The position numbers and the translations under genes were made by a program. The notes beneath the pieces are model-generated. The model had not been told where the DNA came from. It saw nothing but the letters and a program-made list of their open reading frames with translations, and ran no database searches. From the NCBI RefSeq assembly GCF_000442255.1, contig NZ_KE557277.1:150836-214835 (forward strand): 64,000 bases of DNA. Reading direction: 5' to 3'. Of this stretch, positions 1-64,000 are shown in pieces (the first letter of the stretch is position 1; the number at the start of each line of letters is the position of its first letter). The stretch is from Salipiger mucosus DSM 16094 (GTDB lineage: Bacteria > Pseudomonadota > Alphaproteobacteria > Rhodobacterales > Rhodobacteraceae).

Positions 1-1
1 G

Positions 2-697
2 CTGAAGATCATGCTCGACCCCGGCCACGGCGGCATCGACCCGGGCGCACAGCGCGAGGGGGTCCGCGAGAGCGACATCATGCTGACCCTCGCACGCGAA
101 CTGCGCGACGTGCTGCGCCGGGCCGGCTACGACGTGACGCTGAGCCGCGACGCCGACGTCTTCGTCTCCCTGGAGGCGCGCGTGGCCCGCGCGCACGAGG
201 CCGGGGCAGACCTCTTCGTCTCGCTGCATGCCGATGCGATCGAGGAGGGGGCCGCGCACGGCGCCACGGTCTACACGCTGGCCGAAGAGGCGAGCGACGC
301 GGCCTCGGCGGCACTGGCCGAGCGGCACGACCGCGACCAGATCCTCGCGGGGCTGGACCTGAGCGCGACCGACGACCGGGTGGCAGACGTGCTGCTGGAC
401 CTCGCAAGGCTCGACAACGCCCCGCGCAGCCGCGCGCTGGCGCGCGAGCTGGTCGGCGGTATCCGAAACGCGGTGGGCACGGTGCACAAGCGCCCGCTGC
501 GCCACGCGGGCTTTTCCGTGCTCAAGGCCGCCGACATCCCCTCGGTGCTGATCGAGGTCGGCTTCCTGTCGACCGAACGCGACCTGGAGCTTCTCCAGGA
601 CGCCGCATGGCGCGCCAGCATGGCCGCAGGTATCCGCGACGGGATCGCGGCCTGGGCGCTGGAGGATGCGGCACTCGCCCGGTTGCGGCGGCAGTAG
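2..697 (+). CDS. N-acetylmuramoyl-L-alanine amidase, C-terminal part (5' end outside window)
   Basis: Periplasmic zinc amidase of the Amidase_3 family, which cuts the bond between N-acetylmuramic acid and the stem peptide of peptidoglycan and so helps separate daughter cells. The visible part is the catalytic domain. It begins with DPGHGG (first zinc histidine), then the zinc glutamate in GVRESD, the second zinc histidine in SLHAD, and the catalytic glutamate in LIEVGFLS near the end. The reading frame is open to the left edge (LKIMLDPGHGG), so the true start, signal peptide and probable AMIN domain lie upstream. It is followed about 80 bases later by a penicillin-binding protein gene on the same strand, a common pairing of cell-wall genes in this group. 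The family is certain; which amidase paralogue it is cannot be told. Confidence 0.9.
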   Translation: MKIMLDPGHGGIDPGAQREGVRESDIMLTLARELRDVLRRAGYDVTLSRDADVFVSLEARVARAHEAGADLFVSLHADAIEEGAAHGATVYTLAEEASDAASAALAERHDRDQILAGLDLSATDDRVADVLLDLARLDNAPRSRALARELVGGIRNAVGTVHKRPLRHAGFSVLKAADIPSVLIEVGFLSTERDLELLQDAAWRASMAAGIRDGIAAWALEDAALARLRRQ

Positions 698-779
698 CCC
701 GCCGCCTCACGGGGGCTTGTGTTTTGACCCGTGCCCACGCGCGGTATATGGGGGAGGCCAACCTCAAGGGACGTCCATC

Positions 780-3317
780 GTGACTCGGTTCATTCTTTCC
801 TTCTTCGGAGCCATCTTCAGCGTCGCCACGCTGGGGGTCATGATGGTCGCGCTGAGCATCGGCGCGGTCTTCTGGATCTATGGCCGCGACCTGCCGAGCC
901 ACGAGAGCCTTGCGCAGTACACGCCGCCGACGATCAGCCGCATCTACAGCCAGGAAGGCCGGATCATCGACGAGTTCGCGCAGGAGCGCCGTCTCTTCAC
1001 GCCGGCGGACCAGATCCCCGACCTCGTGAAGCAGGCCTTCATCTCGGCCGAGGACAAGAACTTCTACCAGCACCAGGGCTACGATCTGCGCGGCATCGCC
1101 GCCGCCGGCTTCGAGGCCGTCCGCTCGCGCGGACAGAACGTGCGCGGTGCCTCGACCATCACGCAGCAGGTGATGAAGAACTTCCTGCTCTCGGGCGACC
1201 GCCGGGCCGAGCGCAAGATCAAGGAAATCATCCTCGCCTCGCGCCTTGAGGAGACGCTGTCGAAGGACAAGATCCTCGAGCTCTACCTCAACGAGATCTT
1301 CCTCGGGCAGAACTCCTACGGCGTCACCGCCGCCGCGCAGGTCTATTTCAACAAGACGCTCACGGAGCTTGCCCCGCACGAGGCGGCCTTCCTCGCCTCG
1401 ATGCCCAAGGCGCCCTCCGACTTCCACCCGGTGCGCAACGCCGACCGCCTTCTGGCGCGGCGCAACTACGTGCTGCGCGAGATGGAAGAGAACGGCTACA
1501 TCGACGAGGCGACCTTCAAGCAGGAGCTCTCGCAGCCGCTGCGCTCGGTGCAGGGGGGCGACTTCGAGCCCTACCAGAACTCGCTGCCGCCGCGTGACTA
1601 TTTCACCGACGAGATCCGCCGCCAGCTGACGCAGGACTTCGGCGAGGGGGAGTTCTTCTCCGGGGGCCTTTCGGTGCGCGCAACGCTCGACCCCGAGATG
1701 CAGGAAGAGGCCGCCGAGAGCCTGCGCATTGCGCTCGAGCAATACGACCGTGGCCTCGGCCGCTGGCACGGCACCGGAAAGTCGATCCCGCAGGAGGCGC
1801 TGGTCTCGGAAGAGGCCTGGCGCGAGGCGCTCTCCGACGTGCGCGTGGCGCGCGACGTGATGCTCGAGAGCCAGTGGCGCCCGGCGGTGGTGCTCGAGGT
1901 CGGCGACCAGCAGATGCGGTTGGGGATCGAGGGTGTGCCCGTGGACGATCCGCGCGGCAACACCGTGCCGCGCGACGACATCTCCTGGGTGCGCGGCAGC
2001 TTCCGCGACAACTTCGAGCCCGGCGACGTCGTGCACGTGCGCGAGATGATCACCGACAGCGACGGCAGCTTCATCCGCTGGACCCTGCGGCAGGTGCCCA
2101 AGGTGCAGGGCGGCTTCATGGCGATGGACGTCAACACCGGCCGCGTGCTGGCCATGCAGGGCGGCTTTTCCTACCAGAACTCGGTCTTCAACCGCGCGAC
2201 CCAGGCGCAGCGCCAGCCGGGCTCGTCCTTCAAGCCCTTCGTCTACGCATCGGCGCTGGATTCGGGGTACGCGCCTTCGACGATCGTCATCGACGCACCG
2301 ATCGAGATCGACACCCCGCAGGGTGTCTGGCGGCCCAAGAACTCGTCCAACACCTACTACGGCCCGACGCCGCTGCGCACCGGGATCGAGCAGTCGCGGA
2401 ACCTCATGACGATCCGCCTCGCGCAGGAGATCGGCATGGACACCGTCGGCCGCTACGCCGAGCGCTTCGGGGTCTACGACAACATGGGCCGGGTGCTGGC
2501 CAACGCGCTCGGCGCGGACGAGACGACGCTCTTCAAGATGATCTCGGCCTACGCCATGTTCGCCAACGGGGGCGAGCGGGTCGAGCCCACGCTGGTCGAC
2601 CGGGTGCAGGACCGTTACGGCCGCACGGTCTACAACCACGAGGCCGAGCGCGGCAACGAGCGGGTCTGCATCAACTGTGACGACCCGAACCTGCCGCCGG
2701 GGCAGGGGCCGACGATCCGCAACAACCGCGACCGGATCATGGACGGGGTGACCGCCTACCAGCTCACCTCGATGATGCAGGGCGTGGTGAAGCGCGGCAC
2801 CGCCTCGGGCGTGGTCGACCTGCCGGTGCCCACGGCGGGCAAGACCGGCACCACCAACGACGCCAAGGATGTCTGGTTCATCGGCTTCACCTCGAACATC
2901 GTGGCCGGCTGCTACATCGGCTACGACAATCCGCGCCCGCTGGGCCGCGGCGCCTACGGCGCCTCGATGTGCGGCCCGGTGTTCCAGCGCTTCATGACCA
3001 AGGCGGTGCAGAAGTTCGGCGGCGGGCCCTTCAAGGTGCCCGAGGCCTGCCAGTTCATCAAGATCGACCGCTTCACCGGCGCGCGCCTGTCCGACAGTGC
3101 CTCGGGGCCCAACGTGGTGTCGGAATGCTTCCGCCTCGGCGAGGAGCCCATGTTCGGCGTGCAGCTCGACGGCGGCTGGGCGATGTCGGGCAACTTCGAC
3201 GTGATCCAGCCGGACGGCTCGACACGCTCGCGTGAGGTCACCACCTCTACGGGGCGCAAGGCCACTGTGGGGCCGAAGGCGAGCTTCGGTACGCTCAGCT
3301 CGGGCGGCTTGTACTGA
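780..3317 (+). CDS. mrcA: Penicillin-binding protein 1A (bifunctional transglycosylase/transpeptidase)
   Basis: Class A penicillin-binding protein of 845 residues that polymerises glycan strands and cross-links peptides at the inner membrane. One N-terminal membrane helix (about residues 2-26) anchors it. The GT51 transglycosylase domain follows, with its glutamate in EDKNFYQHQG (E91) and the GASTITQQ motif. An OB-like insert separates this from the transpeptidase domain, which shows SSFK (482-485, catalytic Ser482), SRN and KTGTT (from 688). I chose the GTG at 780 because AAGGG lies nine bases upstream and the protein then starts directly with the membrane anchor; the frame stays open further upstream but without plausible coding character. 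Two hairpins follow the stop. Confidence 0.95.
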   Translation: MTRFILSFFGAIFSVATLGVMMVALSIGAVFWIYGRDLPSHESLAQYTPPTISRIYSQEGRIIDEFAQERRLFTPADQIPDLVKQAFISAEDKNFYQHQGYDLRGIAAAGFEAVRSRGQNVRGASTITQQVMKNFLLSGDRRAERKIKEIILASRLEETLSKDKILELYLNEIFLGQNSYGVTAAAQVYFNKTLTELAPHEAAFLASMPKAPSDFHPVRNADRLLARRNYVLREMEENGYIDEATFKQELSQPLRSVQGGDFEPYQNSLPPRDYFTDEIRRQLTQDFGEGEFFSGGLSVRATLDPEMQEEAAESLRIALEQYDRGLGRWHGTGKSIPQEALVSEEAWREALSDVRVARDVMLESQWRPAVVLEVGDQQMRLGIEGVPVDDPRGNTVPRDDISWVRGSFRDNFEPGDVVHVREMITDSDGSFIRWTLRQVPKVQGGFMAMDVNTGRVLAMQGGFSYQNSVFNRATQAQRQPGSSFKPFVYASALDSGYAPSTIVIDAPIEIDTPQGVWRPKNSSNTYYGPTPLRTGIEQSRNLMTIRLAQEIGMDTVGRYAERFGVYDNMGRVLANALGADETTLFKMISAYAMFANGGERVEPTLVDRVQDRYGRTVYNHEAERGNERVCINCDDPNLPPGQGPTIRNNRDRIMDGVTAYQLTSMMQGVVKRGTASGVVDLPVPTAGKTGTTNDAKDVWFIGFTSNIVAGCYIGYDNPRPLGRGAYGASMCGPVFQRFMTKAVQKFGGGPFKVPEACQFIKIDRFTGARLSDSASGPNVVSECFRLGEEPMFGVQLDGGWAMSGNFDVIQPDGSTRSREVTTSTGRKATVGPKASFGTLSSGGLY

Positions 3318-3328
3318 TCGCGCGGGCG

Positions 3329-3360
3329 GAGGGGCTCTGCCCCTCTGCGGCTGCGCCGCA
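3329..3360 (+). terminator. Two back-to-back hairpins after mrcA
   Basis: Two perfect stem-loops abut: GAGGGGC-TCT-GCCCCTC (3329-3345) and TGCGGC-TGC-GCCGCA (3346-3360). There is no run of T, so this is either a terminator of the Rho-assisted kind or the structured half of a dispersed intergenic element, since the repeat-like block at 3365-3390 follows immediately. Confidence 0.55.
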
Positions 3361-3364
3361 TTCA

Positions 3365-3390
3365 CCCCGGGATATTTGTGGCCAGAAGAT
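3365..3390 (+). repeat. Candidate Rhodobacteraceae intergenic repeat (CCCCGGGATATTT...GCCAGAAGA)
   Basis: The block resembles a short dispersed element that I recall from intergenic spacers of Rhodobacteraceae genomes, where CCCGGGATATTT followed by GGCCAGAAGA often comes after a GC-rich double hairpin, as it does here. I see only one copy in this window, so the repeat status rests on recall and not on a comparison. Confidence 0.4.
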
Positions 3391-3518
3391 GCTTGGTGGC
3401 ACGGGCTCTGCCTGCCGTCACGCATTGCGTTGTTGCGCGGAGCATGCCTGCTGGGGTGATGCGCGGTGTCGTCCCCGGAAACGCTTGCCATTTCCCGCTG
3501 ACGCGTTTTCCTGGGGCA

Positions 3519-4440
3519 ATGGTCAAGCTGGTTCTCTTGCACAAGGCCGACTCGATCTACGAGGATGAGCCTGACGTCGTTTACGATTTTCCGCGCTCCT
3601 ACCTGAAGGCGGTCCGCGAGGGCGTCGGTGACTGGGCGATCTACTACGAGCCCGTGAAGGCCGGCCCGCGCGGCTATTTCGCGGTGGCGAAGATCGAGAG
3701 CGTGGAAGCCAAGCCCGGCGAGGAGGGGCGGTTCCTGGCCATGATCGAGCCGGGAAGTTTCCTGCCGTTCGACAGCGAGGTGCCGCGCCTCCTGGAGGGG
3801 CGGCCGCTGGAATCGGCTTTGAGCGAGACGGATGGCACACCGAAGACCGGCGGTGCGGTTCAGCGCGCCGTGCGGCGGCTGCCCGAAGCGGAGTTCGCCC
3901 GCATCGTCGGACTGGGCCTGCCGCAGGACCTCGAGCGGCGCGAGGCGACGCGCCATGATCCCACCGCATCGGAGTTCGACGACGAGGGGGTGCCCTTCGA
4001 GCGGCCGGTGCTCGAACGGCTCACCCGGCGCCCCTATCGCGACGTGGCCTTTCGCCGGAAGGTACGAGGCCTATGACTACCGCTGTGCCATGTCGGGGCT
4101 GCGGTTGCGCAACGGGGGCGGACGCCCGGAGGTCCAGGCGGCACATATCAAGCCGGTGGAGCAAAAGGGCAGCGACTCGGTGCGTAACGGCCTGGCGCTT
4201 TCGGGGACCCTGCACTGGATGTTCGATCGGGGCCTGATCTCTGTCGCCGAGGATTGCGAGACCATCCTCGTGTCGCGCAACAAGGTGCTGGGGGAGGTGG
4301 TCGACAGGTTGCTCCGGCCGAACCAGCGGCTCTGCCTGCCGCGCGATCCGCGCGACGCGCCGCACCCGGAGAACTTGCGCTGGCATCGCGAGAACGTCTT
4401 TGGCCGGGTGCTGACGGACGAGCAAGCTCCCTGGGAGTAG
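3519..4440 (+). pseudogene. HNH endonuclease gene, broken by a frameshift near 4066
   Basis: Frame one runs from the ATG at 3519 (MVKLVLLHKADS) to a stop at 4076; frame two carries on to 4440 (about RYEAYDYRCAMSGL to EQAPWE). Together they make one protein of about 307 residues of a putative HNH restriction-type endonuclease family. The N-terminal part (SIYEDEP, DFPRSYL, GDWAIYYEP, GYFAVAKI) looks like a modified-base or substrate recognition domain. The C-terminal part has the HNH signatures CAMSGL, AAHIKPV, and NGLALSGTLHWMFDRGL. Restoring a CG dinucleotide at GTACG^AG gives KVREAYDYRC, which fits the family spacing, so the defect looks like loss of one CG unit. Both halves are otherwise well kept, so the break is recent or a sequencing error. 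Confidence 0.75.
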
Positions 4441-4534
4441 GAGCCGCGGCGGCGCCTCGGTGCGGGCGCGCTTGAAGGGGCGCCGGTGCTGGTTTATGTC
4501 CCTCTGACCGACGACCAGACCCCAGGACACTGCC

Positions 4535-5659
4535 ATGCGCGCCGAGACCCAGAACACCGTCGAGAAGATCGAGAAATCGCTGGACCTGCTGGGTCAGCGG
4601 CTCGACTGGGAGACGGCGCCGCACCGGCTCGAGGAGTTCAACGCCCGTGTCGAGGACCCCAACCTCTGGGACGACCCGCAGGCGGCGCAGAAGCTCATGC
4701 GCGACCGGCAGCAGCTGGTCGATGCCATGGAGACTTACACCTCCATCAAGCAGGAGATGTCCGACCAGGTCGAGCTGATCGAGCTGGGCGAGATGGAGGA
4801 AGACGAGGAGGTCGTCTCGGAAGCGGAGAGCGCGCTGAAGGCGTTACAGGAGACCGCGGCCAAGAAGGAGCTCGAGGCGCTGCTCGATGGCGAGGCGGAC
4901 GGCAACGACACCTTCCTCGAGATCAACGCGGGCGCCGGTGGCACCGAGGCCTGCGACTGGGCCGCGATGCTGCAGCGGATGTACGTCCGCTGGGCGGAAA
5001 AGCGCGGCTACGAGGTCGAACTGCAGTCGGAGGAGGCGGGCGCCGAGGCGGGCATCAAGTCGGTGGCCTACAAGATTTCCGGCCCCAACGCCTACGGTTG
5101 GCTGAAGTCCGAGAGCGGCGTGCACCGGCTGGTGCGGATCTCGCCTTTCGGGAAGGGCACGCGCGAGACCTCCTTCGCCTCGGTCTGGGTCTACCCGGTG
5201 GTGGACGACAACATCGAGATCGAGGTCAACCCGGCCGACATCCGGGTCGACACCTACCGGTCCTCGGGCGCGGGCGGCCAGCACGTGAACACCACCGACT
5301 CGGCGGTGCGGATCACCCACGTGCCCACCGGCATCGTCGTGACCAGCTCGGAGAAGTCGCAGCACCAGAACCGCGACATCGCCATGAAGGCGCTGAAATC
5401 GCGGCTCTACCAGCAGGAACTCGACAAGCGGCACGCCGCCATCAACGAGGCGCACGAGGCCAAGGGCAGCGCCGGCTGGGGCAACCAGATCCGGTCCTAC
5501 GTGCTGCAGCCCTACCAGATGGTGAAGGACCTGCGCACCGCGCACGAGACCTCGGACACGCAGGGCGTGCTGGATGGCGATCTCGATCCTTTCATGGCGG
5601 CGACGCTCGCGCAGCAGGCCACGGGCAAGTCCCGCGCCGACGCCCGCGACGACGACTGA
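4535..5659 (+). CDS. prfB: Peptide chain release factor 2
   Basis: RF2 ends translation at UGA and UAA codons. The 374-residue product has the stop-recognition tripeptide SPF (in [10 protein letters not shown]) and the GGQ hydrolysis motif (in [10 protein letters not shown]), the pair that tells RF2 from RF1 (which carries PxT). The gene reads in one frame from the ATG with AGGA about eight bases upstream. The programmed UGA frameshift used for autoregulation of E. coli prfB near codon 26 is absent here, so that control does not operate. It follows the broken HNH gene after 94 bases and is probably transcribed on its own. Confidence 0.96.
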
Positions 5660-5747
5660 TCCGGGCCGCCCGGCCGCCCGGGACTTGCCAGCCCCCCGCA
5701 TTCCGGGGATAGGATATGTTCCGGGCAGGCAGAGGGGAGGCCGGGTC

Positions 5748-6563
5748 ATGCCGGAGACGCCGCAACTGGGGGTACCCGCACTGCGGGATGTCGATCTCGC
5801 GATCATGAAGGAAGCGCTGCGCCGAGGGCTGGCCGACTGGCGCCGCACGCCGGGGTACGCGCTGGTCTTCGCCGGGGTCTACGTCGCGGCCGGCCTGCTG
5901 ATGACCTGGATCACCCTCGCGACGGGCCAGAGCTACTGGCTGGTTCTCGCGGCGATCGGCTTTCCGCTGATCGGCCCCTTCGCCGCCGTCGGGTTCTATG
6001 ATCTCAGCCGGCGTCTGGAATACGGCCGACCACTGGACTGGATGCAGGTCTTCTCGGTGATCCTGCGGCAGTCGCGGCGGCAGCTTCCGTCGATCTGCGC
6101 GGTGATCGTGATCGTCTTCCTGTTCTGGTTCTTCATAGCGCACATGATCTTTGCCCTGTTCCTGGGGCTGGCCCCGATGACCAACGTCTCGTCCAGCTTC
6201 GAGGTCTACCTCACGCCGAACGGGCTGGCGATGCTGGGCATGGGCACGCTGGTCGGGGCGGGCTTCGCGACGCTGCTCTACATGATCACGGTGCTGGCGC
6301 TGCCACTGCTGCTGGACCGCGAGGTGGATTTCGTGACCGCGATGATCACCTCGTTCCAGTACGTGGCGGCTCACCCGCTGCCGATGCTGGGCTGGGGCGC
6401 TTTCATCGCGGTGGCGACGCTCGTTTCGATGCTGCCGGCCTTTCTGGGGCTCTTCGTGACCCTGCCGGTGCTGGGGCATGCGACGTGGCACCTCTACGAC
6501 CTGCTTTCACGGCCCGCGGGCGCCGACCGCGTGCCACAGCCGGCGGCAGCTCAGAAGGTCTGA
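5748..6563 (+). CDS. DUF2189 family integral membrane protein
   Basis: A 271-residue protein with about six membrane helices. The N-terminal stretch ([18 protein letters not shown]) is amphipathic and precedes the first helix, and the middle shows [16 protein letters not shown], a typical DUF2189 loop. These proteins are of unknown function; some are loosely likened to cytochrome c oxidase subunit I in automated annotation, which I do not see support for. The ATG at 5748 has a strong ribosome site (GAGGGGAGG) eight bases ahead. It ends shortly before the convergent XRE regulator gene. Confidence 0.8.
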
Positions 6564-6588
6564 AGCGAAGCATCGCTCACTGGCCCGT

Positions 6589-7440
6589 TCAGGCGAAAGG
6601 CTGGTCGAGACGCAATTGCTGACGGTGGAAGGGCACGAGCTCTTCGGCGGCGCGAAAGCCGCTCGTGCGCGCAGCGGCGAGAACGCGCCCGGTGTCGTGC
6701 CCGAGATGCTCGAAGACCATACGTGTCGCCCGGCGCCCGGTGATGCCTTCCGGGGCAGTGCGCACGCTGTACCCGGCGAAAAAGTGGTTCGAGAGAGTCG
6801 AGACTCTCGAGAGGTAGTTGAAGGAGGTCGTGGCGGACTCGCGCCGGCTGACCAGGGCCGCGATGCCTTCGGCCTGGGGCAGAACCACGCCGCGGTATTC
6901 CCGGTTGCGCGCATTGGCCGGCATGTCGAGGTGGGCCATGGACTCCTTCGGTTCGAGCCCGCGCAGGAACGTTCGCCCGCCGTCGCGAGTGACAAGCGCG
7001 AGACCCACCACGAAGCGGGTTTCGTCGGTAAAGGAGCCGCGAGAGAAGCGGTAGAAGCCGGAAGGAAAATCCTCTTCCGACAGCTCCGTGAGGCTGGGGC
7101 CGAGGAAATCGGCGACGTATGGATGCGTCAGCAGGCTGCCCGGCTTGTTGCGGAGATCCTCGACCGGTTCGAGCAGGATGCGCGCATCGACACCGAAGAA
7201 AGCGCAGATGCGATGCAGGATGTCGGGCCGGGGAAAGCTCTCGCTCGCGAGGTAGCGGTTGAACTGTGTCCGGTTGATGCCGAGGTCGCGGCAAAGCGCC
7301 GAGATCGACACGGCGCTTTGCGAAAGTTGTCGCAGGTTGGCACCGAAGATGCCCCGCAGCTCGGCCGGGTTCGGCTGTGTCTTGCTGCGCTGTCCTGATT
7401 GCCTTCGCTGGACCTCGGCTGGCTGTGGCATGGTCTTCAT
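6589..7440 (-). CDS. XRE-family transcriptional regulator
   Basis: A 283-residue predicted cytoplasmic DNA-binding protein. An N-terminal Cro/CI helix-turn-helix lies at about residues 30-85 (NLRQLSQSAVSISALCRDLG, then INRTQFNRYLASESFPRPD). The remaining 200 residues (from LEPVEDL to the end) form a domain I do not recognise; it may bind a ligand. The start at 7440 (MKTMPQPAEV) was chosen because the helix-turn-helix is complete from there and a weak GGAA lies upstream; the open frame extends further without a good start. A 13-base palindrome 21 bases upstream is a candidate autoregulatory site. It is divergent from the small gene at 7656. Confidence 0.75.
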   Translation of the reverse strand: MKTMPQPAEVQRRQSGQRSKTQPNPAELRGIFGANLRQLSQSAVSISALCRDLGINRTQFNRYLASESFPRPDILHRICAFFGVDARILLEPVEDLRNKPGSLLTHPYVADFLGPSLTELSEEDFPSGFYRFSRGSFTDETRFVVGLALVTRDGGRTFLRGLEPKESMAHLDMPANARNREYRGVVLPQAEGIAALVSRRESATTSFNYLSRVSTLSNHFFAGYSVRTAPEGITGRRATRMVFEHLGHDTGRVLAAARTSGFRAAEELVPFHRQQLRLDQPFA

Positions 7441-7460
7441 TCGTTCGTTCCGTGCTGTTG

Positions 7461-7473
7461 AGTCGAACCGACT
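7461..7473. promoter_or_regulatory. Palindrome AGTCG-AAC-CGACT upstream of the XRE regulator
   Basis: A perfect 5-bp inverted repeat with a 3-base spacer in the divergent region between the XRE gene (start 7440) and the gene at 7656. The position fits a regulator binding site near its own promoter. This is inference from symmetry and location only. Confidence 0.35.
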
Positions 7474-7655
7474 ATGCGGTCTCTTGCGCCTGTCTTCCCC
7501 GAGTTGACGCCAGTTAGCATCAGACTTGCTGCGAAGTAGCGACAATTTTGGGCGCATCCGACACAAAACGCAAGCGCCGGAGGCGGTTGCATGGATCGGC
7601 CTTGACGCCAAAATGCGTCAAGCTCAGCCAAAGGGAGTGGCGAGGGGGAATACCG

Positions 7656-7949
7656 ATGGCGCGGAAGATGTACGGCGTCGTCCTCTGGATCGACCGGATG
7701 GCGCCGAAGGCGGTCATCTGGTGCGAGGATCAGGGCGACCTGGCGCTTTGCGAGGAGGAGGATCTGGCGGGACCTGCGGAGGCCCTTCCGGAAGCCGGCG
7801 ACCTCGTGGCCTTCGACGTGTCTCAGGAGGCAGGGCTACGGCGCGCTCGCAACCCCGAGCCGCTGATCGCGCGGCGGTTCGACGGTCTTGGCGCTGCACG
7901 CCAAGGCTTCCGTCCCGATGCGGTCCGCCCGGCCGCGCAGCCCGCCTGA
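7656..7949 (+). CDS. Small protein with a cold-shock-like (OB-fold) pattern
   Basis: A 97-residue protein. The pattern GVVLWIDR, then CEDQGDLALCEEEDL, then GDLVAFDVSQEAGLRRARNP matches the order of strands in cold-shock domains (GTVKWF, phase with FVH, GQxVxFxV, KGxxAxNV), but the aromatic RNA-binding residues are mostly missing. I suggest a degenerate cold-shock or OB fold; function unknown. The ATG at 7656 follows a GAGGGGGA ribosome site. It stands alone between two reverse-strand genes. Confidence 0.6.
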   Translation: MARKMYGVVLWIDRMAPKAVIWCEDQGDLALCEEEDLAGPAEALPEAGDLVAFDVSQEAGLRRARNPEPLIARRFDGLGAARQGFRPDAVRPAAQPA

Positions 7950-7977
7950 GCGCGCGCCCGGACGGGCCGGAACAGGC

Positions 7978-8541
7978 TCAGGTATCGCCGCGCGAGAGGG
8001 CGGCGACGCCGGTGCGCGCCACCTGGATGAGCCCGAGCGGGCGCATCAGGTCGGCGAAGGCGTCGATCTTTTCCGGGCTGCCGGTGAGCTGGAAGATGAA
8101 GCTCGAGAGCGTGCTGTCGACCACGTTGGCGCGGAAGATGTCGGCGAGGCGCAGCGCCTCGACGCGCTTGTCCCCGGTGCCCGAGACCTTCATCAGCGCC
8201 AGTTCCCGCTCGACCGAGCTGCCCTCGGCGGTGAGGTCGTGCACGTCGTGAACCGGCACGATGCGGCCCAGCTGCGCCTTGATCTGCTCGATCACCTGCG
8301 GCGTGCCGGTGGTCACGATGGTGATGCGCGACAGGTGCCCCTCGGGGTCGACCTCGGCCACGGTGAGGCTGTCGATGTTGTAGCCGCGGCCCGAGAAGAG
8401 GCCGATGACCCGGGCCAGCACGCCGGGTTCGTTCTCCACCAGCACGGTGATCGTGTGGGTTTCCTGCACGTCCGAGAAGGTGGGGCGGAGGTTGTAGGCC
8501 GAATGCTTGCTCGAGCCCTTCTTGATCTGTAGCGCCGACAT
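7978..8541 (-). CDS. ilvH: Acetolactate synthase, small regulatory subunit
   Basis: Regulatory subunit of acetohydroxyacid synthase, the first shared enzyme of valine, leucine and isoleucine synthesis; it gives valine feedback control. 187 residues. The N-terminal ACT domain reads ITVLVENEPGVLARVIGL then FSGRGYNIDSL, and a C-terminal ALS_ss_C domain follows. Start at 8541 (MSALQIKKGSS) has AAAGGA ahead; the frame stays open upstream through the ilvI-ilvH spacer but this is structured non-coding DNA. It lies 109 bases behind ilvI and is surely in the same operon. Confidence 0.95.
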   Translation of the reverse strand: MSALQIKKGSSKHSAYNLRPTFSDVQETHTITVLVENEPGVLARVIGLFSGRGYNIDSLTVAEVDPEGHLSRITIVTTGTPQVIEQIKAQLGRIVPVHDVHDLTAEGSSVERELALMKVSGTGDKRVEALRLADIFRANVVDSTLSSFIFQLTGSPEKIDAFADLMRPLGLIQVARTGVAALSRGDT

Positions 8542-8562
8542 CGGCTGTCCTTTCCGGTGGGA

Positions 8563-8594
8563 TGCGCGGAATTTCCGGGCGAAAATTCCGCGCA
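8563..8594 (-). repeat. First hairpin between ilvI and ilvH
   Basis: A perfect 12-bp stem (8563-8574 with 8583-8594) built on GCGCGGAATTT. With its neighbour at 8614-8641 it fills the ilvI-ilvH spacer. No T run follows, so it is not a classic terminator. Confidence 0.7.
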
Positions 8595-8613
8595 GGAAGT
8601 TGGAGGCGAGGGC

Positions 8614-8641
8614 CGCAGAATTCTCTTGCGAGAATTCTGCG
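8614..8641 (-). repeat. Second hairpin between ilvI and ilvH, GCAA tetraloop
   Basis: A perfect 12-bp stem (8614-8625 with 8630-8641) built on CGCAGAATTCTC. On the mRNA strand the loop is GCAA, a stable GNRA tetraloop. The stem shares a GAATT core with the first hairpin, so the two may be copies of one repeat family. Likely roles are mRNA processing or unequal expression of the two subunits. Confidence 0.7.
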
Positions 8642-8650
8642 CGCGCCATC

Positions 8651-10405
8651 TCAGACGAGCACCGCGCCCTTGCCGGCGATGGCGTCGGTGGCCTTGGCGT
8701 CGCCCAGCAGCATCTTGTTGTGCGGCTCGCCCGACGGGATCATCGGGAAGCAGTTCTCGTGCTTCTCGACGAGGCAGTCGAAGATCACCGGGCCGTCGTG
8801 CTCGATCATCTCCATGATCGCGTCGTCCAAGTCCGCCGGGTCCTTGCAGATGATGCCCTTGGCGCCGAAGGCCTCGGCCAGCTTCACGAAGTCGGGCAGG
8901 GCCTCGGACCAGGAGTGCGAGTAGCGCTCGCCGTGCAGCAGCTGCTGCCACTGGCGCACCATGCCCAGCCGCTCGTTGTTGAGGATGAACTGCTTGACCG
9001 GCAGGCGGAACTGCACCGCGGTGCCCATCTCCTGCATGTTCATGAGCCAGCTCGCCTCGCCTGCGACGTTGATGACCAGCGAGTCCGGGTGCGCCACCTG
9101 CACGCCGATCGAGGCCGGGAAGCCGTAGCCCATGGTGCCGAGGCCACCGGAGGTCATCCAACGGTTGGGATCCTCGAAACCGAGGTACTGCGCGGCCCAC
9201 ATCTGGTGCTGACCGACTTCGGTGGTGATGTAGCGGTCGTGCCCCTTGGTCAGGGCCTCGAGCCGCTGCAGCGCGTGCTGCGGCTTGATCGTGGTCTCGG
9301 AGGGCTTGAAGCTCAGGCAGTCCTTCTGGCGCCACTCCTCGATCTGGCGCCACCACTTGGCCAGCCCCTCGCGGTTGACCTTGCGGCCGCGCGCCTTCCA
9401 GACCTTGAGCACGTCCTCGAGCACGTGGCCAACGTCGCCCACGATGGGGTAGTCGGTCTTGATCACCTTGTTGATCGAGCTCGGGTCGATGTCGATATGC
9501 GCCTTCTTCGACTTCGGCGAGAAGGCATCGAGCCGGCCGGTGATCCGGTCGTCGAAGCGCGCGCCGATGTTGATCATCAGGTCGCAGCCATGCATCGCGA
9601 GGTTGGCCTCGTAGAGCCCGTGCATCCCCAGCATGCCCAGCCAGTTCTTTCCCGAGGCCGGGTAGGCGCCGAGGCCCATGAGCGTCGAGGTGATCGGCAC
9701 GCCCGTGGCCTCGACCAGCTCGCGCAGGAGCTGGCTGGCGGCGGGGCCCGAGTTGATCACGCCGCCGCCGGTATAGAACACCGGGCGCTCGGCGGTCTCG
9801 ATGGCCTCGACCAGCTGGGTGATCGTCTCCATGTCGCCCTTGACCTGCGGCTGGTAGTGACCCAGCGGCGCCTTGGGCTTGGGCGTGTAGGCCGCCGAGG
9901 CGAACTGCACGTCCTTGGGAATGTCGACGAGCACCGGGCCGGGACGGCCGGCGGTGGCGACATGGAAGGCCTGGTGGATCGTGGTCGCAAGCTTCTCGGT
10001 GTCCTTCACCAGCCAGTTGTGCTTGGTGCAGGGACGGGTGATGCCGACTGTATCGGCCTCCTGGAAGGCGTCCGAGCCGATCATGAAGGTCGGGACCTGT
10101 CCCGAGAGGACGATGATCGGGATCGAGTCCATCAGCGCATCCGTCAGCCCGGTGACCGCGTTGGTCGCGCCGGGCCCCGAGGTCACGAGCGCGACGCCCG
10201 GCTTGCCGGTGGCGCGGGCATAGCCCTCGGCCGCATGGATCGCGCCCTGTTCGTGGCGCACCAGGATGTGGCGGATGTCGTTCTGCTGAAAGACCTCGTC
10301 GTAAATCGGTAGCACGGCGCCGCCGGGGTAGCCGAATACCGTGTCCACACCCTGGTCTCTCAGGGCCTGAACCACCATCTTCGCGCCTGTCATCTGACGT
10401 GTCAT
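8651..10405 (-). CDS. ilvI: Acetolactate synthase, large catalytic subunit
   Basis: Thiamine-diphosphate enzyme that joins pyruvate with pyruvate or 2-oxobutyrate to start branched-chain amino acid synthesis. 584 residues. The catalytic glutamate is in RHEQGAIHAAEGYA, followed by TSGPGATN. The TPP-binding segment reads VAGEASWLMNMQE; GE takes the place of the GDG seen in E. coli, a form I know from other alphaproteobacteria. The start at 10405 (MTRQMTG) has GGAGA upstream. Expression should be governed by the attenuator directly upstream (leader peptide 10502-10549, terminator 10448-10474). Confidence 0.95.
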   Translation of the reverse strand: MTRQMTGAKMVVQALRDQGVDTVFGYPGGAVLPIYDEVFQQNDIRHILVRHEQGAIHAAEGYARATGKPGVALVTSGPGATNAVTGLTDALMDSIPIIVLSGQVPTFMIGSDAFQEADTVGITRPCTKHNWLVKDTEKLATTIHQAFHVATAGRPGPVLVDIPKDVQFASAAYTPKPKAPLGHYQPQVKGDMETITQLVEAIETAERPVFYTGGGVINSGPAASQLLRELVEATGVPITSTLMGLGAYPASGKNWLGMLGMHGLYEANLAMHGCDLMINIGARFDDRITGRLDAFSPKSKKAHIDIDPSSINKVIKTDYPIVGDVGHVLEDVLKVWKARGRKVNREGLAKWWRQIEEWRQKDCLSFKPSETTIKPQHALQRLEALTKGHDRYITTEVGQHQMWAAQYLGFEDPNRWMTSGGLGTMGYGFPASIGVQVAHPDSLVINVAGEASWLMNMQEMGTAVQFRLPVKQFILNNERLGMVRQWQQLLHGERYSHSWSEALPDFVKLAEAFGAKGIICKDPADLDDAIMEMIEHDGPVIFDCLVEKHENCFPMIPSGEPHNKMLLGDAKATDAIAGKGAVLV

Positions 10406-10447
10406 GCCGTGTCTCCGTTTACGACGTCCGTGTTTCGCGTTGCGCAC

Positions 10448-10474
10448 AAAAAAGCCCCCGAGCTGGTCGGGGGC
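10448..10474 (-). terminator. Attenuator terminator upstream of ilvI
   Basis: On the mRNA strand GCCCCCGA, loop CCAGC, TCGGGGGC, then six T: a textbook Rho-independent terminator placed before, not after, the ilvI gene. A 10-bp antiterminator stem (10472-10481 with 10509-10518; GGCGCATGGG with CCCATGCGCC) overlaps three bases of the terminator arm, as expected for a switch driven by ribosome position on the leader peptide. Confidence 0.85.
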
Positions 10475-10501
10475 GCATGGGGTACCGTTATGGTGTCCGG
10501 T

Positions 10502-10549
10502 CTACCGGCCCATGCGCCAAGGTCCTACGATCAGTACAATGCGTGCCAC
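10502..10549 (-). CDS. Branched-chain amino acid leader peptide of ilvIH
   Basis: A 15-codon open frame, MARIVLIVGPWRMGR, starting at GTG with AAGGAG eight bases upstream. It carries a tight run of Ile, Val, Leu, Ile, Val codons. Its end overlaps the antiterminator arm. When charged branched-chain tRNAs are scarce the ribosome should stall in the IVLIV run, let the antiterminator form and allow ilvI transcription. This is the standard amino acid attenuation layout known from ilv operons; here it is read straight from the sequence. Confidence 0.85.
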   Translation of the reverse strand: MARIVLIVGPWRMGR

Positions 10550-10579
10550 CTGAGGGACTCCTTCGTCTGCGGGGCGGAC

Positions 10580-10606
10580 ATTATGACGGCGCCGCCGGGG
10601 CGTCAA
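10580..10606 (-). promoter_or_regulatory. Predicted ilvIH promoter
   Basis: On the reverse strand TTGACG (10606-10601), a 15-base spacer and CATAAT (10585-10580). Both boxes are close to sigma-70 consensus, though the spacer is short. Transcription would start near 10573, about 25 bases before the leader-peptide GTG, which fits the attenuator arrangement. Confidence 0.5.
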
Positions 10607-10647
10607 CCTCGCTTGGCCGGAAAAAGCTCCGGAAACCGGGCAAAATC

Positions 10648-10697
10648 TTTCCGAAAGTTGCTTCCGGCCGCCTCGGGCTGACATTTTCGGAAAGTTG
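10648..10697. promoter_or_regulatory. Two direct 13-base repeats upstream of the ilv promoter
   Basis: TTTC(C/G)GAAAGTTG occurs at 10648-10660 and 10685-10697, 37 bases apart and 40-90 bases upstream of the predicted ilv -35 box. The spacing is not far from whole helical turns. They could be activator sites for ilvIH or belong to the forward gene at 10809. Binding protein unknown. Confidence 0.35.
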
Positions 10698-10808
10698 AGT
10701 GCTCGTCGTGGGCAGGATCACGCTGTCGCGCGCGACTTCGTGACTTGCGTGAAACATGGCCTCGCGGCAATCTGAACCCGACGGTTCACTTCGGGACAGG
10801 AGGACGAC

Positions 10809-11006
10809 ATGCCCATTCGCAGACGCAGGACCGGCTTCGGGCTGCCCAAGGCGGCCATCCTCGTGGCGGCCATGGCCGCGGTGCACCTTCTGGGGGCCTG
10901 GCAGGCGGCGCATGACTCGGCGTCGGCGCAGGATGCCGCGCCGCAGGTTGTCCCGGCGTCGGCCTCGCAGGAGCATGGCGCGGTGGAGACCGGCTCGCTC
11001 ATCTGA
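10809..11006 (+). CDS. Small single-pass membrane or secreted protein
   Basis: A 65-residue protein: a basic start (MPIRRRRTGFG), one hydrophobic helix (about residues 13-31, LPKAAILVAAMAAVHLLGA) and a short polar tail rich in Ala, Ser and Gln. The strong AGGAGG ribosome site six bases upstream argues it is a real gene. It may be a tail-exposed membrane anchor or an exported peptide. No family recognised. Confidence 0.6.
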   Translation: MPIRRRRTGFGLPKAAILVAAMAAVHLLGAWQAAHDSASAQDAAPQVVPASASQEHGAVETGSLI

Positions 11007-11111
11007 CGGGCGACAGCGGCAATGCGCGCCGGAGGGCCGGGCATTTCCCGCCGACCACAGCTCGCAATCGTGTAGACTTGTCGCAACGGCATGGCAGACG
11101 GAGGACCGCGC

Positions 11112-11753
11112 GTGGTCATTGAGTTCTGGTTTTCCATCGGCAGCACCTACAGCTACCTGACAGTCATGCGTATCGAGGACGTGGCGCAGGAAGCCGGCGC
11201 CGAGGTGCGCTGGCGGCCCTTCGACGTGCGGCACGTCATGGTCACGCAGAACAACGTGCCCTTCAAGGACAAGCCCGTGAAGGCCGCCTACATGTGGCGC
11301 GACATCGAACGCCGCGCGCCGCGCTACGGTTTGTCGCCGCGACTTCCGGCGCCCTATCCACTGGCGGAGCTGGTCTTCGCGAACCGGGTCGCGACGCTCG
11401 GCGCGCAGCAGGGATGGGTCGCGGACTACACCCGCGCCACCTACCGTCGCTGGTTCGAGGCGGGGCAGCCCGCGGGCGAGGAGCCGAACCTGTCCGAGAG
11501 CCTGGCCGAGATCGGGCTCGACCCGGAAACGGTGATCCGCGAGGCGGGCACACCGGACATCGAGGCGCGCCTGCAAGAGGCGACCGCCGAGGCAATGGAC
11601 CTCGGCGTCTTTGGCGCGCCGAGCTTTGTCGTCGGGGAGGAGGTTTTCTGGGGCGACGACCGGCTGGAGGATGCGCTGGACTGGGCGCGCCGGGGCCGCC
11701 TGGACCAAGCACGCCACGGCGGAGGCGCGAGGCCGCCTGGCCTCAGCCGTTGA
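11112..11753 (+). CDS. DsbA-fold protein of the 2-hydroxychromene-2-carboxylate isomerase family
   Basis: Thioredoxin-fold protein of 213 residues. The N-terminal EFWFSIGSTYSYL is the family signature, with a serine where DsbA has its CxxC, and the C-terminal FGAPSFVVGEEVFWGDDRL marks the glutathione-binding half. Family members isomerise 2-hydroxychromene-2-carboxylate in aromatic degradation or act as glutathione-dependent isomerases; no aromatic pathway genes are nearby, so the substrate is open. I chose GTG 11112 because GGAGGA ends six bases ahead and the protein then starts at the first strand; an in-frame ATG at 11091 is possible. It converges on the response-regulator gene, overlapping its 3' end by 11 bases. 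Confidence 0.8.
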   Translation: MVIEFWFSIGSTYSYLTVMRIEDVAQEAGAEVRWRPFDVRHVMVTQNNVPFKDKPVKAAYMWRDIERRAPRYGLSPRLPAPYPLAELVFANRVATLGAQQGWVADYTRATYRRWFEAGQPAGEEPNLSESLAEIGLDPETVIREAGTPDIEARLQEATAEAMDLGVFGAPSFVVGEEVFWGDDRLEDALDWARRGRLDQARHGGGARPPGLSR

Positions 11754-12396
11754 CGCCGGTGCCCTGAAGCACGCCGTGTTCCAGCGCGTAGCGCGTCAGC
11801 CCGGCGGTCGAGCTGATGCCCAGCTTTCGCTTGATGTTCTTGCGGTGCGTCTCGACCGTGCGCACCGAGATGTCGAGCGCCTGCGCCACCGCCTTGTTCG
11901 ATTTGCCCTGGGCCAGCTGCAGCAGGATCGTCTGTTCGCGGTTGGTGAGCTGCTCGCGGCCGCCCGAGAGCACGGGCTGGAGCGCGCCCTCGGCGCCGGT
12001 GCAAAGGTAGCGCTCGCCCGCCATGACGCTGTCGATGGCGCGCTTGATCTCGTCGGTGGGCACGTCCTTGAGCACGTAGCCGCAGGCGCCGTGGCTGAGC
12101 GCGTTGGCGACGTATTCCGGCGAGTCGTGCATCGACAGCACCAGCACCCGCGTGGCCGGGCGGCGTTCGCGGATCATCTCGGTTGCCGAGAGACCGCCCA
12201 GCCCGGGCATGTTCAGATCCATCAGCACCACGTCGGGTGCCAGTTCATCGAGCCGGTCGATGATCGCCTGACCGTCCGAGAGCGTCGCCAGCACGTCGAG
12301 ATCCGGATAGCCCTCGAGGATCGCCTCGATGCCCTCGGCGACGAGTGGGTGGTCGTCGACGACGACGACGCGAGTGGGGGCAGGGTGATCGCTCAT
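11743..12396 (-). CDS. NarL/LuxR-type response regulator
   Basis: 217-residue two-component response regulator. The receiver domain covers about residues 1-125 with the acidic pair in VVDDHP, the phosphorylated aspartate D60 in LMDLNMPG, and the conserved lysine in YVLKDVP. The C-terminal LuxR-type helix-turn-helix runs from LTNREQTILLQLAQGKSNKA to VRTVETHRKNI. Its start overlaps the stop of the sensor kinase by four bases (ATGA), so the two are translationally coupled. The divergent TRAP transporter is the obvious candidate target. Confidence 0.92.
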   Translation of the reverse strand: MSDHPAPTRVVVVDDHPLVAEGIEAILEGYPDLDVLATLSDGQAIIDRLDELAPDVVLMDLNMPGLGGLSATEMIRERRPATRVLVLSMHDSPEYVANALSHGACGYVLKDVPTDEIKRAIDSVMAGERYLCTGAEGALQPVLSGGREQLTNREQTILLQLAQGKSNKAVAQALDISVRTVETHRKNIKRKLGISSTAGLTRYALEHGVLQGTGVNG

Positions 12397-13820
12397 GCCT
12401 GGGCCTTCGATATCGGTTCGCCGCGCCGCTCCGGCGGCAGCAGGTGCGAAAGCGGGATCTGCGCCTCGATAACGGTGCCCGCGCGCGACGACAAGATCCG
12501 CAGCGTGCCGCCGAGCTGTTCCATGCGCTCCTGCATGTTTCGCAGGCCGATGCCCGGACCCGGCGCACCTCCGCCGGCGCTGCGTGCCAGGCCGCAGCCG
12601 TTGTCCGAGATCCGCAGGGTCGCGCCCTTCCGGTGCCCGCGCAGGTCGATCTCGACCCGGCTGGCGCCGGAATGCCGCTCGACGTTGGTGAGGGCCTCCT
12701 GCGCGATGCGGTAGAGCGCGATGCGCCCCTCCTGGTCCAGCCGGTTGCGGAAGACCACGGTTTCGAAGGCCACCTCGATCCCGGTGCGGGCGCGGAAATC
12801 GTCGGTCAGCGCCTTGAGCGCGGGGCCGAGCCCGAGGTCGTCCAGCACGCCCGGTCGCAGGTCGCGGCTGATGCGGCGCACCTCCTGGATCGCGCCCGAG
12901 AGGTTCTCGAGCCCGCGGTCCAGCGTCTCGACCGAGCGTGGATCGCCGCGCGTGACGCGGCGGCGCGCGATGTCGAGCGCGTATTTCACGCCCACGAGGA
13001 TCTGGCTGATGCCGTCGTGCAGCTCGCGCGCGACGCGGCCGCGTTCCTCTTCCTGCGCGTCGAAGACGCGCTGCGTCAGTTCCTTGAGCTTGGCGTCGGC
13101 CAGCCGCCGCTCGCGGATGTTGAGGAACAGCCCCGAGAGGAAGACGCTCAGCAGCGCCACGAGGGTGATGGCCCCGATGTAGACAAACGTGCGCCGGATG
13201 CGGGACTGCACTTCGGCGCGGCTGGTGGCCACCGTGTCGAGAATGTCGTCGATGAAGACGCCTGTGCCCACCGCCCACTGCCAGTCCTGGAAGCCCAGCA
13301 CGAAGGTGATCATCCGCGCCTCCTCGCCGGTCGAGGGCTTGGGCCAGAGGTAGGAATGATAGCCCGACCCCTGCCGCGCGATCTCGATCAGGCGGTCGGT
13401 GATCGGCGTGCCCTCGCTGTCGGTCATGCCCGACATGTCCTGGTTGATGAGTTCGGTGCGCCGCGGCGAGACGAGGTTGGTGCCGTCGTATTCGTAGACA
13501 AAGAAAGACCCGTCGTCGCCGTAGATCATCGCCGCAAGGATCTGGGCGACGCGGGTCTTGGCCTGCTCGTCGTCGGGTGCCGCGCCGCCGTAGATGAAGT
13601 AGAAGCCGTTGCGCGCCTGGGTGACGTAGTTTCGCAGCTCCTGCTTCTTGGCCGCGATCAGCTCGCGCTCCAGCCCCTCGATCTCGCGTTCGGCAAGGGC
13701 GCGCGACTGGTGCGCGACCAGAACCGCGATCGCGGCGGCCGACAGCACGAGCGGCAGAGCGGCCAGAAGGAACATCTTCTGCCCGTAACTCGGTCGCCAT
13801 CTGTTCAGCCAGTCGCGCAT
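12393..13820 (-). CDS. Sensor histidine kinase with periplasmic Cache domain (NarX-type core)
   Basis: 475-residue membrane sensor. The first helix is at about residues 16-36, followed by a 170-residue periplasmic domain of single-Cache type (GFYFIYGG, DGTNLVSP, WQWAVGTGVFIDDI), and a second helix at about 213-235. The cytoplasmic part has a HisKA_3 box with H268 in ARELHDGISQ, then the N box NVERHSGAS and the G box DNGCGL. Cache domains of this kind usually bind small carboxylates or amino acids. It is divergent from dctP by 222 bases, so it likely senses the substrate of the TRAP transporter, as DctS does for DctPQM in Rhodobacter. Confidence 0.9.
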   Translation of the reverse strand: MRDWLNRWRPSYGQKMFLLAALPLVLSAAAIAVLVAHQSRALAEREIEGLERELIAAKKQELRNYVTQARNGFYFIYGGAAPDDEQAKTRVAQILAAMIYGDDGSFFVYEYDGTNLVSPRRTELINQDMSGMTDSEGTPITDRLIEIARQGSGYHSYLWPKPSTGEEARMITFVLGFQDWQWAVGTGVFIDDILDTVATSRAEVQSRIRRTFVYIGAITLVALLSVFLSGLFLNIRERRLADAKLKELTQRVFDAQEEERGRVARELHDGISQILVGVKYALDIARRRVTRGDPRSVETLDRGLENLSGAIQEVRRISRDLRPGVLDDLGLGPALKALTDDFRARTGIEVAFETVVFRNRLDQEGRIALYRIAQEALTNVERHSGASRVEIDLRGHRKGATLRISDNGCGLARSAGGGAPGPGIGLRNMQERMEQLGGTLRILSSRAGTVIEAQIPLSHLLPPERRGEPISKAQA

Positions 13821-14042
13821 GCCCCGGAATAGGCCGCGAATCGTGCCGAGGCAAAGCCGAATGCGCCGGCCAAGGGGCGCTGCGGGCAGGCGACGCTGCG
13901 GAAACCCGGTGAAAAAGACCCTGATTTCCGTAACTCTGGGTATTCCGTCCCGGCACGCCCGGCACTACGCTGCCGGCACTCAAACGATCCGTGCGGGCTC
14001 TGAGGAGACGCTCGCACAATAACACCTAAGGGGAGGATTTTT

Positions 14043-15128
14043 ATGGATCGTCGTTCCTTTTTGAGGGCGTCCACCGCAGGTGGTGCCGCCGCGGCCGCAT
14101 CCGCTCTGGCCGCTCCGGCCTACGCGCAAGGCCGCCGCACGCTGACGCTCGTCACGACCTGGGGCCGCGGCCTCGCCGGCGTGCATGACAGCGCCCAGTA
14201 TTGCGCCGACCAGATCACTGCTGCCACCGACGGCCAGTTGACTGTCGAGCTCAAGGCGGCGGGCGAACTCGTGGGCGCCTTCGAAGTCTTCGACGCCGTC
14301 TCGGCCGGCCAGGCCGACATGTACCACGGCGTGGACTACTACTTCCTCGGCCAGCACCCGGCGCTGAGCTTCTTCAGCCAGGTGCCCTTCGGCATGAACT
14401 TCATGGAATACGCCAACTGGTATTACCACGACGGCGGCATGGAGCTGGCAGACGAACTCTACTCGATCTTCGGCCTCAAGGCTTTCCCCTCGGGCAACAC
14501 CGGCCCGCAGTCGGGCGGCTGGTTCGCAAGCGAGATCACCTCGCCCGAGGACTTCCAGGGCCTCAAGTTCCGCATGCCGGGGCAGGGTGGCCAGGTGCTG
14601 GGCAAGCTGGGCGCATCGGTTCAGAACCTGCCGGGCGCAGAGGTCTACCAGGCGCTGTCCTCCGGCGCGATCGACGGCACCGAGTGGATCGGTCCCTGGG
14701 CGGACGAGAAGGCCGGCTTCCAAGAGATCACCAAGACCTACTACACCGCCGGCTTCCACGAGCCCGGGCCGAACCTGAACCTAACCATGAACCTCGAGGT
14801 CTACGAGAGCCTGACGCCCGCGCAGCAGGAAATCGTGGCGCAGGTGTCGCGCGCCTCGAACATCTGGACGATGTCGCTGTTCATGGCGAACAACTCGTCG
14901 GCGCTTCAGCGCCTGCAGTCGGGCGGCGTTCAGCTGGCCGAGTTCCCCGACAGCGTCTGGGACGCCTTCGGCGCCGCGGCGCAGGAAGTCGTGCAGGAGC
15001 CGATGGACGACGACATCTACAAGCGCTGCTACGACAGCTACATGGAATCGCTGCGGTCGTCGGCCCAGTGGATCAGCCGTTCCGAGGGCGCCTTCTCGGC
15101 GCAGCGGAACCGCGTCATGGGCATCTGA
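14043..15128 (+). CDS. TRAP transporter substrate-binding protein (DctP/TakP-like)
   Basis: Periplasmic solute receptor of 361 residues for a sodium- or proton-driven TRAP transporter. It starts with a twin-arginine-like signal (DRRSFLRASTAGG) ending at about APAYAQ (residue 29). The body shows the family pattern LTLVTTWG, ADMYHGVDYYFLGQHP, FRMPGQGGQVLGKLGA, IDGTEWIGPWADEKAGF. The overall type resembles the keto-acid/monocarboxylate receptors (TakP group) more than C4-dicarboxylate DctP, but the ligand cannot be read safely. GGGGAGG precedes the ATG. It is the first gene of dctPQM and is divergent from the two-component system. Confidence 0.9.
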   Translation: MDRRSFLRASTAGGAAAAASALAAPAYAQGRRTLTLVTTWGRGLAGVHDSAQYCADQITAATDGQLTVELKAAGELVGAFEVFDAVSAGQADMYHGVDYYFLGQHPALSFFSQVPFGMNFMEYANWYYHDGGMELADELYSIFGLKAFPSGNTGPQSGGWFASEITSPEDFQGLKFRMPGQGGQVLGKLGASVQNLPGAEVYQALSSGAIDGTEWIGPWADEKAGFQEITKTYYTAGFHEPGPNLNLTMNLEVYESLTPAQQEIVAQVSRASNIWTMSLFMANNSSALQRLQSGGVQLAEFPDSVWDAFGAAAQEVVQEPMDDDIYKRCYDSYMESLRSSAQWISRSEGAFSAQRNRVMGI

Positions 15129-15152
15129 TCCGGCGAAAACAGCAACTTGCAG

Positions 15153-15175
15153 CGCCCCCGCGACCCGCGGGGGCG
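15153..15175 (+). terminator. Hairpin between dctP and dctQ
   Basis: Perfect 10-bp stem CGCCCCCGCG-ACC-CGCGGGGGCG without a T run. Such intercistronic hairpins commonly protect or partly terminate the message so that the binding protein is made in excess over the membrane subunits. Inferred role. Confidence 0.6.
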
Positions 15176-15252
15176 TCTGCCTTGAAGGGGGTCGTCCGCA
15201 GCGGGGCGGGTCGTGACGCCGCGGTCGACAGGACAGGACGAGGGTTCGGGCC

Positions 15253-16185
15253 ATGGAACAAGAGGCTGCCACGGGCGGCGTAGCCGGTACGATACTGGAC
15301 GCCGTGATCGGCTTGATCGGCAACATCTTCATGTCTTTCTACAATCTCGGCTACGCGCTGACCCATCCGGCCAGCTGGCTGAACTGGTCGGATCCCGAGG
15401 CGGTCATGCGGTTCGTCTACTACGGCGGATCGGCAGAGCTGTTCTTCGTCGTCCTGACGATCTTCTTGGTGCTCACCGGCATCGGCATGTGGCGTCACAA
15501 GATCATGTGGGGCATGGTTCGCGGCCTCGAGGCGCTGCACAACAGCGTCGGCCGCGTCGCGGCCTGGGCCGGCCTGCTCATGGTGCTGCAGCAGGTCGTC
15601 ATCATCTTCATCCAGCGGATCTTCGCCCGGCCCGACATCGGCCTGGGCTTCGGCATACCGCTCAGCTTCGACGTGAGCTGGTGGTCGGAAGAGCTCAAGC
15701 TCTACAACGCCATGGTCGTCGCGCTCTGCCTCGCCTACACCTTCGTGCAGGGTGGGCACGTTCGGGTCGACCTGCTCTATTCGCCCGCACGCTACCGCGT
15801 GAAGAAGGCCATCGACATGTTCGGCAGCCTCGTCTTCATGCTTCCGATGGCCACGTTGATGTGGCTCTACTCGTGGTTCTTCCTCTGGCGGCACCTGATC
15901 GTGCCCAAGCCCTCGGCCTCGGAAGGACTCGACCGGCTGCTGATGAAGTCGCGGGCACTGCGCTGGAACGTCGAGACCATCGGCTTCAGCCCCAACGGCT
16001 TTTCCGCCTACTTCCTGTTCAAGATCCTGATCGTCGTGATGTGCGCCTTCATCTTCCTGCAGGGCGTCACCTTCTTCTGGCGCAGTTACCTCGAATGGAA
16101 AGAGGGTGAGGAAAGCGACGGCAAATATCTGGATCACGACCGGGTCGAAGCAGGCGAAGAAGCCTACGACCACGCGGAATTCTGA
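15253..16185 (+). CDS. TRAP transporter small permease (DctQ), long form
   Basis: 310-residue membrane protein; DctQ subunits are often about 160-200 residues, so this one is long. Helices lie at about 10-30, 58-78, 95-120, 150-175, 190-215 and 256-278, with the DctQ-type segment YTFVQGGHVRVDLLYS in the middle. A charged tail follows the last helix (WKEGEESDGKYLDHDRVEAG). It sits between dctP and dctM, 14 bases before dctM. It forms the membrane unit together with the large permease. Confidence 0.85.
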   Translation: MEQEAATGGVAGTILDAVIGLIGNIFMSFYNLGYALTHPASWLNWSDPEAVMRFVYYGGSAELFFVVLTIFLVLTGIGMWRHKIMWGMVRGLEALHNSVGRVAAWAGLLMVLQQVVIIFIQRIFARPDIGLGFGIPLSFDVSWWSEELKLYNAMVVALCLAYTFVQGGHVRVDLLYSPARYRVKKAIDMFGSLVFMLPMATLMWLYSWFFLWRHLIVPKPSASEGLDRLLMKSRALRWNVETIGFSPNGFSAYFLFKILIVVMCAFIFLQGVTFFWRSYLEWKEGEESDGKYLDHDRVEAGEEAYDHAEF

Positions 16186-16199
16186 GAGGGACAGGGTAA

Positions 16200-18554
16200 A
16201 TGCTTTTCGGACTCGATGGCGTCGAGATCGGCCTGATCATCGTCTTTCTCACGCTTTTCTCCGCGATCCTTTCGGGCTTTCCGGTGGCCTTTGCCATCGG
16301 TGGCGCGGGGGTCATCTCCTTCGGCATCATTGCCGCGCTCGACAGCGCGGGGCTGCTGGTACACCAGGCCATCGACACCACGTCGCAAGCCTATGACGCG
16401 CTGATCGCCTCGGGCGTGAAGGCGGACGACATCTCGGTCTTCCGATACCCGGAACTGCCGCGCTACGCGATGCCGGTCTTCGACCGGGGCTGGGAGATGG
16501 CGCTCGACCGCAACGTGTCGTTCATCGTCAACCGCGTGAACGAGCGCGTCATCGCGGGGCAGAGCATCGAGACGCTGCTCGCGGTGCTGATGTTCGTGAT
16601 GATGGGCATCGTGCTCGAGCGGTCCAAGATCGCCAACGATCTGCTGACCACCATGGCGCGGGTCTTCGGCCCGCTGCCGGGCGGTCTCGCGGTGTCGATC
16701 GTCGTCGTGGGCGCCTTCCTCGCGGCCTCGACCGGGATCGTCGGCGCGACCGTGGTGACCATGGGTCTGCTGGCCCTGCCCACCATGCTGCGGAACAACT
16801 ACTCGCCCGAGTTGGCGACGGGCGTGATCGCCGCCTCGGGCACGCTGGGGCAGATCATCCCGCCGTCGATCGTGATCGTTCTGCTGGGCACGCTCGCGGG
16901 CGATCTCTATGCCACGTCGCAGGAGGCGCGCGCCCAGGCGGCGGGCTGCACCGACGCGCTCACGCTGCTGGGCGAGCCGGCCGTGGTCTCGGTCGGCACG
17001 CTCTTCCAGGCCGCGCTGCTGCCGGGCATCCTGTTGGCGGGTCTCTATGCCGCCTATGCCTTCGGCTACGCGATGTTCAATCCGTCCAAGGCGCCGCCGG
17101 TGCAGCTGGGCGGCGACACTGGCGAGGCGGTGACGCGCGGCGAGGCCGTGACCTGGTATCTCTTCGTGCCGGCGCTGATCGTGGCGGGGACCATCGGCCT
17201 TGGTCAACTGGGCGTCGTGGGCTCGCAGTCGGTGGATGTCGACCGCTTCTCGGAAGCGGGCGAGGTCGCCAGCCTGCGCACCAACGTCTCCGAAGAGTGC
17301 CAGGCCGCGATGATCGACCTGCACGGCCAGTCCGCCTGGGACCAGGCGGTCGAGGAGCAGGCGGCCATCGACGAGGCCGGCGGCTTCGAGCAGGCGGAGG
17401 AGCTGAGCGAGGAGCAGATCGCCCAGAACCGCGCCGCCGCCATCGAGAGCGCGGCGCCCATCGGCACCGGCATCGCGGTCATCGCGGTGATCCTCGGGAT
17501 CGTGCTGGCCATGGCGCGAGGCGTGTCGCCCTCGTCCGAGCCGCTGCCGCTGGTGGTGGGGGCCGCGGGCCTCGTGCTGGGGCTGGCGGTCGACTGGCTG
17601 CTCATCGCGCCCGACATGTCGGCGATGTCGACGGTGCTGCTGATGCTGATCCCCTGGGTCATCGCGCTTTGGGGGGCAAAGCACGCCGCGCAGCGGCTGG
17701 GCCAGAACGAGCTGATCCGTGTGGTCTTCCCGCCGCTGGTGCTGATCGTGGCGGTGCTGGGCTCGATCCTGGGCGGCATCACCAACCCGACGCCGGCGGC
17801 GGCGCTGGGGGCGGCGGGCGCCATCATGCTCGCGGCCTACCGGAAACTCGGCGAGCAGGAGCGCAGCCCGCGCATCATCCTGTGGGCGACCTTCGCGGTG
17901 GTCATCATGATCCTCGTGGGCATCAACTTCGACCTGCGGATCACCGGCGAGACGGTCGATGCGGAGACCTGGATCGCCTTCATCGTGGCGCACGCGGCCT
18001 ATCTCTTCGCCTTCTTCGGGCTGCTCTACGCCTGCTGGATCCTGCTGCGCGCGGGCGTGCTGGGACCGGCGGTGCGCGAGACCGCGAAGGTGACCTCGAT
18101 GGTCTTCACGATCCTCGTGGCCTCGCAGCTGCTGAACCTCGTGGTGATCTCCTTCGGGGGCGAGCACTACATCCAGCAGTTCCTCATGAGCTTCGATGAC
18201 GAGCACAAGGTCTTCCTGATCGTCATGCTGGTGCTCTTCATCCTGGGCTTCGTTCTGGATTTTCTCGAGATCATCTACATCGTGGTGCCCATCGTGGGCC
18301 CGGTGATCTACGGCGGCTCCTTCGATCCCAAGTGGGTGACGATCATGATCGCGGTGAACCTGCAGACCTCGTTCCTGACCCCGCCTTTCGGCTTCGCGCT
18401 GTTCTACCTGCGCGGCGTGGCCCCGGCGAGCGTGACGACGGGACAGATCTATCGCGGGGTGCTTCCCTTCGTGCTGATCCAGGTGGCCGGCCTCGCGCTG
18501 CTGTGGTTCGCGCCCGGCATCGTGACCATCGTGCCGGACCTGATCCCGAACTGA
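16200..18554 (+). CDS. TRAP transporter large permease (DctM), expanded form
   Basis: 784-residue integral membrane protein; ordinary DctM is about 430 residues. Recognisable DctM stretches are SGFPVAFAIGGAGVISFG near the N-terminus, GTLGQIIPPSIVIVLLGTLA (about residues 216-235) and LQTSFLTPPFGFALFYLRG near the C-terminus. Extra material includes a soluble insert at about residues 61-112 and a second, acidic soluble segment at about 340-420 (rich in Glu and Gln) followed by added helices. I think it is a natural long subfamily, since the frame is clean. It pairs with the equally long DctQ. Confidence 0.88.
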   Translation: MLFGLDGVEIGLIIVFLTLFSAILSGFPVAFAIGGAGVISFGIIAALDSAGLLVHQAIDTTSQAYDALIASGVKADDISVFRYPELPRYAMPVFDRGWEMALDRNVSFIVNRVNERVIAGQSIETLLAVLMFVMMGIVLERSKIANDLLTTMARVFGPLPGGLAVSIVVVGAFLAASTGIVGATVVTMGLLALPTMLRNNYSPELATGVIAASGTLGQIIPPSIVIVLLGTLAGDLYATSQEARAQAAGCTDALTLLGEPAVVSVGTLFQAALLPGILLAGLYAAYAFGYAMFNPSKAPPVQLGGDTGEAVTRGEAVTWYLFVPALIVAGTIGLGQLGVVGSQSVDVDRFSEAGEVASLRTNVSEECQAAMIDLHGQSAWDQAVEEQAAIDEAGGFEQAEELSEEQIAQNRAAAIESAAPIGTGIAVIAVILGIVLAMARGVSPSSEPLPLVVGAAGLVLGLAVDWLLIAPDMSAMSTVLLMLIPWVIALWGAKHAAQRLGQNELIRVVFPPLVLIVAVLGSILGGITNPTPAAALGAAGAIMLAAYRKLGEQERSPRIILWATFAVVIMILVGINFDLRITGETVDAETWIAFIVAHAAYLFAFFGLLYACWILLRAGVLGPAVRETAKVTSMVFTILVASQLLNLVVISFGGEHYIQQFLMSFDDEHKVFLIVMLVLFILGFVLDFLEIIYIVVPIVGPVIYGGSFDPKWVTIMIAVNLQTSFLTPPFGFALFYLRGVAPASVTTGQIYRGVLPFVLIQVAGLALLWFAPGIVTIVPDLIPN

Positions 18555-18564
18555 TCCCTGACCG

Positions 18565-18591
18565 CCGCCCGCCGGAGCCTCCGGCGGGCGG
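18565..18591 (+). terminator. Hairpin terminator after the TRAP operon
   Basis: Perfect 12-bp stem CCGCCCGCCGGA-GCC-TCCGGCGGGCGG beginning ten bases after the dctM stop. No T run, so termination may need Rho, but the position fits an operon end. Confidence 0.6.
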
Positions 18592-18704
18592 TGCAGCCAT
18601 CCGCGCCCGGCGCGGCGCGTTCCCGTGAAAGGACCCGCAAGGGAACCTTCCACCGCTGGAACGCCGTTTCTCCCTCAGCACCCCACGCAGACGGGAGATC
18701 CGCA

Positions 18705-19463
18705 ATGCCCTTCGATGACACCTCGAAAACCGCGACGCTTTACCGGATGGTCATGCCCGGCCACCTCTGTCCCTTCGGTCTCAAGACCAAGGATCTGCTC
18801 GAACGGGAGGGCTATACCGTCGAGGATCACCCGCTCGAGACGCGTGAGCAGACCGAGGCCTTCATGGACAAGCACGGGGTGAAGACCACGCCGCAGGTCT
18901 GGATCGGAACCGAGCGCATCGGCGGTTACGAGGAGGTGCGCGAGTTCTTCGGCAAGCGCGTGAAGGCCAGCGACGAGACCTCCTACCGGCCGGTCGTCGC
19001 GATCTTCGGCATCGGCCTGCTCATGGCGCTGGCGGTCAGCTGGGCGGCCGAAGGTGCGCTGCTGACCCTGCGCACCTTCGAATGGTTCATCGCGATCTCG
19101 ATGACACTGCTCGGCATCCAGAAACTGCAGGACGTCGAGAGCTTTTCGACCATGTTTCTCAACTACGACCTGCTTGCCCGGCGCTGGGTGCGCTACGGCT
19201 ACATCTATCCCTTCGCCGAGACGCTGGCGGGCGTGCTGATGATTGCCGGGGCGCTGGTCTGGATCTCGGCGCCCGTTGCGCTTTTCATCGGGACCGTGGG
19301 GGCGGTGTCGGTCTTCAAGGCGGTCTATATCGACAAGCGCGAACTCAAGTGTGCCTGTGTCGGCGGTGGCAGCAACGTGCCGCTTGGCTTCGTGTCGCTG
19401 ACCGAGAACCTGATGATGATCGCGATGGGCCTGTGGATGCCGGCCAAGGCCCTGCTGTTCTGA
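18705..19463 (+). CDS. Glutaredoxin-MauE fusion membrane protein
   Basis: 252 residues in two parts. Residues 1-85 are a glutaredoxin domain with CPFG (C22-G25) in place of CPYC, and the TTPQVWIGTERIGGYEEV segment that binds glutathione; having one active-site cysteine makes it monothiol-like. Residues 95-252 form a MauE/DoxX-type four-helix membrane domain with C216-A-C218 (KCACVGGG) before the last helix. Such fusions are thought to move electrons or repair thiols at the membrane. The start at 18705 gives a complete glutaredoxin fold; a GGGAGA lies upstream. It is separate from the TRAP operon and converges on the leucyltransferase gene. Confidence 0.8.
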   Translation: MPFDDTSKTATLYRMVMPGHLCPFGLKTKDLLEREGYTVEDHPLETREQTEAFMDKHGVKTTPQVWIGTERIGGYEEVREFFGKRVKASDETSYRPVVAIFGIGLLMALAVSWAAEGALLTLRTFEWFIAISMTLLGIQKLQDVESFSTMFLNYDLLARRWVRYGYIYPFAETLAGVLMIAGALVWISAPVALFIGTVGAVSVFKAVYIDKRELKCACVGGGSNVPLGFVSLTENLMMIAMGLWMPAKALLF

Positions 19464-19491
19464 GGCACCTCCGGGGCCTTGCGGCCCCGGG

Positions 19492-20304
19492 TCAGCTCCG
19501 GCTGTCGGGCAGCGAGATGTTGGCCACCTGCTCGGCAATGGGGTCGGTCGAGAGGGGGTGCATCTCCATCTCGTAGTCGCGCGTGTCGTGCATCCGCTCC
19601 CAGCGGCCGCGACGATAGACCTCGAGCGCGTCGAACTGCGCCTTGTAGCCCATCTTGGGCGAATTCGGCACCCAGTAGCCCAGGTAGACGTAGGGCAGCC
19701 GCGCCTCGCGCGCGATCTCGATGTGATCGAGGATCATCCAGGTGCCCAGGCTCTGGCGGTGCAGCTCGGGGTCGTAGAAGGAATAGACCATCGACACGCC
19801 GTCATCGAGCACATCGGTCAGGCAGACCGCCTTGAGATCGCCGCTCTCGCGGTCGGTGTATTCCACCACGCGGCTGCGGATCGGGGTTTCCTCGATCATC
19901 GCGGCGAACTCGAAGATGTCCATGTCGGCCATGCCGCCATCGGCGTGCCGCGCGTCGAGATAGCGGCGGAAGAGCGCGAACTGCTCCTCGGTCGCCCAGG
20001 GGCTCGAGGCGCGCCGCGCGAGGTGGCCGTTGCGCTTCACGAGGCGCCGCTGGCTCTTGGAGGGCGTGAACCGGTCAACGGCGATGCGGGCCGACAGGCA
20101 GGCCGCGCAATCCGAGCAGGACGGCCGGTAGAGCACGTTCTGCGACCGGCGGAAGCCCTGCTTCGAGAGGCTGTCGTTCAGCTTCTCGGCGGTGTCGCCC
20201 TGCAGCGCGGTGAAGAGCTTGCGCTCCATCCGGCCGGGCAGGTACGGGCAGGGTTGAGGAGCCGTCACATAGAATTGCGGCGCAAGTGGCAGCGAGTGTC
20301 GCAT
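19492..20304 (-). CDS. bpt: Leucyl/arginyl-tRNA-protein transferase (Ate/Bpt family)
   Basis: 270-residue N-end rule enzyme that adds leucine (Bpt) or arginine (Ate) from aminoacyl-tRNA to N-terminal Asp or Glu, marking proteins for ClpS/ClpAP. The N-terminal cysteine motifs CPYLPG and CSDCAAC are in place, and [18 protein letters not shown] marks the C-terminal GNAT-like fold. In bacteria this family mostly transfers leucine. The start at 20304 ([12 protein letters not shown]) places the first conserved block where expected. It is the last of several reverse-strand genes here. Confidence 0.9.
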
Positions 20305-20428
20305 TAGGTTCCCGTCGGCGGCGTTGGCGAACGAAAACGTAGCAACGAAAATTCGCTCCGCCAACCCCCCGGATATGGGGATCGGCGGCCCCGCGCGCGC
20401 TCTGCCGCCGCGTCGCGTGCGGCTGCGG

Positions 20429-20890
20429 TCAGGCGCGCCGGTTGAGCGCGGTGGTGCCCAGCACCAGGTCGGTCAGGCCCTGGCCGCGTTCGGTCACGCA
20501 CATGCAGACGATCGAGATCAGCTGCAGGGGCATGAAGGCGACGGAGACCGAGTAGCCCAGCGTGTGCAGGAAGGCCTGCATCCCGTCGAGCCGCTGGCCG
20601 CGCCAGTCGCGGAACTCGATCGCCATGAGGCGCATGCCCCAGGTGGCCGAGCCGCCGGCAATGGTGATGACCCGGTAGGCGAAGCCGACCACCATCCAGA
20701 GCGCGAAGAAAACGAAGGCGCCCAGGAAGGCGGTGAAGACGAGGGCGATCAGCACGAGCACCGCCACGACGAGGGTGTCCACGACCCAGGCGAGGCCGCG
20801 CTTGAGCGGCACGCTGTCGTAGAAGCCGCTCTGGCGCTGCGGGTCGGGCAGGTGCGAATAGGCGTCGTCGGGATACATGGACTGGCTCAT
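20429..20890 (-). CDS. RDD family membrane protein
   Basis: About 153 residues with the RDD pattern: [18 protein letters not shown] (first helix with the R and D of RDD), a second helix, then [18 protein letters not shown], the conserved loop, and a last helix. RDD proteins are of mostly unknown function; some act in ion transport. The start is unsure: 20914, 20890 and 20878 are all in frame and none has a clear ribosome site. I avoid 20914 because it directly follows a strong hairpin. Confidence 0.75.
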
Positions 20891-20916
20891 CACTCGTGGG
20901 GGCTGTTGGATCATAG

Positions 20917-20943
20917 CCCATGGCCCCGGGTCGGGGCCATGGG
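20917..20943 (-). terminator. Hairpin between DUF2852 gene and RDD gene
   Basis: Perfect 11-bp stem CCCATGGCCCC with GGGGCCATGGG and a 5-base loop, starting eleven bases after the DUF2852 stop. Likely the terminator of that gene, lacking a T run. Confidence 0.6.
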
Positions 20944-20953
20944 GGAAGCGCGC

Positions 20954-21382
20954 TCAGGCGCCTTGGGTTTCGGCTTCGTCCATGTCACGCGGCGCGCGGC
21001 TGCGCTCTTCCATGAACTGGTCGAACTCGGCCTTGTCGCGAGCTTCGCGCAGGCGCTGGAGGAAGTCCTCGAAGCTCTTCTGCTCGTCCTCGAGCCGCTT
21101 CAGCGTGTCGGCCTTGTAGGCGTCGAAGGCGGCGTTGCCGGTCGGCCGCATGGCGTGGAAGCCGTGTGCATAGGCGTTGCGGTGGCGGGTGCAGGACTTC
21201 GAGAACATGCGATTGCTCCAGATCATGTAGGCGAGGAGGGCGAGGCCCACCGGCCAGAAGGCGATGAAGCCGAGAACCATGGCGACGATCCATGCGGGCT
21301 TGCCGCGGGCGTCGAGCCACATCTCGGCACGCTTCAGCCAGCCGGGACGGGCGGCGGTATCAAGGTGCGCGGTTGCGGTCAT
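20954..21382 (-). CDS. DUF2852 family membrane protein
   Basis: 142 residues. A single hydrophobic hairpin or helix (WIVAMVLGFIAFWPVGLALL, about residues 32-52) is followed by a cytoplasmic amphipathic tail with heptad-like charge (DTLKRLEDEQKSFEDFLQRL), which suggests a coiled coil. DUF2852 is widespread in alphaproteobacteria and unassigned. The ATG at 21382 follows AAAGGA. The promoter region carries two copies of a palindromic operator (21411 and 21470), so this gene looks tightly regulated. Confidence 0.8.
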   Translation of the reverse strand: MTATAHLDTAARPGWLKRAEMWLDARGKPAWIVAMVLGFIAFWPVGLALLAYMIWSNRMFSKSCTRHRNAYAHGFHAMRPTGNAAFDAYKADTLKRLEDEQKSFEDFLQRLREARDKAEFDQFMEERSRAPRDMDEAETQGA

Positions 21383-21410
21383 CTGTTGGTGTCCTTTGCT
21401 CTCGTGTGTG

Positions 21411-21429
21411 ATGTGAATGCCTTTCACAT
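21411..21429. promoter_or_regulatory. Palindromic operator copy 1 (ATGTGAA-N5-TTCACAT)
   Basis: Perfect 7-bp inverted repeat with a 5-base spacer, 29 bases upstream of the DUF2852 start codon. A second, slightly degenerate copy lies at 21470-21488. The surrounding bases also match (GTGATGTGAATG in both), so the pair are true repeats and not chance symmetry. Confidence 0.65.
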
Positions 21430-21469
21430 TACGAGAGATGGGAAGCGGACGGCCGGGCCGCAAGGGGTG

Positions 21470-21488
21470 ATGTGAATGTTTTTTACAT
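21470..21488. promoter_or_regulatory. Palindromic operator copy 2 (ATGTGAA-N5-TTTACAT)
   Basis: Same motif as 21411-21429 with one mismatch in the right arm, 59 bases away. It lies 94 bases upstream of the forward lipoprotein gene at 21582, so the pair could control both divergent genes. Confidence 0.6.
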
Positions 21489-21581
21489 TCGATTTCTGTC
21501 CGTTTGCGGGACCGCAGCCGTTTGATCATTGACAGCGGCAAGCCTCGGCTTGCAGCCTGACGTTACGGAAAAGGAGAACCC

Positions 21582-21926
21582 ATGATGTTTCAACGAGTAA
21601 GATCTTTTGCCGCCTTGTCGGTCATTGCCCTGGGCCTGTCCGCTTGCGTCGAGTCAGAGCCGATGCAGACCGGCGCGACCAACAGCTCTTCGACAATGAT
21701 GACCCGCGCCGAGACGGTCGCCGGTGGCTCTGTCACGCAGGCTGAACTCGCCTCCGCCTATGCGGAGGGCGAAGACCTCAAGACCGTGGCAGACCAGCCG
21801 GCTGGCCAGAATTTCGGCGCCGCGTGCAGGCGGCTGTTCAGCGCGACAAATTCACCGAGCGAACTGAATTCGCTGGAGGCCTCGACCTCGATCACGATGG
21901 CGAAGTGTGCTGGCTACATGAGCTGA
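21582..21926 (+). CDS. Small lipoprotein
   Basis: 114 residues with a lipoprotein signal: a basic start, hydrophobic core and the lipobox LSAC (cysteine at residue 22). The mature part is Ser/Thr-rich at first, then has a segment with two cysteines (GAACRRLF and MAKCAGYM), which could form a disulfide in the periplasm. The ATG follows AAGGAG. Family not recognised. It is divergent from the DUF2852 gene and shares its operator region; a small hairpin (21538-21553) lies in the leader. Confidence 0.65.
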   Translation: MMFQRVRSFAALSVIALGLSACVESEPMQTGATNSSSTMMTRAETVAGGSVTQAELASAYAEGEDLKTVADQPAGQNFGAACRRLFSATNSPSELNSLEASTSITMAKCAGYMS

Positions 21927-21929
21927 TGG

Positions 21930-21971
21930 CGGGCGCTGTGCGCCCGTGCGGCAGGGCGGGATGAGCCCGCC
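21930..21971 (+). terminator. Tandem hairpins after the lipoprotein gene
   Basis: CGGGCGC-TGT-GCGCCCG (21930-21946) and GGCGGG-ATGAG-CCCGCC (21955-21971) begin four bases after the stop. A further 8-bp inverted repeat (GACCCGCG with CGCGGGTC, 21992-22020) follows. Together they probably terminate from both sides. Confidence 0.5.
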
Positions 21972-22090
21972 ACCTGGCGAGAGACCGCCGTGACCCGCGT
22001 AGGCCCGTTCCGCGCGGGTCCTTCATTCCGGGCCCGATCGTGGGCGGAGGCGCACGGCCGGGCCGCCCGGCTCGTTCGCCCCGCCTGAGA

Positions 22091-22558
22091 CTATTCCGTG
22101 AACCCGGCGACCTGGGCCCCAGTCAGGGCTACCAGAGACGCGGAACTGATCGCGAAGACGTGCCGCGGGGTGCCGGCCGCGGCCCAGACAGTGTCGAACT
22201 CGAGGAGCCGCGGATCGAGCCAGGCCCGGATCGGCGAGAGATGCCCCAGCGGCGCGACGCCGCCGATGGCAAAGCCCGTCTGCTCGCGGATCAGCGCGGC
22301 GTCCGCCTTGCCCAGCGGCTCTCCGGCACAGTCAGAGGCGAGTGCGTCGCAGACGCGGTTGCCGCCGGCCGTGAGAAAGAGCACCGCGTCGCCGCTGCGC
22401 TCGGCGCGGAAGATGATCGACTTGGCAATCTGGTCCACCTCGCAGCCGACGCTGTCGGCGGCCTCCTGCGCGGTCCGGGCCTGGCCCACCTCGCGGATCT
22501 CGGGGGTGACCCCCGCCGCCTCCAATGCCGCGCGCACGCGCTTCAGGCTCTTGCTCAT
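22091..22558 (-). CDS. YbaK/ProX-type aminoacyl-tRNA deacylase-like protein
   Basis: 155-residue YbaK/aminoacyl-tRNA-synthetase-associated domain protein. Such proteins clear mischarged tRNAs, for example Cys-tRNA-Pro. The conserved lysine is in QIAKSIIF and the glycine-rich loop in GFAIGGVAPLGH; the C-terminal part VFAISSASLVALTGAQV matches the family. The start at 22558 (MSKSLKRV) fits the usual length. It is divergent from glnE across 100 bases. Which amino acid it edits is unknown. Confidence 0.82.
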   Translation of the reverse strand: MSKSLKRVRAALEAAGVTPEIREVGQARTAQEAADSVGCEVDQIAKSIIFRAERSGDAVLFLTAGGNRVCDALASDCAGEPLGKADAALIREQTGFAIGGVAPLGHLSPIRAWLDPRLLEFDTVWAAAGTPRHVFAISSASLVALTGAQVAGFTE

Positions 22559-22658
22559 GCCGTGTCTCCGGATCGTTCGGCGCGCAGGTAACCCCGGCCT
22601 TGAGCGAAGGGCAACCTGTTCGGTTGCACATCCGCCCGCTGCATGGCCATCTGTGCCC

Positions 22659-25439
22659 ATGAATTTTGCATCCCGCATCACCCGGCTGCCCCGTGCCGTC
22701 GACCCCGACCTTGGCCGCGAAGCGCGCGATGCCGCGCCCTGGGCCGATGGCGACCTGGCCGAGCTGCTCGTCGGCGCGGGCGGGTCGAGCCCCTACCTCT
22801 CCGGGCTCATCCAGAAGGAAGCCGGCTGGCTCGAGGGGGCGCTCGACGATCCCGAAGCCGCTTTCGATGCGCTCTGCGCCGGCCTGCCGGGCGAGGAGGC
22901 GGTGGGCGCGGTGCTGAGGCGTGCCAAGCGGCGGGTGGCCCTGCTGGTGGGGCTGGCCGATCTTGCCGGGGTCTGGCCGCTGGAGACCGTGACCGGGCGG
23001 CTGACGGACTTTGCCGATACCGCCGTGCGCCACGCGCTCGAGGCCGCCATCGCGCGCGAAGTGGCTCGGGGAAAGCTGCCGGGTGCCACCGAGGACGACA
23101 TCGCGGGCGCCGGTGGGCTCACCGTGCTGGCCATGGGCAAGATGGGCGCGGGCGAGCTGAACTATTCCTCGGACATCGACCTGATCTGCCTCTTCGACGA
23201 GACGCGCTACGACCGCGACGACTACCACGCCGCGCGGTCCTCGCTGGTGCGGGCGACGCGCAACATGGCCGCGACGCTGAGCGATCTCACCGGCGAGGGT
23301 TACGTCTTTCGCACTGACCTGCGGCTGCGGCCCGACCCCTCGGTCACGCCGGTCTGCATGGCGATGGAGGCGGCCGAACGCTACTACGAGAGCCTTGGCC
23401 GTGCCTGGGAACGCGCGGCCTACATCAAGGCGCGGCCCTGCGCGGGCGACATCGCGGCGGGCGAGCAGTTTCTCGAGACGCTGCGGCCCTTCGTCTGGCG
23501 GCGGCACCTCGATTTCGCGGCGATCAAGGACGCCCATGACATGCGCCTTCGTTACCGTGACGCCAAGGGGCTCTCGGGCGAGATCACCCTGCCGGGGCAC
23601 AACATGAAGCTCGGCCGTGGCGGCATCCGCGAGATTGAGTTCTTCACCCAGACGCGGCAGATCATTGCCGGCGGGCGCGACCCGGACCTGCGGGTGCGCG
23701 GCACGGTCGAGGGGCTGAGCGTGCTGGCCGACAAGGGCTGGATCCCGCGCGATGTTGCCGACCGTCTGACCGGGCACTACCGCGCGCACCGCGAGGTCGA
23801 GCACCGCGTGCAGATGGTCAACGACGCACAGACCCACCAGTTGCCGGGCTCGGACGAGGGCATGGAGCGCATCGCCGCACTCATGGGGCGCGAGGCCGGG
23901 GATCTGCAGGCCGAGATCCGCGAGCGGCTCGAGGACGTGCACGAGCTGACCGAAGGGTTCTTCGCCCCCGATCAGCGCGCCTCGAGCAGCGCGGCGGTGC
24001 CCGAGGAGCTCGAATGCAGCCCCCTGGTGGCGCGCTGGCCGAGCTACCCGGCGCTGCGCTCCGGGCGCGCGGTCGAGATCTTCGATCGTCTCAAGCCCGA
24101 GATCCTCCGCCGGCTGGGCGAGGCCGCGCGCCCCGAGGAGGCGCTTGCGGCCTTCGACGGCTTTCTCGCCGGGCTGCCGGCGGGGGTGCAGCTTTTCTCG
24201 CTCTTCGAGGCCAATCCGCCGCTGGTGGACCTGCTGGTCGACATCGTCACGACCTCGCCCGATCTCGCGCGCCACCTGTCGCGGAACGCGGGTGTCTTCG
24301 ACGCGGTGATCGGCGGCGATTTCTTCGCCGACTGGCCCGGGCGCGCGGCGCTCCAGGCCGATCTGTCCGAGGCGCTCGACCGCGAGGACGACTACGAGCG
24401 CCGGCTCGACATGGCGCGGATCTGGACGCGGGAGTGGCATTTCCGCGTGGGCGTGCACCTTCTGCGCGGCCTGAGCGAGCCCGAGGAGGCCGGGCAGCAA
24501 TACGCCGATCTGGCCGAGGCGGTGATCGCGGCGGTCTTCCCCGTGGTGCAGGAGGAATTCGCCCGCAAGCATGGCCCGCCGCCGGGGCGCGGCGCGGTTG
24601 TCATGGGCATGGGCAGCCTCGGCTCGCGGCGGCTGCATGCGCTCTCGGACCTGGACATGATCGTGATCTACGACCCTGCGGGTGTTGAAAGCTCCGAGGG
24701 GCGCCGCCCTCTCGCCGCGCGGACCTACTACGCGCGGCTGACGCAGGCGCTCATCACGGCGATGAGCGCACCGATGGCCGAGGGCAAGCTCTACGAGGTC
24801 GATATGCGTCTGCGTCCCTCGGGCAACCAGGGGCCGGTGGCGACCTCCTTTGCCTCTTTCAGCCGCTACCAGCGCGAAGAAGCCTGGGTCTGGGAGCACC
24901 TGGCGCTGACCCGCGCGCGGGTGGTTGCGGGGCCTGCGGACCTGGCGGGCGAGGTCGAGGCCTGCCGGGCCGAGGTGCTGGCCATGCCGCAGGACCGCGA
25001 CCGCGTGCTGGGCGAACTGGCGCGGATGCGAGCGCGGATCGCCGCGGCCAAGGGGCCGGGCGGGCTGTGGGACCCGAAGCTCGGTCGCGGCCGGATGCAG
25101 GACATCGAACTGGCGGCACAGGTGGGCGCGCTTCTTGTCGAACGGCCGCCCCGGCGCACGGCGCAGGGGTTGCGCGCGGCGTTGCGGGCCGGCTGGCTCG
25201 ACGCTGAGGCGGCCGAGACGCTGACCTCGGCCTACCGGCTGTGCTGGAACCTGCAGATCGGCGCGCGGCTGATCACCGAGGGTGAGCTGGACCCCGAGAC
25301 GCTGGGTGCCGGCGGCCGGGCCTTCCTGGCACGGTTGACGGGTTGCGACGACATGGAGGCGCTAGCCGAGGCGCTGCGCGAGTGCAGTGCGCGTGCGGCC
25401 GGGATCATAGACGAGGCACTGCCGGAGGTGGAGGCATGA
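22659..25439 (+). CDS. glnE: Glutamine synthetase adenylyltransferase/deadenylase
   Basis: 926-residue bifunctional enzyme that adds AMP to glutamine synthetase and removes it, under control of PII and glutamine. Two nucleotidyltransferase domains are visible: the deadenylase one with GKMGAGELNYSSDIDLICLF and the adenylylase one with MGSLGSRRLHALSDLDMIVI, each carrying the SDxD metal ligands. The ATG at 22659 (MNFASRITRLP) gives the normal start. Its stop overlaps the next small gene by four bases. Confidence 0.93.
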   Translation: MNFASRITRLPRAVDPDLGREARDAAPWADGDLAELLVGAGGSSPYLSGLIQKEAGWLEGALDDPEAAFDALCAGLPGEEAVGAVLRRAKRRVALLVGLADLAGVWPLETVTGRLTDFADTAVRHALEAAIAREVARGKLPGATEDDIAGAGGLTVLAMGKMGAGELNYSSDIDLICLFDETRYDRDDYHAARSSLVRATRNMAATLSDLTGEGYVFRTDLRLRPDPSVTPVCMAMEAAERYYESLGRAWERAAYIKARPCAGDIAAGEQFLETLRPFVWRRHLDFAAIKDAHDMRLRYRDAKGLSGEITLPGHNMKLGRGGIREIEFFTQTRQIIAGGRDPDLRVRGTVEGLSVLADKGWIPRDVADRLTGHYRAHREVEHRVQMVNDAQTHQLPGSDEGMERIAALMGREAGDLQAEIRERLEDVHELTEGFFAPDQRASSSAAVPEELECSPLVARWPSYPALRSGRAVEIFDRLKPEILRRLGEAARPEEALAAFDGFLAGLPAGVQLFSLFEANPPLVDLLVDIVTTSPDLARHLSRNAGVFDAVIGGDFFADWPGRAALQADLSEALDREDDYERRLDMARIWTREWHFRVGVHLLRGLSEPEEAGQQYADLAEAVIAAVFPVVQEEFARKHGPPPGRGAVVMGMGSLGSRRLHALSDLDMIVIYDPAGVESSEGRRPLAARTYYARLTQALITAMSAPMAEGKLYEVDMRLRPSGNQGPVATSFASFSRYQREEAWVWEHLALTRARVVAGPADLAGEVEACRAEVLAMPQDRDRVLGELARMRARIAAAKGPGGLWDPKLGRGRMQDIELAAQVGALLVERPPRRTAQGLRAALRAGWLDAEAAETLTSAYRLCWNLQIGARLITEGELDPETLGAGGRAFLARLTGCDDMEALAEALRECSARAAGIIDEALPEVEA

Positions 25440-25699
25440 GCAAGGGCGACGAGGCGGATCCGAAGGGGCTGATCGCCGAGGCCTACCGGATCGACGGGAT
25501 CAGCGCGGGCGAATGCCGGACGATATTCCTCGACTGGGCGCTGTCGGTTCCGGGGAATGCCGATGTGCCGGCGCTGATCGAGCGCTTGCTCGCGCGGCAC
25601 GGTGTGCCGGGTCATCCGATGACCGAGGTGCTGGCCGATGGGCGCGCGGCGGGTGCGCAGCCGCGCCGCCGAGGTGGCGCGCGCGGGCGCCGCAGCTGA
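25436..25699 (+). CDS. Small hypothetical protein coupled to glnE
   Basis: 87 residues, no membrane segment or signal peptide. The first two thirds (GLIAEAYRIDGISAGECRTI, then FLDWALSVPGN) look helical and folded; the tail is basic and low in complexity (RRRGGARGRR). ATGA overlap with the glnE stop means coupled translation and so a possible link to nitrogen control, but no family is recognised. Confidence 0.6.
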   Translation: MSKGDEADPKGLIAEAYRIDGISAGECRTIFLDWALSVPGNADVPALIERLLARHGVPGHPMTEVLADGRAAGAQPRRRGGARGRRS

Positions 25700-25709
25700 C
25701 TGAGGCGGG

Positions 25710-25741
25710 CCCCGGGACGATCCGGACGATATGTCCCGGGG
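25710..25741. terminator. Bidirectional terminator hairpin between glnE operon and eda
   Basis: Inverted repeat CCCCGGGAC with GTCCCGGGG separated by 14 bases, in the 78-base gap between two convergent transcription units. It would serve both. Confidence 0.55.
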
Positions 25742-25777
25742 GTGCCAGTCGTGGGAGATGCCCGGCGTTGGCGGGCG

Positions 25778-26422
25778 TCAGTCGCGGGGCAGGGCGGCCG
25801 CCTCTGCGGCCAGGGCTTCGATCGCGGCCCAGTCGCCGGCCTGGACCTTGTCCTTGGGCGCGACCCAGGAGCCGCCGACGCAGAGCGTGTTGGCGAGTCC
25901 GAGGTAGTCGCCCGCGTTCTTCAGGCTGACCCCGCCGGTGGGGCAGAAGCGGATCTGCGGCAGCGGCGCGCCGATGGCCTTGAGCGCGGGTGCCCCGCCC
26001 GAGGCCTCTGCCGGGAAGAACTTCTGCACCGTGTAGCCGCGCTCCAGCAGGCGCAGGGCCTCGGTCGCGGTGGCCGCGCCGGGCAGAAGCGGCAGGTCGG
26101 CCTCTTCGCAGGCGTCGAGCAGCCGGTCGGTCGCGCCGGGCGAGACGCCGAACTTGGCGCCGGCCTCCACGGCCTTCTTGACGTCGTCGGGCGTGACCAG
26201 CGTGCCTGCGCCTACGATGCCGCCCTCGATCTCGGACATCGCGCGGATGACCTCGAGCGCGGCGGGCGTGCGCAGCGTGACCTCGAGCACCGGCAGACCT
26301 CCGGCGACCAGGGCTGCGGCCAGCGGGCCGGCATGGGCCACGTCGTCCACGACGAGCACCGGGATCACCGGGGCCATGCGGCAGAGCTTTTCGGATTCGA
26401 TGCTGGCGGCTTCGGGTGTCAT
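25778..26422 (-). CDS. eda: KDPG/KHG aldolase
   Basis: 214-residue class I aldolase that splits 2-keto-3-deoxy-6-phosphogluconate into pyruvate and glyceraldehyde 3-phosphate, the last step of the Entner-Doudoroff pathway. The Schiff-base lysine is in VQKFFPAE, the general-base glutamate in VLEVTLRTP, and the phosphate site in [10 protein letters not shown]. The start at 26422 (MTPEAAS) is 43 bases behind the edd stop, so the two form an operon. Confidence 0.95.
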
Positions 26423-26465
26423 CGCGTCTGGGTCTTTCTGTTGATGGAGATTCGGTGTCGCGGTG

Positions 26466-28271
26466 TCACACGACCACCGCAGCCCCGTTGGAGGCAAGGC
26501 CAACGTTCTGGCGGAAGGCCTCGAAGAGTTCTCGGCCGACGCCGTGGTCGTTGTCGGCCAGATCGGCCGTCACCGGCGTGCGACTGTCGAAATCGGGTGC
26601 GAGACAGCTCAGCGTGCCCGCCGTCGCGTCGACCCGGACCACGTCGCCGTCCCGCAGCTTGGCGAGCGGCCCGCCGTGCGCCGCCTCGGGGCACACGTGG
26701 ATCGCCGCGGGAACCTTGCCCGAGGCGCCGGACATGCGCCCGTCGGTGACCAGCGCCACCTTCAGGCCGCGATCCTGCATCACCGCGAGGGTCGGCGTCA
26801 GGCCGTGCAGTTCGGGCATGCCGTTGGCACTCGGGCCCTGGAAACGGACGACGACCACGGTGTCGCTCGTGAATTCGCCGGCCTTGAAGGCCGCCTTGAC
26901 CGCCTCCTGGTCCTGGAAGACCCGCACCGGCGCCTCGATCACGTGGCGCTCGCGCTCGACGGCCGAGACCTTCATGATGCCGTGGCCGAGGTTACCGTCC
27001 AGCTGCGCAAGCCCGCCGGTCGGCTGGAAGGGATCGGCCGCAGGGCGCAGGATGCGGTCGTTCTGCGTCTCGCGGGCGGCCTCCCGGTAGGTGACCTCGC
27101 CGTCGGTGAGCTTGGGCTCCTGCGTGTAGTGGCGCAGCCCGTCGCCTGCGACGGTGGTGACATCCTCGTGCAGCAGGCCCGCATCGAGCAGCTCGGCCAT
27201 CATGTACTGCAGCCCGCCCGCCGCGTGGAAGTGGTTCACGTCGGCCAGCCCGTTCGGGTAGACCTTGGCCATCAGCGGTGTGACGTTCGAGATCGCGTCG
27301 AAATCCTCGAGCTCGAGCACGATGCCCGCCGCCCGCGCCATGGCGGGCAGGTGCAGCACGAGGTTGGTCGAGCCGCCGGTCGCCATGAGCCCCACGATGC
27401 CGTTCACGAAGGCCTTTGCGTCGAGCACGTCGCAGACCGGGCGATAGTCGTTGCCAAGCTTGGTGATCTCCAGCGCGCGCTGCGCCCCGGTCGTGGTCAG
27501 CGCGTCGCGCAGCGGCGTGTTCGGGTTCACGAAGGAGGCACCCGGCAGGTGCAGCCCCATGAACTCCATGAGCATCTGGTTGGTGTTGGCGGTGCCGTAG
27601 AAGGTGCAGGTGCCGGGGCCGTGATAGCTTGCCATCTCGGCCTTCATCAGCTCGTCGCGGCCGATCTCGCCCGTGGCGAACTTCTGGCGCACCTTGCTCT
27701 TCTCGTCGTTGGGCAGCCCGCTGGTCATCGGGCCCGCCGGCAGGAAGATGCCCGGGATGTAGCCGAAGGTCGCCGCCGCGATCACCAGCCCGGGAACGAT
27801 CTTGTCGCAGACGCCCAGGTAGACGGCCGCGTCGAAGGTGTTGTGCGAGAGCGCGACGCCCGCCGCCAGCGCGATCACGTCGCGCGAGAACAGCGAGAGC
27901 TCCATGCCGACCTGGCCCTGGGTGATGCCGTCGCACATCGCGGGCACACCGCCCGCGACCTGCGCGGTCCCGCCCGAGGCGCGTGCCGCCTCGCGGATGA
28001 GATCGGGAAAGCGCTCGAACGGCTGGTGCGCCGAGAGCATGTCGTTGTAGGCGGTGACGATGCCGAGGTTGGGCGCGCGGCCGCCGGCCAGTGCGTCCTT
28101 GTCGGCGCCCGAGGCGGCGTAGGCATGGGCCTGGTTGCCGCAGGTCAGGTGCGCGCGGCGCGGGCCCTCGTCGGCGGCGCGGCGCATCCGGTCGAGATAG
28201 CTGGCGCGCCGGGCGGCAGAGCGTTCCTCGATGGCTTCGGTGACCCGGGCGATGGTGGCGTCGAGCGGCAT
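26466..28271 (-). CDS. edd: 6-phosphogluconate dehydratase
   Basis: 601-residue iron-sulfur dehydratase that makes KDPG from 6-phosphogluconate, the first committed step of the Entner-Doudoroff pathway. The two IlvD/Edd signatures are present: [12 protein letters not shown] and [12 protein letters not shown]. The presence of KFFPAE-type eda directly downstream separates it from dihydroxyacid dehydratase. Start at 28271 follows AAGGAAGG. A 12-base palindrome 65 bases upstream is a likely repressor site. Roseobacter-group bacteria use this pathway as the main route for glucose. Confidence 0.95.
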
Positions 28272-28335
28272 CGTGACCTTCCTTTCCGACAAAGCGCCGA
28301 TCCGTTGGGCGACGTCTGCCTCGGGATGTAGCGCA

Positions 28336-28347
28336 GTTAGCGCTAAC
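28336..28347. promoter_or_regulatory. LacI-type palindromic operator GTTAGCGCTAAC before edd
   Basis: Perfect 12-bp palindrome with a central CG, the form typical of LacI-family sugar repressors. On the reverse strand it fills the 17-base spacer between TTTACG (28353-28348) and TACATC (28330-28325), weak but properly spaced promoter boxes for edd. No LacI gene lies in this window. Confidence 0.6.
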
Positions 28348-28565
28348 CGTAAAGCCGTCGTGGCATGTGTGGCCGTGACCGGCAGGCCTTTGCACGCCTG
28401 CCGATCCGAAACTGCGCGAGAGGCGCTTTCCTTGGCAGAACCGCGGCTCGGCAGAGGGCCACGCGGGTGTCCGGGGTCCTGTATCGCGTTCGATTTTTGC
28501 CGGCGATCACGACCGGGCGGATCGGCGCTTTCCCTCGGCAAGGGGCACGGGCTATAGGGAGCTCC

Positions 28566-29762
28566 ATGACTGCTGCCTCGCTTCCCGTGATCCGCCTCAA
28601 GCCCAAGGCCAACGCCCGCGCCATTCGCCGCGGCTTCCCTTGGGTCTATGCCAACGAACTGGTGCTCGACCGCCGCACGAAGGCGCTCGCGCCCGGCACG
28701 GTGGCGCTGCTCGAGGACCAGGACCGCAAACCGCTGGGGCTCGTGGGCCTCACGCCCGCCTCGCGCATCGCCGCGCGGATGCTCGACCGCGACACCGGGG
28801 CCGAGATCGGGCGCGACTGGCTGGCCGCGCGGCTGACCCGTGCGCTGGCGCTGCGCGAGCGGCTCTATGAGGCGCCCTACTACCGCCTCGTGCATGCCGA
28901 GGCCGACGGGCTGCCCGGCGTCATCATCGACCGTTTCGGCGATACCGCCGTGGTGCAGCCGAACGCCGCCTGGGCCGAGGCGCTTCTGCCCGAGCTGGCG
29001 CAGGCGCTGGTCGAGGTCGCGGGCGTGACCAACGTGCTCAAGAACGCGGGGTCGCGCGGGCGCTCGCTCGAAGGGCTGGACGACATCGACGCGGTGCTTG
29101 CAGGCGCCGCGCCCGAGGCGCCGGTGCCGGTCGATATGAACGGCGCCACCTACATGGCGGACGTGACCGGCGGGCAGAAGACGGGCCTTTTCTACGACCA
29201 GCGACCGAACCAGGCCTTTGCCGCGCGGCTGGCGCGCGGGCAGCGGGTGCTGGACGTGTTTTCCCACGTCGGAGGCTTCGCGCTGGCGGCGCTGGCGGGC
29301 GGCGCGACGAGCGCGCTGGCGGTCGACGGCTCGGCCCCGGCGCTCGCGCTGGCCGAGGAGGGCGCGGCGCGCATGGGCGCCGCGGAGCGCTTCGCGACCC
29401 GCAAGGGCGACGCCTTCGATACGCTCACGGCGCTGGGGGACGAGGGCGAGCGCTTCGGCCTCGTGATCTGCGATCCGCCAGCCTTTGCCCCGGCCAAGCC
29501 CGCGCTCGAGGCCGGGCTGCGCGCCTACGAGCGTGTCGCGCGCCTTTCGGCGCCGCTGGTCGAGGAGGGCGGCTTTCTCGTGCTCTGCTCCTGCAGCCAT
29601 GCTGCCGACCTCTCGGTCTTCACCGGCGCCTGCCTGCGCGGCATCGGGCGCGCGGGGCGGCGGGCGCAACTGCTGCATACGGGCTTTGCCGGGCCGGACC
29701 ACCCTCTGCTGCCGCAACTGGCCGAGTCGGGCTATCTCAAGGCGCTGGTCTTCCGCCTGTGA
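28566..29762 (+). CDS. RlmI/RlmK-type 23S rRNA cytosine methyltransferase
   Basis: 398-residue SAM-dependent methyltransferase. An N-terminal PUA domain (about residues 5-80, KANARAIRRGFPWVYANELV) is followed by an EEHEE-like domain and a Rossmann methyltransferase with the SAM loop VLDVFSHVGGFALAAL and the catalytic CDPPAFAPAK. The pattern fits 5-methylcytosine rRNA methyltransferases of the RlmI group. The ATG at 28566 is about 20 bases after GGGAG-like bases. It overlaps the PIN gene by four bases (GTGA). Confidence 0.85.
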   Translation: MTAASLPVIRLKPKANARAIRRGFPWVYANELVLDRRTKALAPGTVALLEDQDRKPLGLVGLTPASRIAARMLDRDTGAEIGRDWLAARLTRALALRERLYEAPYYRLVHAEADGLPGVIIDRFGDTAVVQPNAAWAEALLPELAQALVEVAGVTNVLKNAGSRGRSLEGLDDIDAVLAGAAPEAPVPVDMNGATYMADVTGGQKTGLFYDQRPNQAFAARLARGQRVLDVFSHVGGFALAALAGGATSALAVDGSAPALALAEEGAARMGAAERFATRKGDAFDTLTALGDEGERFGLVICDPPAFAPAKPALEAGLRAYERVARLSAPLVEEGGFLVLCSCSHAADLSVFTGACLRGIGRAGRRAQLLHTGFAGPDHPLLPQLAESGYLKALVFRL

Positions 29763-30301
29763 AGGTGCTGCTCGACACCAACGTGATCTACCCGACGGTG
29801 ATGCGCGAGGTGCTGCTGGGCGTGGCCGCGACCGGCGCCTTCACCCCGCTCTGGTCGGGGCGCATCCTCGAGGAATGGGCGCGCGCCGCGCGCAAGCTGG
29901 GCCCCGACGGCGAGGCGCAGGCCCGCGCCGAGATCGCCCAGGTGCGCGCCGCCTGGCCGGCGGCCGAGGTCGCCTGGGCGCCCTCGCTGGAATCCCGCCT
30001 CTGGCTGCCCGATCCCGCCGACCTGCACGTGCTGGCCGCGGCCATCGCGGGGTCTGCGGATGTGATCGTGACGGTCAACGCCAAGGACTTCCCGCGCAAC
30101 ATCCTTGCCGACGAAGGGCTCAGCCGAGCCGATCCCGACGGCTTCCTGCTGGGCATCTGGCAGGCGCAGCCGGGCATGGTGGCCGAGGTCTGCGCGCGGG
30201 TCCGGGCCGAGGCCGAGCGGCTCTCGGGCGAGCCCTGGCCGATGCGCAAGCTGCTCAAGAAGGCGCGGCTGCCGCGGCTCGGCAAGGCGCTTTCGGACTG
30301 A
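29759..30301 (+). CDS. PIN-domain ribonuclease-like protein (RSP_2648-type)
   Basis: 180 residues. The N-terminal KVLLDTNVIYP carries the first PIN aspartate; other acidic ligands are in LEEWARAARK, and PADLHVLAAA then VIVTVNAKDFP complete the active-site pattern. PIN proteins are metal-dependent RNases, often toxins, but no antitoxin gene is adjacent. Instead it starts with GTG overlapping the stop of the rRNA methyltransferase, hinting at an RNA-processing role. I recall a Rhodobacteraceae family of this kind named after R. sphaeroides RSP_2648. Confidence 0.8.
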   Translation: MKVLLDTNVIYPTVMREVLLGVAATGAFTPLWSGRILEEWARAARKLGPDGEAQARAEIAQVRAAWPAAEVAWAPSLESRLWLPDPADLHVLAAAIAGSADVIVTVNAKDFPRNILADEGLSRADPDGFLLGIWQAQPGMVAEVCARVRAEAERLSGEPWPMRKLLKKARLPRLGKALSD

Positions 30302-30381
30302 GCCTTGCGGCCCTGCGGCGGGGTTGCTAAGTCGCGTGCAAGTTTCCCGATGAATTCCATCGGAATAAGGGCGAGGCAGGC

Positions 30382-31467
30382 GTGGACACCCCCACACCCA
30401 GACTTGAAATCCGGGACCTGGTCCGGCGGTTCGATGGCCGCGCGGTGGTGGACCACGTCTCGCTGACCATCGCGCCGGGCAACGTGACCTGCCTGCTGGG
30501 GCCCTCGGGCTGCGGCAAGTCCACGACCCTGCGCATGATCGCCGGCGTCGAGATGCAGGATGAGGGCACGATCCACGTCGACGGCAACCTCGTCTGCGAT
30601 ACCGTCTTCCGCATCCCGCCCGAGCGGCGGAACATCGGGCTGATGTTCCAGGATTTCGCGCTCTTCCCGCACCTTTCGGTTGGCGACAACGTGGCCTTCG
30701 GGCTGAAGGGCGACCGCGCCGCCAAGCGCAAGCGCGCGGGCGCGCTGCTCGAAAGGGTGGGGCTGTCACACTTCATCGACGAGTTTCCGCACCAGCTGTC
30801 GGGCGGTGAGCAGCAGCGCGTGGCGCTGGCCCGCGCTCTGGCGCCGCAGCCGCGCATCATGCTGATGGACGAGCCGTTTTCCGGGCTCGACAATCGCCTG
30901 CGCGACGGCATCCGCGACGAGACGCTGGCGCTGCTCAAGGAAGAGGGCGCCTCGGTCCTGCTGGTGACGCACGAACCCGAAGAGGCCATGCGCATGGCCG
31001 ACGAGATCGCGCTGATGCGCGACGGTCAGATCGTGCAGCGCGGCGCGCCCTACAACATCTACAACGCGCCGGCCGACAAGGCCGCGGTCGCGTTTTTCAG
31101 CGACGTCAACGTGTTGCGCGGCAAAGTTGAAGGTGCGCTGACCGATACGCCCTTCGGCGTCTTCCTCGCGCCCGGCGTGCCGGACGGGGCCGAGGTGGAC
31201 ATCGTCTTCCGCCCGCAGCACGTGAACATCGACTTCGATCGCAACGGGCGCGGCCCGCATCCGACCGAGATCGCCGGCACCCCGGCGCGCGGCGTGGTGC
31301 AGCGGGCGCGTTTCCTCGGCTCGGAAAGCCTCGTGGAATTCCGCATGGAGTTCGACGGCGGCATCATCCGCGCCAGTGTGCCCGACGTCTTCCTGCCCGC
31401 GGCAGGCACGCCGATGTGGCTCAGCGTGCGTCGGAACCGCTGCTTCGTCTTCCAGGCGGCGGACTAG
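30382..31467 (+). CDS. ABC transporter ATP-binding protein (FbpC/PotA type), orphan
   Basis: 361-residue ATPase: Walker A GPSGCGKST, Q loop MFQDFALFPH, signature LSGGEQQR, Walker B IMLMDEPFSGLD and the switch histidine in VTHEPEEAM. The C-terminal 130 residues form a TOBE-like regulatory domain (FRPQHVNIDF). The pattern is closest to iron(III) or sulfate/spermidine importers. No permease or binding-protein gene is next to it, so partners must lie elsewhere. It starts with GTG and converges on the AEC carrier gene, leaving only 13 bases between them. Confidence 0.85.
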   Translation: MDTPTPRLEIRDLVRRFDGRAVVDHVSLTIAPGNVTCLLGPSGCGKSTTLRMIAGVEMQDEGTIHVDGNLVCDTVFRIPPERRNIGLMFQDFALFPHLSVGDNVAFGLKGDRAAKRKRAGALLERVGLSHFIDEFPHQLSGGEQQRVALARALAPQPRIMLMDEPFSGLDNRLRDGIRDETLALLKEEGASVLLVTHEPEEAMRMADEIALMRDGQIVQRGAPYNIYNAPADKAAVAFFSDVNVLRGKVEGALTDTPFGVFLAPGVPDGAEVDIVFRPQHVNIDFDRNGRGPHPTEIAGTPARGVVQRARFLGSESLVEFRMEFDGGIIRASVPDVFLPAAGTPMWLSVRRNRCFVFQAAD

Positions 31468-31480
31468 GCGCGCGGAGGGC

Positions 31481-32383
31481 TCACGCCAGCCAGGCCAGCG
31501 AGAAGAGCGAGAGCGCCGAGGTCCAGATGATGACCGGCGCCACCGCGTCGGTTCGCACCCCGTTGAGTAGCGCCAGCGCAAAGGCCATGGCCCCCGAAGG
31601 ACCGGCGGCGTTCAGCACGAAGAGGTCGAACCAGCGCCCTTCGGTCCCCGTCATCATCAAGGCGGCGAAGACGAGCGCGGGAAAGGCCAGCAGCTTCATC
31701 CCCGAGATCGCCGCGACCACGGGCGAGGGCACGAGGCTCTGGCCCGAGAGGATCACGCCAAGCGCGAAGAGCGTCAGCGGGGCTGCGCCCGCACCGGCGA
31801 AGTCGGCTGCGGTCAGCAACGGCTCGGGCACCGCGATACCGCCGAGGTTCACCGCCGCGCCCAGCACGATGGCGATCAGGATCGGGTTGGTGACGATCCG
31901 TTTCACCGGCGCCGCGATCCCGGCGGAGGGATTGGCGATCAGGTCCGTCGTGATGATGAAGAAGGCGAAGCTCACCGAGGCGTCCCAGGCCACGATGGCG
32001 GTGATCGGCAGGGCGGCTTCCTCACCGTAGATCAGGTAGGAGATCGGCCAGATGTAGAGCAGCGAGTTGACGAAGATCACCGCCATGGCCAGCAGCCAGG
32101 CCTCTGCCAGCTCGCGCCGGAAGATCCAGCGCGCGACGGCGAAGGCCGCGACGAAGGCCACCACCTCGCAGAGCGCGTAGACCGCGAGCGCGCCGAGCTG
32201 GAACTCGTGGAAGGGCACCGAGGCGATAAGCGGGAAAATCAGCGCCGGTTGCAGCAGCAGGAAGGCCACCCGGTTCACCGCGCCCGCCTCCTCGCGCGAG
32301 AACTTGCCCACGCGGCCCAGGATGAACCCCAGCGCGAGCATGGAAAAGACCGGCAGGATGTTGTGGGTGAGGACGTGAAGCAT
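31481..32383 (-). CDS. AEC family transporter (auxin efflux carrier-type)
   Basis: 300-residue membrane protein with about ten helices. The N-terminal ILPVFSMLALGFILGRVGKF and the C-terminal TLFALGVILSG are typical of the AEC fold, related to bile-acid sodium symporters. Bacterial members export or import malate, malonate and other organic acids. Start at 32383 (MLHVLTHN) puts the first helix right at the N-terminus. It seems to be a single-gene unit. Confidence 0.85.
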   Translation of the reverse strand: MLHVLTHNILPVFSMLALGFILGRVGKFSREEAGAVNRVAFLLLQPALIFPLIASVPFHEFQLGALAVYALCEVVAFVAAFAVARWIFRRELAEAWLLAMAVIFVNSLLYIWPISYLIYGEEAALPITAIVAWDASVSFAFFIITTDLIANPSAGIAAPVKRIVTNPILIAIVLGAAVNLGGIAVPEPLLTAADFAGAGAAPLTLFALGVILSGQSLVPSPVVAAISGMKLLAFPALVFAALMMTGTEGRWFDLFVLNAAGPSGAMAFALALLNGVRTDAVAPVIIWTSALSLFSLAWLA

Positions 32384-32564
32384 GGGACCGCGCACTTGGT
32401 ATACCAGTTGCGGCGGAGCCTGCGCGGCTTTCTCGCCGCGGTCAACCGATCCGGGTGGCGGTGCCGCGAGGGGCGCGGCTTTTCCGGGGAGAGGGGGTTG
32501 AACCCGACCCGCCGCATATGTTTGCAACGGAGGCTTTGGAGACCCGCCCGAGGACGAACCGCCC

Positions 32565-33023
32565 ATGACCGAGCTGACACTCCGCCGCAACGACACCCGC
32601 GATCTCGCCCCGCTGGGCCGGCTGCTGGCCGATCCCGACGACCTGGCGCTGGTGAACCCCAGTGCCAAGCATCCCTTCGATGCCGCCGAATGGTCCGAGA
32701 AATGGCTCAACGAGCTCGACGACGAGTCCTTTTTCATCGTCGATCCCGAGGGCCGCGAGGTGGGCTTTTTCGCCCTGCGTGTGGGCGTCGGCCCGGAGGT
32801 GCGGCACCTGACCTACGTCTTCGTGGAGGAGGAGATGCGCGGCGGCACCGGCCACCAGATGGCCGGCTGGATCGAGCGGGCCGCGCGCGACCTTGGCGCG
32901 CTGACCATCACGCTGAAATGCGAGACCGACAACGAGCCGGCGCTGCGCGTCTACCAGGCTGCGGGCTACGAGGAGCTCAGCCGCAAGGGCGGCATGGCAA
33001 CCATGCGGCTGGACCTCGACTGA
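32565..33023 (+). CDS. GNAT family N-acetyltransferase
   Basis: 152 residues. Acetyl-CoA binding is shown by LTYVFVEEEMRGGTGHQMAG (RGxGxx loop as RGGTGH) and the final NEPALRVYQAAGYEELSRKG. Substrate unknown. GAGGAC lies upstream of the ATG. It is divergent from the AEC gene and converges on the MoxR gene. Confidence 0.85.
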   Translation: MTELTLRRNDTRDLAPLGRLLADPDDLALVNPSAKHPFDAAEWSEKWLNELDDESFFIVDPEGREVGFFALRVGVGPEVRHLTYVFVEEEMRGGTGHQMAGWIERAARDLGALTITLKCETDNEPALRVYQAAGYEELSRKGGMATMRLDLD

Positions 33024-33038
33024 GGCCCCGCCGCCGCG

Positions 33039-33884
<846 letters not shown>

Positions 33885-34138
33885 GTGTGGCTCCTTTCGG
33901 GGTATACCCCTTTGGCTACCGGGCACCCGGACGCATTGCAAGCCGCCGCAGGGCAGCTGTGCAAAGGTCGGCGGGATGCTGTGCCAAAGCATTGTGCGAC
34001 CGCCGCGATTTCGCCCGAAAGCCCCACTATTGTGTAGTGACATCCCTGCGGGGCTGGGGTAAGTGCAGCGGCGCAAGGGGTGCCGGATCTTGAAAGGTTG
34101 TGGACTTGTCGGAATCCGGCTTTGAAGAGGGAGCAGCC

Positions 34139-34561
34139 ATGAAGCCCGAAACCTTTCTTCCAGACGATTATCGTCCGGCCGAAGACGAGCCGTTCATGAA
34201 CGACCGTCAGACCGAGTACTTCCGCCGCAAGCTGATCGCCTGGAAGAACGATCTGCTTGCCGAGAGTCGGGACACGATCGAGGCGCTGCAGGAGGCCACG
34301 CGGAACATTCCCGACGTGACCGACCGTGCCAGCGAGGAGACCGACCGCGCCCTCGAACTTCGCACCCGTGACCGCCAGCGCAAGCTGGTCGCCAAGATCG
34401 ACTCGGCCCTGCGCCGGATCGAGGAAGGCGAATACGGCTACTGCGAAGTGACCGGCGAACCGATCTCGCTCAAGCGGCTCGATGCCCGCCCGATCGCGAC
34501 CATGAGCCTCGAGGCTCAGGAACGCCACGAGCGGCGCGAGAAGGTGCACCGCGACGACTGA
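34139..34561 (+). CDS. dksA: RNA polymerase-binding factor DksA, single-cysteine type
   Basis: 140-residue partner of ppGpp that enters the RNA polymerase secondary channel and tunes stringent control. The coiled-coil tip motif DxxDxA is kept in PDVTDRASEE. Of the four zinc cysteines of E. coli DksA only C102 (GYCEVTGE) remains; the others are Thr, Met/Ser and Ala-type residues (ARPIATMSLEAQE). Such zinc-free DksA proteins are known from Rhodobacter sphaeroides and still function. ATG 34139 follows GAGGGAG. A strong terminator hairpin follows at 34591. Confidence 0.93.
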   Translation: MKPETFLPDDYRPAEDEPFMNDRQTEYFRRKLIAWKNDLLAESRDTIEALQEATRNIPDVTDRASEETDRALELRTRDRQRKLVAKIDSALRRIEEGEYGYCEVTGEPISLKRLDARPIATMSLEAQERHERREKVHRDD

Positions 34562-34590
34562 CACATCGCGGAAAGGCACGAACAGGATAC

Positions 34591-34626
34591 CGGAAACGCC
34601 GGGGCATAAACGCCCCGGCGTTTCCG
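34591..34626 (+). terminator. dksA terminator
   Basis: Perfect 15-bp stem CGGAAACGCCGGGGC, loop ATAAAC, GCCCCGGCGTTTCCG, starting 30 bases after the dksA stop. The strongest hairpin in the window. It ends 17 bases before the next start codon, so it also insulates the monooxygenase gene. Confidence 0.8.
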
Positions 34627-34642
34627 TCTCGGGGAAGTGGAA

Positions 34643-35818
34643 ATGACGCTGCAAGGCAGGCAGACCGTCGTCGTCGGCGGAGGGATCGGGGGACTGGCCG
34701 CGGCGCTGGCGTTGGCGCGCCGCGGGGCCGAGGTCACGGTGCTGGAACAGGCCGAGACGATCTCCGAAGTGGGCGCCGGCCTTCAGTTCAGCCCCAACGG
34801 CATGCGGGTGATCGAGGCGCTTGGGCTGGGCGCGGCGCTGCGCGCGCGCGCCTGCGCGGCTGGCGCGGTCAGTCTTCGTGACTACCGCCGCGGGAGCGAG
34901 GTGGTGCGCCTCGATCTCGGTCGGCTGCCCCTCGGCTGGGACTACTTCTTTGTCCATCGCGCCGATCTCATCGACATGCTTGCCGGCTCAGCGCGCGCCG
35001 CAGGTGTGCGACTCCGCCTGCTTCAAAAGGTGTCACGCGTCCGCCCGGGCAAGCGGGTCGCGCTGGAACTGGCCAACGGCGACGCATGCGAGGCCGATCT
35101 GGTGGTGGGGGCGGATGGTCTGCACTCGGTCGTGCGGCAGGGGCTGAACGGAGTCGTGGCGCCCTTCTTCACGCACCAGGTGGCCTGGCGGGCGGTGGTG
35201 CCGAACGTGGTGGATCATCCCGACGAGGCCCGCGTGCACATGGGGCCCGGGCGGCACGTCGTGAGCTATCCGCTGCGCGAGGGACGGATGGTGAACCTCG
35301 TCGCCGTCGAGGAGCGGCGCGACTGGACCGCGGAAAGCTGGTCGCAACAGGACGACCCGCAGAACATGCGAAGGGCCTTTGCCGGTTTCTGCGAGCCGGT
35401 GCAGCGCCTGATGGAGGCGGCCGAGAGGCCCGGGCTCTGGGGACTCTACCGCCACCCGGTCGCGCGGCACTGGTCGGCGCCTGGCGTCGCGATCCTGGGT
35501 GACGCGGCGCACCCGACGCTGCCCTTCATGGCGCAGGGTGCGAACATGGCGCTGGAGGATGCCCTCGTGCTGGCGCAGTGCCTCGAGGCCGAACCGGACC
35601 AGGAGGCAGCGCTGACGCGCTACCGCGAGTTGCGCCGTGACCGCTGCGTGCGCGTGGTCGAGGCGGCCAATGGCAACGCGTGGAAATACCATCTGCGCAA
35701 TCCGCTGGTGCGCGGCGTGGCGCACCTAGGCATGGGCGCGTTGGGGCGGCTGGCGCCGGACAGGTTGCTGCACCAGTTCGACTGGATCTATGGCTACGAC
35801 GCGGGCCACGTTCTTTAG
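34643..35818 (+). CDS. FAD-dependent monooxygenase (salicylate hydroxylase/UbiH-like)
   Basis: 391-residue group A flavoprotein hydroxylase. FAD-binding GxGxxG is in VVVGGGIGGLAAALALARRG, the DG fingerprint in LVVGADGLHSVVR, and the second FAD motif in GDAAHPTLPFMAQGANMALE. The C-terminus lacks a thioredoxin-like extension. Closest in pattern to 3-hydroxybenzoate or salicylate hydroxylases; no aromatic pathway neighbours, so substrate unknown. GTG 34637 is an in-frame alternative; ATG 34643 has the better ribosome-site spacing from GGGGAAG. Confidence 0.85.
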   Translation: MTLQGRQTVVVGGGIGGLAAALALARRGAEVTVLEQAETISEVGAGLQFSPNGMRVIEALGLGAALRARACAAGAVSLRDYRRGSEVVRLDLGRLPLGWDYFFVHRADLIDMLAGSARAAGVRLRLLQKVSRVRPGKRVALELANGDACEADLVVGADGLHSVVRQGLNGVVAPFFTHQVAWRAVVPNVVDHPDEARVHMGPGRHVVSYPLREGRMVNLVAVEERRDWTAESWSQQDDPQNMRRAFAGFCEPVQRLMEAAERPGLWGLYRHPVARHWSAPGVAILGDAAHPTLPFMAQGANMALEDALVLAQCLEAEPDQEAALTRYRELRRDRCVRVVEAANGNAWKYHLRNPLVRGVAHLGMGALGRLAPDRLLHQFDWIYGYDAGHVL

Positions 35819-35878
35819 GGGCCGGCAACGGCGCTCGCTCCTGCGGAGCATCGCCCCGCCCGCCGTCCCCGGCGTGTC

Positions 35879-36337
35879 TCACTCGGCGTCGCTGCCGTAG
35901 AGGGGCACCGTCGAGATCGCGAGCTTGGCCGAACCGTCCGCGACCTCGCGCGCGTGCACAAGGTAGATCAGCGTGCGGTTCGCCTCGTCGTAGATGCGTT
36001 TCACGCGCAGTGATTTCAGGATGATGGAGCGCGAGGCGCGGAAGACGTCCTCGCCGTCGTCGTCGCGGTCGATGTCGCCGATCTCGATCGGCCCGGTCTG
36101 GCGGCAGGCGATGGAGGCATTGGAGGGATCCTCGAACCAGTTGCCCTTGGTCAGCCGGTCGACAAGACCGCGTTCGAAGTAGGCGACATGGCAGGTGACG
36201 CCCGCCACGTCGGGGTCGGCAACGGCCTCGATGATGATGTCGTTGCCGGTCCAGTCCACGCCGACCTCGCCGACCTGCTCGGCCCTGGCCATGAGGGGAA
36301 CCAGGCAAAGCAGAGCGGCGAGGGGGCGTAATTTCAT
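35879..36337 (-). CDS. creA: CreA family periplasmic protein
   Basis: 152 residues with a signal peptide (about residues 1-19, cut after ARA). CreA features: [20 protein letters not shown], then [25 protein letters not shown] and the end segment [12 protein letters not shown]. Two cysteines (TCHV and IACRQ) likely form a disulfide. Function unknown; in E. coli it is next to the CreBCD genes, which are not here. Confidence 0.88.
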
Positions 36338-36353
36338 CGGTCGGATCTCCGGA

Positions 36354-36839
36354 TCAGAACGTCACGCGGGCGTGCTCACCCACGTCGGGCGTGCCGCCCT
36401 TCACGTTGGCACGGGCGATCTCGTAAAGGAAGCTCGCGCCGCCGTCACCGGCCCAGACCTCGGCATCGTGCGGCGTCATCTTGACCAGTCGCACCGACTC
36501 GTCGTCGCGGCCGTTCTCGAACCAGGCACCGGCCACGGCGCTCCAGATCTCGTCGAGCTTCTTGGAATCGTCCGAGATGTCGATCTTGCCGAAGACGTTG
36601 GCAAAGACGTTGGCCTTGGAGTCGGCCACGTGGAACGAGGCTTCGCCACCGCTGTGTGCCGCGCGGTCGGCGGCCGAGCCGCGTGCGGTGATGAACCAGA
36701 TCGCGTTCTCGTCGGGATCGGCATGCGGCGACATGGGCACCGGGCGCTCGCCGTCCGCGGCCAGCAGGCCGGCCCGGACGTCGTCGAGGCGCTTCCAGAA
36801 GGCTTTCCTGACGTCGCTGGTTTTCACGTCCGTCGACAT
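36354..36839 (-). CDS. Pyridoxamine 5'-phosphate oxidase-fold general stress protein
   Basis: 161-residue split-barrel flavin-binding protein of the general stress protein 26 family. [13 protein letters not shown] and [18 protein letters not shown] followed by KIDISDD fit the conserved core. Members bind FMN or F420; reaction unknown. The start at 36839 has AAAGGAGA ahead. Its stop lies 16 bases before the creA start on the same strand, so the two may be cotranscribed. It is divergent from the leucine operon. Confidence 0.82.
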
Positions 36840-36906
36840 GGTGTCTCCTTTCATTCGTGTCGTTCGCGGGGCCAACGCCGTGACGTCGCGGCGCGTTCCG
36901 CGGGAC

Positions 36907-36936
36907 TTGACGCACGGCGGCGACACTGCGTAGATT
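36907..36936 (+). promoter_or_regulatory. Predicted promoter of the leucine-degradation operon
   Basis: TTGACG (36907-36912), 18-base spacer, TAGATT (36931-36936). The last base of the -10 box touches the palindromic operator, which would then cover the transcription start. Confidence 0.5.
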
Positions 36937-36951
36937 TGAACAAGCGTTCAA
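36936..36951. promoter_or_regulatory. Palindromic operator TTGAAC-AAGC-GTTCAA before ivd
   Basis: Perfect 6-bp inverted repeat with a 4-base spacer, 23 bases upstream of the ivd start codon and just downstream of the predicted -10 box. The form resembles TetR-type acyl-CoA repressor sites (LiuQ/FadR-like in other proteobacteria). A repressor gene is not in the window. Confidence 0.6.
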
Positions 36952-36974
36952 TAACCGCCGGGGGAGGGCGAAGG

Positions 36975-38138
36975 ATGTTCAACGCGGTCATGAAATTCGA
37001 TCTGGGCGAGGACGTGAACGCGCTGCGCGACATGGTCCACCGCTGGGCGCAGGAGCGGGTGAAGCCCATGGCGGCCGAGGTCGACAGCTCGAACGCCTTT
37101 CCGAACGATCTGTGGCGCGAGATGGGCGAGCTTGGCCTGCTGGGCATCACCGTGCCCGAGGACATGGGCGGGGCCGGTATGGGCTATCTCGCGCATGTCG
37201 TCGCGGTCGAGGAGATCGCCCGCGCCTCGGCCAGCGTCTCGCTGTCCTACGGCGCGCATTCCAACCTCTGCGTGAACCAGATCAAGCTCAACGGCGACGA
37301 CTCGCAGCGCGCGAAGTATCTGCCCGGGCTGATCTCGGGCGTGCATGTCGGCGCGCTGGCCATGTCCGAGGCGGGCGCGGGCAGCGACGTGGTCTCGATG
37401 TCGCTGCGGGCCGAGAAGAAGAACGACCGCTTCGTTCTGAACGGCAACAAGTACTGGATCACCAATGGTCCCGACGCCGATACGCTGGTGGTCTATGCCA
37501 AGACCGAGCCCGAGGCCGGCGCCCGGGGCATCACCGCCTTCCTGATCGAGAAGGACATGCAGGGCTTTTCCAGCAGCGCGCATTTCGACAAGCTGGGAAT
37601 GCGCGGCTCCAACACGGCCGAGCTGATCTTCGAGGACGTGGAGGTGCCCTTCGACAACATCCTCGGCGAAGAGGGCAAGGGCGTGCGCGTGCTCATGTCG
37701 GGTCTCGACTACGAGCGCGTGGTGCTCGCGGGGATCGGCACCGGCATCATGGCGGCCTGTCTTGACGAGATCATGCCCTACATGGTCGAGCGCAAGCAGT
37801 TCGGCCAGCCGATCGGGAACTTCCAGCTCATGCAGGGCAAGATTGCCGACATGTACACCGCGATGAACTCGGCCCGCGCCTATGTCTACGAGGTCGCCAA
37901 GGCCTGCGACCGGGGCGACGTCACCCGACAGGACGCGGCGGCCTGCTGTCTCTATGCCTCCGAGCAAGCCATGGTCCAGGCGCACCAGGCGGTGCAGGCC
38001 ATGGGCGGGGCGGGTTTCCTGGCCGACGCCCCGGTGGCGCGGCTTTTCCGCGATGCCAAGCTCATGGAGATCGGCGCGGGAACCTCGGAAATACGCCGCA
38101 TGCTGGTGGGGCGCGAGTTGATGGCGGCCATGGGATGA
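36975..38138 (+). CDS. ivd: Isovaleryl-CoA dehydrogenase
   Basis: 387-residue FAD enzyme oxidising isovaleryl-CoA to 3-methylcrotonyl-CoA in leucine breakdown, passing electrons to ETF. Acyl-CoA dehydrogenase signatures [12 protein letters not shown] and [20 protein letters not shown] are present. The catalytic glutamate of isovaleryl-CoA dehydrogenases sits in the [10 protein letters not shown] segment, and E and G here fit that subfamily. GAAGG directly precedes the ATG. First gene of the operon; its stop overlaps the next start (ATGA). Confidence 0.93.
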
Positions 38139-38440
38139 GCCGTGGCCTGCGCCTCTTTGCCCCGGTGGCTTTGCTCGCGGCGGTTGCCGCGGTGCTGGCC
38201 CTGAGGGCAGGGCGCGAGGCGGCGGAGCTGAGCGAAACGGACGTGATCGAGGCGATGGTGGCACGTTACCTGGACGAGGGCGGAGACGACGCGCAGCGCA
38301 GCGACTGCACCGGGCGGCCGGGGACTGCGCCCGCCTGGGTCGTGGTGACCTGCGCGGGCGAGGCCGAGACGCTGCGCTACGCGGTCGATCGCGCCGGGCG
38401 GCTGCTGTCGCGTGACGTGACGCGGAGGCCCGAGGCATGA
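38135..38440 (+). CDS. Small anchored or exported protein in the leucine operon
   Basis: 101 residues. An N-terminal hydrophobic helix ([17 protein letters not shown], about 7-23) anchors it or serves as a signal peptide. The outer part contains two cysteines (SDCTG, VTCAG) 18 residues apart, likely a disulfide, and a final [14 protein letters not shown] strand pair. Coupled by ATGA to both neighbours. No family recognised. Confidence 0.6.
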
Positions 38441-40023
38441 ATGGCGTGGAGGAGATGACCACGGCACGGCGCGTGCTTGCGGGCGATGACTACGCGGCGC
38501 TCCGGCGCGATTTCCGTTGGGACTTGCCCGCCCGGCTGAACATGGCGCGCGAGGTCTGCGACGACTGGGCGGAGGCGGCACCCGAGCGGACGGCGATCAT
38601 CGACCTGAGCGACGGCGCGGCCCGCGTCACCACCTACGGCGAGCTGCAGGCCCTGTCGCGGCGGGTCGAGGCCTGGCTGCGGACGCAGGACGTGACGCGC
38701 GGCGACCGGGTGGGCGTGCTGCTCTCGCAGGGGGCGCTCTGCGCGGCGGCACACATCGCGGCCTGGCGGATGGGCGCGATCTCCGTGCCGCTCTTCAAGC
38801 TTTTCAAGCAGGGCGCGCTGCACAGCCGGCTCGACGACGCCGGCGCGAAGGCGGTCATTACCGATGCCGGGGGGCGCGAGCTGCTGGCGGGCTTCGACCT
38901 CGTCGCCGGGATAGAGGCGGACCTGCCCGCCACGGGCATGACCGAAGCGCCCGCCGAGACCGGACCCGAGGACCCGGCCGTGCTGATCTATACCTCCGGC
39001 ACCACCGGCAAGCCCAAGGGTGCGCTGCATGGCCACCGCGTGCTGCGCGGTCACCTGCCGGGAGTCGAGATGAGCCACGACCTGCTGGGCCAGCCGGGTG
39101 ACGTGCTCTGGACGCCGGCGGATTGGGCCTGGATCGGCGGCCTGTTCGACGTGGCAATGCCGGCCCTCTGTCTCGGCGTGCCGGTGGTCGCCGCGCGGCT
39201 GGCAAAATTCGACGCCGAGGCCTGCCAGCACATCGTCCGCGAGGGCGGGGTGCGCAACGTCTTCTTTCCGCCGACGGCGCTGCGGATGCTCAAGGCGGCG
39301 GACGCGACCTTGCCGGGCCTGCGCTCGGTCGCGAGCGGCGGCGAGCCGCTGGGTGCCGAGATGCTGGCCTGGGGCCGCGAGGCGCTTGGCGTGACGATCA
39401 ACGAGTTCTACGGCCAGACCGAGTGCAACATGGTGGCCAGTTCCAGCAACGCGCTCTTTGCGCCGCGCCCGGGCTGCATCGGCAAGCCGGTGCCCGGGCA
39501 CGAGGTCGCCGTGATCGACGCCGAGGGCCGCGAGACCGACGGTGAGGGCGACGTTGCGGTCAGGAGAGGATCGGCCTCCATGTTGCTGGAATACTGGAAC
39601 AATCCGTATGCCACGGCAGAGAAGTTTCGCGGCGACTGGCTGGTGACCGGCGACCGGGGCGTCTTTGACGGGGACGGCTACCTGCGCTTCGTGGGACGGG
39701 AGGATGACGTCATCACCTCGGGCGGCTACCGGATCGGTCCGGCCGAGATCGAGGATTGCCTGCTCACGCATCCCGCGGTCGCGACGGTGGGCGTCGTGGG
39801 CAAGCCCGACGCGCTGCGCACCGAGATCGTCAAGGCCTACGTGGTGCTGAAGCCCGGCGTCGCCGCGACCCCGGGCGACCTTCAGGAATGGGTTAAGGAA
39901 CGCCTGGCAAGCTATTCCTATCCAAGGGAAATTTCCTTTCTTGATGAGCTTCCGATGACCGTCACCGGCAAGGTGATCCGCAAGGAGCTGAAGGCCCGCG
40001 CAGCCGAGGAGACAGGGGCATGA
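38437..40023 (+). CDS. AMP-dependent acyl-CoA synthetase
   Basis: 528-residue adenylate-forming enzyme. P-loop [12 protein letters not shown]5 motif NEFYGQTE, and the hinge/C-terminal [16 protein letters not shown] with catalytic lysine in [10 protein letters not shown] are all intact. It should activate a short or medium, perhaps branched, fatty acid to its CoA thioester; the operon suggests isovalerate or acetoacetate. Start ATG 38437 overlaps the previous stop; ATG 38455 is an alternative. Confidence 0.87.
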
Positions 40024-40633
40024 GCGGGCGCTGGCACATCGGGGCCCTGTCCTCGGCCCTTCTTCTGGTCGCGCCGCTGTCCAGCGAGGCTGTCGCGGAC
40101 CCCGAGCCGCTGCCCGCGTTCGCCACCTGCATGAATATCGAGATCGCGCGCTACGAACGCGCGCTCAAGCGGCTGCGCGAGGGGCCCGAGGACGGGTTCG
40201 AGATCGGAGAGACCTATGGCACCGAGTTCTGCGGCACCGTCGGCATCGTCCGCTGCGATCGTTCCGAAGCGCCCTTGCCCTGCCAGCACGCGCTGGCGGA
40301 GACGCAGGACGAGATGACGGCGGAAGTCATGGCGACGCTGCCCGAGCCGGCCGAGGTCGCGGGGCGGGACGGCACCGAGTCGGACGCGCTTTACCCCGCG
40401 CTTTGGGCACTCGCGCGGGATCGCTCGGCTGGCGACGATTGCGCCGGGTCCACCGAGGTCATGGAGGCCTGGTGCGAGGCGCGCGAGGCCAATCGCCGGC
40501 TGGGCTCGGCGGTCCTGGCCTGGCAGATGGCGCGGTTCCTGGGCGCCGCGCCGCGTGCGACAGAGGCCGGATGGGCGCAGAAGCCGCCGCCGCTGCGCCC
40601 GATGGCGCGGCCGGGATCAACGGGAGATACGCG

Positions 40634-40637
<4 letters not shown>
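40020..40637 (+). CDS. Periplasmic hypothetical protein in the leucine operon
   Basis: 205 residues with a signal peptide (about 1-26, ending SSEAVA or AVADP). Six cysteines are spread through the mature part ([33 protein letters not shown]), so disulfides are likely. The end is proline-rich. ATGA overlaps on both sides show it is translated with the pathway genes. No family recognised and no enzyme motif seen. Confidence 0.6.
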
Positions 40638-42239
<1,602 letters not shown>

Positions 42240-42330
42240 GACTTCCGTGGTCCCGGGTGCCGCGCGCCATGCCCCGCCCCGTCGAAGCCGCGCCCGCCCG
42301 CCCACCCCGCGCCTTCGCCGGGGCGGGGCG

Positions 42331-42747
42331 GTGAGCCTGTCGGTCGAGGCGGCACTGACGCGCTGGCCGGGCGCCGTGACCTTTCGCTACGGTGACAGCG
42401 CCGCGTTGAATGCCGAGATCCTGGCGCTGGTGCGCAGCGGTGCCAAGACCGTGAGTTGCGACGCGCTGGCGGGTTTCGAGGCGCGCGGCGAGGTGCTGCC
42501 CGAACCGGGCAGGGTGGACATCGCGCTGGACTGGACCGGGCGGCCGGCCTGCGCGGTCAAGACGCTGGCCGTGGAGCACCTGCGGTTTTGCGACATGGAC
42601 GAGGATCGCGTCGCGCCGCAGGGCGAGTTCCGCGATCTTGCGCACTGGCGGCAGGGCTATGAAGCCTACCTGCGGCGTGCCGGGGTGTTCTCACCGGAGG
42701 CCGTGATGGTGGTGGAGCGCTTCCGGGTCGTGGAGGATTTCGGATGA
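42331..42747 (+). CDS. ASCH-domain protein
   Basis: 138 residues in the pattern of ASCH domains (a PUA-like beta barrel thought to bind RNA or nucleosides): SGAKTVSCDALAGF, a central DIALDWTGRPACAVKT strand pair, AVEHLRFCDMD and WRQGYEAYLRR near the end. Some ASCH proteins hydrolyse N4-acetylcytidine. It starts with GTG at 42331 and lies between mccB and mccA. Its link to leucine breakdown is not obvious. Confidence 0.75.
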   Translation: MSLSVEAALTRWPGAVTFRYGDSAALNAEILALVRSGAKTVSCDALAGFEARGEVLPEPGRVDIALDWTGRPACAVKTLAVEHLRFCDMDEDRVAPQGEFRDLAHWRQGYEAYLRRAGVFSPEAVMVVERFRVVEDFG

Positions 42748-42831
42748 CGCGCTCGGCAGGGGAGGCACTCCGGGTGTGGAGGTGGCGCCGATGCGTACTT
42801 TGGGAAAGATGAAAGGACGGGAGGGCTTGAG

Positions 42832-44777
<1,946 letters not shown>

Positions 44778-44781
<4 letters not shown>

Positions 44782-45449
44782 TCCGACTGCACCACGTGCC
44801 GCAATCCCGCTCGATGCGGGTGCTCTGGCTGCTGCACGAGCTGGGCATTCCCTTCGAGGTGGTGCCGCATCCCTTCGACAAGAGCCTGCGCGAGCCGGAC
44901 TACCTCGCGCTGTCGCCGGCTGGCCGGGTGCCCGCGCTGGAAATCGAGGGCGAGCGCATGTTCGAGTCGGGCGCGATGATGGAATACCTCTGCGAGCAGT
45001 ATCCCGACGCGGGGATGGGGCGGATGCCGGGGGCGCCGGACCGCATGGCCTGGCTCTGCTGGCTGCACTTCGCCGAGACCATCTCGCAGCACGTCGCTGC
45101 GCTCACCCAGCAGCACATCATGCTGCGCGAGGACGCGCAGCGCTCGCCCATCGTGATGAAGCTCGAGGCGGCGCGCCTTGGCAAATGCTATGACGCGATC
45201 GAGGCGCGGCTCTCGGCCCCGGTCCAGCGGCCCGATCACATCCTGACCTCGGGGTTCTCGGCGGTGGACATCGCCGTGGGGCAAGCGGTCTACATGGCGC
45301 GGCATTTCCGGCGGCTGGACGGCTGGCCAGAGACCGAGGCCTGGTATGCGCGCATCACCGAGCGCGAGGGTTTCGCTCGCTCGCTGCCGCAGCTCGAGGA
45401 GCAGCAGAGGGTCTACGCACAGGATTTCTACCCGGCCTGGGAGACCTGA
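44778..45449 (+). CDS. Glutathione S-transferase family protein
   Basis: 223 residues: thioredoxin-like N-terminal half (QSRSMRVLWLLHELGIPFEV, then SPAGRVPALE and ESGAMMEYLCE for the glutathione site) and an all-helical C-terminal half. Catalytic serine or arginine probably in QSRSMR. It is embedded between mccA and HMG-CoA lyase with ATGA coupling to mccA. It may detoxify reactive enoyl-CoA or methacrylyl-type products; this is inference. Confidence 0.85.
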
Positions 45450-45476
45450 GCCGGAGCCGCAGGCAGGGAGGACGAG

Positions 45477-46328
45477 ATGGCCGAGAGGGTCGAGATCTTC
45501 GAGGTGGGCCCGCGCGACGGGCTGCAGAACGAGAAACGGCAGATCCCGGCGGCGGACAAGATCGCGCTGGTCGACTGCCTGAGCCGCGCGGGCTTTCGCC
45601 GGATCGAATGCGCGAGCTTCGTCTCGCCCAAATGGGTGCCGCAGATGGCCGACTCGGGCGCGGTGCTGACGGGCATCACGCGGGTGCCGGGCGTCTCCTA
45701 CGCGGCGCTGACGCCGAACATGCGCGGCTTTGAGGCGGCCATGGAGGCCGGCGCCGACGAGGTGGCGATTTTCGGCTCGGCCTCGGAGGGGTTTTCGCGC
45801 GCGAACATCAACGCCAGCATCGCCGAGAGCCTGGAGCGCTTTGCGCCGGTGGCCGAGGCGGCCCGCGAGCGAGGTGTGCCGGTGCGGGGGTACGTTTCCT
45901 GCGTGGTGGAGTGCCCCTACGACGGCGCGGTGCCGCCCTCCGAGGTTGCGCGGGTCGTCTCGGCCCTGCGCGACATGGGCTGCTACGAGATATCGTTGGG
46001 CGACACCATCGGGCAGGGCGTGCCCGAGGCGGTGGATGCCATGCTCTCGGCCGTGCTAGCAGAGGTGCCGGCAGACCGGCTGGCGGGGCATTTCCACGAC
46101 ACCGCCGGCCGGGCGCTGGAGAACATCGAGGTGTCGCTGGGCCGCGGGCTACGGGTCTTCGACGCGGCAGTGGGCGGCCTGGGCGGCTGCCCCTACGCAC
46201 CCGGCGCGGCGGGGAACGTGGCGACCGAGAGAGTGGCGGCGCGCCTGGCCGAGCTGGGCTACGAGACCGGGCTCGACATGGCAGTGCTGAGCGAGGCCGC
46301 CGAGATGGCGCGGGCCATGCGGGGCTGA
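45477..46328 (+). CDS. Hydroxymethylglutaryl-CoA lyase
   Basis: 283-residue TIM-barrel lyase that splits HMG-CoA into acetyl-CoA and acetoacetate, the last step of leucine degradation. EVGPRDGLQNEK is the metal-binding start, GHFHDTAGRA carries the metal histidines and GGLGGCPYAPGAAGN has the catalytic cysteine. GGGAGGACGAG precedes the ATG. Its stop overlaps the next ATG by one base (TGATG). Confidence 0.94.
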   Translation: MAERVEIFEVGPRDGLQNEKRQIPAADKIALVDCLSRAGFRRIECASFVSPKWVPQMADSGAVLTGITRVPGVSYAALTPNMRGFEAAMEAGADEVAIFGSASEGFSRANINASIAESLERFAPVAEAARERGVPVRGYVSCVVECPYDGAVPPSEVARVVSALRDMGCYEISLGDTIGQGVPEAVDAMLSAVLAEVPADRLAGHFHDTAGRALENIEVSLGRGLRVFDAAVGGLGGCPYAPGAAGNVATERVAARLAELGYETGLDMAVLSEAAEMARAMRG

Positions 46329-46840
46329 TGCCGGTGATGGTGGCGCTCTCGGGCCTGCCAGGCGTCGGCAAGAGCGCCGTGGCGCGGGCGCTCGCCGCGC
46401 GGACCGGGGCGCTCTGGCTGCGGATCGACGCCATCGAGCAGGCGCTGCGGGACTCTTTCTTGCGCACGGACGATATCGCCGACGGCGGCTATGCCGCGGC
46501 ACGCGCGGTGGCCGAGGGTGCGCTGGGGCAGGGGATCGACGTGATCGCCGACGGCGTGAACCCGCTGGCGCTGACGCGCGAGGCCTGGCGTGCTGCGGCG
46601 GGAAACGCCGGGGCGCGGTGCATCGACGTCGAGCTGGTCTGCGGCGACCGCGCCGAACACCGCCGCCGCGTCGAGACGCGGCATGCCGAAGTGGCGGGGC
46701 TGTCTCTGCCGACTTGGGCGGAGGTCGAGGCGCGCGACTACGAGGCATGGACGGCGCCGGTGCTGCGCATCGACACGGCGGCGGTCGGGCCCGAAGACGT
46801 GGCGACGCGGATCGCGCAAAGGATGGAGGGTACAGGATGA
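46328..46840 (+). CDS. P-loop kinase-like ATPase
   Basis: 170 residues. Walker A is GLPGVGKSAVA near the N-terminus; the rest follows the pattern of small AAA_33-type kinases (LWLRIDAIEQALRDS, then GIDVIADGVNPLALTREAWR and an RVETRHAEV segment). Such proteins phosphorylate small molecules or, rarely, RNA ends. It is embedded between HMG-CoA lyase and the hydratase with overlaps on both sides. Confidence 0.78.
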   Translation: MPVMVALSGLPGVGKSAVARALAARTGALWLRIDAIEQALRDSFLRTDDIADGGYAAARAVAEGALGQGIDVIADGVNPLALTREAWRAAAGNAGARCIDVELVCGDRAEHRRRVETRHAEVAGLSLPTWAEVEARDYEAWTAPVLRIDTAAVGPEDVATRIAQRMEGTG

Positions 46841-47613
46841 CGACGATCAGGGTGGAGCGCGAGGCGCGCGGCGTGGCTTGGATCTGGCTGGCGCGCCCCG
46901 AGAAGCACAACGCGCTCTCGGCGGAGATGATGACCGAGCTCGAGGCCGCAGCCGAAGAGCTTGCTGCCGACGACGACGTGCGCGTGGTCGTGCTGGCGGC
47001 CGAGGGAAAGAGTTTCTGCGCCGGCGGCGATCTTGCCTGGATGCGCGAGCAGTTCGGCATGGACGCCGGCACCCGGCGCAGCGAGTCGCGGCGCATCGCC
47101 ACCGCTCTGGGGGCGCTCGCGGCGTTGCCGCAACCGCTGATCGGGCGTATCCACGGCAATGCCTTCGGCGGCGGGCTCGGGCTGATCTCGGTCTGCGACA
47201 TGGCCCTGGGCGGTCAGGGCATCAAGCTTGGCCTCACCGAGGTCAAGCTGGGCCTGATCCCGGCCAACATCGGGCCCTACGTCGTCGCGCGCATGGGCGC
47301 GGTGCGTGCGCGCGAGGTCTTCATGAACGGGCGCATCTTCGGGGCCGAGGAGGCCGTACGCCTGGACCTTCTCAACCGTACGGTTGCGCCCGAGGACCTG
47401 GACGCAGCCGTGGCGGACGAGATCGCGGCCTATCTCGCCTGCGCGCCGGGGGCCGTGCGGGCCGGGAAGGCGCTGCTGAACGACCTCGCCGGCCGGGTCT
47501 CGACCGCCCAGGTCGACGAGGCCATCGACGCGCTGGCACGCCGCTGGGAGAGCGACGAGGCACGGGAGGGCATCAGTGCCTTCTTCGACAAGCGTCCGGC
47601 ACCCTGGGCCTGA
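46837..47613 (+). CDS. Enoyl-CoA hydratase, probably methylglutaconyl-CoA hydratase
   Basis: 258-residue crotonase. Oxyanion-hole segments GKSFCAGGDLAWMR and IHGNAFGGGLGLISVCD are present; the second one carries the GGG loop. Position in a leucine operon with MCC and HMG-CoA lyase points to 3-methylglutaconyl-CoA hydratase (LiuC), the step between them. Start overlaps the previous stop by ATGA. Confidence 0.88.
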   Translation: MTTIRVEREARGVAWIWLARPEKHNALSAEMMTELEAAAEELAADDDVRVVVLAAEGKSFCAGGDLAWMREQFGMDAGTRRSESRRIATALGALAALPQPLIGRIHGNAFGGGLGLISVCDMALGGQGIKLGLTEVKLGLIPANIGPYVVARMGAVRAREVFMNGRIFGAEEAVRLDLLNRTVAPEDLDAAVADEIAAYLACAPGAVRAGKALLNDLAGRVSTAQVDEAIDALARRWESDEAREGISAFFDKRPAPWA

Positions 47614-47623
47614 TCCCTTGGCG

Positions 47624-47989
47624 GTGCAGCTGGCTCACCTGCACGCGACGCTCTGCCTTGCGGGCATCTTCTTCCAGGTGGGGCTGATCCTCGGGCTGCC
47701 ACTGGCGGAGTGGGCGCAGGGTGCGCAGGGCACGGGGGCGCTGCCGCCGCGCCGCCGCGTCCTGGCCGGGCTGGCGGCAGCGGTGCTGCTGTTTCAGGCG
47801 CTGGCGCTGATCTCGGCGGCAGGTTTTCCGGGCCTCGACTGGCCGCGCTGGACGGGATGGGTCGCGATGGGCGTGCACGGCGCCGCACTTGCGCTCGACT
47901 TGGCCTCCGGCGCGGCCGTCGAGCGCCGGCTCTGGGCGCCGATCAACGCGGTGTTGGCGGCGCTCGCGCTGGCGGTCATGACATCGTGA
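47624..47989 (+). CDS. Small integral membrane protein at the end of the leucine operon
   Basis: About 121 residues and four hydrophobic helices (LCLAGIFFQVGLILGLPLA; LAGLAAAVLLFQALALISA; WVAMGVHGAALALDL; APINAVLAALALAV). No family recognised. Start is a GTG at 47624 or a TTG at 47618; neither has a clear ribosome site, though tight spacing to the hydratase suggests coupling. Confidence 0.55.
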   Translation: MQLAHLHATLCLAGIFFQVGLILGLPLAEWAQGAQGTGALPPRRRVLAGLAAAVLLFQALALISAAGFPGLDWPRWTGWVAMGVHGAALALDLASGAAVERRLWAPINAVLAALALAVMTS

Positions 47990-48124
47990 AACCCCGCCGC
48001 TGCCCGCGCGGTATGCACCGGTCGACTGAAAAAATGTCGCAACTTCAGGCGGCCACCCGGCGATCAAGGGCTAGGCCATTGTCCGAAAAGCGTTTTAACC
48101 TCTCGGGAATATCCGCGGCCGTTG

Positions 48125-48151
48125 TTGACCCCGTCACGCCACGGGGATAAG
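48125..48151 (+). promoter_or_regulatory. Weak candidate nuo promoter
   Basis: TTGACC (48125-48130) and GATAAG (48146-48151) with a 15-base spacer, 75 bases upstream of nuoA. A 6-bp hairpin (CCCCGT with ACGGGG) overlaps both boxes, so the reading is ambiguous. The rest of the 236-base gap 47990-48225 shows nothing else I can name. Confidence 0.3.
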
Positions 48152-48225
48152 TCACACAGAGCAAGGCGACATCGCCAAGGTCTCCGCGCCGGTTTTCGCG
48201 GCGCGCCTCGCAAGGGAGCCAGCAA

Positions 48226-48591
48226 GTGGAAGAGATGCTGCGGGAGTACCTCCCCATCCTCGTTTTTCTGGGCGTCGCCGTCGGTCTCGGCCTTGTCCTG
48301 ATCCTCGCCGCGGTGGTCCTCGCCGTCAGGCATCCCGACCCCGAGAAGGTGTCGGCCTACGAATGCGGTTTCAACGCCTTCGATGACGCCCGGATGAAGT
48401 TCGACGTCAGGTTCTACCTCGTCTCGATCCTCTTCATCATCTTCGATCTCGAGATCGCCTTCCTGTTCCCCTGGGCCGTGGCCTTCAAGGATGTGAGCAT
48501 GGTCGGCTTCTGGTCGATGATGGTGTTCCTCGGGGTCCTGACCATCGGCTTCGCCTACGAATGGAAGAAGGGGGCACTCGAATGGGAGTGA
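48226..48591 (+). CDS. nuoA: NADH-quinone oxidoreductase subunit A
   Basis: 121-residue membrane subunit of respiratory complex I. Three helices and the loop [20 protein letters not shown], which holds the conserved cysteine that changes exposure between active and resting enzyme. GTG start with AAGGGAG ahead. First gene of the nuo operon; overlaps nuoB by ten bases. Confidence 0.95.
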
Positions 48592-49199
48592 GCGACAAGG
48601 ATCCGCTCGTCACCGAGGTGCAGGGCGACGGCCAGCAGGCCGACCGCGTGAAGTCCGGCCCCTCGGCCAAGGCGGCCTACGGCGAATACGGGGCCGGCTC
48701 GGACCCCGAGGCGGCGACCCAGGCGCTGAACCGCGAGCTCAGCGACAAGGGCTTCCTGCTGACCTCGGTCGACGACGTCATCAACTGGGCGCGCACCGGC
48801 TCGCTGCACTGGATGACCTTCGGTCTCGCCTGCTGCGCGATCGAGATGATGCATACCTCGATGCCGCGCTACGATCTCGAGCGCTTCGGCGCCGCGCCGC
48901 GCGCCAGTCCGCGTCAGTCGGACCTGATGATCGTGGCCGGTACGCTGACCAACAAGATGGCGCCGGCGCTGCGCAAGGTCTACGACCAGATGCCCGAGCC
49001 GCGCTACGTGATCTCGATGGGCTCCTGCGCCAACGGCGGCGGCTACTATCACTACAGCTACTCGGTCGTGCGCGGCTGCGACCGCGTGGTGCCTGTGGAC
49101 GTCTACGTGCCGGGCTGCCCGCCGACGGCCGAGGCGCTGCTCTACGGCATCATGACGCTGCAGAAGAAGATCCGCCGCACCGGCACGATCGTCCGCTGA
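48582..49199 (+). CDS. nuoB: NADH-quinone oxidoreductase subunit B
   Basis: 205-residue subunit holding the last iron-sulfur cluster N2, next to the quinone site. Cluster ligands are the tandem pair in [10 protein letters not shown] and the cysteines in GSCANGGG and [11 protein letters not shown]. The N-terminal 35 residues are an extra polar extension. The ATG lies inside the end of nuoA. Confidence 0.95.
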
Positions 49200-49215
49200 G
49201 GCCCCGGAGGAAGGC

Positions 49216-49827
49216 ATGACCGAAGCACTGAACGAACTGGGCGGCCACATCGAGACCAAGCGTCCCGACTGCGTGCTGGGCTGGGACGTGAGCCATGGCG
49301 AGCTGAACGTCAACGTGGCTCCGGCCAGCATCCTGGGGCTCGTGGAGTTCCTCAAGACCGATCCGACCTGCCGTTTCTCGTCGCTGGTCGACATCACGGC
49401 GGTCGACTACCCGCAGCGGCCCAAGCGCTTCGACGTGGTCTACCACTTCCTGTCGATGTACCAGAACCACCGGATCCGGCTGCGCATGGCGATCCGCGAC
49501 GAGGACATCGTGCCCTCGATCACCGGCGTTCACCCCTCGGCCGACTGGTTCGAGCGAGAGGTTTTCGACATGTTCGGGATCCTTTTCTCGGGCCACCCGG
49601 ACCTGCGGCGAATCCTGACCGACTACGGCTTCCGCGGGCACCCGCTGCGCAAGGACTTCCCGACAACGGGTTACGTCGAACTGCGCTACGACGAAGAGCT
49701 CAAGCGCGTGGTCTACGAGCCGGTGAACCTGGTGCAGGAATACCGGCAGTTCGACTTCATGTCGCCCTGGGAAGGGGCCGAGTACATCCTGCCCGGCGAC
49801 GAGAAGGCCGAGGGGGGCGCAAAGTGA
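49216..49827 (+). CDS. nuoC: NADH-quinone oxidoreductase subunit C
   Basis: 203-residue hydrophilic subunit (30 kDa type). Signature [20 protein letters not shown] and [10 protein letters not shown]. It is separate from NuoD, unlike the fused NuoCD of E. coli. AGGAAGG upstream; its stop overlaps a GTG start of the next small gene. Confidence 0.95.
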
Positions 49828-50027
49828 TGGGCTCTTACGGAATGGGCGGCGGCGGTCTGATCTGGCTGATCGTTCTGGGCGTGCTGGTCGTCGTGCCGTT
49901 CTGGCGCCTGCTGCCGCAGTTCGGCATCCCGGCCTGGGTCTCACTCGTGGCCATCATCCCGCTTGGCGCGCTGATCCTTCTCTGGGTCATGGCGTTCAAG
50001 GACAAGACGAACGGAGGCACTGCGTGA
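49824..50027 (+). CDS. Tiny membrane protein between nuoC and nuoD
   Basis: 67 residues, two hydrophobic helices ([17 protein letters not shown] and [20 protein letters not shown]) joined by a short loop, with a glycine-rich start (GSYGMGGGG). Overlaps the nuoC stop and the nuoD start by four bases each. Possible accessory subunit or assembly factor of complex I. Confidence 0.7.
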
Positions 50028-51247
50028 TGGACGGCTCCAAGGGTTTCGACGACGCGCTCACCGGCGAGCAGCAGATCCGCAACTTCAACATCAACTTCGG
50101 CCCCCAGCACCCGGCGGCGCACGGCGTGCTGCGCCTCGTGCTGGAACTCGACGGCGAGATCGTCGAGCGCGTGGACCCGCACATCGGTCTGCTCCACCGC
50201 GGCACCGAGAAGCTGATGGAGAGCCGGACCTACCTGCAGAACCTGCCGTATTTCGACCGGCTCGACTACGTCGGCACGATGAACCAGGAACACGCCTGGG
50301 TGCTGGCCATCGAGAAGCTGACCGGCACCGAGGTGCCGCGCCGGGCGCAGCTCATCCGCGTGCTCTACTGCGAGATCGGGCGCATCCTGAACCACCTGCT
50401 GAACGTGACCACGCAGGCCATGGACGTTGGCGCGTTGACGCCGCCGCTCTGGGGCTTCGAGGAGCGCGAGAAGCTGATGATCTTCTACGAACGCGCCTGC
50501 GGGGCGCGGCTCCACGCCGCCTATTTCCGTCCCGGGGGCGTGCACCAGGATCTTCCGCCCGAGCTGATCGACGACATCGACGAGTGGTGCCAGGGCTTCC
50601 CGGCCTTCCTCGACGATATCGACGGGCTGCTGACCGAGAACCGGATCTTTAAGCAGCGCAACGCCGACATCGGCGTCGTGACCGAGCAGGACATCCAGGA
50701 TCACGGTTTCTCCGGCGTCATGGTGCGCGGCTCGGGCCTCGCCTGGGACCTGCGGCGCGCGCAGCCCTACGAGTGCTACGACGAGTTCGACTTCAAGATC
50801 CCGGTTGGCAAGAACGGCGACTGCTACGACCGCTACCTCGTCCGCATGGCCGAGATGCGCGAGAGCGTGAAGATCATGAAGCAGGCCTGCGAGAAGCTGA
50901 AGATGCCCGAGAACCAGGGCGACGTGCTCGCGCGGGGCAAGCTGACGCCGCCGAAGCGGTCCGAGATGAAGACCTCGATGGAGGCGCTCATCCACCACTT
51001 CAAGCTCTACACCGAGGGCTTCCACGTGCCCGAGGGCGAGGTCTATGCCGCCGTCGAGGCACCCAAGGGCGAATTCGGCGTCTACCTCGTGGCCGACGGC
51101 ACGAACCGGCCCTACCGCGCCAAGCTGCGCGCGCCGGGCTATCTGCATCTGCAGGCGATGGACCACGTCTGCCGCAATCACCAGCTTGCCGACGTGGCCG
51201 CGATCCTCGGATCGCTGGACATCGTGTTCGGCGAGGTGGACCGCTAA
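50024..51247 (+). CDS. nuoD: NADH-quinone oxidoreductase subunit D
   Basis: 407-residue 49 kDa-type subunit that forms the quinone pocket with Nuo[17 protein letters not shown] and the hydrogenase-like C-terminal end are clear. GTG 50024 (six bases after GGAGG) or ATG 50027 may be the start; the resulting MMDG fits Rhodobacter NuoD. Confidence 0.95.
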
Positions 51248-51304
51248 GACGCTGTGCCGGGGCCGTGGCCCCGTGTAACGACCGAGAAGGAGACGGGACA
51301 CGTG

Positions 51305-51652
51305 ATGGGGAAGACACGCCTGGCGAGTGGCCTGACGTTGATTGGCTTGCTGGCCGCCTGTGCGCTGCCGCCGGAAGGGGTGGAGGACGCCGATCTCGTG
51401 GCCTTTGACGAGGCCGTGGCCTCGGTCGGCTGCGATCTCGTGAGCGAGTCCGATTACCTGCCGGTGGAGTTCCAGACCGGGATGACCCGCCCGATGCTGC
51501 AGGAGATTGCCGGCTACCGGATCGCGACCGACAAGGGTGTCCGGCTCGAGAGCGGCGGCTTCCGCCTGACCTCCGGGCCCTGCGCGCCCACCGCGCCGGC
51601 GACCGAGCCGGCGGCGTTGCCTTCGGAGACGCCCGAGGCGCCCGAGGCATGA
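51305..51652 (+). CDS. Lipoprotein in the nuo operon (after nuoD)
   Basis: 115 residues. Signal ending in the lipobox LAAC (cysteine at about residue 19). The mature part has two more cysteines (SVGCDLV, GPCAPT) and YLPVEFQTGMTRPMLQEIAG; the tail is Pro/Glu/Ala rich. AAGGAG upstream; an in-frame GTG at 51302 is possible. Unknown family; by location a periplasmic complex I accessory protein. Confidence 0.65.
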   Translation: MGKTRLASGLTLIGLLAACALPPEGVEDADLVAFDEAVASVGCDLVSESDYLPVEFQTGMTRPMLQEIAGYRIATDKGVRLESGGFRLTSGPCAPTAPATEPAALPSETPEAPEA

Positions 51653-51747
51653 TTTTCGCGGATGCCCCGATGCGGGGACGCCGAACAGAGACAAACGACG
51701 AACGGGGCGTCATGCGGCGCCCGACAGACCCCGGAGCCTGCTGACCC

Positions 51748-52914
51748 ATGCTGCGCCGACTGCACCCAGACCAGCCCGAAAGCTTCGCCTTCACCCCCGC
51801 CAACCAGGCCTGGGCCGAGGCGCAGATCACCAAGTATCCCGATGGCCGGCAGGCCAGCGCGATCATCCCGCTTCTGTGGCGTGCCCAGGAGCAGGAAGGC
51901 TGGCTCTCGCGGCCGGCGATCGAGCATGTCGCCGACATGCTGGGCCTCGCGCATATCCGCGCGCTCGAGGTGGCGACCTTCTACTTCATGTTCCAGCTTC
52001 AGCCGGTCGGCAGCGTGGCGCACGTCCAGATCTGCGGCACGACCTCCTGCATGATCTGCGGCGCCGAGGACCTGATGGGGGTCTGCAAGGAAAAGATCGC
52101 ACCCAGGGCGCATGAGCTTTCCGCCGACGGCAAGTTCAGCTGGGAAGAGGTCGAGTGCCTCGGGGCCTGTGCGAATGCGCCGATGGCGCAGATCGGCAAG
52201 GACTACTACGAGGACCTCACCGCCGAGCGCCTGTCCGAGATGCTCGACGAGATGGCCGCCGGCAAGGTGCCGACTCCGGGTTCGCAGATCGGACGCTATG
52301 CCTCCGAGCCGGCAGCGGGGCTGACCACCCTCAAGGCCCACGAGGCCGACCGGCCGAAGCACAACGCCGCCGTCGCTCTGGCGACCGAGATCGGCGATAC
52401 GCTCAAGCGCATCGACGGGACCGAGGTGCCGCTGCGCACGCCCTGGCGCGACCGCTCGGACGAAGAGGGCAGCGCCAATCCCGACAAGCACACGCCGAAG
52501 CTGTCCGGCGGTGAGGCGGTAGACGAGACAGGCATCGACAAGCGCGAGGCGCCGGCCGCGGCGAAAGCCCATCCGCCAGCCTCCGCGCCCGCCGAGAGCA
52601 CCGACGACGAGACCGAGGGCACCAAGCCCGAGACGCTCGACGCGCCGCGCGCCGGTGGTGCCGACGATCTCAAGCAGATCAAGGGTGTCGGGCCCAAGCT
52701 CGAAGGGGTCCTGAACGGCCTTGGATTCTTCCACTTCGACCAGATCGCGTCCTGGACCTCGGACGAACTGGCCTGGGTCGACTCGCACCTCGAGGGCTTC
52801 AAGGGCCGCGCCACGCGCGACGACTGGGTCAGCCAGGCCCGCACCCTGTCCGAGGGAGGCGAGACGGAGTTCTCGACGCGTGTTAAGGATGGAGACGTCT
52901 ACGACGAGGACTGA
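51748..52914 (+). CDS. nuoE: NADH-quinone oxidoreductase subunit E with C-terminal helix-hairpin-helix module
   Basis: 388 residues; ordinary NuoE is about 160-240. Residues 1-170 are the 24 kDa-type subunit with 2Fe-2S ligands in [10 protein letters not shown] (first of its cysteines) and [10 protein letters not shown] disordered Ala/Pro/Glu-rich linker (about 215-300) leads to a helix-hairpin-helix module from D306 ([14 protein letters not shown]) to about 375. Nearly the same module ends the next gene. Such extended NuoE proteins recur in Rhodobacteraceae, but the role of the tail is unknown to me. Confidence 0.93.
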
Positions 52915-52949
52915 CGCAGTGACATGAAATGTCCGGGGGGAGGACGGGA

Positions 52950-53729
52950 ATGACGAGTATGACCGAGATCGACGATTGCGCAAAGAAATGCTGGCTGGTC
53001 GCCGCGGCGATCGGTCTGGTGGTGGCCCTCCTTTCGCTGGCGGGCGCCAAGGGCATCCTTGCGGCGCTCGTGCTCGGCGGACTCGCGGCCTTCCTTCTCG
53101 GGCGTGTCTTCATCTGGTTCGCCTGTGCGCCCATCCCGACCGCCGGTGACGGCGCAGCATCGACGGCGCGGACAGGAACGGGCGGTGGCGCCGCCGGTCC
53201 CGCGAGCAGCGTTGCCGGGACGACGGCGGCCTCCGAAACCGCGGCCAAGGTGGCCGAGGCGCGGCGTGCCGATGCCGCGACCGATCCTTCCGCCGATTTG
53301 GGCCCCGCAGCGGCGGCTGCCGGTGTGCCCGGCGCCGCGACGACGGATGCCGGTGCGGCAGAAGAGCCGCTGGTCAAGCCGAGCAAGCCGCTTGCCGGGC
53401 AGGAAGATCTTGCGTCGCGCAAGGGCACATGGAAATACGAGGCCTCTGCCGACGACGCCGACGCGGCGGCCGAGGGAACGCGGCCCACGGCGCTGGAGGC
53501 TCCGCGCGGCGGGAGCGCGGACGACCTCAAGCAGATCAAGGGGGTCGGCCCCAGGCTCGAGGAGCTTCTGCACGAGCTGGGGATCTACCATTTCGACCAG
53601 ATCGCAGGCTGGTCGGCGGACGAGGTCGCCTGGATGGATTCGAACCTCAAGGGGTTCCGCGGCCGCGTGTCGCGTGACGACTGGGTCGGCCAGGCAAAGT
53701 CGCTCGCTTCGGGCGGCGCACAGGAATGA
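52950..53729 (+). CDS. Membrane protein with NuoE-like helix-hairpin-helix tail
   Basis: 259 residues. Two membrane helices near the N-terminus (about 15-60: LVAAAIGLVVALLSLAG and ILAALVLGGLAAFLLG), an Ala/Thr-rich linker (about 70-185), then the helix-hairpin-helix module from D191. By hand alignment about 46 of 70 module residues match the NuoE tail, including [17 protein letters not shown] and RDDWV. GGGGAGGACGGGA precedes ATG 52950. A membrane-bound partner or copy of the NuoE tail is implied. Confidence 0.8.
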   Translation: MTSMTEIDDCAKKCWLVAAAIGLVVALLSLAGAKGILAALVLGGLAAFLLGRVFIWFACAPIPTAGDGAASTARTGTGGGAAGPASSVAGTTAASETAAKVAEARRADAATDPSADLGPAAAAAGVPGAATTDAGAAEEPLVKPSKPLAGQEDLASRKGTWKYEASADDADAAAEGTRPTALEAPRGGSADDLKQIKGVGPRLEELLHELGIYHFDQIAGWSADEVAWMDSNLKGFRGRVSRDDWVGQAKSLASGGAQE

Positions 53730-53740
53730 ACGGAGACGCG

Positions 53741-53959
53741 ATGAGCGGGCAACAGGATCTCAACCGGCAGGGGCGCATCATCGCGCTCGTGATCGCCGGG
53801 ACGGGGCTTGCCTGGATCGCGGCCACGGTACTGGGCAGCGCGCTGGACTGGAGCCAGCGCACAAGGGCCTTTTTCGATCTGGCGGCGCTTGCCGGGTTCG
53901 GGACGGCCATCTGGATGATCTACGGGCTCTGGCGCGCCCGCCAGAAGAACAAGGACTGA
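53741..53959 (+). CDS. DUF5337-type small membrane protein
   Basis: 72 residues with two helices (IIALVIAGTGLAWIAATVLG and FFDLAALAGFGTAIWMIYGL) and a basic tail (RARQKNKD). It matches what I know of DUF5337, a family confined to Rhodobacteraceae nuo operons. GGAG lies upstream of the ATG; it starts eleven bases after the preceding stop and three bases separate its stop from nuoF. Confidence 0.75.
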   Translation: MSGQQDLNRQGRIIALVIAGTGLAWIAATVLGSALDWSQRTRAFFDLAALAGFGTAIWMIYGLWRARQKNKD

Positions 53960-53962
53960 GCG

Positions 53963-55258
53963 ATGCTGAAGGACGAAGATCGCATTTTCACCAACCTCTA
54001 CGGCATGCATGACCGGACCCTGTCGGGCGCGAAGAAGCGCGGGCACTGGGACGCCACCGCGGGCCTGATCGAGAAGGGACGCGACTGGATCGTCGAGGAG
54101 ATGAAGGCCTCTGGCCTGCGCGGCCGCGGCGGCGCAGGTTTCCCGACGGGGCTCAAGTGGTCCTTCATGCCCAAGGAAAGCGACGGCCGCCCCGCCTACC
54201 TGGTGGTGAACGCCGACGAATCCGAGCCGGGCACCTGCAAGGACCGCGAGATCATGCGCCACGATCCGCATACGCTGATCGAGGGCTGCCTGATCGCCTC
54301 CTTCGCGATGAACGCGCACGCCTGCTACATCTACATCCGCGGCGAATACATCCGCGAGCGCGAGGCGCTGCAGGCCGCCATCGACGAGGCCTATGACGCG
54401 GGCCTGCTGGGCAAGAACGCGGCAGGCTCGGGCTGGGATTTCGACCTCTACCTGCACCACGGCGCCGGCGCCTACATCTGCGGCGAGGAAACCGCGCTTC
54501 TGGAAAGCCTCGAGGGCAAGAAGGGCATGCCGCGCATGAAGCCGCCGTTCCCGGCGGGCGCGGGCCTCTATGGCTGCCCGACCACGGTGAACAACGTGGA
54601 ATCCATCGCGGTGGTCCCGACGATCCTGCGCCGCGGCGCAAGCTGGTTCTCGGGCTTCGGCCGTCAGAACAACGCGGGCACCAAGATCTTTGCCGTCTCG
54701 GGCCACGTCAACAATCCCTGCGTCGTCGAAGATGCCATGTCGATCTCCTTCGAGGAACTGATCGACCGGCATTGCGGCGGCATTCGCGGTGGCTGGGACA
54801 ACATCAAGGCGGTGATCCCGGGGGGCTCCTCGGTGCCATGCGTGCGCGGCGAGAACATGCGCGACGCGGTCATGGATTTCGACGCGCTCAAGGAAAAGGG
54901 CTCGAGCCTCGGCACGGCCGCGGTGATCGTGATGGATCAGTCCACCGATATCATCAAGGCGATCTGGCGGCTCTCGAAGTTCTACAAGCACGAGAGCTGC
55001 GGCCAGTGCACGCCCTGCCGCGAGGGCACGGGCTGGATGATGCGCGTGATGGACCGGCTGGTGAAGGGCGAGGCGGAGGTCGACGAGATCGACATGCTCT
55101 TCGACGTCACCAAGCAGGTCGAGGGCCACACCATCTGTGCGCTCGGCGACGCGGCGGCCTGGCCGATCCAGGGCCTGATCCGAAACTTCCGCGACGAGAT
55201 CGAGGACCGGATCAAGGCCCAGAGAACCGGCCGCACGGGCGCCATGGCGGCGGAGTGA
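53963..55258 (+). CDS. nuoF: NADH-quinone oxidoreductase subunit F
   Basis: 431-residue NADH-oxidising subunit. NADH/FMN site [16 protein letters not shown] loop [18 protein letters not shown], and 4Fe-4S ligands in [12 protein letters not shown] plus the distal cysteine in [10 protein letters not shown]. It accepts hydride from NADH and feeds the cluster chain in NuoE and NuoG. Confidence 0.96.
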
Positions 55259-55334
55259 CTCGGGTCATGTGGGCAGACGCGACCAGCAAATGCGGGGCCG
55301 AAGCAGGAAACGGTTCAACGCCGGGACTGGCGGC

Positions 55335-55787
55335 ATGAACGCGGCGGTCCGTATCTCGGCCGGCGCTACGCTTGCCGCCGTTCTGCTGGCCGGCTGCGGC
55401 CCTGCCGGCGGCTCGGGCGGCACCGGAGTTGTCGGTGCGCCTCCGGCCACGGCGCCGCTGGCAGATCGCTGGGCGCATCGCGTGGTCGCGATCTCGGTGG
55501 CCGAGGGCATCGCGGACAAGTGCTACGGCGAGGGGATCTCGCTCGCACCGTCGCAGTGGAATGGGGCCGTGGCCCGCGCGACCGGCGAGCTGGTGGCGCA
55601 GGGGGCCGACCCCGCCGAGCTGGACGCGATCTATGCGGCGCACGACTTCAACGAGACCTCGGCGCAGGCGCAGGCCTGGCTGGCGGCGCGCGGCGCGGTG
55701 CCGGGCGTGCCGGAGAGCCTGTGCACGATCGGGGAACGGGAAATCGCGGACGGCACCGAAGTGGGCCGCCTGCTGCAGACGCTGTGA
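55335..55787 (+). CDS. Lipoprotein, DUF5333-like (first of a pair)
   Basis: 150 residues with lipobox LAGC (cysteine at about residue 21). The mature part resembles the DUF5333 protein at 56295: both have a cysteine early (ADKCYGEG vs RKDCDNLS), an acidic helix, and a second cysteine before an EIADGTEVGRLL / [12 protein letters not shown] end. I take them as paralogues, one lipid-anchored and one secreted. It follows nuoF. Confidence 0.68.
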   Translation: MNAAVRISAGATLAAVLLAGCGPAGGSGGTGVVGAPPATAPLADRWAHRVVAISVAEGIADKCYGEGISLAPSQWNGAVARATGELVAQGADPAELDAIYAAHDFNETSAQAQAWLAARGAVPGVPESLCTIGEREIADGTEVGRLLQTL

Positions 55788-55797
55788 CGAGGATGGC

Positions 55798-56166
55798 ATG
55801 AGCCACGCGATGGGACATCTGGGATCTGGGCTGCGGCTTGCGGCGCTGGCCGGCATCGCCGTGCTGGGGCTGACGGCCTGCAGCGTCTTCGGCAGCCGCG
55901 AGAACCAGATCGAGTACCAGGGCATCCCGTTCAACGGTGATCACCGGGCGCTGCGCGACGACCGCATGTCCTTTGTCGCGACAGCCAAGCCCGCGGATGT
56001 CTCGCTCGACGGTGCGATCCGTGCGGCGGAGTTCGAGGGCGTGAAGTACTGCATTTCGTATATCGGCACTTCGGACATCGACTGGCAGATCGGCCCCGAC
56101 ACGCCGCGCGCGCAGATGCCGGTCTCGGACGGGACGCTGACCTTCCGGGGGACCTGCGTGGAATGA
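55798..56166 (+). CDS. Lipoprotein in the nuo operon (between nuoF and nuoG)
   Basis: 122 residues with lipobox LTAC (cysteine near residue 28). The mature part is strand-rich with YQGIPFNGDHRALRDDRMSF, FEGVKYCISYIGTSDIDW and a final cysteine (FRGTCVE). Position and pattern suggest a beta-sandwich of unknown role. It starts ten bases after the previous stop. Confidence 0.65.
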   Translation: MSHAMGHLGSGLRLAALAGIAVLGLTACSVFGSRENQIEYQGIPFNGDHRALRDDRMSFVATAKPADVSLDGAIRAAEFEGVKYCISYIGTSDIDWQIGPDTPRAQMPVSDGTLTFRGTCVE

Positions 56167-56294
56167 GCCGGGATGCGCCCATATCGGCGGCTCGCTGCGG
56201 CTGTTATTGCCTGACGTCGCGTCGCGGCGCCACCTTCCGGGGTGAAGGAGCCTGCACGCCCGCGGGCTCCGGCAACCGTGACCGGAGAAGTCTC

Positions 56295-56708
56295 ATGCGT
56301 TTCGTGAAACCCCTCGCCCTGGCGACCCTGGTGGGCCTGACCGCCATGCCGGCCGCCGCGACGGCCAAGACCCCGCTGGGCGAGGTCAAGGAAATCCACG
56401 ACGGGCTGATGGCCGTCGGCATCGCCGACCAGCTGCGCAAGGATTGCGACAACCTCAGCGCCCGCATCCTGACGGCCTATGGCTACATCAATTCGCTGAA
56501 GTCCCGCGCGAGCGAGCTTGGCTACAGCGACCAGGAAATCGAGGACTTCGTGACCTCGAAGGACGAAAAGCGGCAGATGCGCGCGGACGGCGAGGCCTAC
56601 CTGCGCGCCCGTGGCGTCGACCCCGAGGACAGCGCGGCCTTCTGTGCCTTCGGCGTGTCCGAGATCGGGGCGGGCACCGCCATCGGCAAGCTGCTGCGGG
56701 AGAACTGA
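56295..56708 (+). CDS. DUF5333 family secreted protein
   Basis: 137 residues: signal peptide (about 1-21, ending AAATA), then a helical domain with two cysteines (DCDNLS and AFCAFG). DUF5333 is a family I know from Rhodobacteraceae nuo operons. GGAGAAG precedes the ATG. Paralogue of the lipoprotein at 55335. Confidence 0.75.
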
Positions 56709-56863
56709 TGCGGGACCGCGCGCTCATAGCCAGTCCGGGCGGGGCGCACCCCGAAAGCGGGGCTCGGGGCGAAACCGGCGGGTTGCGCTCGGCTCCGCGA
56801 CTGACATACGCAGGGGGCGGGCGCCGCCACCTTGCTGGAACATCGCTTCGAAGGACAATGCCA

Positions 56864-58864
56864 ATGACCGATCTGCGCAAGATCATCATCGACGGGATGG
56901 AGATAGAGGTGGATGGGGCGATGACGCTCATCCAGGCCTGCGAGGAAGCCGGCATCGAGGTGCCGCGCTTCTGCTACCACGAGCGGCTGTCGATCGCCGG
57001 CAACTGCCGCATGTGCCTCGTCGAGGTGGTGGGCGGCCCGCCCAAGCCCGCGGCCTCCTGCGCGATGCAGGTGCGCGACCTGCGGCCCGGCAAGGATGGC
57101 ACGCCGCCGACGGTCAAGACCAACTCGCCCATGGTGAAGAAGGCCCGCGAGGGGGTGATGGAGTTTCTGCTCATCAACCACCCGCTCGATTGCCCGATCT
57201 GCGACCAGGGCGGCGAATGCGACCTGCAGGACCAGGCGATGGCCTATGGCGTCGATTTCTCGCGCTACCGCGAGCCCAAGCGCGCGGTGGACGACCTCAA
57301 CCTCGGCCCGCTGGTCGAGACGCACATGACGCGTTGCATCTCCTGCACCCGCTGCGTGCGATTCACCACCGAGGTCGCCGGCATCAGCCAGATGGGCCAG
57401 ACCGGCCGCGGCGAGGACGCCGAGATCACTGCCTACCTTGGCGAGACGCTCGATTCGAACCTGCAGGGCAACATCATCGATCTCTGCCCGGTCGGTGCGC
57501 TGACCTCCAAGCCCTACGCCTTCACCGCGCGCCCTTGGGAGCTCAGCAAGACCGAGTCGATCGACGTGATGGACGCGCTCTGCTCGAACATCCGGGTCGA
57601 TACGAAGGGGCGCGAAGTCATGCGCTTCCTGCCGCGCAACCACGACGGCGTGAACGAGGAATGGATCTCGGACAAGACGCGCTTCGTCTGGGACGGCCTG
57701 CGCCGCCAGCGGCTCGACCGACCCTACGTCCGCGAGAACGGCAAGCTGCGCCCGGCCACCTGGCCCGAGGCGCTCGGCAAGGCGGCCGAGGCGATGAAGG
57801 GGGCCAAGAAGGTGGCAGGCCTCGTCGGCGATCTGGCCCCCGTGGAGGCGGCCTTCTCGCTGAAGCAGATGGTCGAGGGTCTGGGCGGCGCGGTCGAGTG
57901 CCGCACCGACGGCGCCAAGCTGCCCACTGGAAACCGCTCGGGCTATGTCGGCAACGCCGCCATCGAGGATCTGGACACCGCCAAGGAGATCGTCCTGATC
58001 GGCACCAACCCGCGCGACGAGGCCCCGGTGCTGAACGCGCGGATCCGCAAGGCCTGGCTCAATGGTGCCACCGTGCGGGTGATCGGCGCGGCCGCGGATC
58101 TGACCTACGAATACGAGCACATCGGCACCGGCCGCGGCGCCCTTTCGGGCGCCAAGGCGGGTGAGGGGGCCATCGTGATCCTGGGTCAGGGCGCGCTGCA
58201 GGAAGCCGACGGGTCGGCCGTACTCGGCGCCGCGATGGCAATGGCCGAAGCCGCGAAGGGCAGCTTCATGGTCCTGCATACGGCGGCCGGCCGCGTCGGG
58301 GCGATGGACGTGGGCGCCGTGACCGAGGGCGGCATGGACGCCGCCATCGACGGTGCCGACGTGATCTACAACCTGGGCGCCGACGAGGTGGAAATCGCCG
58401 ACGGGCCCTTCGTGATCTACCAGGGCAGCCACGGCGACCGTGGTGCGCACCGGGCCGACGTGATCCTGCCGGGTGCCGCCTACACCGAGGAGAACGGCCT
58501 TTTCGTCAACACCGAGGGTCGTCCGCAGCTGGCGATGCGCGCCGGCTTCGCGCCGGGCGAGGCCAAGGAGAACTGGGCGATCCTGCGGGCGCTTTCGGCC
58601 GAACTGGGTGCCAAGCTGCCCTGGGACAGCCTCGCGCAGCTGCGCCAGGCGCTGGTCAAGGCCGTGCCGCATCTGGCCGAGGTCGACACCGTTCCGGGCA
58701 ACACCTGGACGGCGGTCGAGGCGGGCAAGCTGGGCGATGCCGATTTCCGCTACGCGGTGCGGGATCACTATCTCAGCAACCCGATCGCTCGGTCGAGCGT
58801 GCTCATGGCCGAGCTTTCGGCCAACGCGAAAGAGCGCCGCAACGCGCCGATCGCCGCCGAGTGA
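56864..58864 (+). CDS. nuoG: NADH-quinone oxidoreductase subunit G
   Basis: 666-residue iron-sulfur subunit. N-terminal 2Fe-2S ferredoxin domain ([19 protein letters not shown]), the [15 protein letters not shown] block, 4Fe-4S ligands in [11 protein letters not shown], then a molybdopterin-type domain without cofactor. AAGGA lies eight bases before ATG 56864. It is of the shorter, mitochondrial-like type. Confidence 0.95.
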
Positions 58865-58867
58865 GGA

Positions 58868-59269
58868 ATGTGGGCGCGCTTCGCCATATCCCTCGCCGCG
58901 CTGACAGCGATGCCGGCCTGCGAGACGACGCAGGCCGCGGCGTCCGAGGAGTCTCCGTTCGAGCCGGTCTACGAGGGCATCGAGACCCGGCTGCTGGACG
59001 GGGATCTGGTGAGTTTCCTGGTCGAGATGCGGGGTGCCCGCGACTCGGAGGACGTGGGGCGCTACGCGGAATGCGCGGCCGCGCAGTACGCGCTGATCCG
59101 GGGCTACGGATTCGCGCGGCATTTGCGCACGAATGTGTCGGAAGAGGGTGGCCTCTGGCGCGGGGATGCTGTTTACACCATCTCGGCGGCGCTGCCCCGC
59201 GGGCTCAAGACGATAGACGCGGAAGTCACCGCGCACGCCTGCGCCGAGAACGGAATACCGATGGTGTGA
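58868..59269 (+). CDS. Exported protein in the nuo operon (after nuoG)
   Basis: 133 residues. N-terminal hydrophobic signal ending in AMPAC, a poor lipobox (no Leu at -3), so it may be a lipoprotein or a plain secreted protein. The mature part ([40 protein letters not shown]) loosely resembles the lipoprotein at 55798. Three bases separate it from the nuoG stop. Confidence 0.62.
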
Positions 59270-59279
59270 GGGACACTTG

Positions 59280-60317
59280 ATGGCAGATTTCTTTTCCACC
59301 CCCTTCGGAACCTTCATCATCATCCTGGCGCAGTGCCTCGCGGTCCTGGGCTTCGTGATGATCTCGCTGCTGGTTCTGGTCTATGGCGACCGCAAGATCT
59401 GGGCGGCCGTCCAGATGCGGCGCGGCCCCAACGTCGTCGGCGTCTACGGCATCCTGCAGTCGGTAGCCGATGCGCTGAAATACGTCCTCAAGGAGGTGGT
59501 GGTCCCCGCCGGCGCGGACAAAACTGTCTTCATGATGGCGCCGCTCATCTCCTTCGTGATGGCGGTGCTGGCTTGGGCGGTGATTCCCTTCGCCGACGGC
59601 TGGGTGCTGTCGAACATCAACGTCGCCATCTTGTACGTCTTCGCCATCTCCTCGCTCGAGGTCTACGGCGTGATCATGGGCGGCTGGGCCTCGAACTCGA
59701 AGTATCCCTTCCTCGGCTCGCTGCGCTCGGCCGCGCAGATGATCTCCTACGAGGTCTCCATCGGCCTCATCATCATCGGCGTGATCATCTCGACCGGCTC
59801 GATGAACTTCGGCAGCATTGTCGAGGCTCAGGACGGCCGCTTCGGGCTCTTCTCGTGGTACTGGCTGCCGCACTTCCCAATGGTGTTCCTGTTCTTCATC
59901 TCGGCCCTGGCCGAAACCAACCGCCCGCCCTTCGACCTGCCCGAGGCCGAGTCGGAACTGGTGGCGGGCTACCAGGTGGAATACTCGGCAACGCCCTTCC
60001 TGCTGTTCATGGCAGGCGAGTACATCGCCATCTTCCTGATGTGCGCGCTGACCTCGCTGCTGTTCTTCGGCGGCTGGCTGTCCCCGATCCCGGGGCTGCC
60101 CGATGGCGCGCTCTGGATGGTGGCCAAGATGGGCGTGTTCTTCTTCATCTTCGCGATGGTCAAGGCGATCACTCCGCGCTACCGCTACGACCAGCTGATG
60201 CGCCTGGGCTGGAAGGTCTTCCTTCCGTTCAGCCTGGTCTGGGTGGTCTTCGTGTCCTTCGCCGCGAAATTCGGATGGTTCTGGGGCAGCTTCGCCCGCT
60301 GGACCACGGGAGGTTAA
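59280..60317 (+). CDS. nuoH: NADH-quinone oxidoreductase subunit H
   Basis: 345-residue membrane subunit joining the quinone site to the proton-pumping arm. Eight or nine helices; the cytosolic loop [20 protein letters not shown] is the strong family mark. TTG 59277 precedes ATG 59280; the latter is the more likely start. Confidence 0.95.
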
Positions 60318-60324
60318 GCAAGCA

Positions 60325-60819
60325 ATGGCTAGCATCGACTACGGACGCGCCGCGAGGTATTTCCTGCTCGCGGATGTCTTCAAGGGCTTCGGTCTGGGGC
60401 TGCGCTACTTCTTCAAGCCCAAGCCCACGCTGAACTACCCGCACGAGAAGGGCTACCTTTCGCCGCGCTTCCGCGGCGAGCACGCCCTGCGCCGCTATCC
60501 CAACGGGGAAGAGCGCTGCATCGCCTGCAAGCTCTGCGAGGCGATCTGCCCGGCGCAGGCCATCACCATCGACGCCGAGCCGCGCGATGACGGCAGCCGC
60601 CGCACCACGCGCTACGACATCGACATGACGAAGTGCATCTACTGCGGCTTCTGCCAAGAGGCCTGCCCGGTCGATGCCATCGTCGAGGGGCCCAACTTCG
60701 AGTTCTCGACCGAGACGCGCGAGGAGCTGTTCTACGACAAGGCCAAGCTGCTCGAGAACGGCGAGCGCTGGGAAGCCGAGATCGCCCGCAACCTCGAGTT
60801 GGACGCGCCCTACCGATGA
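60325..60819 (+). CDS. nuoI: NADH-quinone oxidoreductase subunit I
   Basis: 164-residue ferredoxin-like subunit with two 4Fe-4S motifs, [16 protein letters not shown] and [16 protein letters not shown] (clusters N6a and N6b). Carries electrons between NuoG and NuoB. Its stop overlaps the next ATG. Confidence 0.96.
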
Positions 60820-61223
60820 GCGACGGCAAGACCCCCTTCGAGCTGATGATGGCCCAGGCGCAGGAGATGGCGAAGGCCTTCAATCCTGCGCTCGAGTCCT
60901 TCAACCCGAAGGGGTTCGAGAAGCTCTGGCCGACCATGCCCAAAGACGCCATGGAGATGTGGTTCGGCAAGGGCGTGTCGAAGGAGGGGCTCGACGCGAA
61001 AACCCGGCTGCTGCTGACGCTTGCGGGGTTGACGATGCAGGGCGCGCAGGCCGATACGGCGCTGCGCATGACCGTGCGCCACCTGCTCGAGGCCGGCGCC
61101 ACCAAGGACGAGATCGCCGAGACCATCGCACAGATGTCGATGTTCGCCGGCATACCCGCCATGACCCGCGCCATGGAGCTTGCGCGCGAGGTGATGGAAG
61201 ACAGCGAGGATGACGCCAAATGA
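60816..61223 (+). CDS. Carboxymuconolactone decarboxylase-fold protein without cysteines
   Basis: 135 residues in the AhpD/CMD all-helical pattern: [36 protein letters not shown] and [11 protein letters not shown]. AhpD-type peroxidatic CxxC is absent and the protein has no cysteine at all, so it cannot act as AhpD does. The first 35 residues ([20 protein letters not shown]) look like a phasin-like amphipathic helix. ATGA couples it to both nuoI and nuoJ, so a structural or assembly role in complex I is possible. Confidence 0.78.
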
Positions 61224-61822
61224 CCGTGTTCGCATTCTACCTCTTCGCGTTGGCCGCCATCGCGGGGGGCCTTTTCACAGTCATCAGCCGCAACCCGGTG
61301 CACTCGGTGCTCTGGCTGATCCTGGCCTTCCTCTCGGCGGCGGGGCTCTTCGTGCTGCTGGGCGCGGAATTCGTGGCGATGCTGCTGATCATCGTCTACG
61401 TGGGCGCGGTCGCGGTGCTGTTCCTCTTCGTGGTGATGATGCTCGACGTCGATTTCGCCGAGTTGAGGGCAGGCATGGCCAAGTACATGCCCCTGGCGCT
61501 GCTGATCGGTCTGATCGTCCTGATGGAGCTCGGCATGGCGCTCGGCGCCTGGCAGAGCTCGGAGGCGGCCGCAGGCCAGCTTTCGGCGCCGACGCCCACC
61601 GAGATGCACAACACCGCCGCGCTGGGTGTGCTGCTCTATGACCGCTATTTCCTCCTGTTCCAGCTTGCCGGCCTGATCCTGCTGGTGTCGATGATCGGCG
61701 CCATCGTGCTGACGCTGCGCCACCGCGCCGACGTCAAGCGCCAGGACGTGCTCGCCCAGATGTGGCGCGACCCGGCCAAGGCGATGGAACTGAAGGACGT
61801 GAAACCGGGGCAGGGGCTCTAG
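61220..61822 (+). CDS. nuoJ: NADH-quinone oxidoreductase subunit J
   Basis: 200-residue membrane subunit with five helices; [20 protein letters not shown] is the family mark around the pi-bulge helix. The tail RRAD-like cytosolic end ([18 protein letters not shown]) is long. Overlaps the preceding gene by ATGA. Confidence 0.95.
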
Positions 61823-61843
61823 GCCCCGCCACCGCACACGCGC

Positions 61844-61950
61844 GCCCCGGGCCACCCCGGGGCACTGCTTCCGGCCCGGCCGGGAGAGGGAACCTCGGGG
61901 GTCCGCCAAGACGGGCTCCGGCAAAGACAATTGCCCCCGCAACAGGGGGC
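61844..61950 (+). repeat. Two hairpins between nuoJ and nuoK
   Basis: GCCCCGGG-CCAC-CCCGGGGC (61844-61863) and GCCCCC-GCAACA-GGGGGC (61933-61950). The nuoJ-nuoK gap of 144 bases before the 33-codon frame holds only these. They probably shape mRNA stability and not termination, since the operon continues. Confidence 0.55.
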
Positions 61951-61966
61951 GGGAAGTGGGACAGCG

Positions 61967-62068
61967 ATGAGCATAGCCAGTTGGATAGCCATCTTCTTCG
62001 CGGGGATCTTCGTTCCCGTGGTCCTGGGCGCGGCCGGGGGCCGCAAGCGGAACGGAGATCGCACATGA
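61967..62068 (+). CDS. 33-residue membrane miniprotein coupled to nuoK
   Basis: Short frame starting [17 protein letters not shown]: one membrane helix (about residues 3-24) followed by a basic tail with [10 protein letters not shown]. Its stop overlaps the nuoK ATG (ATGA), as for several other nuo spacers, and GGGAAG lies about ten bases upstream of the ATG. Length alone makes it easily missed. It may be a supernumerary subunit or only a coupling leader for nuoK. Confidence 0.55.
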
Positions 62069-62370
62069 TCGGGTTGGAGCATTACCTCACGGTGGCGGCG
62101 GTGCTGTTCGTCATCGGCATCTTCGGCATCTTCCTGAACCGGAAGAACGTCATCATCCTGCTGATGTCGATCGAGCTGATCCTGCTCTCGGTGAACATCA
62201 ACTTCGTCGCCTTCTCTTCGTTCCTCGGTGATCTCGCGGGACAGGTCTTCACGCTCTTCGTGCTGACCGTCGCGGCGGCCGAGGCGGCGATCGGCCTCGC
62301 GATCCTTGTCTGCTTCTTCCGCAACCGCGGCACCATCGCCGTGGAAGACGTCAACGTGATGAAAGGCTGA
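62065..62370 (+). CDS. nuoK: NADH-quinone oxidoreductase subunit K
   Basis: 101-residue three-helix membrane subunit, MrpC-like. Conserved glutamates lie in the middle of helices 2 and 3 ([18 protein letters not shown] and [14 protein letters not shown]). CGGAGA upstream. Translationally coupled to the 33-residue frame. Confidence 0.95.
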
Positions 62371-62375
62371 GCCGC

Positions 62376-64000
62376 ATGGAGACGATCATCCTCTTCGCCC
62401 CGCTGGTGGGCGCGCTCATCGCGGGCTTCGGCTGGCGCTTCATCGGCGAGACCGGCGCGCAGTGGGTCACCACCGGCCTGCTGTTCCTGGCCTGCCTGCT
62501 GTCGTGGATCGTGTTCTTCACGCTGGGCGAGGCCGAGAGCATCTCGCTCTTCCGCTTCATCGAGAGCGGCACGCTCAGCACCGACTGGGCGATCCGCTCG
62601 GACCGGCTGACCGCGATCATGCTGATCGTCGTGACGACGGTCTCGGCGCTCGTGCACCTCTACAGCTTCGGCTACATGGCGCATGACGAGAACTTCCGCG
62701 CCGGCGAAAGCTACAAGCCGCGCTTTTTCGCCTACCTGTCCTTCTTCACCTTCGCGATGCTCGCGCTGGTGACCTCGGACAATCTGGTGCAGATGTTCTT
62801 TGGCTGGGAAGGCGTCGGCGTCGCATCCTACCTGCTGATCGGCTTCTACTACCGCAAGCCCTCGGCCAACGCGGCGGCGATGAAAGCCTTCATCGTGAAC
62901 CGCGTCGGCGACTTCGGCTTCGCGCTGGGGATCTTCGGACTGTTCTACCTGACCGACAGCATCAACCTCGACGACGTCTTCGCCGCCGCACCGCAGCTGG
63001 CCGAAACCCAGCTCACCTTCCTCTGGACCGAGTGGAACGCGGCGAACCTGCTGGCCTTCCTGCTCTTCGTGGGCGCCATGGGCAAATCGGCGCAGCTGCT
63101 GCTGCACACCTGGCTGCCCGACGCAATGGAAGGCCCGACGCCGGTCTCGGCACTGATCCACGCGGCCACCATGGTGACCGCCGGCGTCTTCCTCGTCTGC
63201 CGCATGTCGCCGCTGATGGAATACGCACCCGATGCGATGGCCTTCGTCACCTTCCTGGGCGCCGCCACAGCCTTCTTCGCGGCGACGGTCGGCCTAGTGC
63301 AGAACGACATCAAGCGCGTCATCGCCTATTCGACCTGTTCGCAGCTCGGCTACATGTTCGTGGCCGCGGGCGTGGGGGTCTATTCGGTGGCGATGTTCCA
63401 CCTCTTCACGCACGCCTTCTTCAAGGCCATGCTCTTCCTCGGCGCCGGCTCGGTGATCCACGGGATGCACCACGAGCAGGACATGCGGAACTACGGCGGC
63501 CTGAAGGACAAGCTTCCCTACACCTTCTGGGCGATGATGATCGGCACGCTGGCGATCACCGGCGTGGGCATCCCGCTCACCGGCTGGTTCGGCTTCGCGG
63601 GCTTCGTGTCCAAGGACGCGATCATCGAGAGCGCCTGGGCCGGCACCGACGGCGGCTTCGCCTTCTGGGCTCTGGTCATCGCGGCGCTGTTCACCAGCTT
63701 CTATTCCTGGCGGCTGATGTTCATGACCTTCTGGGGCAAGCCGCGCGGCGACAAGCACACGCACGAGCATGCACATGAATCCCCGCGGGTCATGCTGATC
63801 CCGCTCGGCGTGCTGGCCGTGGGTGCGGTTTTTGCCGGGATGCTGTGGTACGGCGTCTTCTTCGGCGACCACGACAAGGTCACCCGCTGGTTCGGCATGC
63901 CTGCGCATCACGCCGAAGCCTCCGAAGGTGATCACGGCGAGGAAGCCGCAGCCGAGGGCGGCGCGGAAACGGCGGCTGCCGACACCGAAGAGGGTGGCGA
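62376..64000 (+). CDS. nuoL: NADH-quinone oxidoreductase subunit L, 5' part (cut by window end)
   Basis: About 541 residues of the antiporter-like proton-pumping subunit, which usually has 600-720. Clear marks are [40 protein letters not shown] with its proton-channel lysine and glutamate residues, and [21 protein letters not shown] His-rich loop ([12 protein letters not shown]) and a Glu/Ala-rich stretch near the window end ([13 protein letters not shown]) are unusual for NuoL. The stop lies beyond 64000. Confidence 0.95.

Follow-up and report, generated by a model that had tools for sequence, protein, structure and literature searches.

The window analysed here is a 64,000-nt stretch of the Salipiger mucosus DSM 16094 genome carrying a nuo operon in which ten extra open reading frames (ORFs), all on the + strand and free of internal stop codons, lie within the span from nuoA to nuoL (Table 1). 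A preliminary description of the sequence had reported about ten accessory genes between the core subunits, often sharing short overlaps with them, and both observations were confirmed: all ten are present, and 4-nt overlaps occur at six junctions, as GTGA at 49824 and 50024 and as ATGA at 53726, 60816, 61220 and 62065 (the one at 53726 holds only if the DUF5337 gene starts there and not at 53741). The gene at 58868 begins 3 nt past the nuoG stop. In locus L230, nuoL was read as being followed by nuoM and nuoN. No Pfam match over the cut-off was obtained for the protein at 49824, and none in Pfam or NCBIfam at E 1 for the one at 51305. DUF5333 is represented twice, at 55335 and at 56295, the close relatives of the former making up a small cluster of seq­uences (7, the window's included).

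Table 1 Features of the nuo operon within the window (positions count from the first letter of the window)
Feature	Position	Strand	Basis or remarks
nuoA	48226-48591	+	
nuoB	48582-49199	+	
nuoC	49216-49827	+	
Small membrane protein (roughly two TM helices on visual inspection)	49824-50027	+	GTGA overlaps at both ends
nuoD	50024-51247	+	
Putative small lipoprotein (LLAAC), family of the nuoD-nuoE gap	51305-51652	+	Motif
nuoE with C-terminal helix-hairpin-helix (HhH) extension	51748-52914	+	NCBIfam PRK12373 over cut-off
Protein-O counterpart: TM hairpin (Cys10, Cys14, Cys59), linker, HhH domain	52950-53729	+	Match to 8yy9_O
DUF5337 membrane protein	53726-53959 (start 53726 or 53741)	+	PF17272, 99.6 bits (cut-off 27)
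nuoF	53963-55258	+	
DUF5333 paralogue, lipobox-like LLAGC	55335-55787	+	PF17267, 47.7 bits (cut-off 27)
Putative lipoprotein of the nuoF-nuoG gap; invariant C28 (lipobox), C85, C120	55798-56166	+	Family alignment
DUF5333, predicted to be exported, adjoins nuoG; two invariant Cys	56295-56708	+	PF17267, 130.7 bits (cut-off 27)
nuoG	56864-58864	+	
Putative nuoG-nuoH gap lipoprotein with invariant C18 (lipobox), C69 and C125	58868-59269	+	Family alignment
nuoH	59277-60317	+	
nuoI	60325-60819	+	
Cysteine-free CMD-family protein	60816-61223	+	PF02627, 58.3 bits (cut-off 23); ATGA overlaps at both ends
nuoJ	61220-61822	+	
33-aa single-helix ORF	61967-62068	+	ATGA overlap with nuoK; lineage-restricted
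nuoK	62065-62370	+	
nuoL	From 62376, continues past the window end at 64000	+	

The gaps between core genes were compared across Rhodobacterales, with ORFs predicted by a home-made gene caller and each gap count based on the loci that have both flanking core genes. Loci L032-L111 represent one genome for most genera and include every DUF5333-negative genome that was drawn (11), and loci L112-L191 were retrieved by a NuoE query and are biased to window-like operons; L051 (no nuo gene), loci missing a flanking core gene and four duplicate operons were excluded. The core nuo order was identical in all loci with nuo genes (159 of 160), and gap lengths varied. Beyond what chance would give, family members of nine of the ten ORFs were found in the same gap of other operons, namely those of DUF5337 (149/153 loci), the CMD protein (129/138), the nuoG-nuoH lipoprotein (132/143), DUF5333 (128/147; irrespective of gap, the family occurs in 138 of 149 Rhodobacterales genomes), protein-O (124/153), 55798 (93/147), 51305 (75/155) and 49824 (52/143), while the 33-aa ORF at 61967 is limited to near relatives (look-alikes in L034, L112 and L128 when six of these were examined). 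Protein-O, DUF5337, DUF5333, the nuoG-nuoH lipoprotein and the cysteine-free CMD protein form a stable Rhodobacterales set, surrounded by a changing pool of genes that share its strand but are unrelated. The earlier reading of these genes as accessory to the complex I operon is upheld, and five families are largely fixed there across the order.

The turnover makes it possible, though in our judgement not probable, that the accessory genes are passengers with no function in complex I, gathered and kept by a long, steadily expressed operon because they profit from co-expression. Many lineage-specific genes occupy the same gaps: the gap ORFs of 158 loci fall into 172 clusters, of which 122 are singletons, nearly all co-oriented (1234 of the 1256 called ORFs lie on the operon strand), and when fragments of ten example clusters were scanned, three passed a Pfam cut-off, in the unrelated families DUF3291, MAPEG and Lumazine_bd_2. 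The occurrence of protein-O in another complex also agrees with such an origin. Against it, the five families hold the same gap in 81-97 % of scorable loci, and four of them show few state changes on the tree (DUF5337 2, DUF5333 7, CMD 7, the 58868 family 8) compared with 24 for the 49824 family and at least 18 for protein-O. We favour, at a probability of about 0.5, the reading that this is the complex I operon of a member of Rhodobacteraceae that has photosynthesis genes, bearing the accessory repertoire of its order, in which the stable set is produced along with complex I without becoming part of the enzyme as isolated. Several observations count against this reading: divergence is far more rapid in the accessory families than in the core (median identities of 24-64 %, vs 74-91 % for nine core subunits), protein-O has changed state as often as stated above, L051 has a DUF5333 gene without any nuo gene in the surrounding 20 kb, and L094 and L096 keep complex I with all five stable families missed by the profiles (L096 nevertheless has undetected look-alikes in its EF and GH gaps). 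A possible loss of the proteins in purification belongs on the same side.

The nqo operon of Paracoccus denitrificans contains reading frames that papers of the 1990s named unidentified reading frames. It has the same core order as the window and the five stable families: genome G457, whose NuoE shows full identity with the solved P. denitrificans NuoE along 233 residues, carries protein-O, DUF5337, DUF5333, the nuoG-nuoH lipoprotein and the CMD protein in the same gaps (locus L196). By profiles, L196 differs from the window in having no relatives of 49824, 51305 and 55798, no second DUF5333 and two CMD genes instead of one, and the solved NuoE (239 residues) lacks the HhH extension present in the window. 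The 2.3-angstrom structure of P. denitrificans complex I comprises, in the accessible part of its description, 14 core subunits, NDUFS4, NDUFS6, NDUFA12 and a methyltransferase (CI-PIMT) (PMC11522691); the last four are the extra proteins named there, and the operon families are absent from that text. Particles lacking the distal membrane subdomain are reported in the same part (PMC11522691), and a mass-spectrometry table of complex I lists further proteins (PMC8115037). Loosely bound periplasmic proteins could have come off the P. denitrificans enzyme in purification.

The proposal in the preliminary description that the accessory proteins may be supernumerary subunits, taken here as stoichiometric ones, finds agreement in the operon place, the 4-nt overlaps and the conservation across the order, yet we consider it very improbable and reject it as the main reading, since the five families have orthologues in the operon matching P. 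denitrificans and do not appear in the structure as described in the text available to us, with purification loss as a possible reason. PDB sequence searches with six families (protein-O, DUF5337, DUF5333, 55798, 58868 and CMD) recovered nothing recognisable as a chain of complex I. An apparent point in favour is 9wqv_a, a match to protein-O that carries the name 'NADH:ubiquinone oxidoreductase 41 kd complex i subunit'; 9wqv was not taken as a complex I structure because the NuoE search gave no other chain of that entry. The further suggestion of a parallel with the accessory subunits of mitochondria is not supported as one of descent, three families having passed no cut-off in 285 alphaproteobacterial genomes outside the Rhodobacteraceae family: DUF5333 and the 58868 family had no match at E 0.001 and DUF5337 none over the cut-off (two below it), where one such range search scored only part of the first-look candidates in many genomes. 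In the genomes drawn, DUF5333, DUF5337 and the 58868 lipoprotein are confined to the order.

Our literature search found no paper containing 'DUF5333' or 'DUF5337' and none that says what the additional frames in complex I operons of the Paracoccus type do; the accessible parts of PMC9696053, PMC4859585 and the review PMC12654162 hold nothing on these frames. In Rhodobacter sphaeroides, Tn-seq found nuoA to nuoN essential on LB, and the available part of that report names no accessory gene (PMC5513736).

Many of the accessory proteins had been described as facing the periplasm, which would apply to the half of the ten that look exported. Family alignments were built after length and redundancy filtering (DUF5333, 57/57 stretches; 58868, 62/62; 55798, 41/57; plus the window in each case). 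The predicted lipobox cysteine, which follows a hydrophobic signal in both the 58868 and 55798 families, is an invariant column in each alignment (63 rows with 60 % mean column identity, and 42 rows, respectively). A loose lipobox pattern was matched in 124/132 loci for the 58868 family, 89/93 for 55798 and 54/77 for 51305, but in only 11/128 for DUF5333. Profile comparison identified 55798 and 58868 as distant relatives (90 % probability) and gave no relation between DUF5333 and the 55798 family (6 %). Structure searches with the predicted models of 56295 (pLDDT 95) and 58868 (pLDDT 89) yielded nothing in the PDB that reached E 0.001; the top matches of the 58868 model, to ACT-like domains, had E 0.015 and a TM-score of about 0.35, too weak to name the fold.

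The gene at 60816 had been described as encoding a cysteine-free protein of CMD fold, and its sequence (zero cysteines in 135 residues) and PF02627 score bear this out. The AhpD-type peroxidase branch of the CMD family has a CxxC active site and is ruled out here, as no cysteine and thus no CxxC is present. PcaC (TIGR02425) was likewise discarded, with 48.8 bits far under the equivalog cut-off of 155.7; the nearest solved chain is 2af7_A.

Protein-O is a subunit of the RC-LH1 complex of Dinoroseobacter shibae (PDB 8YY9), and its gene is sited between nuoE and nuoF (PMC12079452). As judged from its sequence and gene place, 52950 is the syntenic counterpart: it lies in the same gap, matches 8yy9_O at E 3.8e-40 (the hairpin part aligned weakly), and shares with it a TM hairpin that bears cysteines towards either end (about 10, 14 and 59) and a homologous C-terminal HhH domain. 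The membrane helix-hairpin-helix protein of the preliminary description is thereby confirmed; its assignment as a complex I accessory agrees with the operon, whereas the kinship to an RC-LH1 subunit points elsewhere. Unlike in D. shibae, protein-O of the window organism is known from its gene alone, and the family persists in genomes without reaction-centre genes. Across 38 scored genomes (58 frames minus 16 without the HhH motif and 4 without a scored hairpin), median identity was 64 % for the HhH domain, 24 % for the hairpin and 87 % for NuoF. The constrained part is the cytosolic HhH domain, which is also found on NuoE.

That protein-O, and perhaps other genes of the operon, serve RC-LH1 and sit among nuo genes only for expression is very unlikely. 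The S. mucosus genome does contain two PF00124 genes, in an array read as pufBALMC, protein-O is structural in the D. shibae complex, and both protein-O (Fisher P 0.0035) and DUF5333 (P 0.0047) are commoner in phototrophs, in tests uncorrected for kinship. Protein-O is present in 44 of 48 phototrophs, but also in 52 of the 75 genomes that lack PF00124, two of them from the window's own genus, and since these genomes lack reaction-centre genes light harvesting is not its sole role; a protein-O devoted to the photosystem was rejected on the same count. The P. denitrificans match, presumably a non-phototroph, has it as well. Phototrophy was scored in 49 genomes of the named set of 80 loci, and a tree-aware pair test against protein-O gave a median p of 0.625 (0.25 in a smaller set), with about 16 of 20 independent pairs differing in phototrophy without differing in protein-O. 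Moreover, conservation is lowest in the hairpin, the part in contact with RC-LH1, and among the hairpins scored the cysteine pair is retained by 15 of 17 from non-phototrophs vs 11 of 21 from phototrophs. The literature search found no title on protein-O in non-phototrophs.

The C-terminal extension of NuoE is 65 % identical to the HhH domain of 52950 and occurs in at least 150 of 158 loci (145 plus L137, L146, L147, L154 and L170). From reading the sequences, the domain also appears on TM-anchored proteins and on ribosomal proteins L21 and S2 of other alphaproteobacteria. HhH motifs can bind nucleic acid through a GVGP hairpin. As an explanation of the operon, a membrane-organising HhH adaptor that would join complex I with partners bearing the same domain, although consistent with this spread and with the conservation of the domain in protein-O, receives very little credence from us, as NuoE lacks it in 8 of 158 loci and nucleic acid could be the actual ligand of the GVGP hairpin. 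An extended version is a long shot: NuoE and protein-O would use the domain as an adaptor between energy-transducing complexes, with protein-O located within complex I or beside it, as well as in the RC-LH1 of phototrophs, so that complex I and the photosystem would share one membrane patch with local ubiquinone exchange, while the L21, S2 and TM-anchored proteins would make it a general membrane-tethering module.

Under the favoured reading of an order-specific repertoire made in step with complex I, the exported accessory proteins may act transiently at the periplasmic face, in assembly, quality control or membrane organisation, a helper role suggested by their location and conservation, and their invariant cysteine pairs would form disulphides. 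Protein-O would be a membrane hairpin of general use, with its conserved function residing in the cytosolic HhH domain and with RC-LH1 as an additional site in phototrophs, and the lineage-specific genes around the stable set would be passengers. The distinction between a stable, order-specific set and a pool that turns over tells which five genes to delete first. The link of one of the five to a photosystem subunit, together with its retention where reaction-centre genes are missing, is relevant to a point that PMC12079452 leaves undecided, namely whether protein-O was original to the bacterium or recruited: protein-O seems to be a long-standing member of the complex I operon, with its place in RC-LH1 as one use among others.

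The complex I operon fills the last 15.8 kb of the window, its nuo genes (nuoA to nuoL) all sharing a strand and keeping their customary order, and the preliminary description was right that accessory genes lie within it, as ten additional ORFs (named here by their start positions) are interspersed among the nuo genes. Further downstream, ORFs read as nuoM, nuoN, birA, coaX and an RNase J follow. The genome (5.69 Mb, 30 contigs, 97.5 % complete) contains one match to the NADHdh family (NuoH), and the nearest named operons by NuoE belong to Salipiger and Alloyangia (74–76 % identity).

Pfam assigned 55335 and 56295 to DUF5333, 53741 to DUF5337 and 60816 to the CMD family, while no Pfam family was found over cut-off for 49824, 51305, 52950, 55798 and 58868. 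Since profile comparison related 55798 to 58868 at 90 %, the five exported proteins form three groups: the two DUF5333 proteins, 55798 together with 58868, and 51305 by itself. The alignments of three families each contain an invariant pair of cysteines: C30 and C96 in DUF5333 (in the numbering of the aligned stretch), C69 and C125 in the 58868 family, whose lipobox cysteine is C18, and C85 and C120 in the 55798 family, whose lipobox cysteine is C28; we infer that these pairs form disulphides. The predicted folds of DUF5333 and 58868 were confident (pLDDT 95.1 and 89.3, respectively), and with an E threshold of 0.001 the structure search returned no solved counterpart for either model. The 33-aa single-helix ORF directly before nuoK has a start that is conserved in three surveyed loci (L034, L112, L128).

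Operons of Rhodobacterales were surveyed in 160 stretches, 80 from drawn genomes of the order and 80 named records found by NuoE sequence, and changes of state were counted on a tree of 123 distinct operons (see table). The core genes found run from A to K in 159 of the 160 loci, the remaining one (L051) being without any of them; it carries a DUF5333 homologue with no nuo gene within the surrounding 20 kb. DUF5333 was detected in 138/149 genomes of the order as drawn. Gap lengths range from overlap to almost 4 kb (nuoF-nuoG, 6 to 3867), and within the gaps a simple gene caller predicted 1256 ORFs, of which 1234 share the operon's strand; clustering gave 172 groups, and 122 of these contain a single ORF. 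The same nuo gaps are occupied by a turning-over pool of co-oriented genes. In one locus (L096), ORFs in the nuoE-nuoF and nuoG-nuoH gaps resemble the protein-O hairpin and the 58868-type lipoprotein and were missed by the profiles, so some scored absences may reflect divergence.

Accessory families, gap genes and related features of the nuo operon (positions in the window unless a locus is named; changes, fewest changes on the tree)
Feature	Position or gap	Loci	Drawn-genome set	Changes	Remark
DUF5337	53741	149/153	74/78	2	profile searches
CMD	60816	129/138	70/78	7	profile searches
58868 family	58868	132/143	69/78	8	profile searches
DUF5333	56295, 55335	128/147	67/78	7	profile searches
Protein-O	52950	124/153	54/78	18	profile searches
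55798 family	55798	93/147	36/78	13	less stable
51305 family	51305	75/155	25/77	17	less stable
49824 family	49824	52/143	19/69	24	less stable
NuoE C-terminal extension				6	
Single-helix ORF	61967-62068				
DUF3291 protein	nuoF-nuoG	36			pool gene
Sulfotransferase-like	nuoC-nuoD	23			pool gene; by reading, fragment without Pfam match
MAPEG	nuoF-nuoG	19			pool gene
Lumazine-binding-like protein	nuoC-nuoD	9			pool gene
GFA-like	nuoC-nuoD	6			pool gene; below cut-off
Tandem CMD pair	L196 14142-14941				operon strand; between nuoI and nuoJ
Second HhH protein	L047 4459-5070; L086 4921-5514				operon strand; nuoE-nuoF
puf array	L229, G000:C13:140001-156000				read as pufB, pufA, pufL, pufM, pufC

A parallel with the accessory subunits of mitochondria had been proposed, and the distribution among 289 drawn alphaproteobacteria, 4 from the same family as the window and 285 from outside it, does not support it: DUF5333 (4/4 family genomes), the 58868 family (3/4) and DUF5337 over cut-off (4/4) were each found in 0/285 genomes outside the family, with two matches of DUF5337 below cut-off. 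The CMD protein at E 1e-15 was present in 4/4 family genomes and 2/285 others, the two outside matches having 33–37 % identity and no nuo genes in the 3.3 kb of sequence examined.

That the accessory proteins are supernumerary subunits of complex I is likewise not supported by Paracoccus denitrificans. One genome (G457) meets NuoE of PDB 8QBY over 233/233 residues and is taken, from this sequence match, to be P. denitrificans; its operon (L196) encodes protein-O, DUF5337, DUF5333, the nuoG-nuoH lipoprotein, which there has a longer N-terminal part and a lipobox, and two CMD genes, where the window has one. Two CMD genes were also scored in L038, L042, L053 and L109. In the accessible text of the structural report, P. 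denitrificans complex I is described with 14 core subunits, NDUFS4, NDUFS6, NDUFA12 and a methyltransferase (PMC11522691), and the five operon families do not figure in that description; they may have been lost in the course of purification, above all the periplasmic lipoproteins. An earlier purification, as far as its available text goes, reports further proteins at varying confidence (PMC8115037). PDB 9wqv chain a, named a complex I subunit, matches protein-O (E 8.4e-34), and the NuoE search of the PDB recovered no other 9wqv chain, so this entry is unlikely to represent complex I.

One accessory gene, 52950, already has a different published home. It matches 8yy9 chain O (E 3.8e-40) through its C-terminal domain, with its hairpin aligning weakly, cysteines in register; in the accessible text, protein-O is a newly described subunit of RC-LH1 from Dinoroseobacter shibae with a Cys10-Cys59 disulphide, its gene lies between nuoE and nuoF, and its function and origin are left open (PMC12079452). 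With phototrophy scored as presence of PF00124, protein-O occurred in 44/48 phototrophs vs. 52/75 non-phototrophs (P 0.0035, uncorrected for descent), about 16 of 20 independent tree pairs had no protein-O difference and the direction was not significant, and it persists in L033 and L034, non-phototrophs from the same genus as the window. The window's genome has two PF00124 genes, within the array read as puf genes; PF00124 is absent from both other genomes of the genus in the draw. Median identity over 38 scored genomes was 64 % for the helix-hairpin-helix (HhH) domain, 24 % for the hairpin and 87 % for NuoF, hence the conserved job of protein-O seems to reside in the cytosolic domain and not in the RC-LH1-contacting hairpin.

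The C-terminal domain of NuoE (388 aa) recurs in 52950 at 65 % identity. This extension was scored absent in 13/158 loci, five of which are misses of the search range where the NuoE search aligned it, leaving eight loci without it. The HhH domain is more widespread than the other families (4/4 family genomes, 21/285 other alphaproteobacteria), and outside the family it ends NuoE (e.g., L202, L207, L226, L227) and, in several other alphaproteobacteria, proteins with an N-terminal membrane anchor. It also ends ribosomal proteins read as L21 (L203, L204, L208, L221) and S2 (L219), and it is matched, below cut-off in each case, by the L21, S2 and phasin models of NCBIfam. The second HhH protein of two loci has a phasin-like N-terminal part, and the window's genome has one more HhH domain, its third, which is truncated by a contig end (L228, G000:C12).

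Several genes of the stable set (protein-O, DUF5337, DUF5333, the 58868 lipoprotein and CMD) overlap complex I subunit genes by 4 nt, which couples their translation, so these members are probably made in proportion to the subunits. A reading of the accessory genes as passengers of the operon is not far behind a helper role, because many unrelated genes have evidently found room in these gaps. Judging from place and conservation, a helper role is most likely, in which the exported members would act briefly at the periplasmic side, helping to assemble or maintain complex I and the membrane around it, and protein-O would be a membrane organiser serving more than one complex. As a whole, the operon belongs to a known kind and carries a gene set that is specific to the order and has been little explored.
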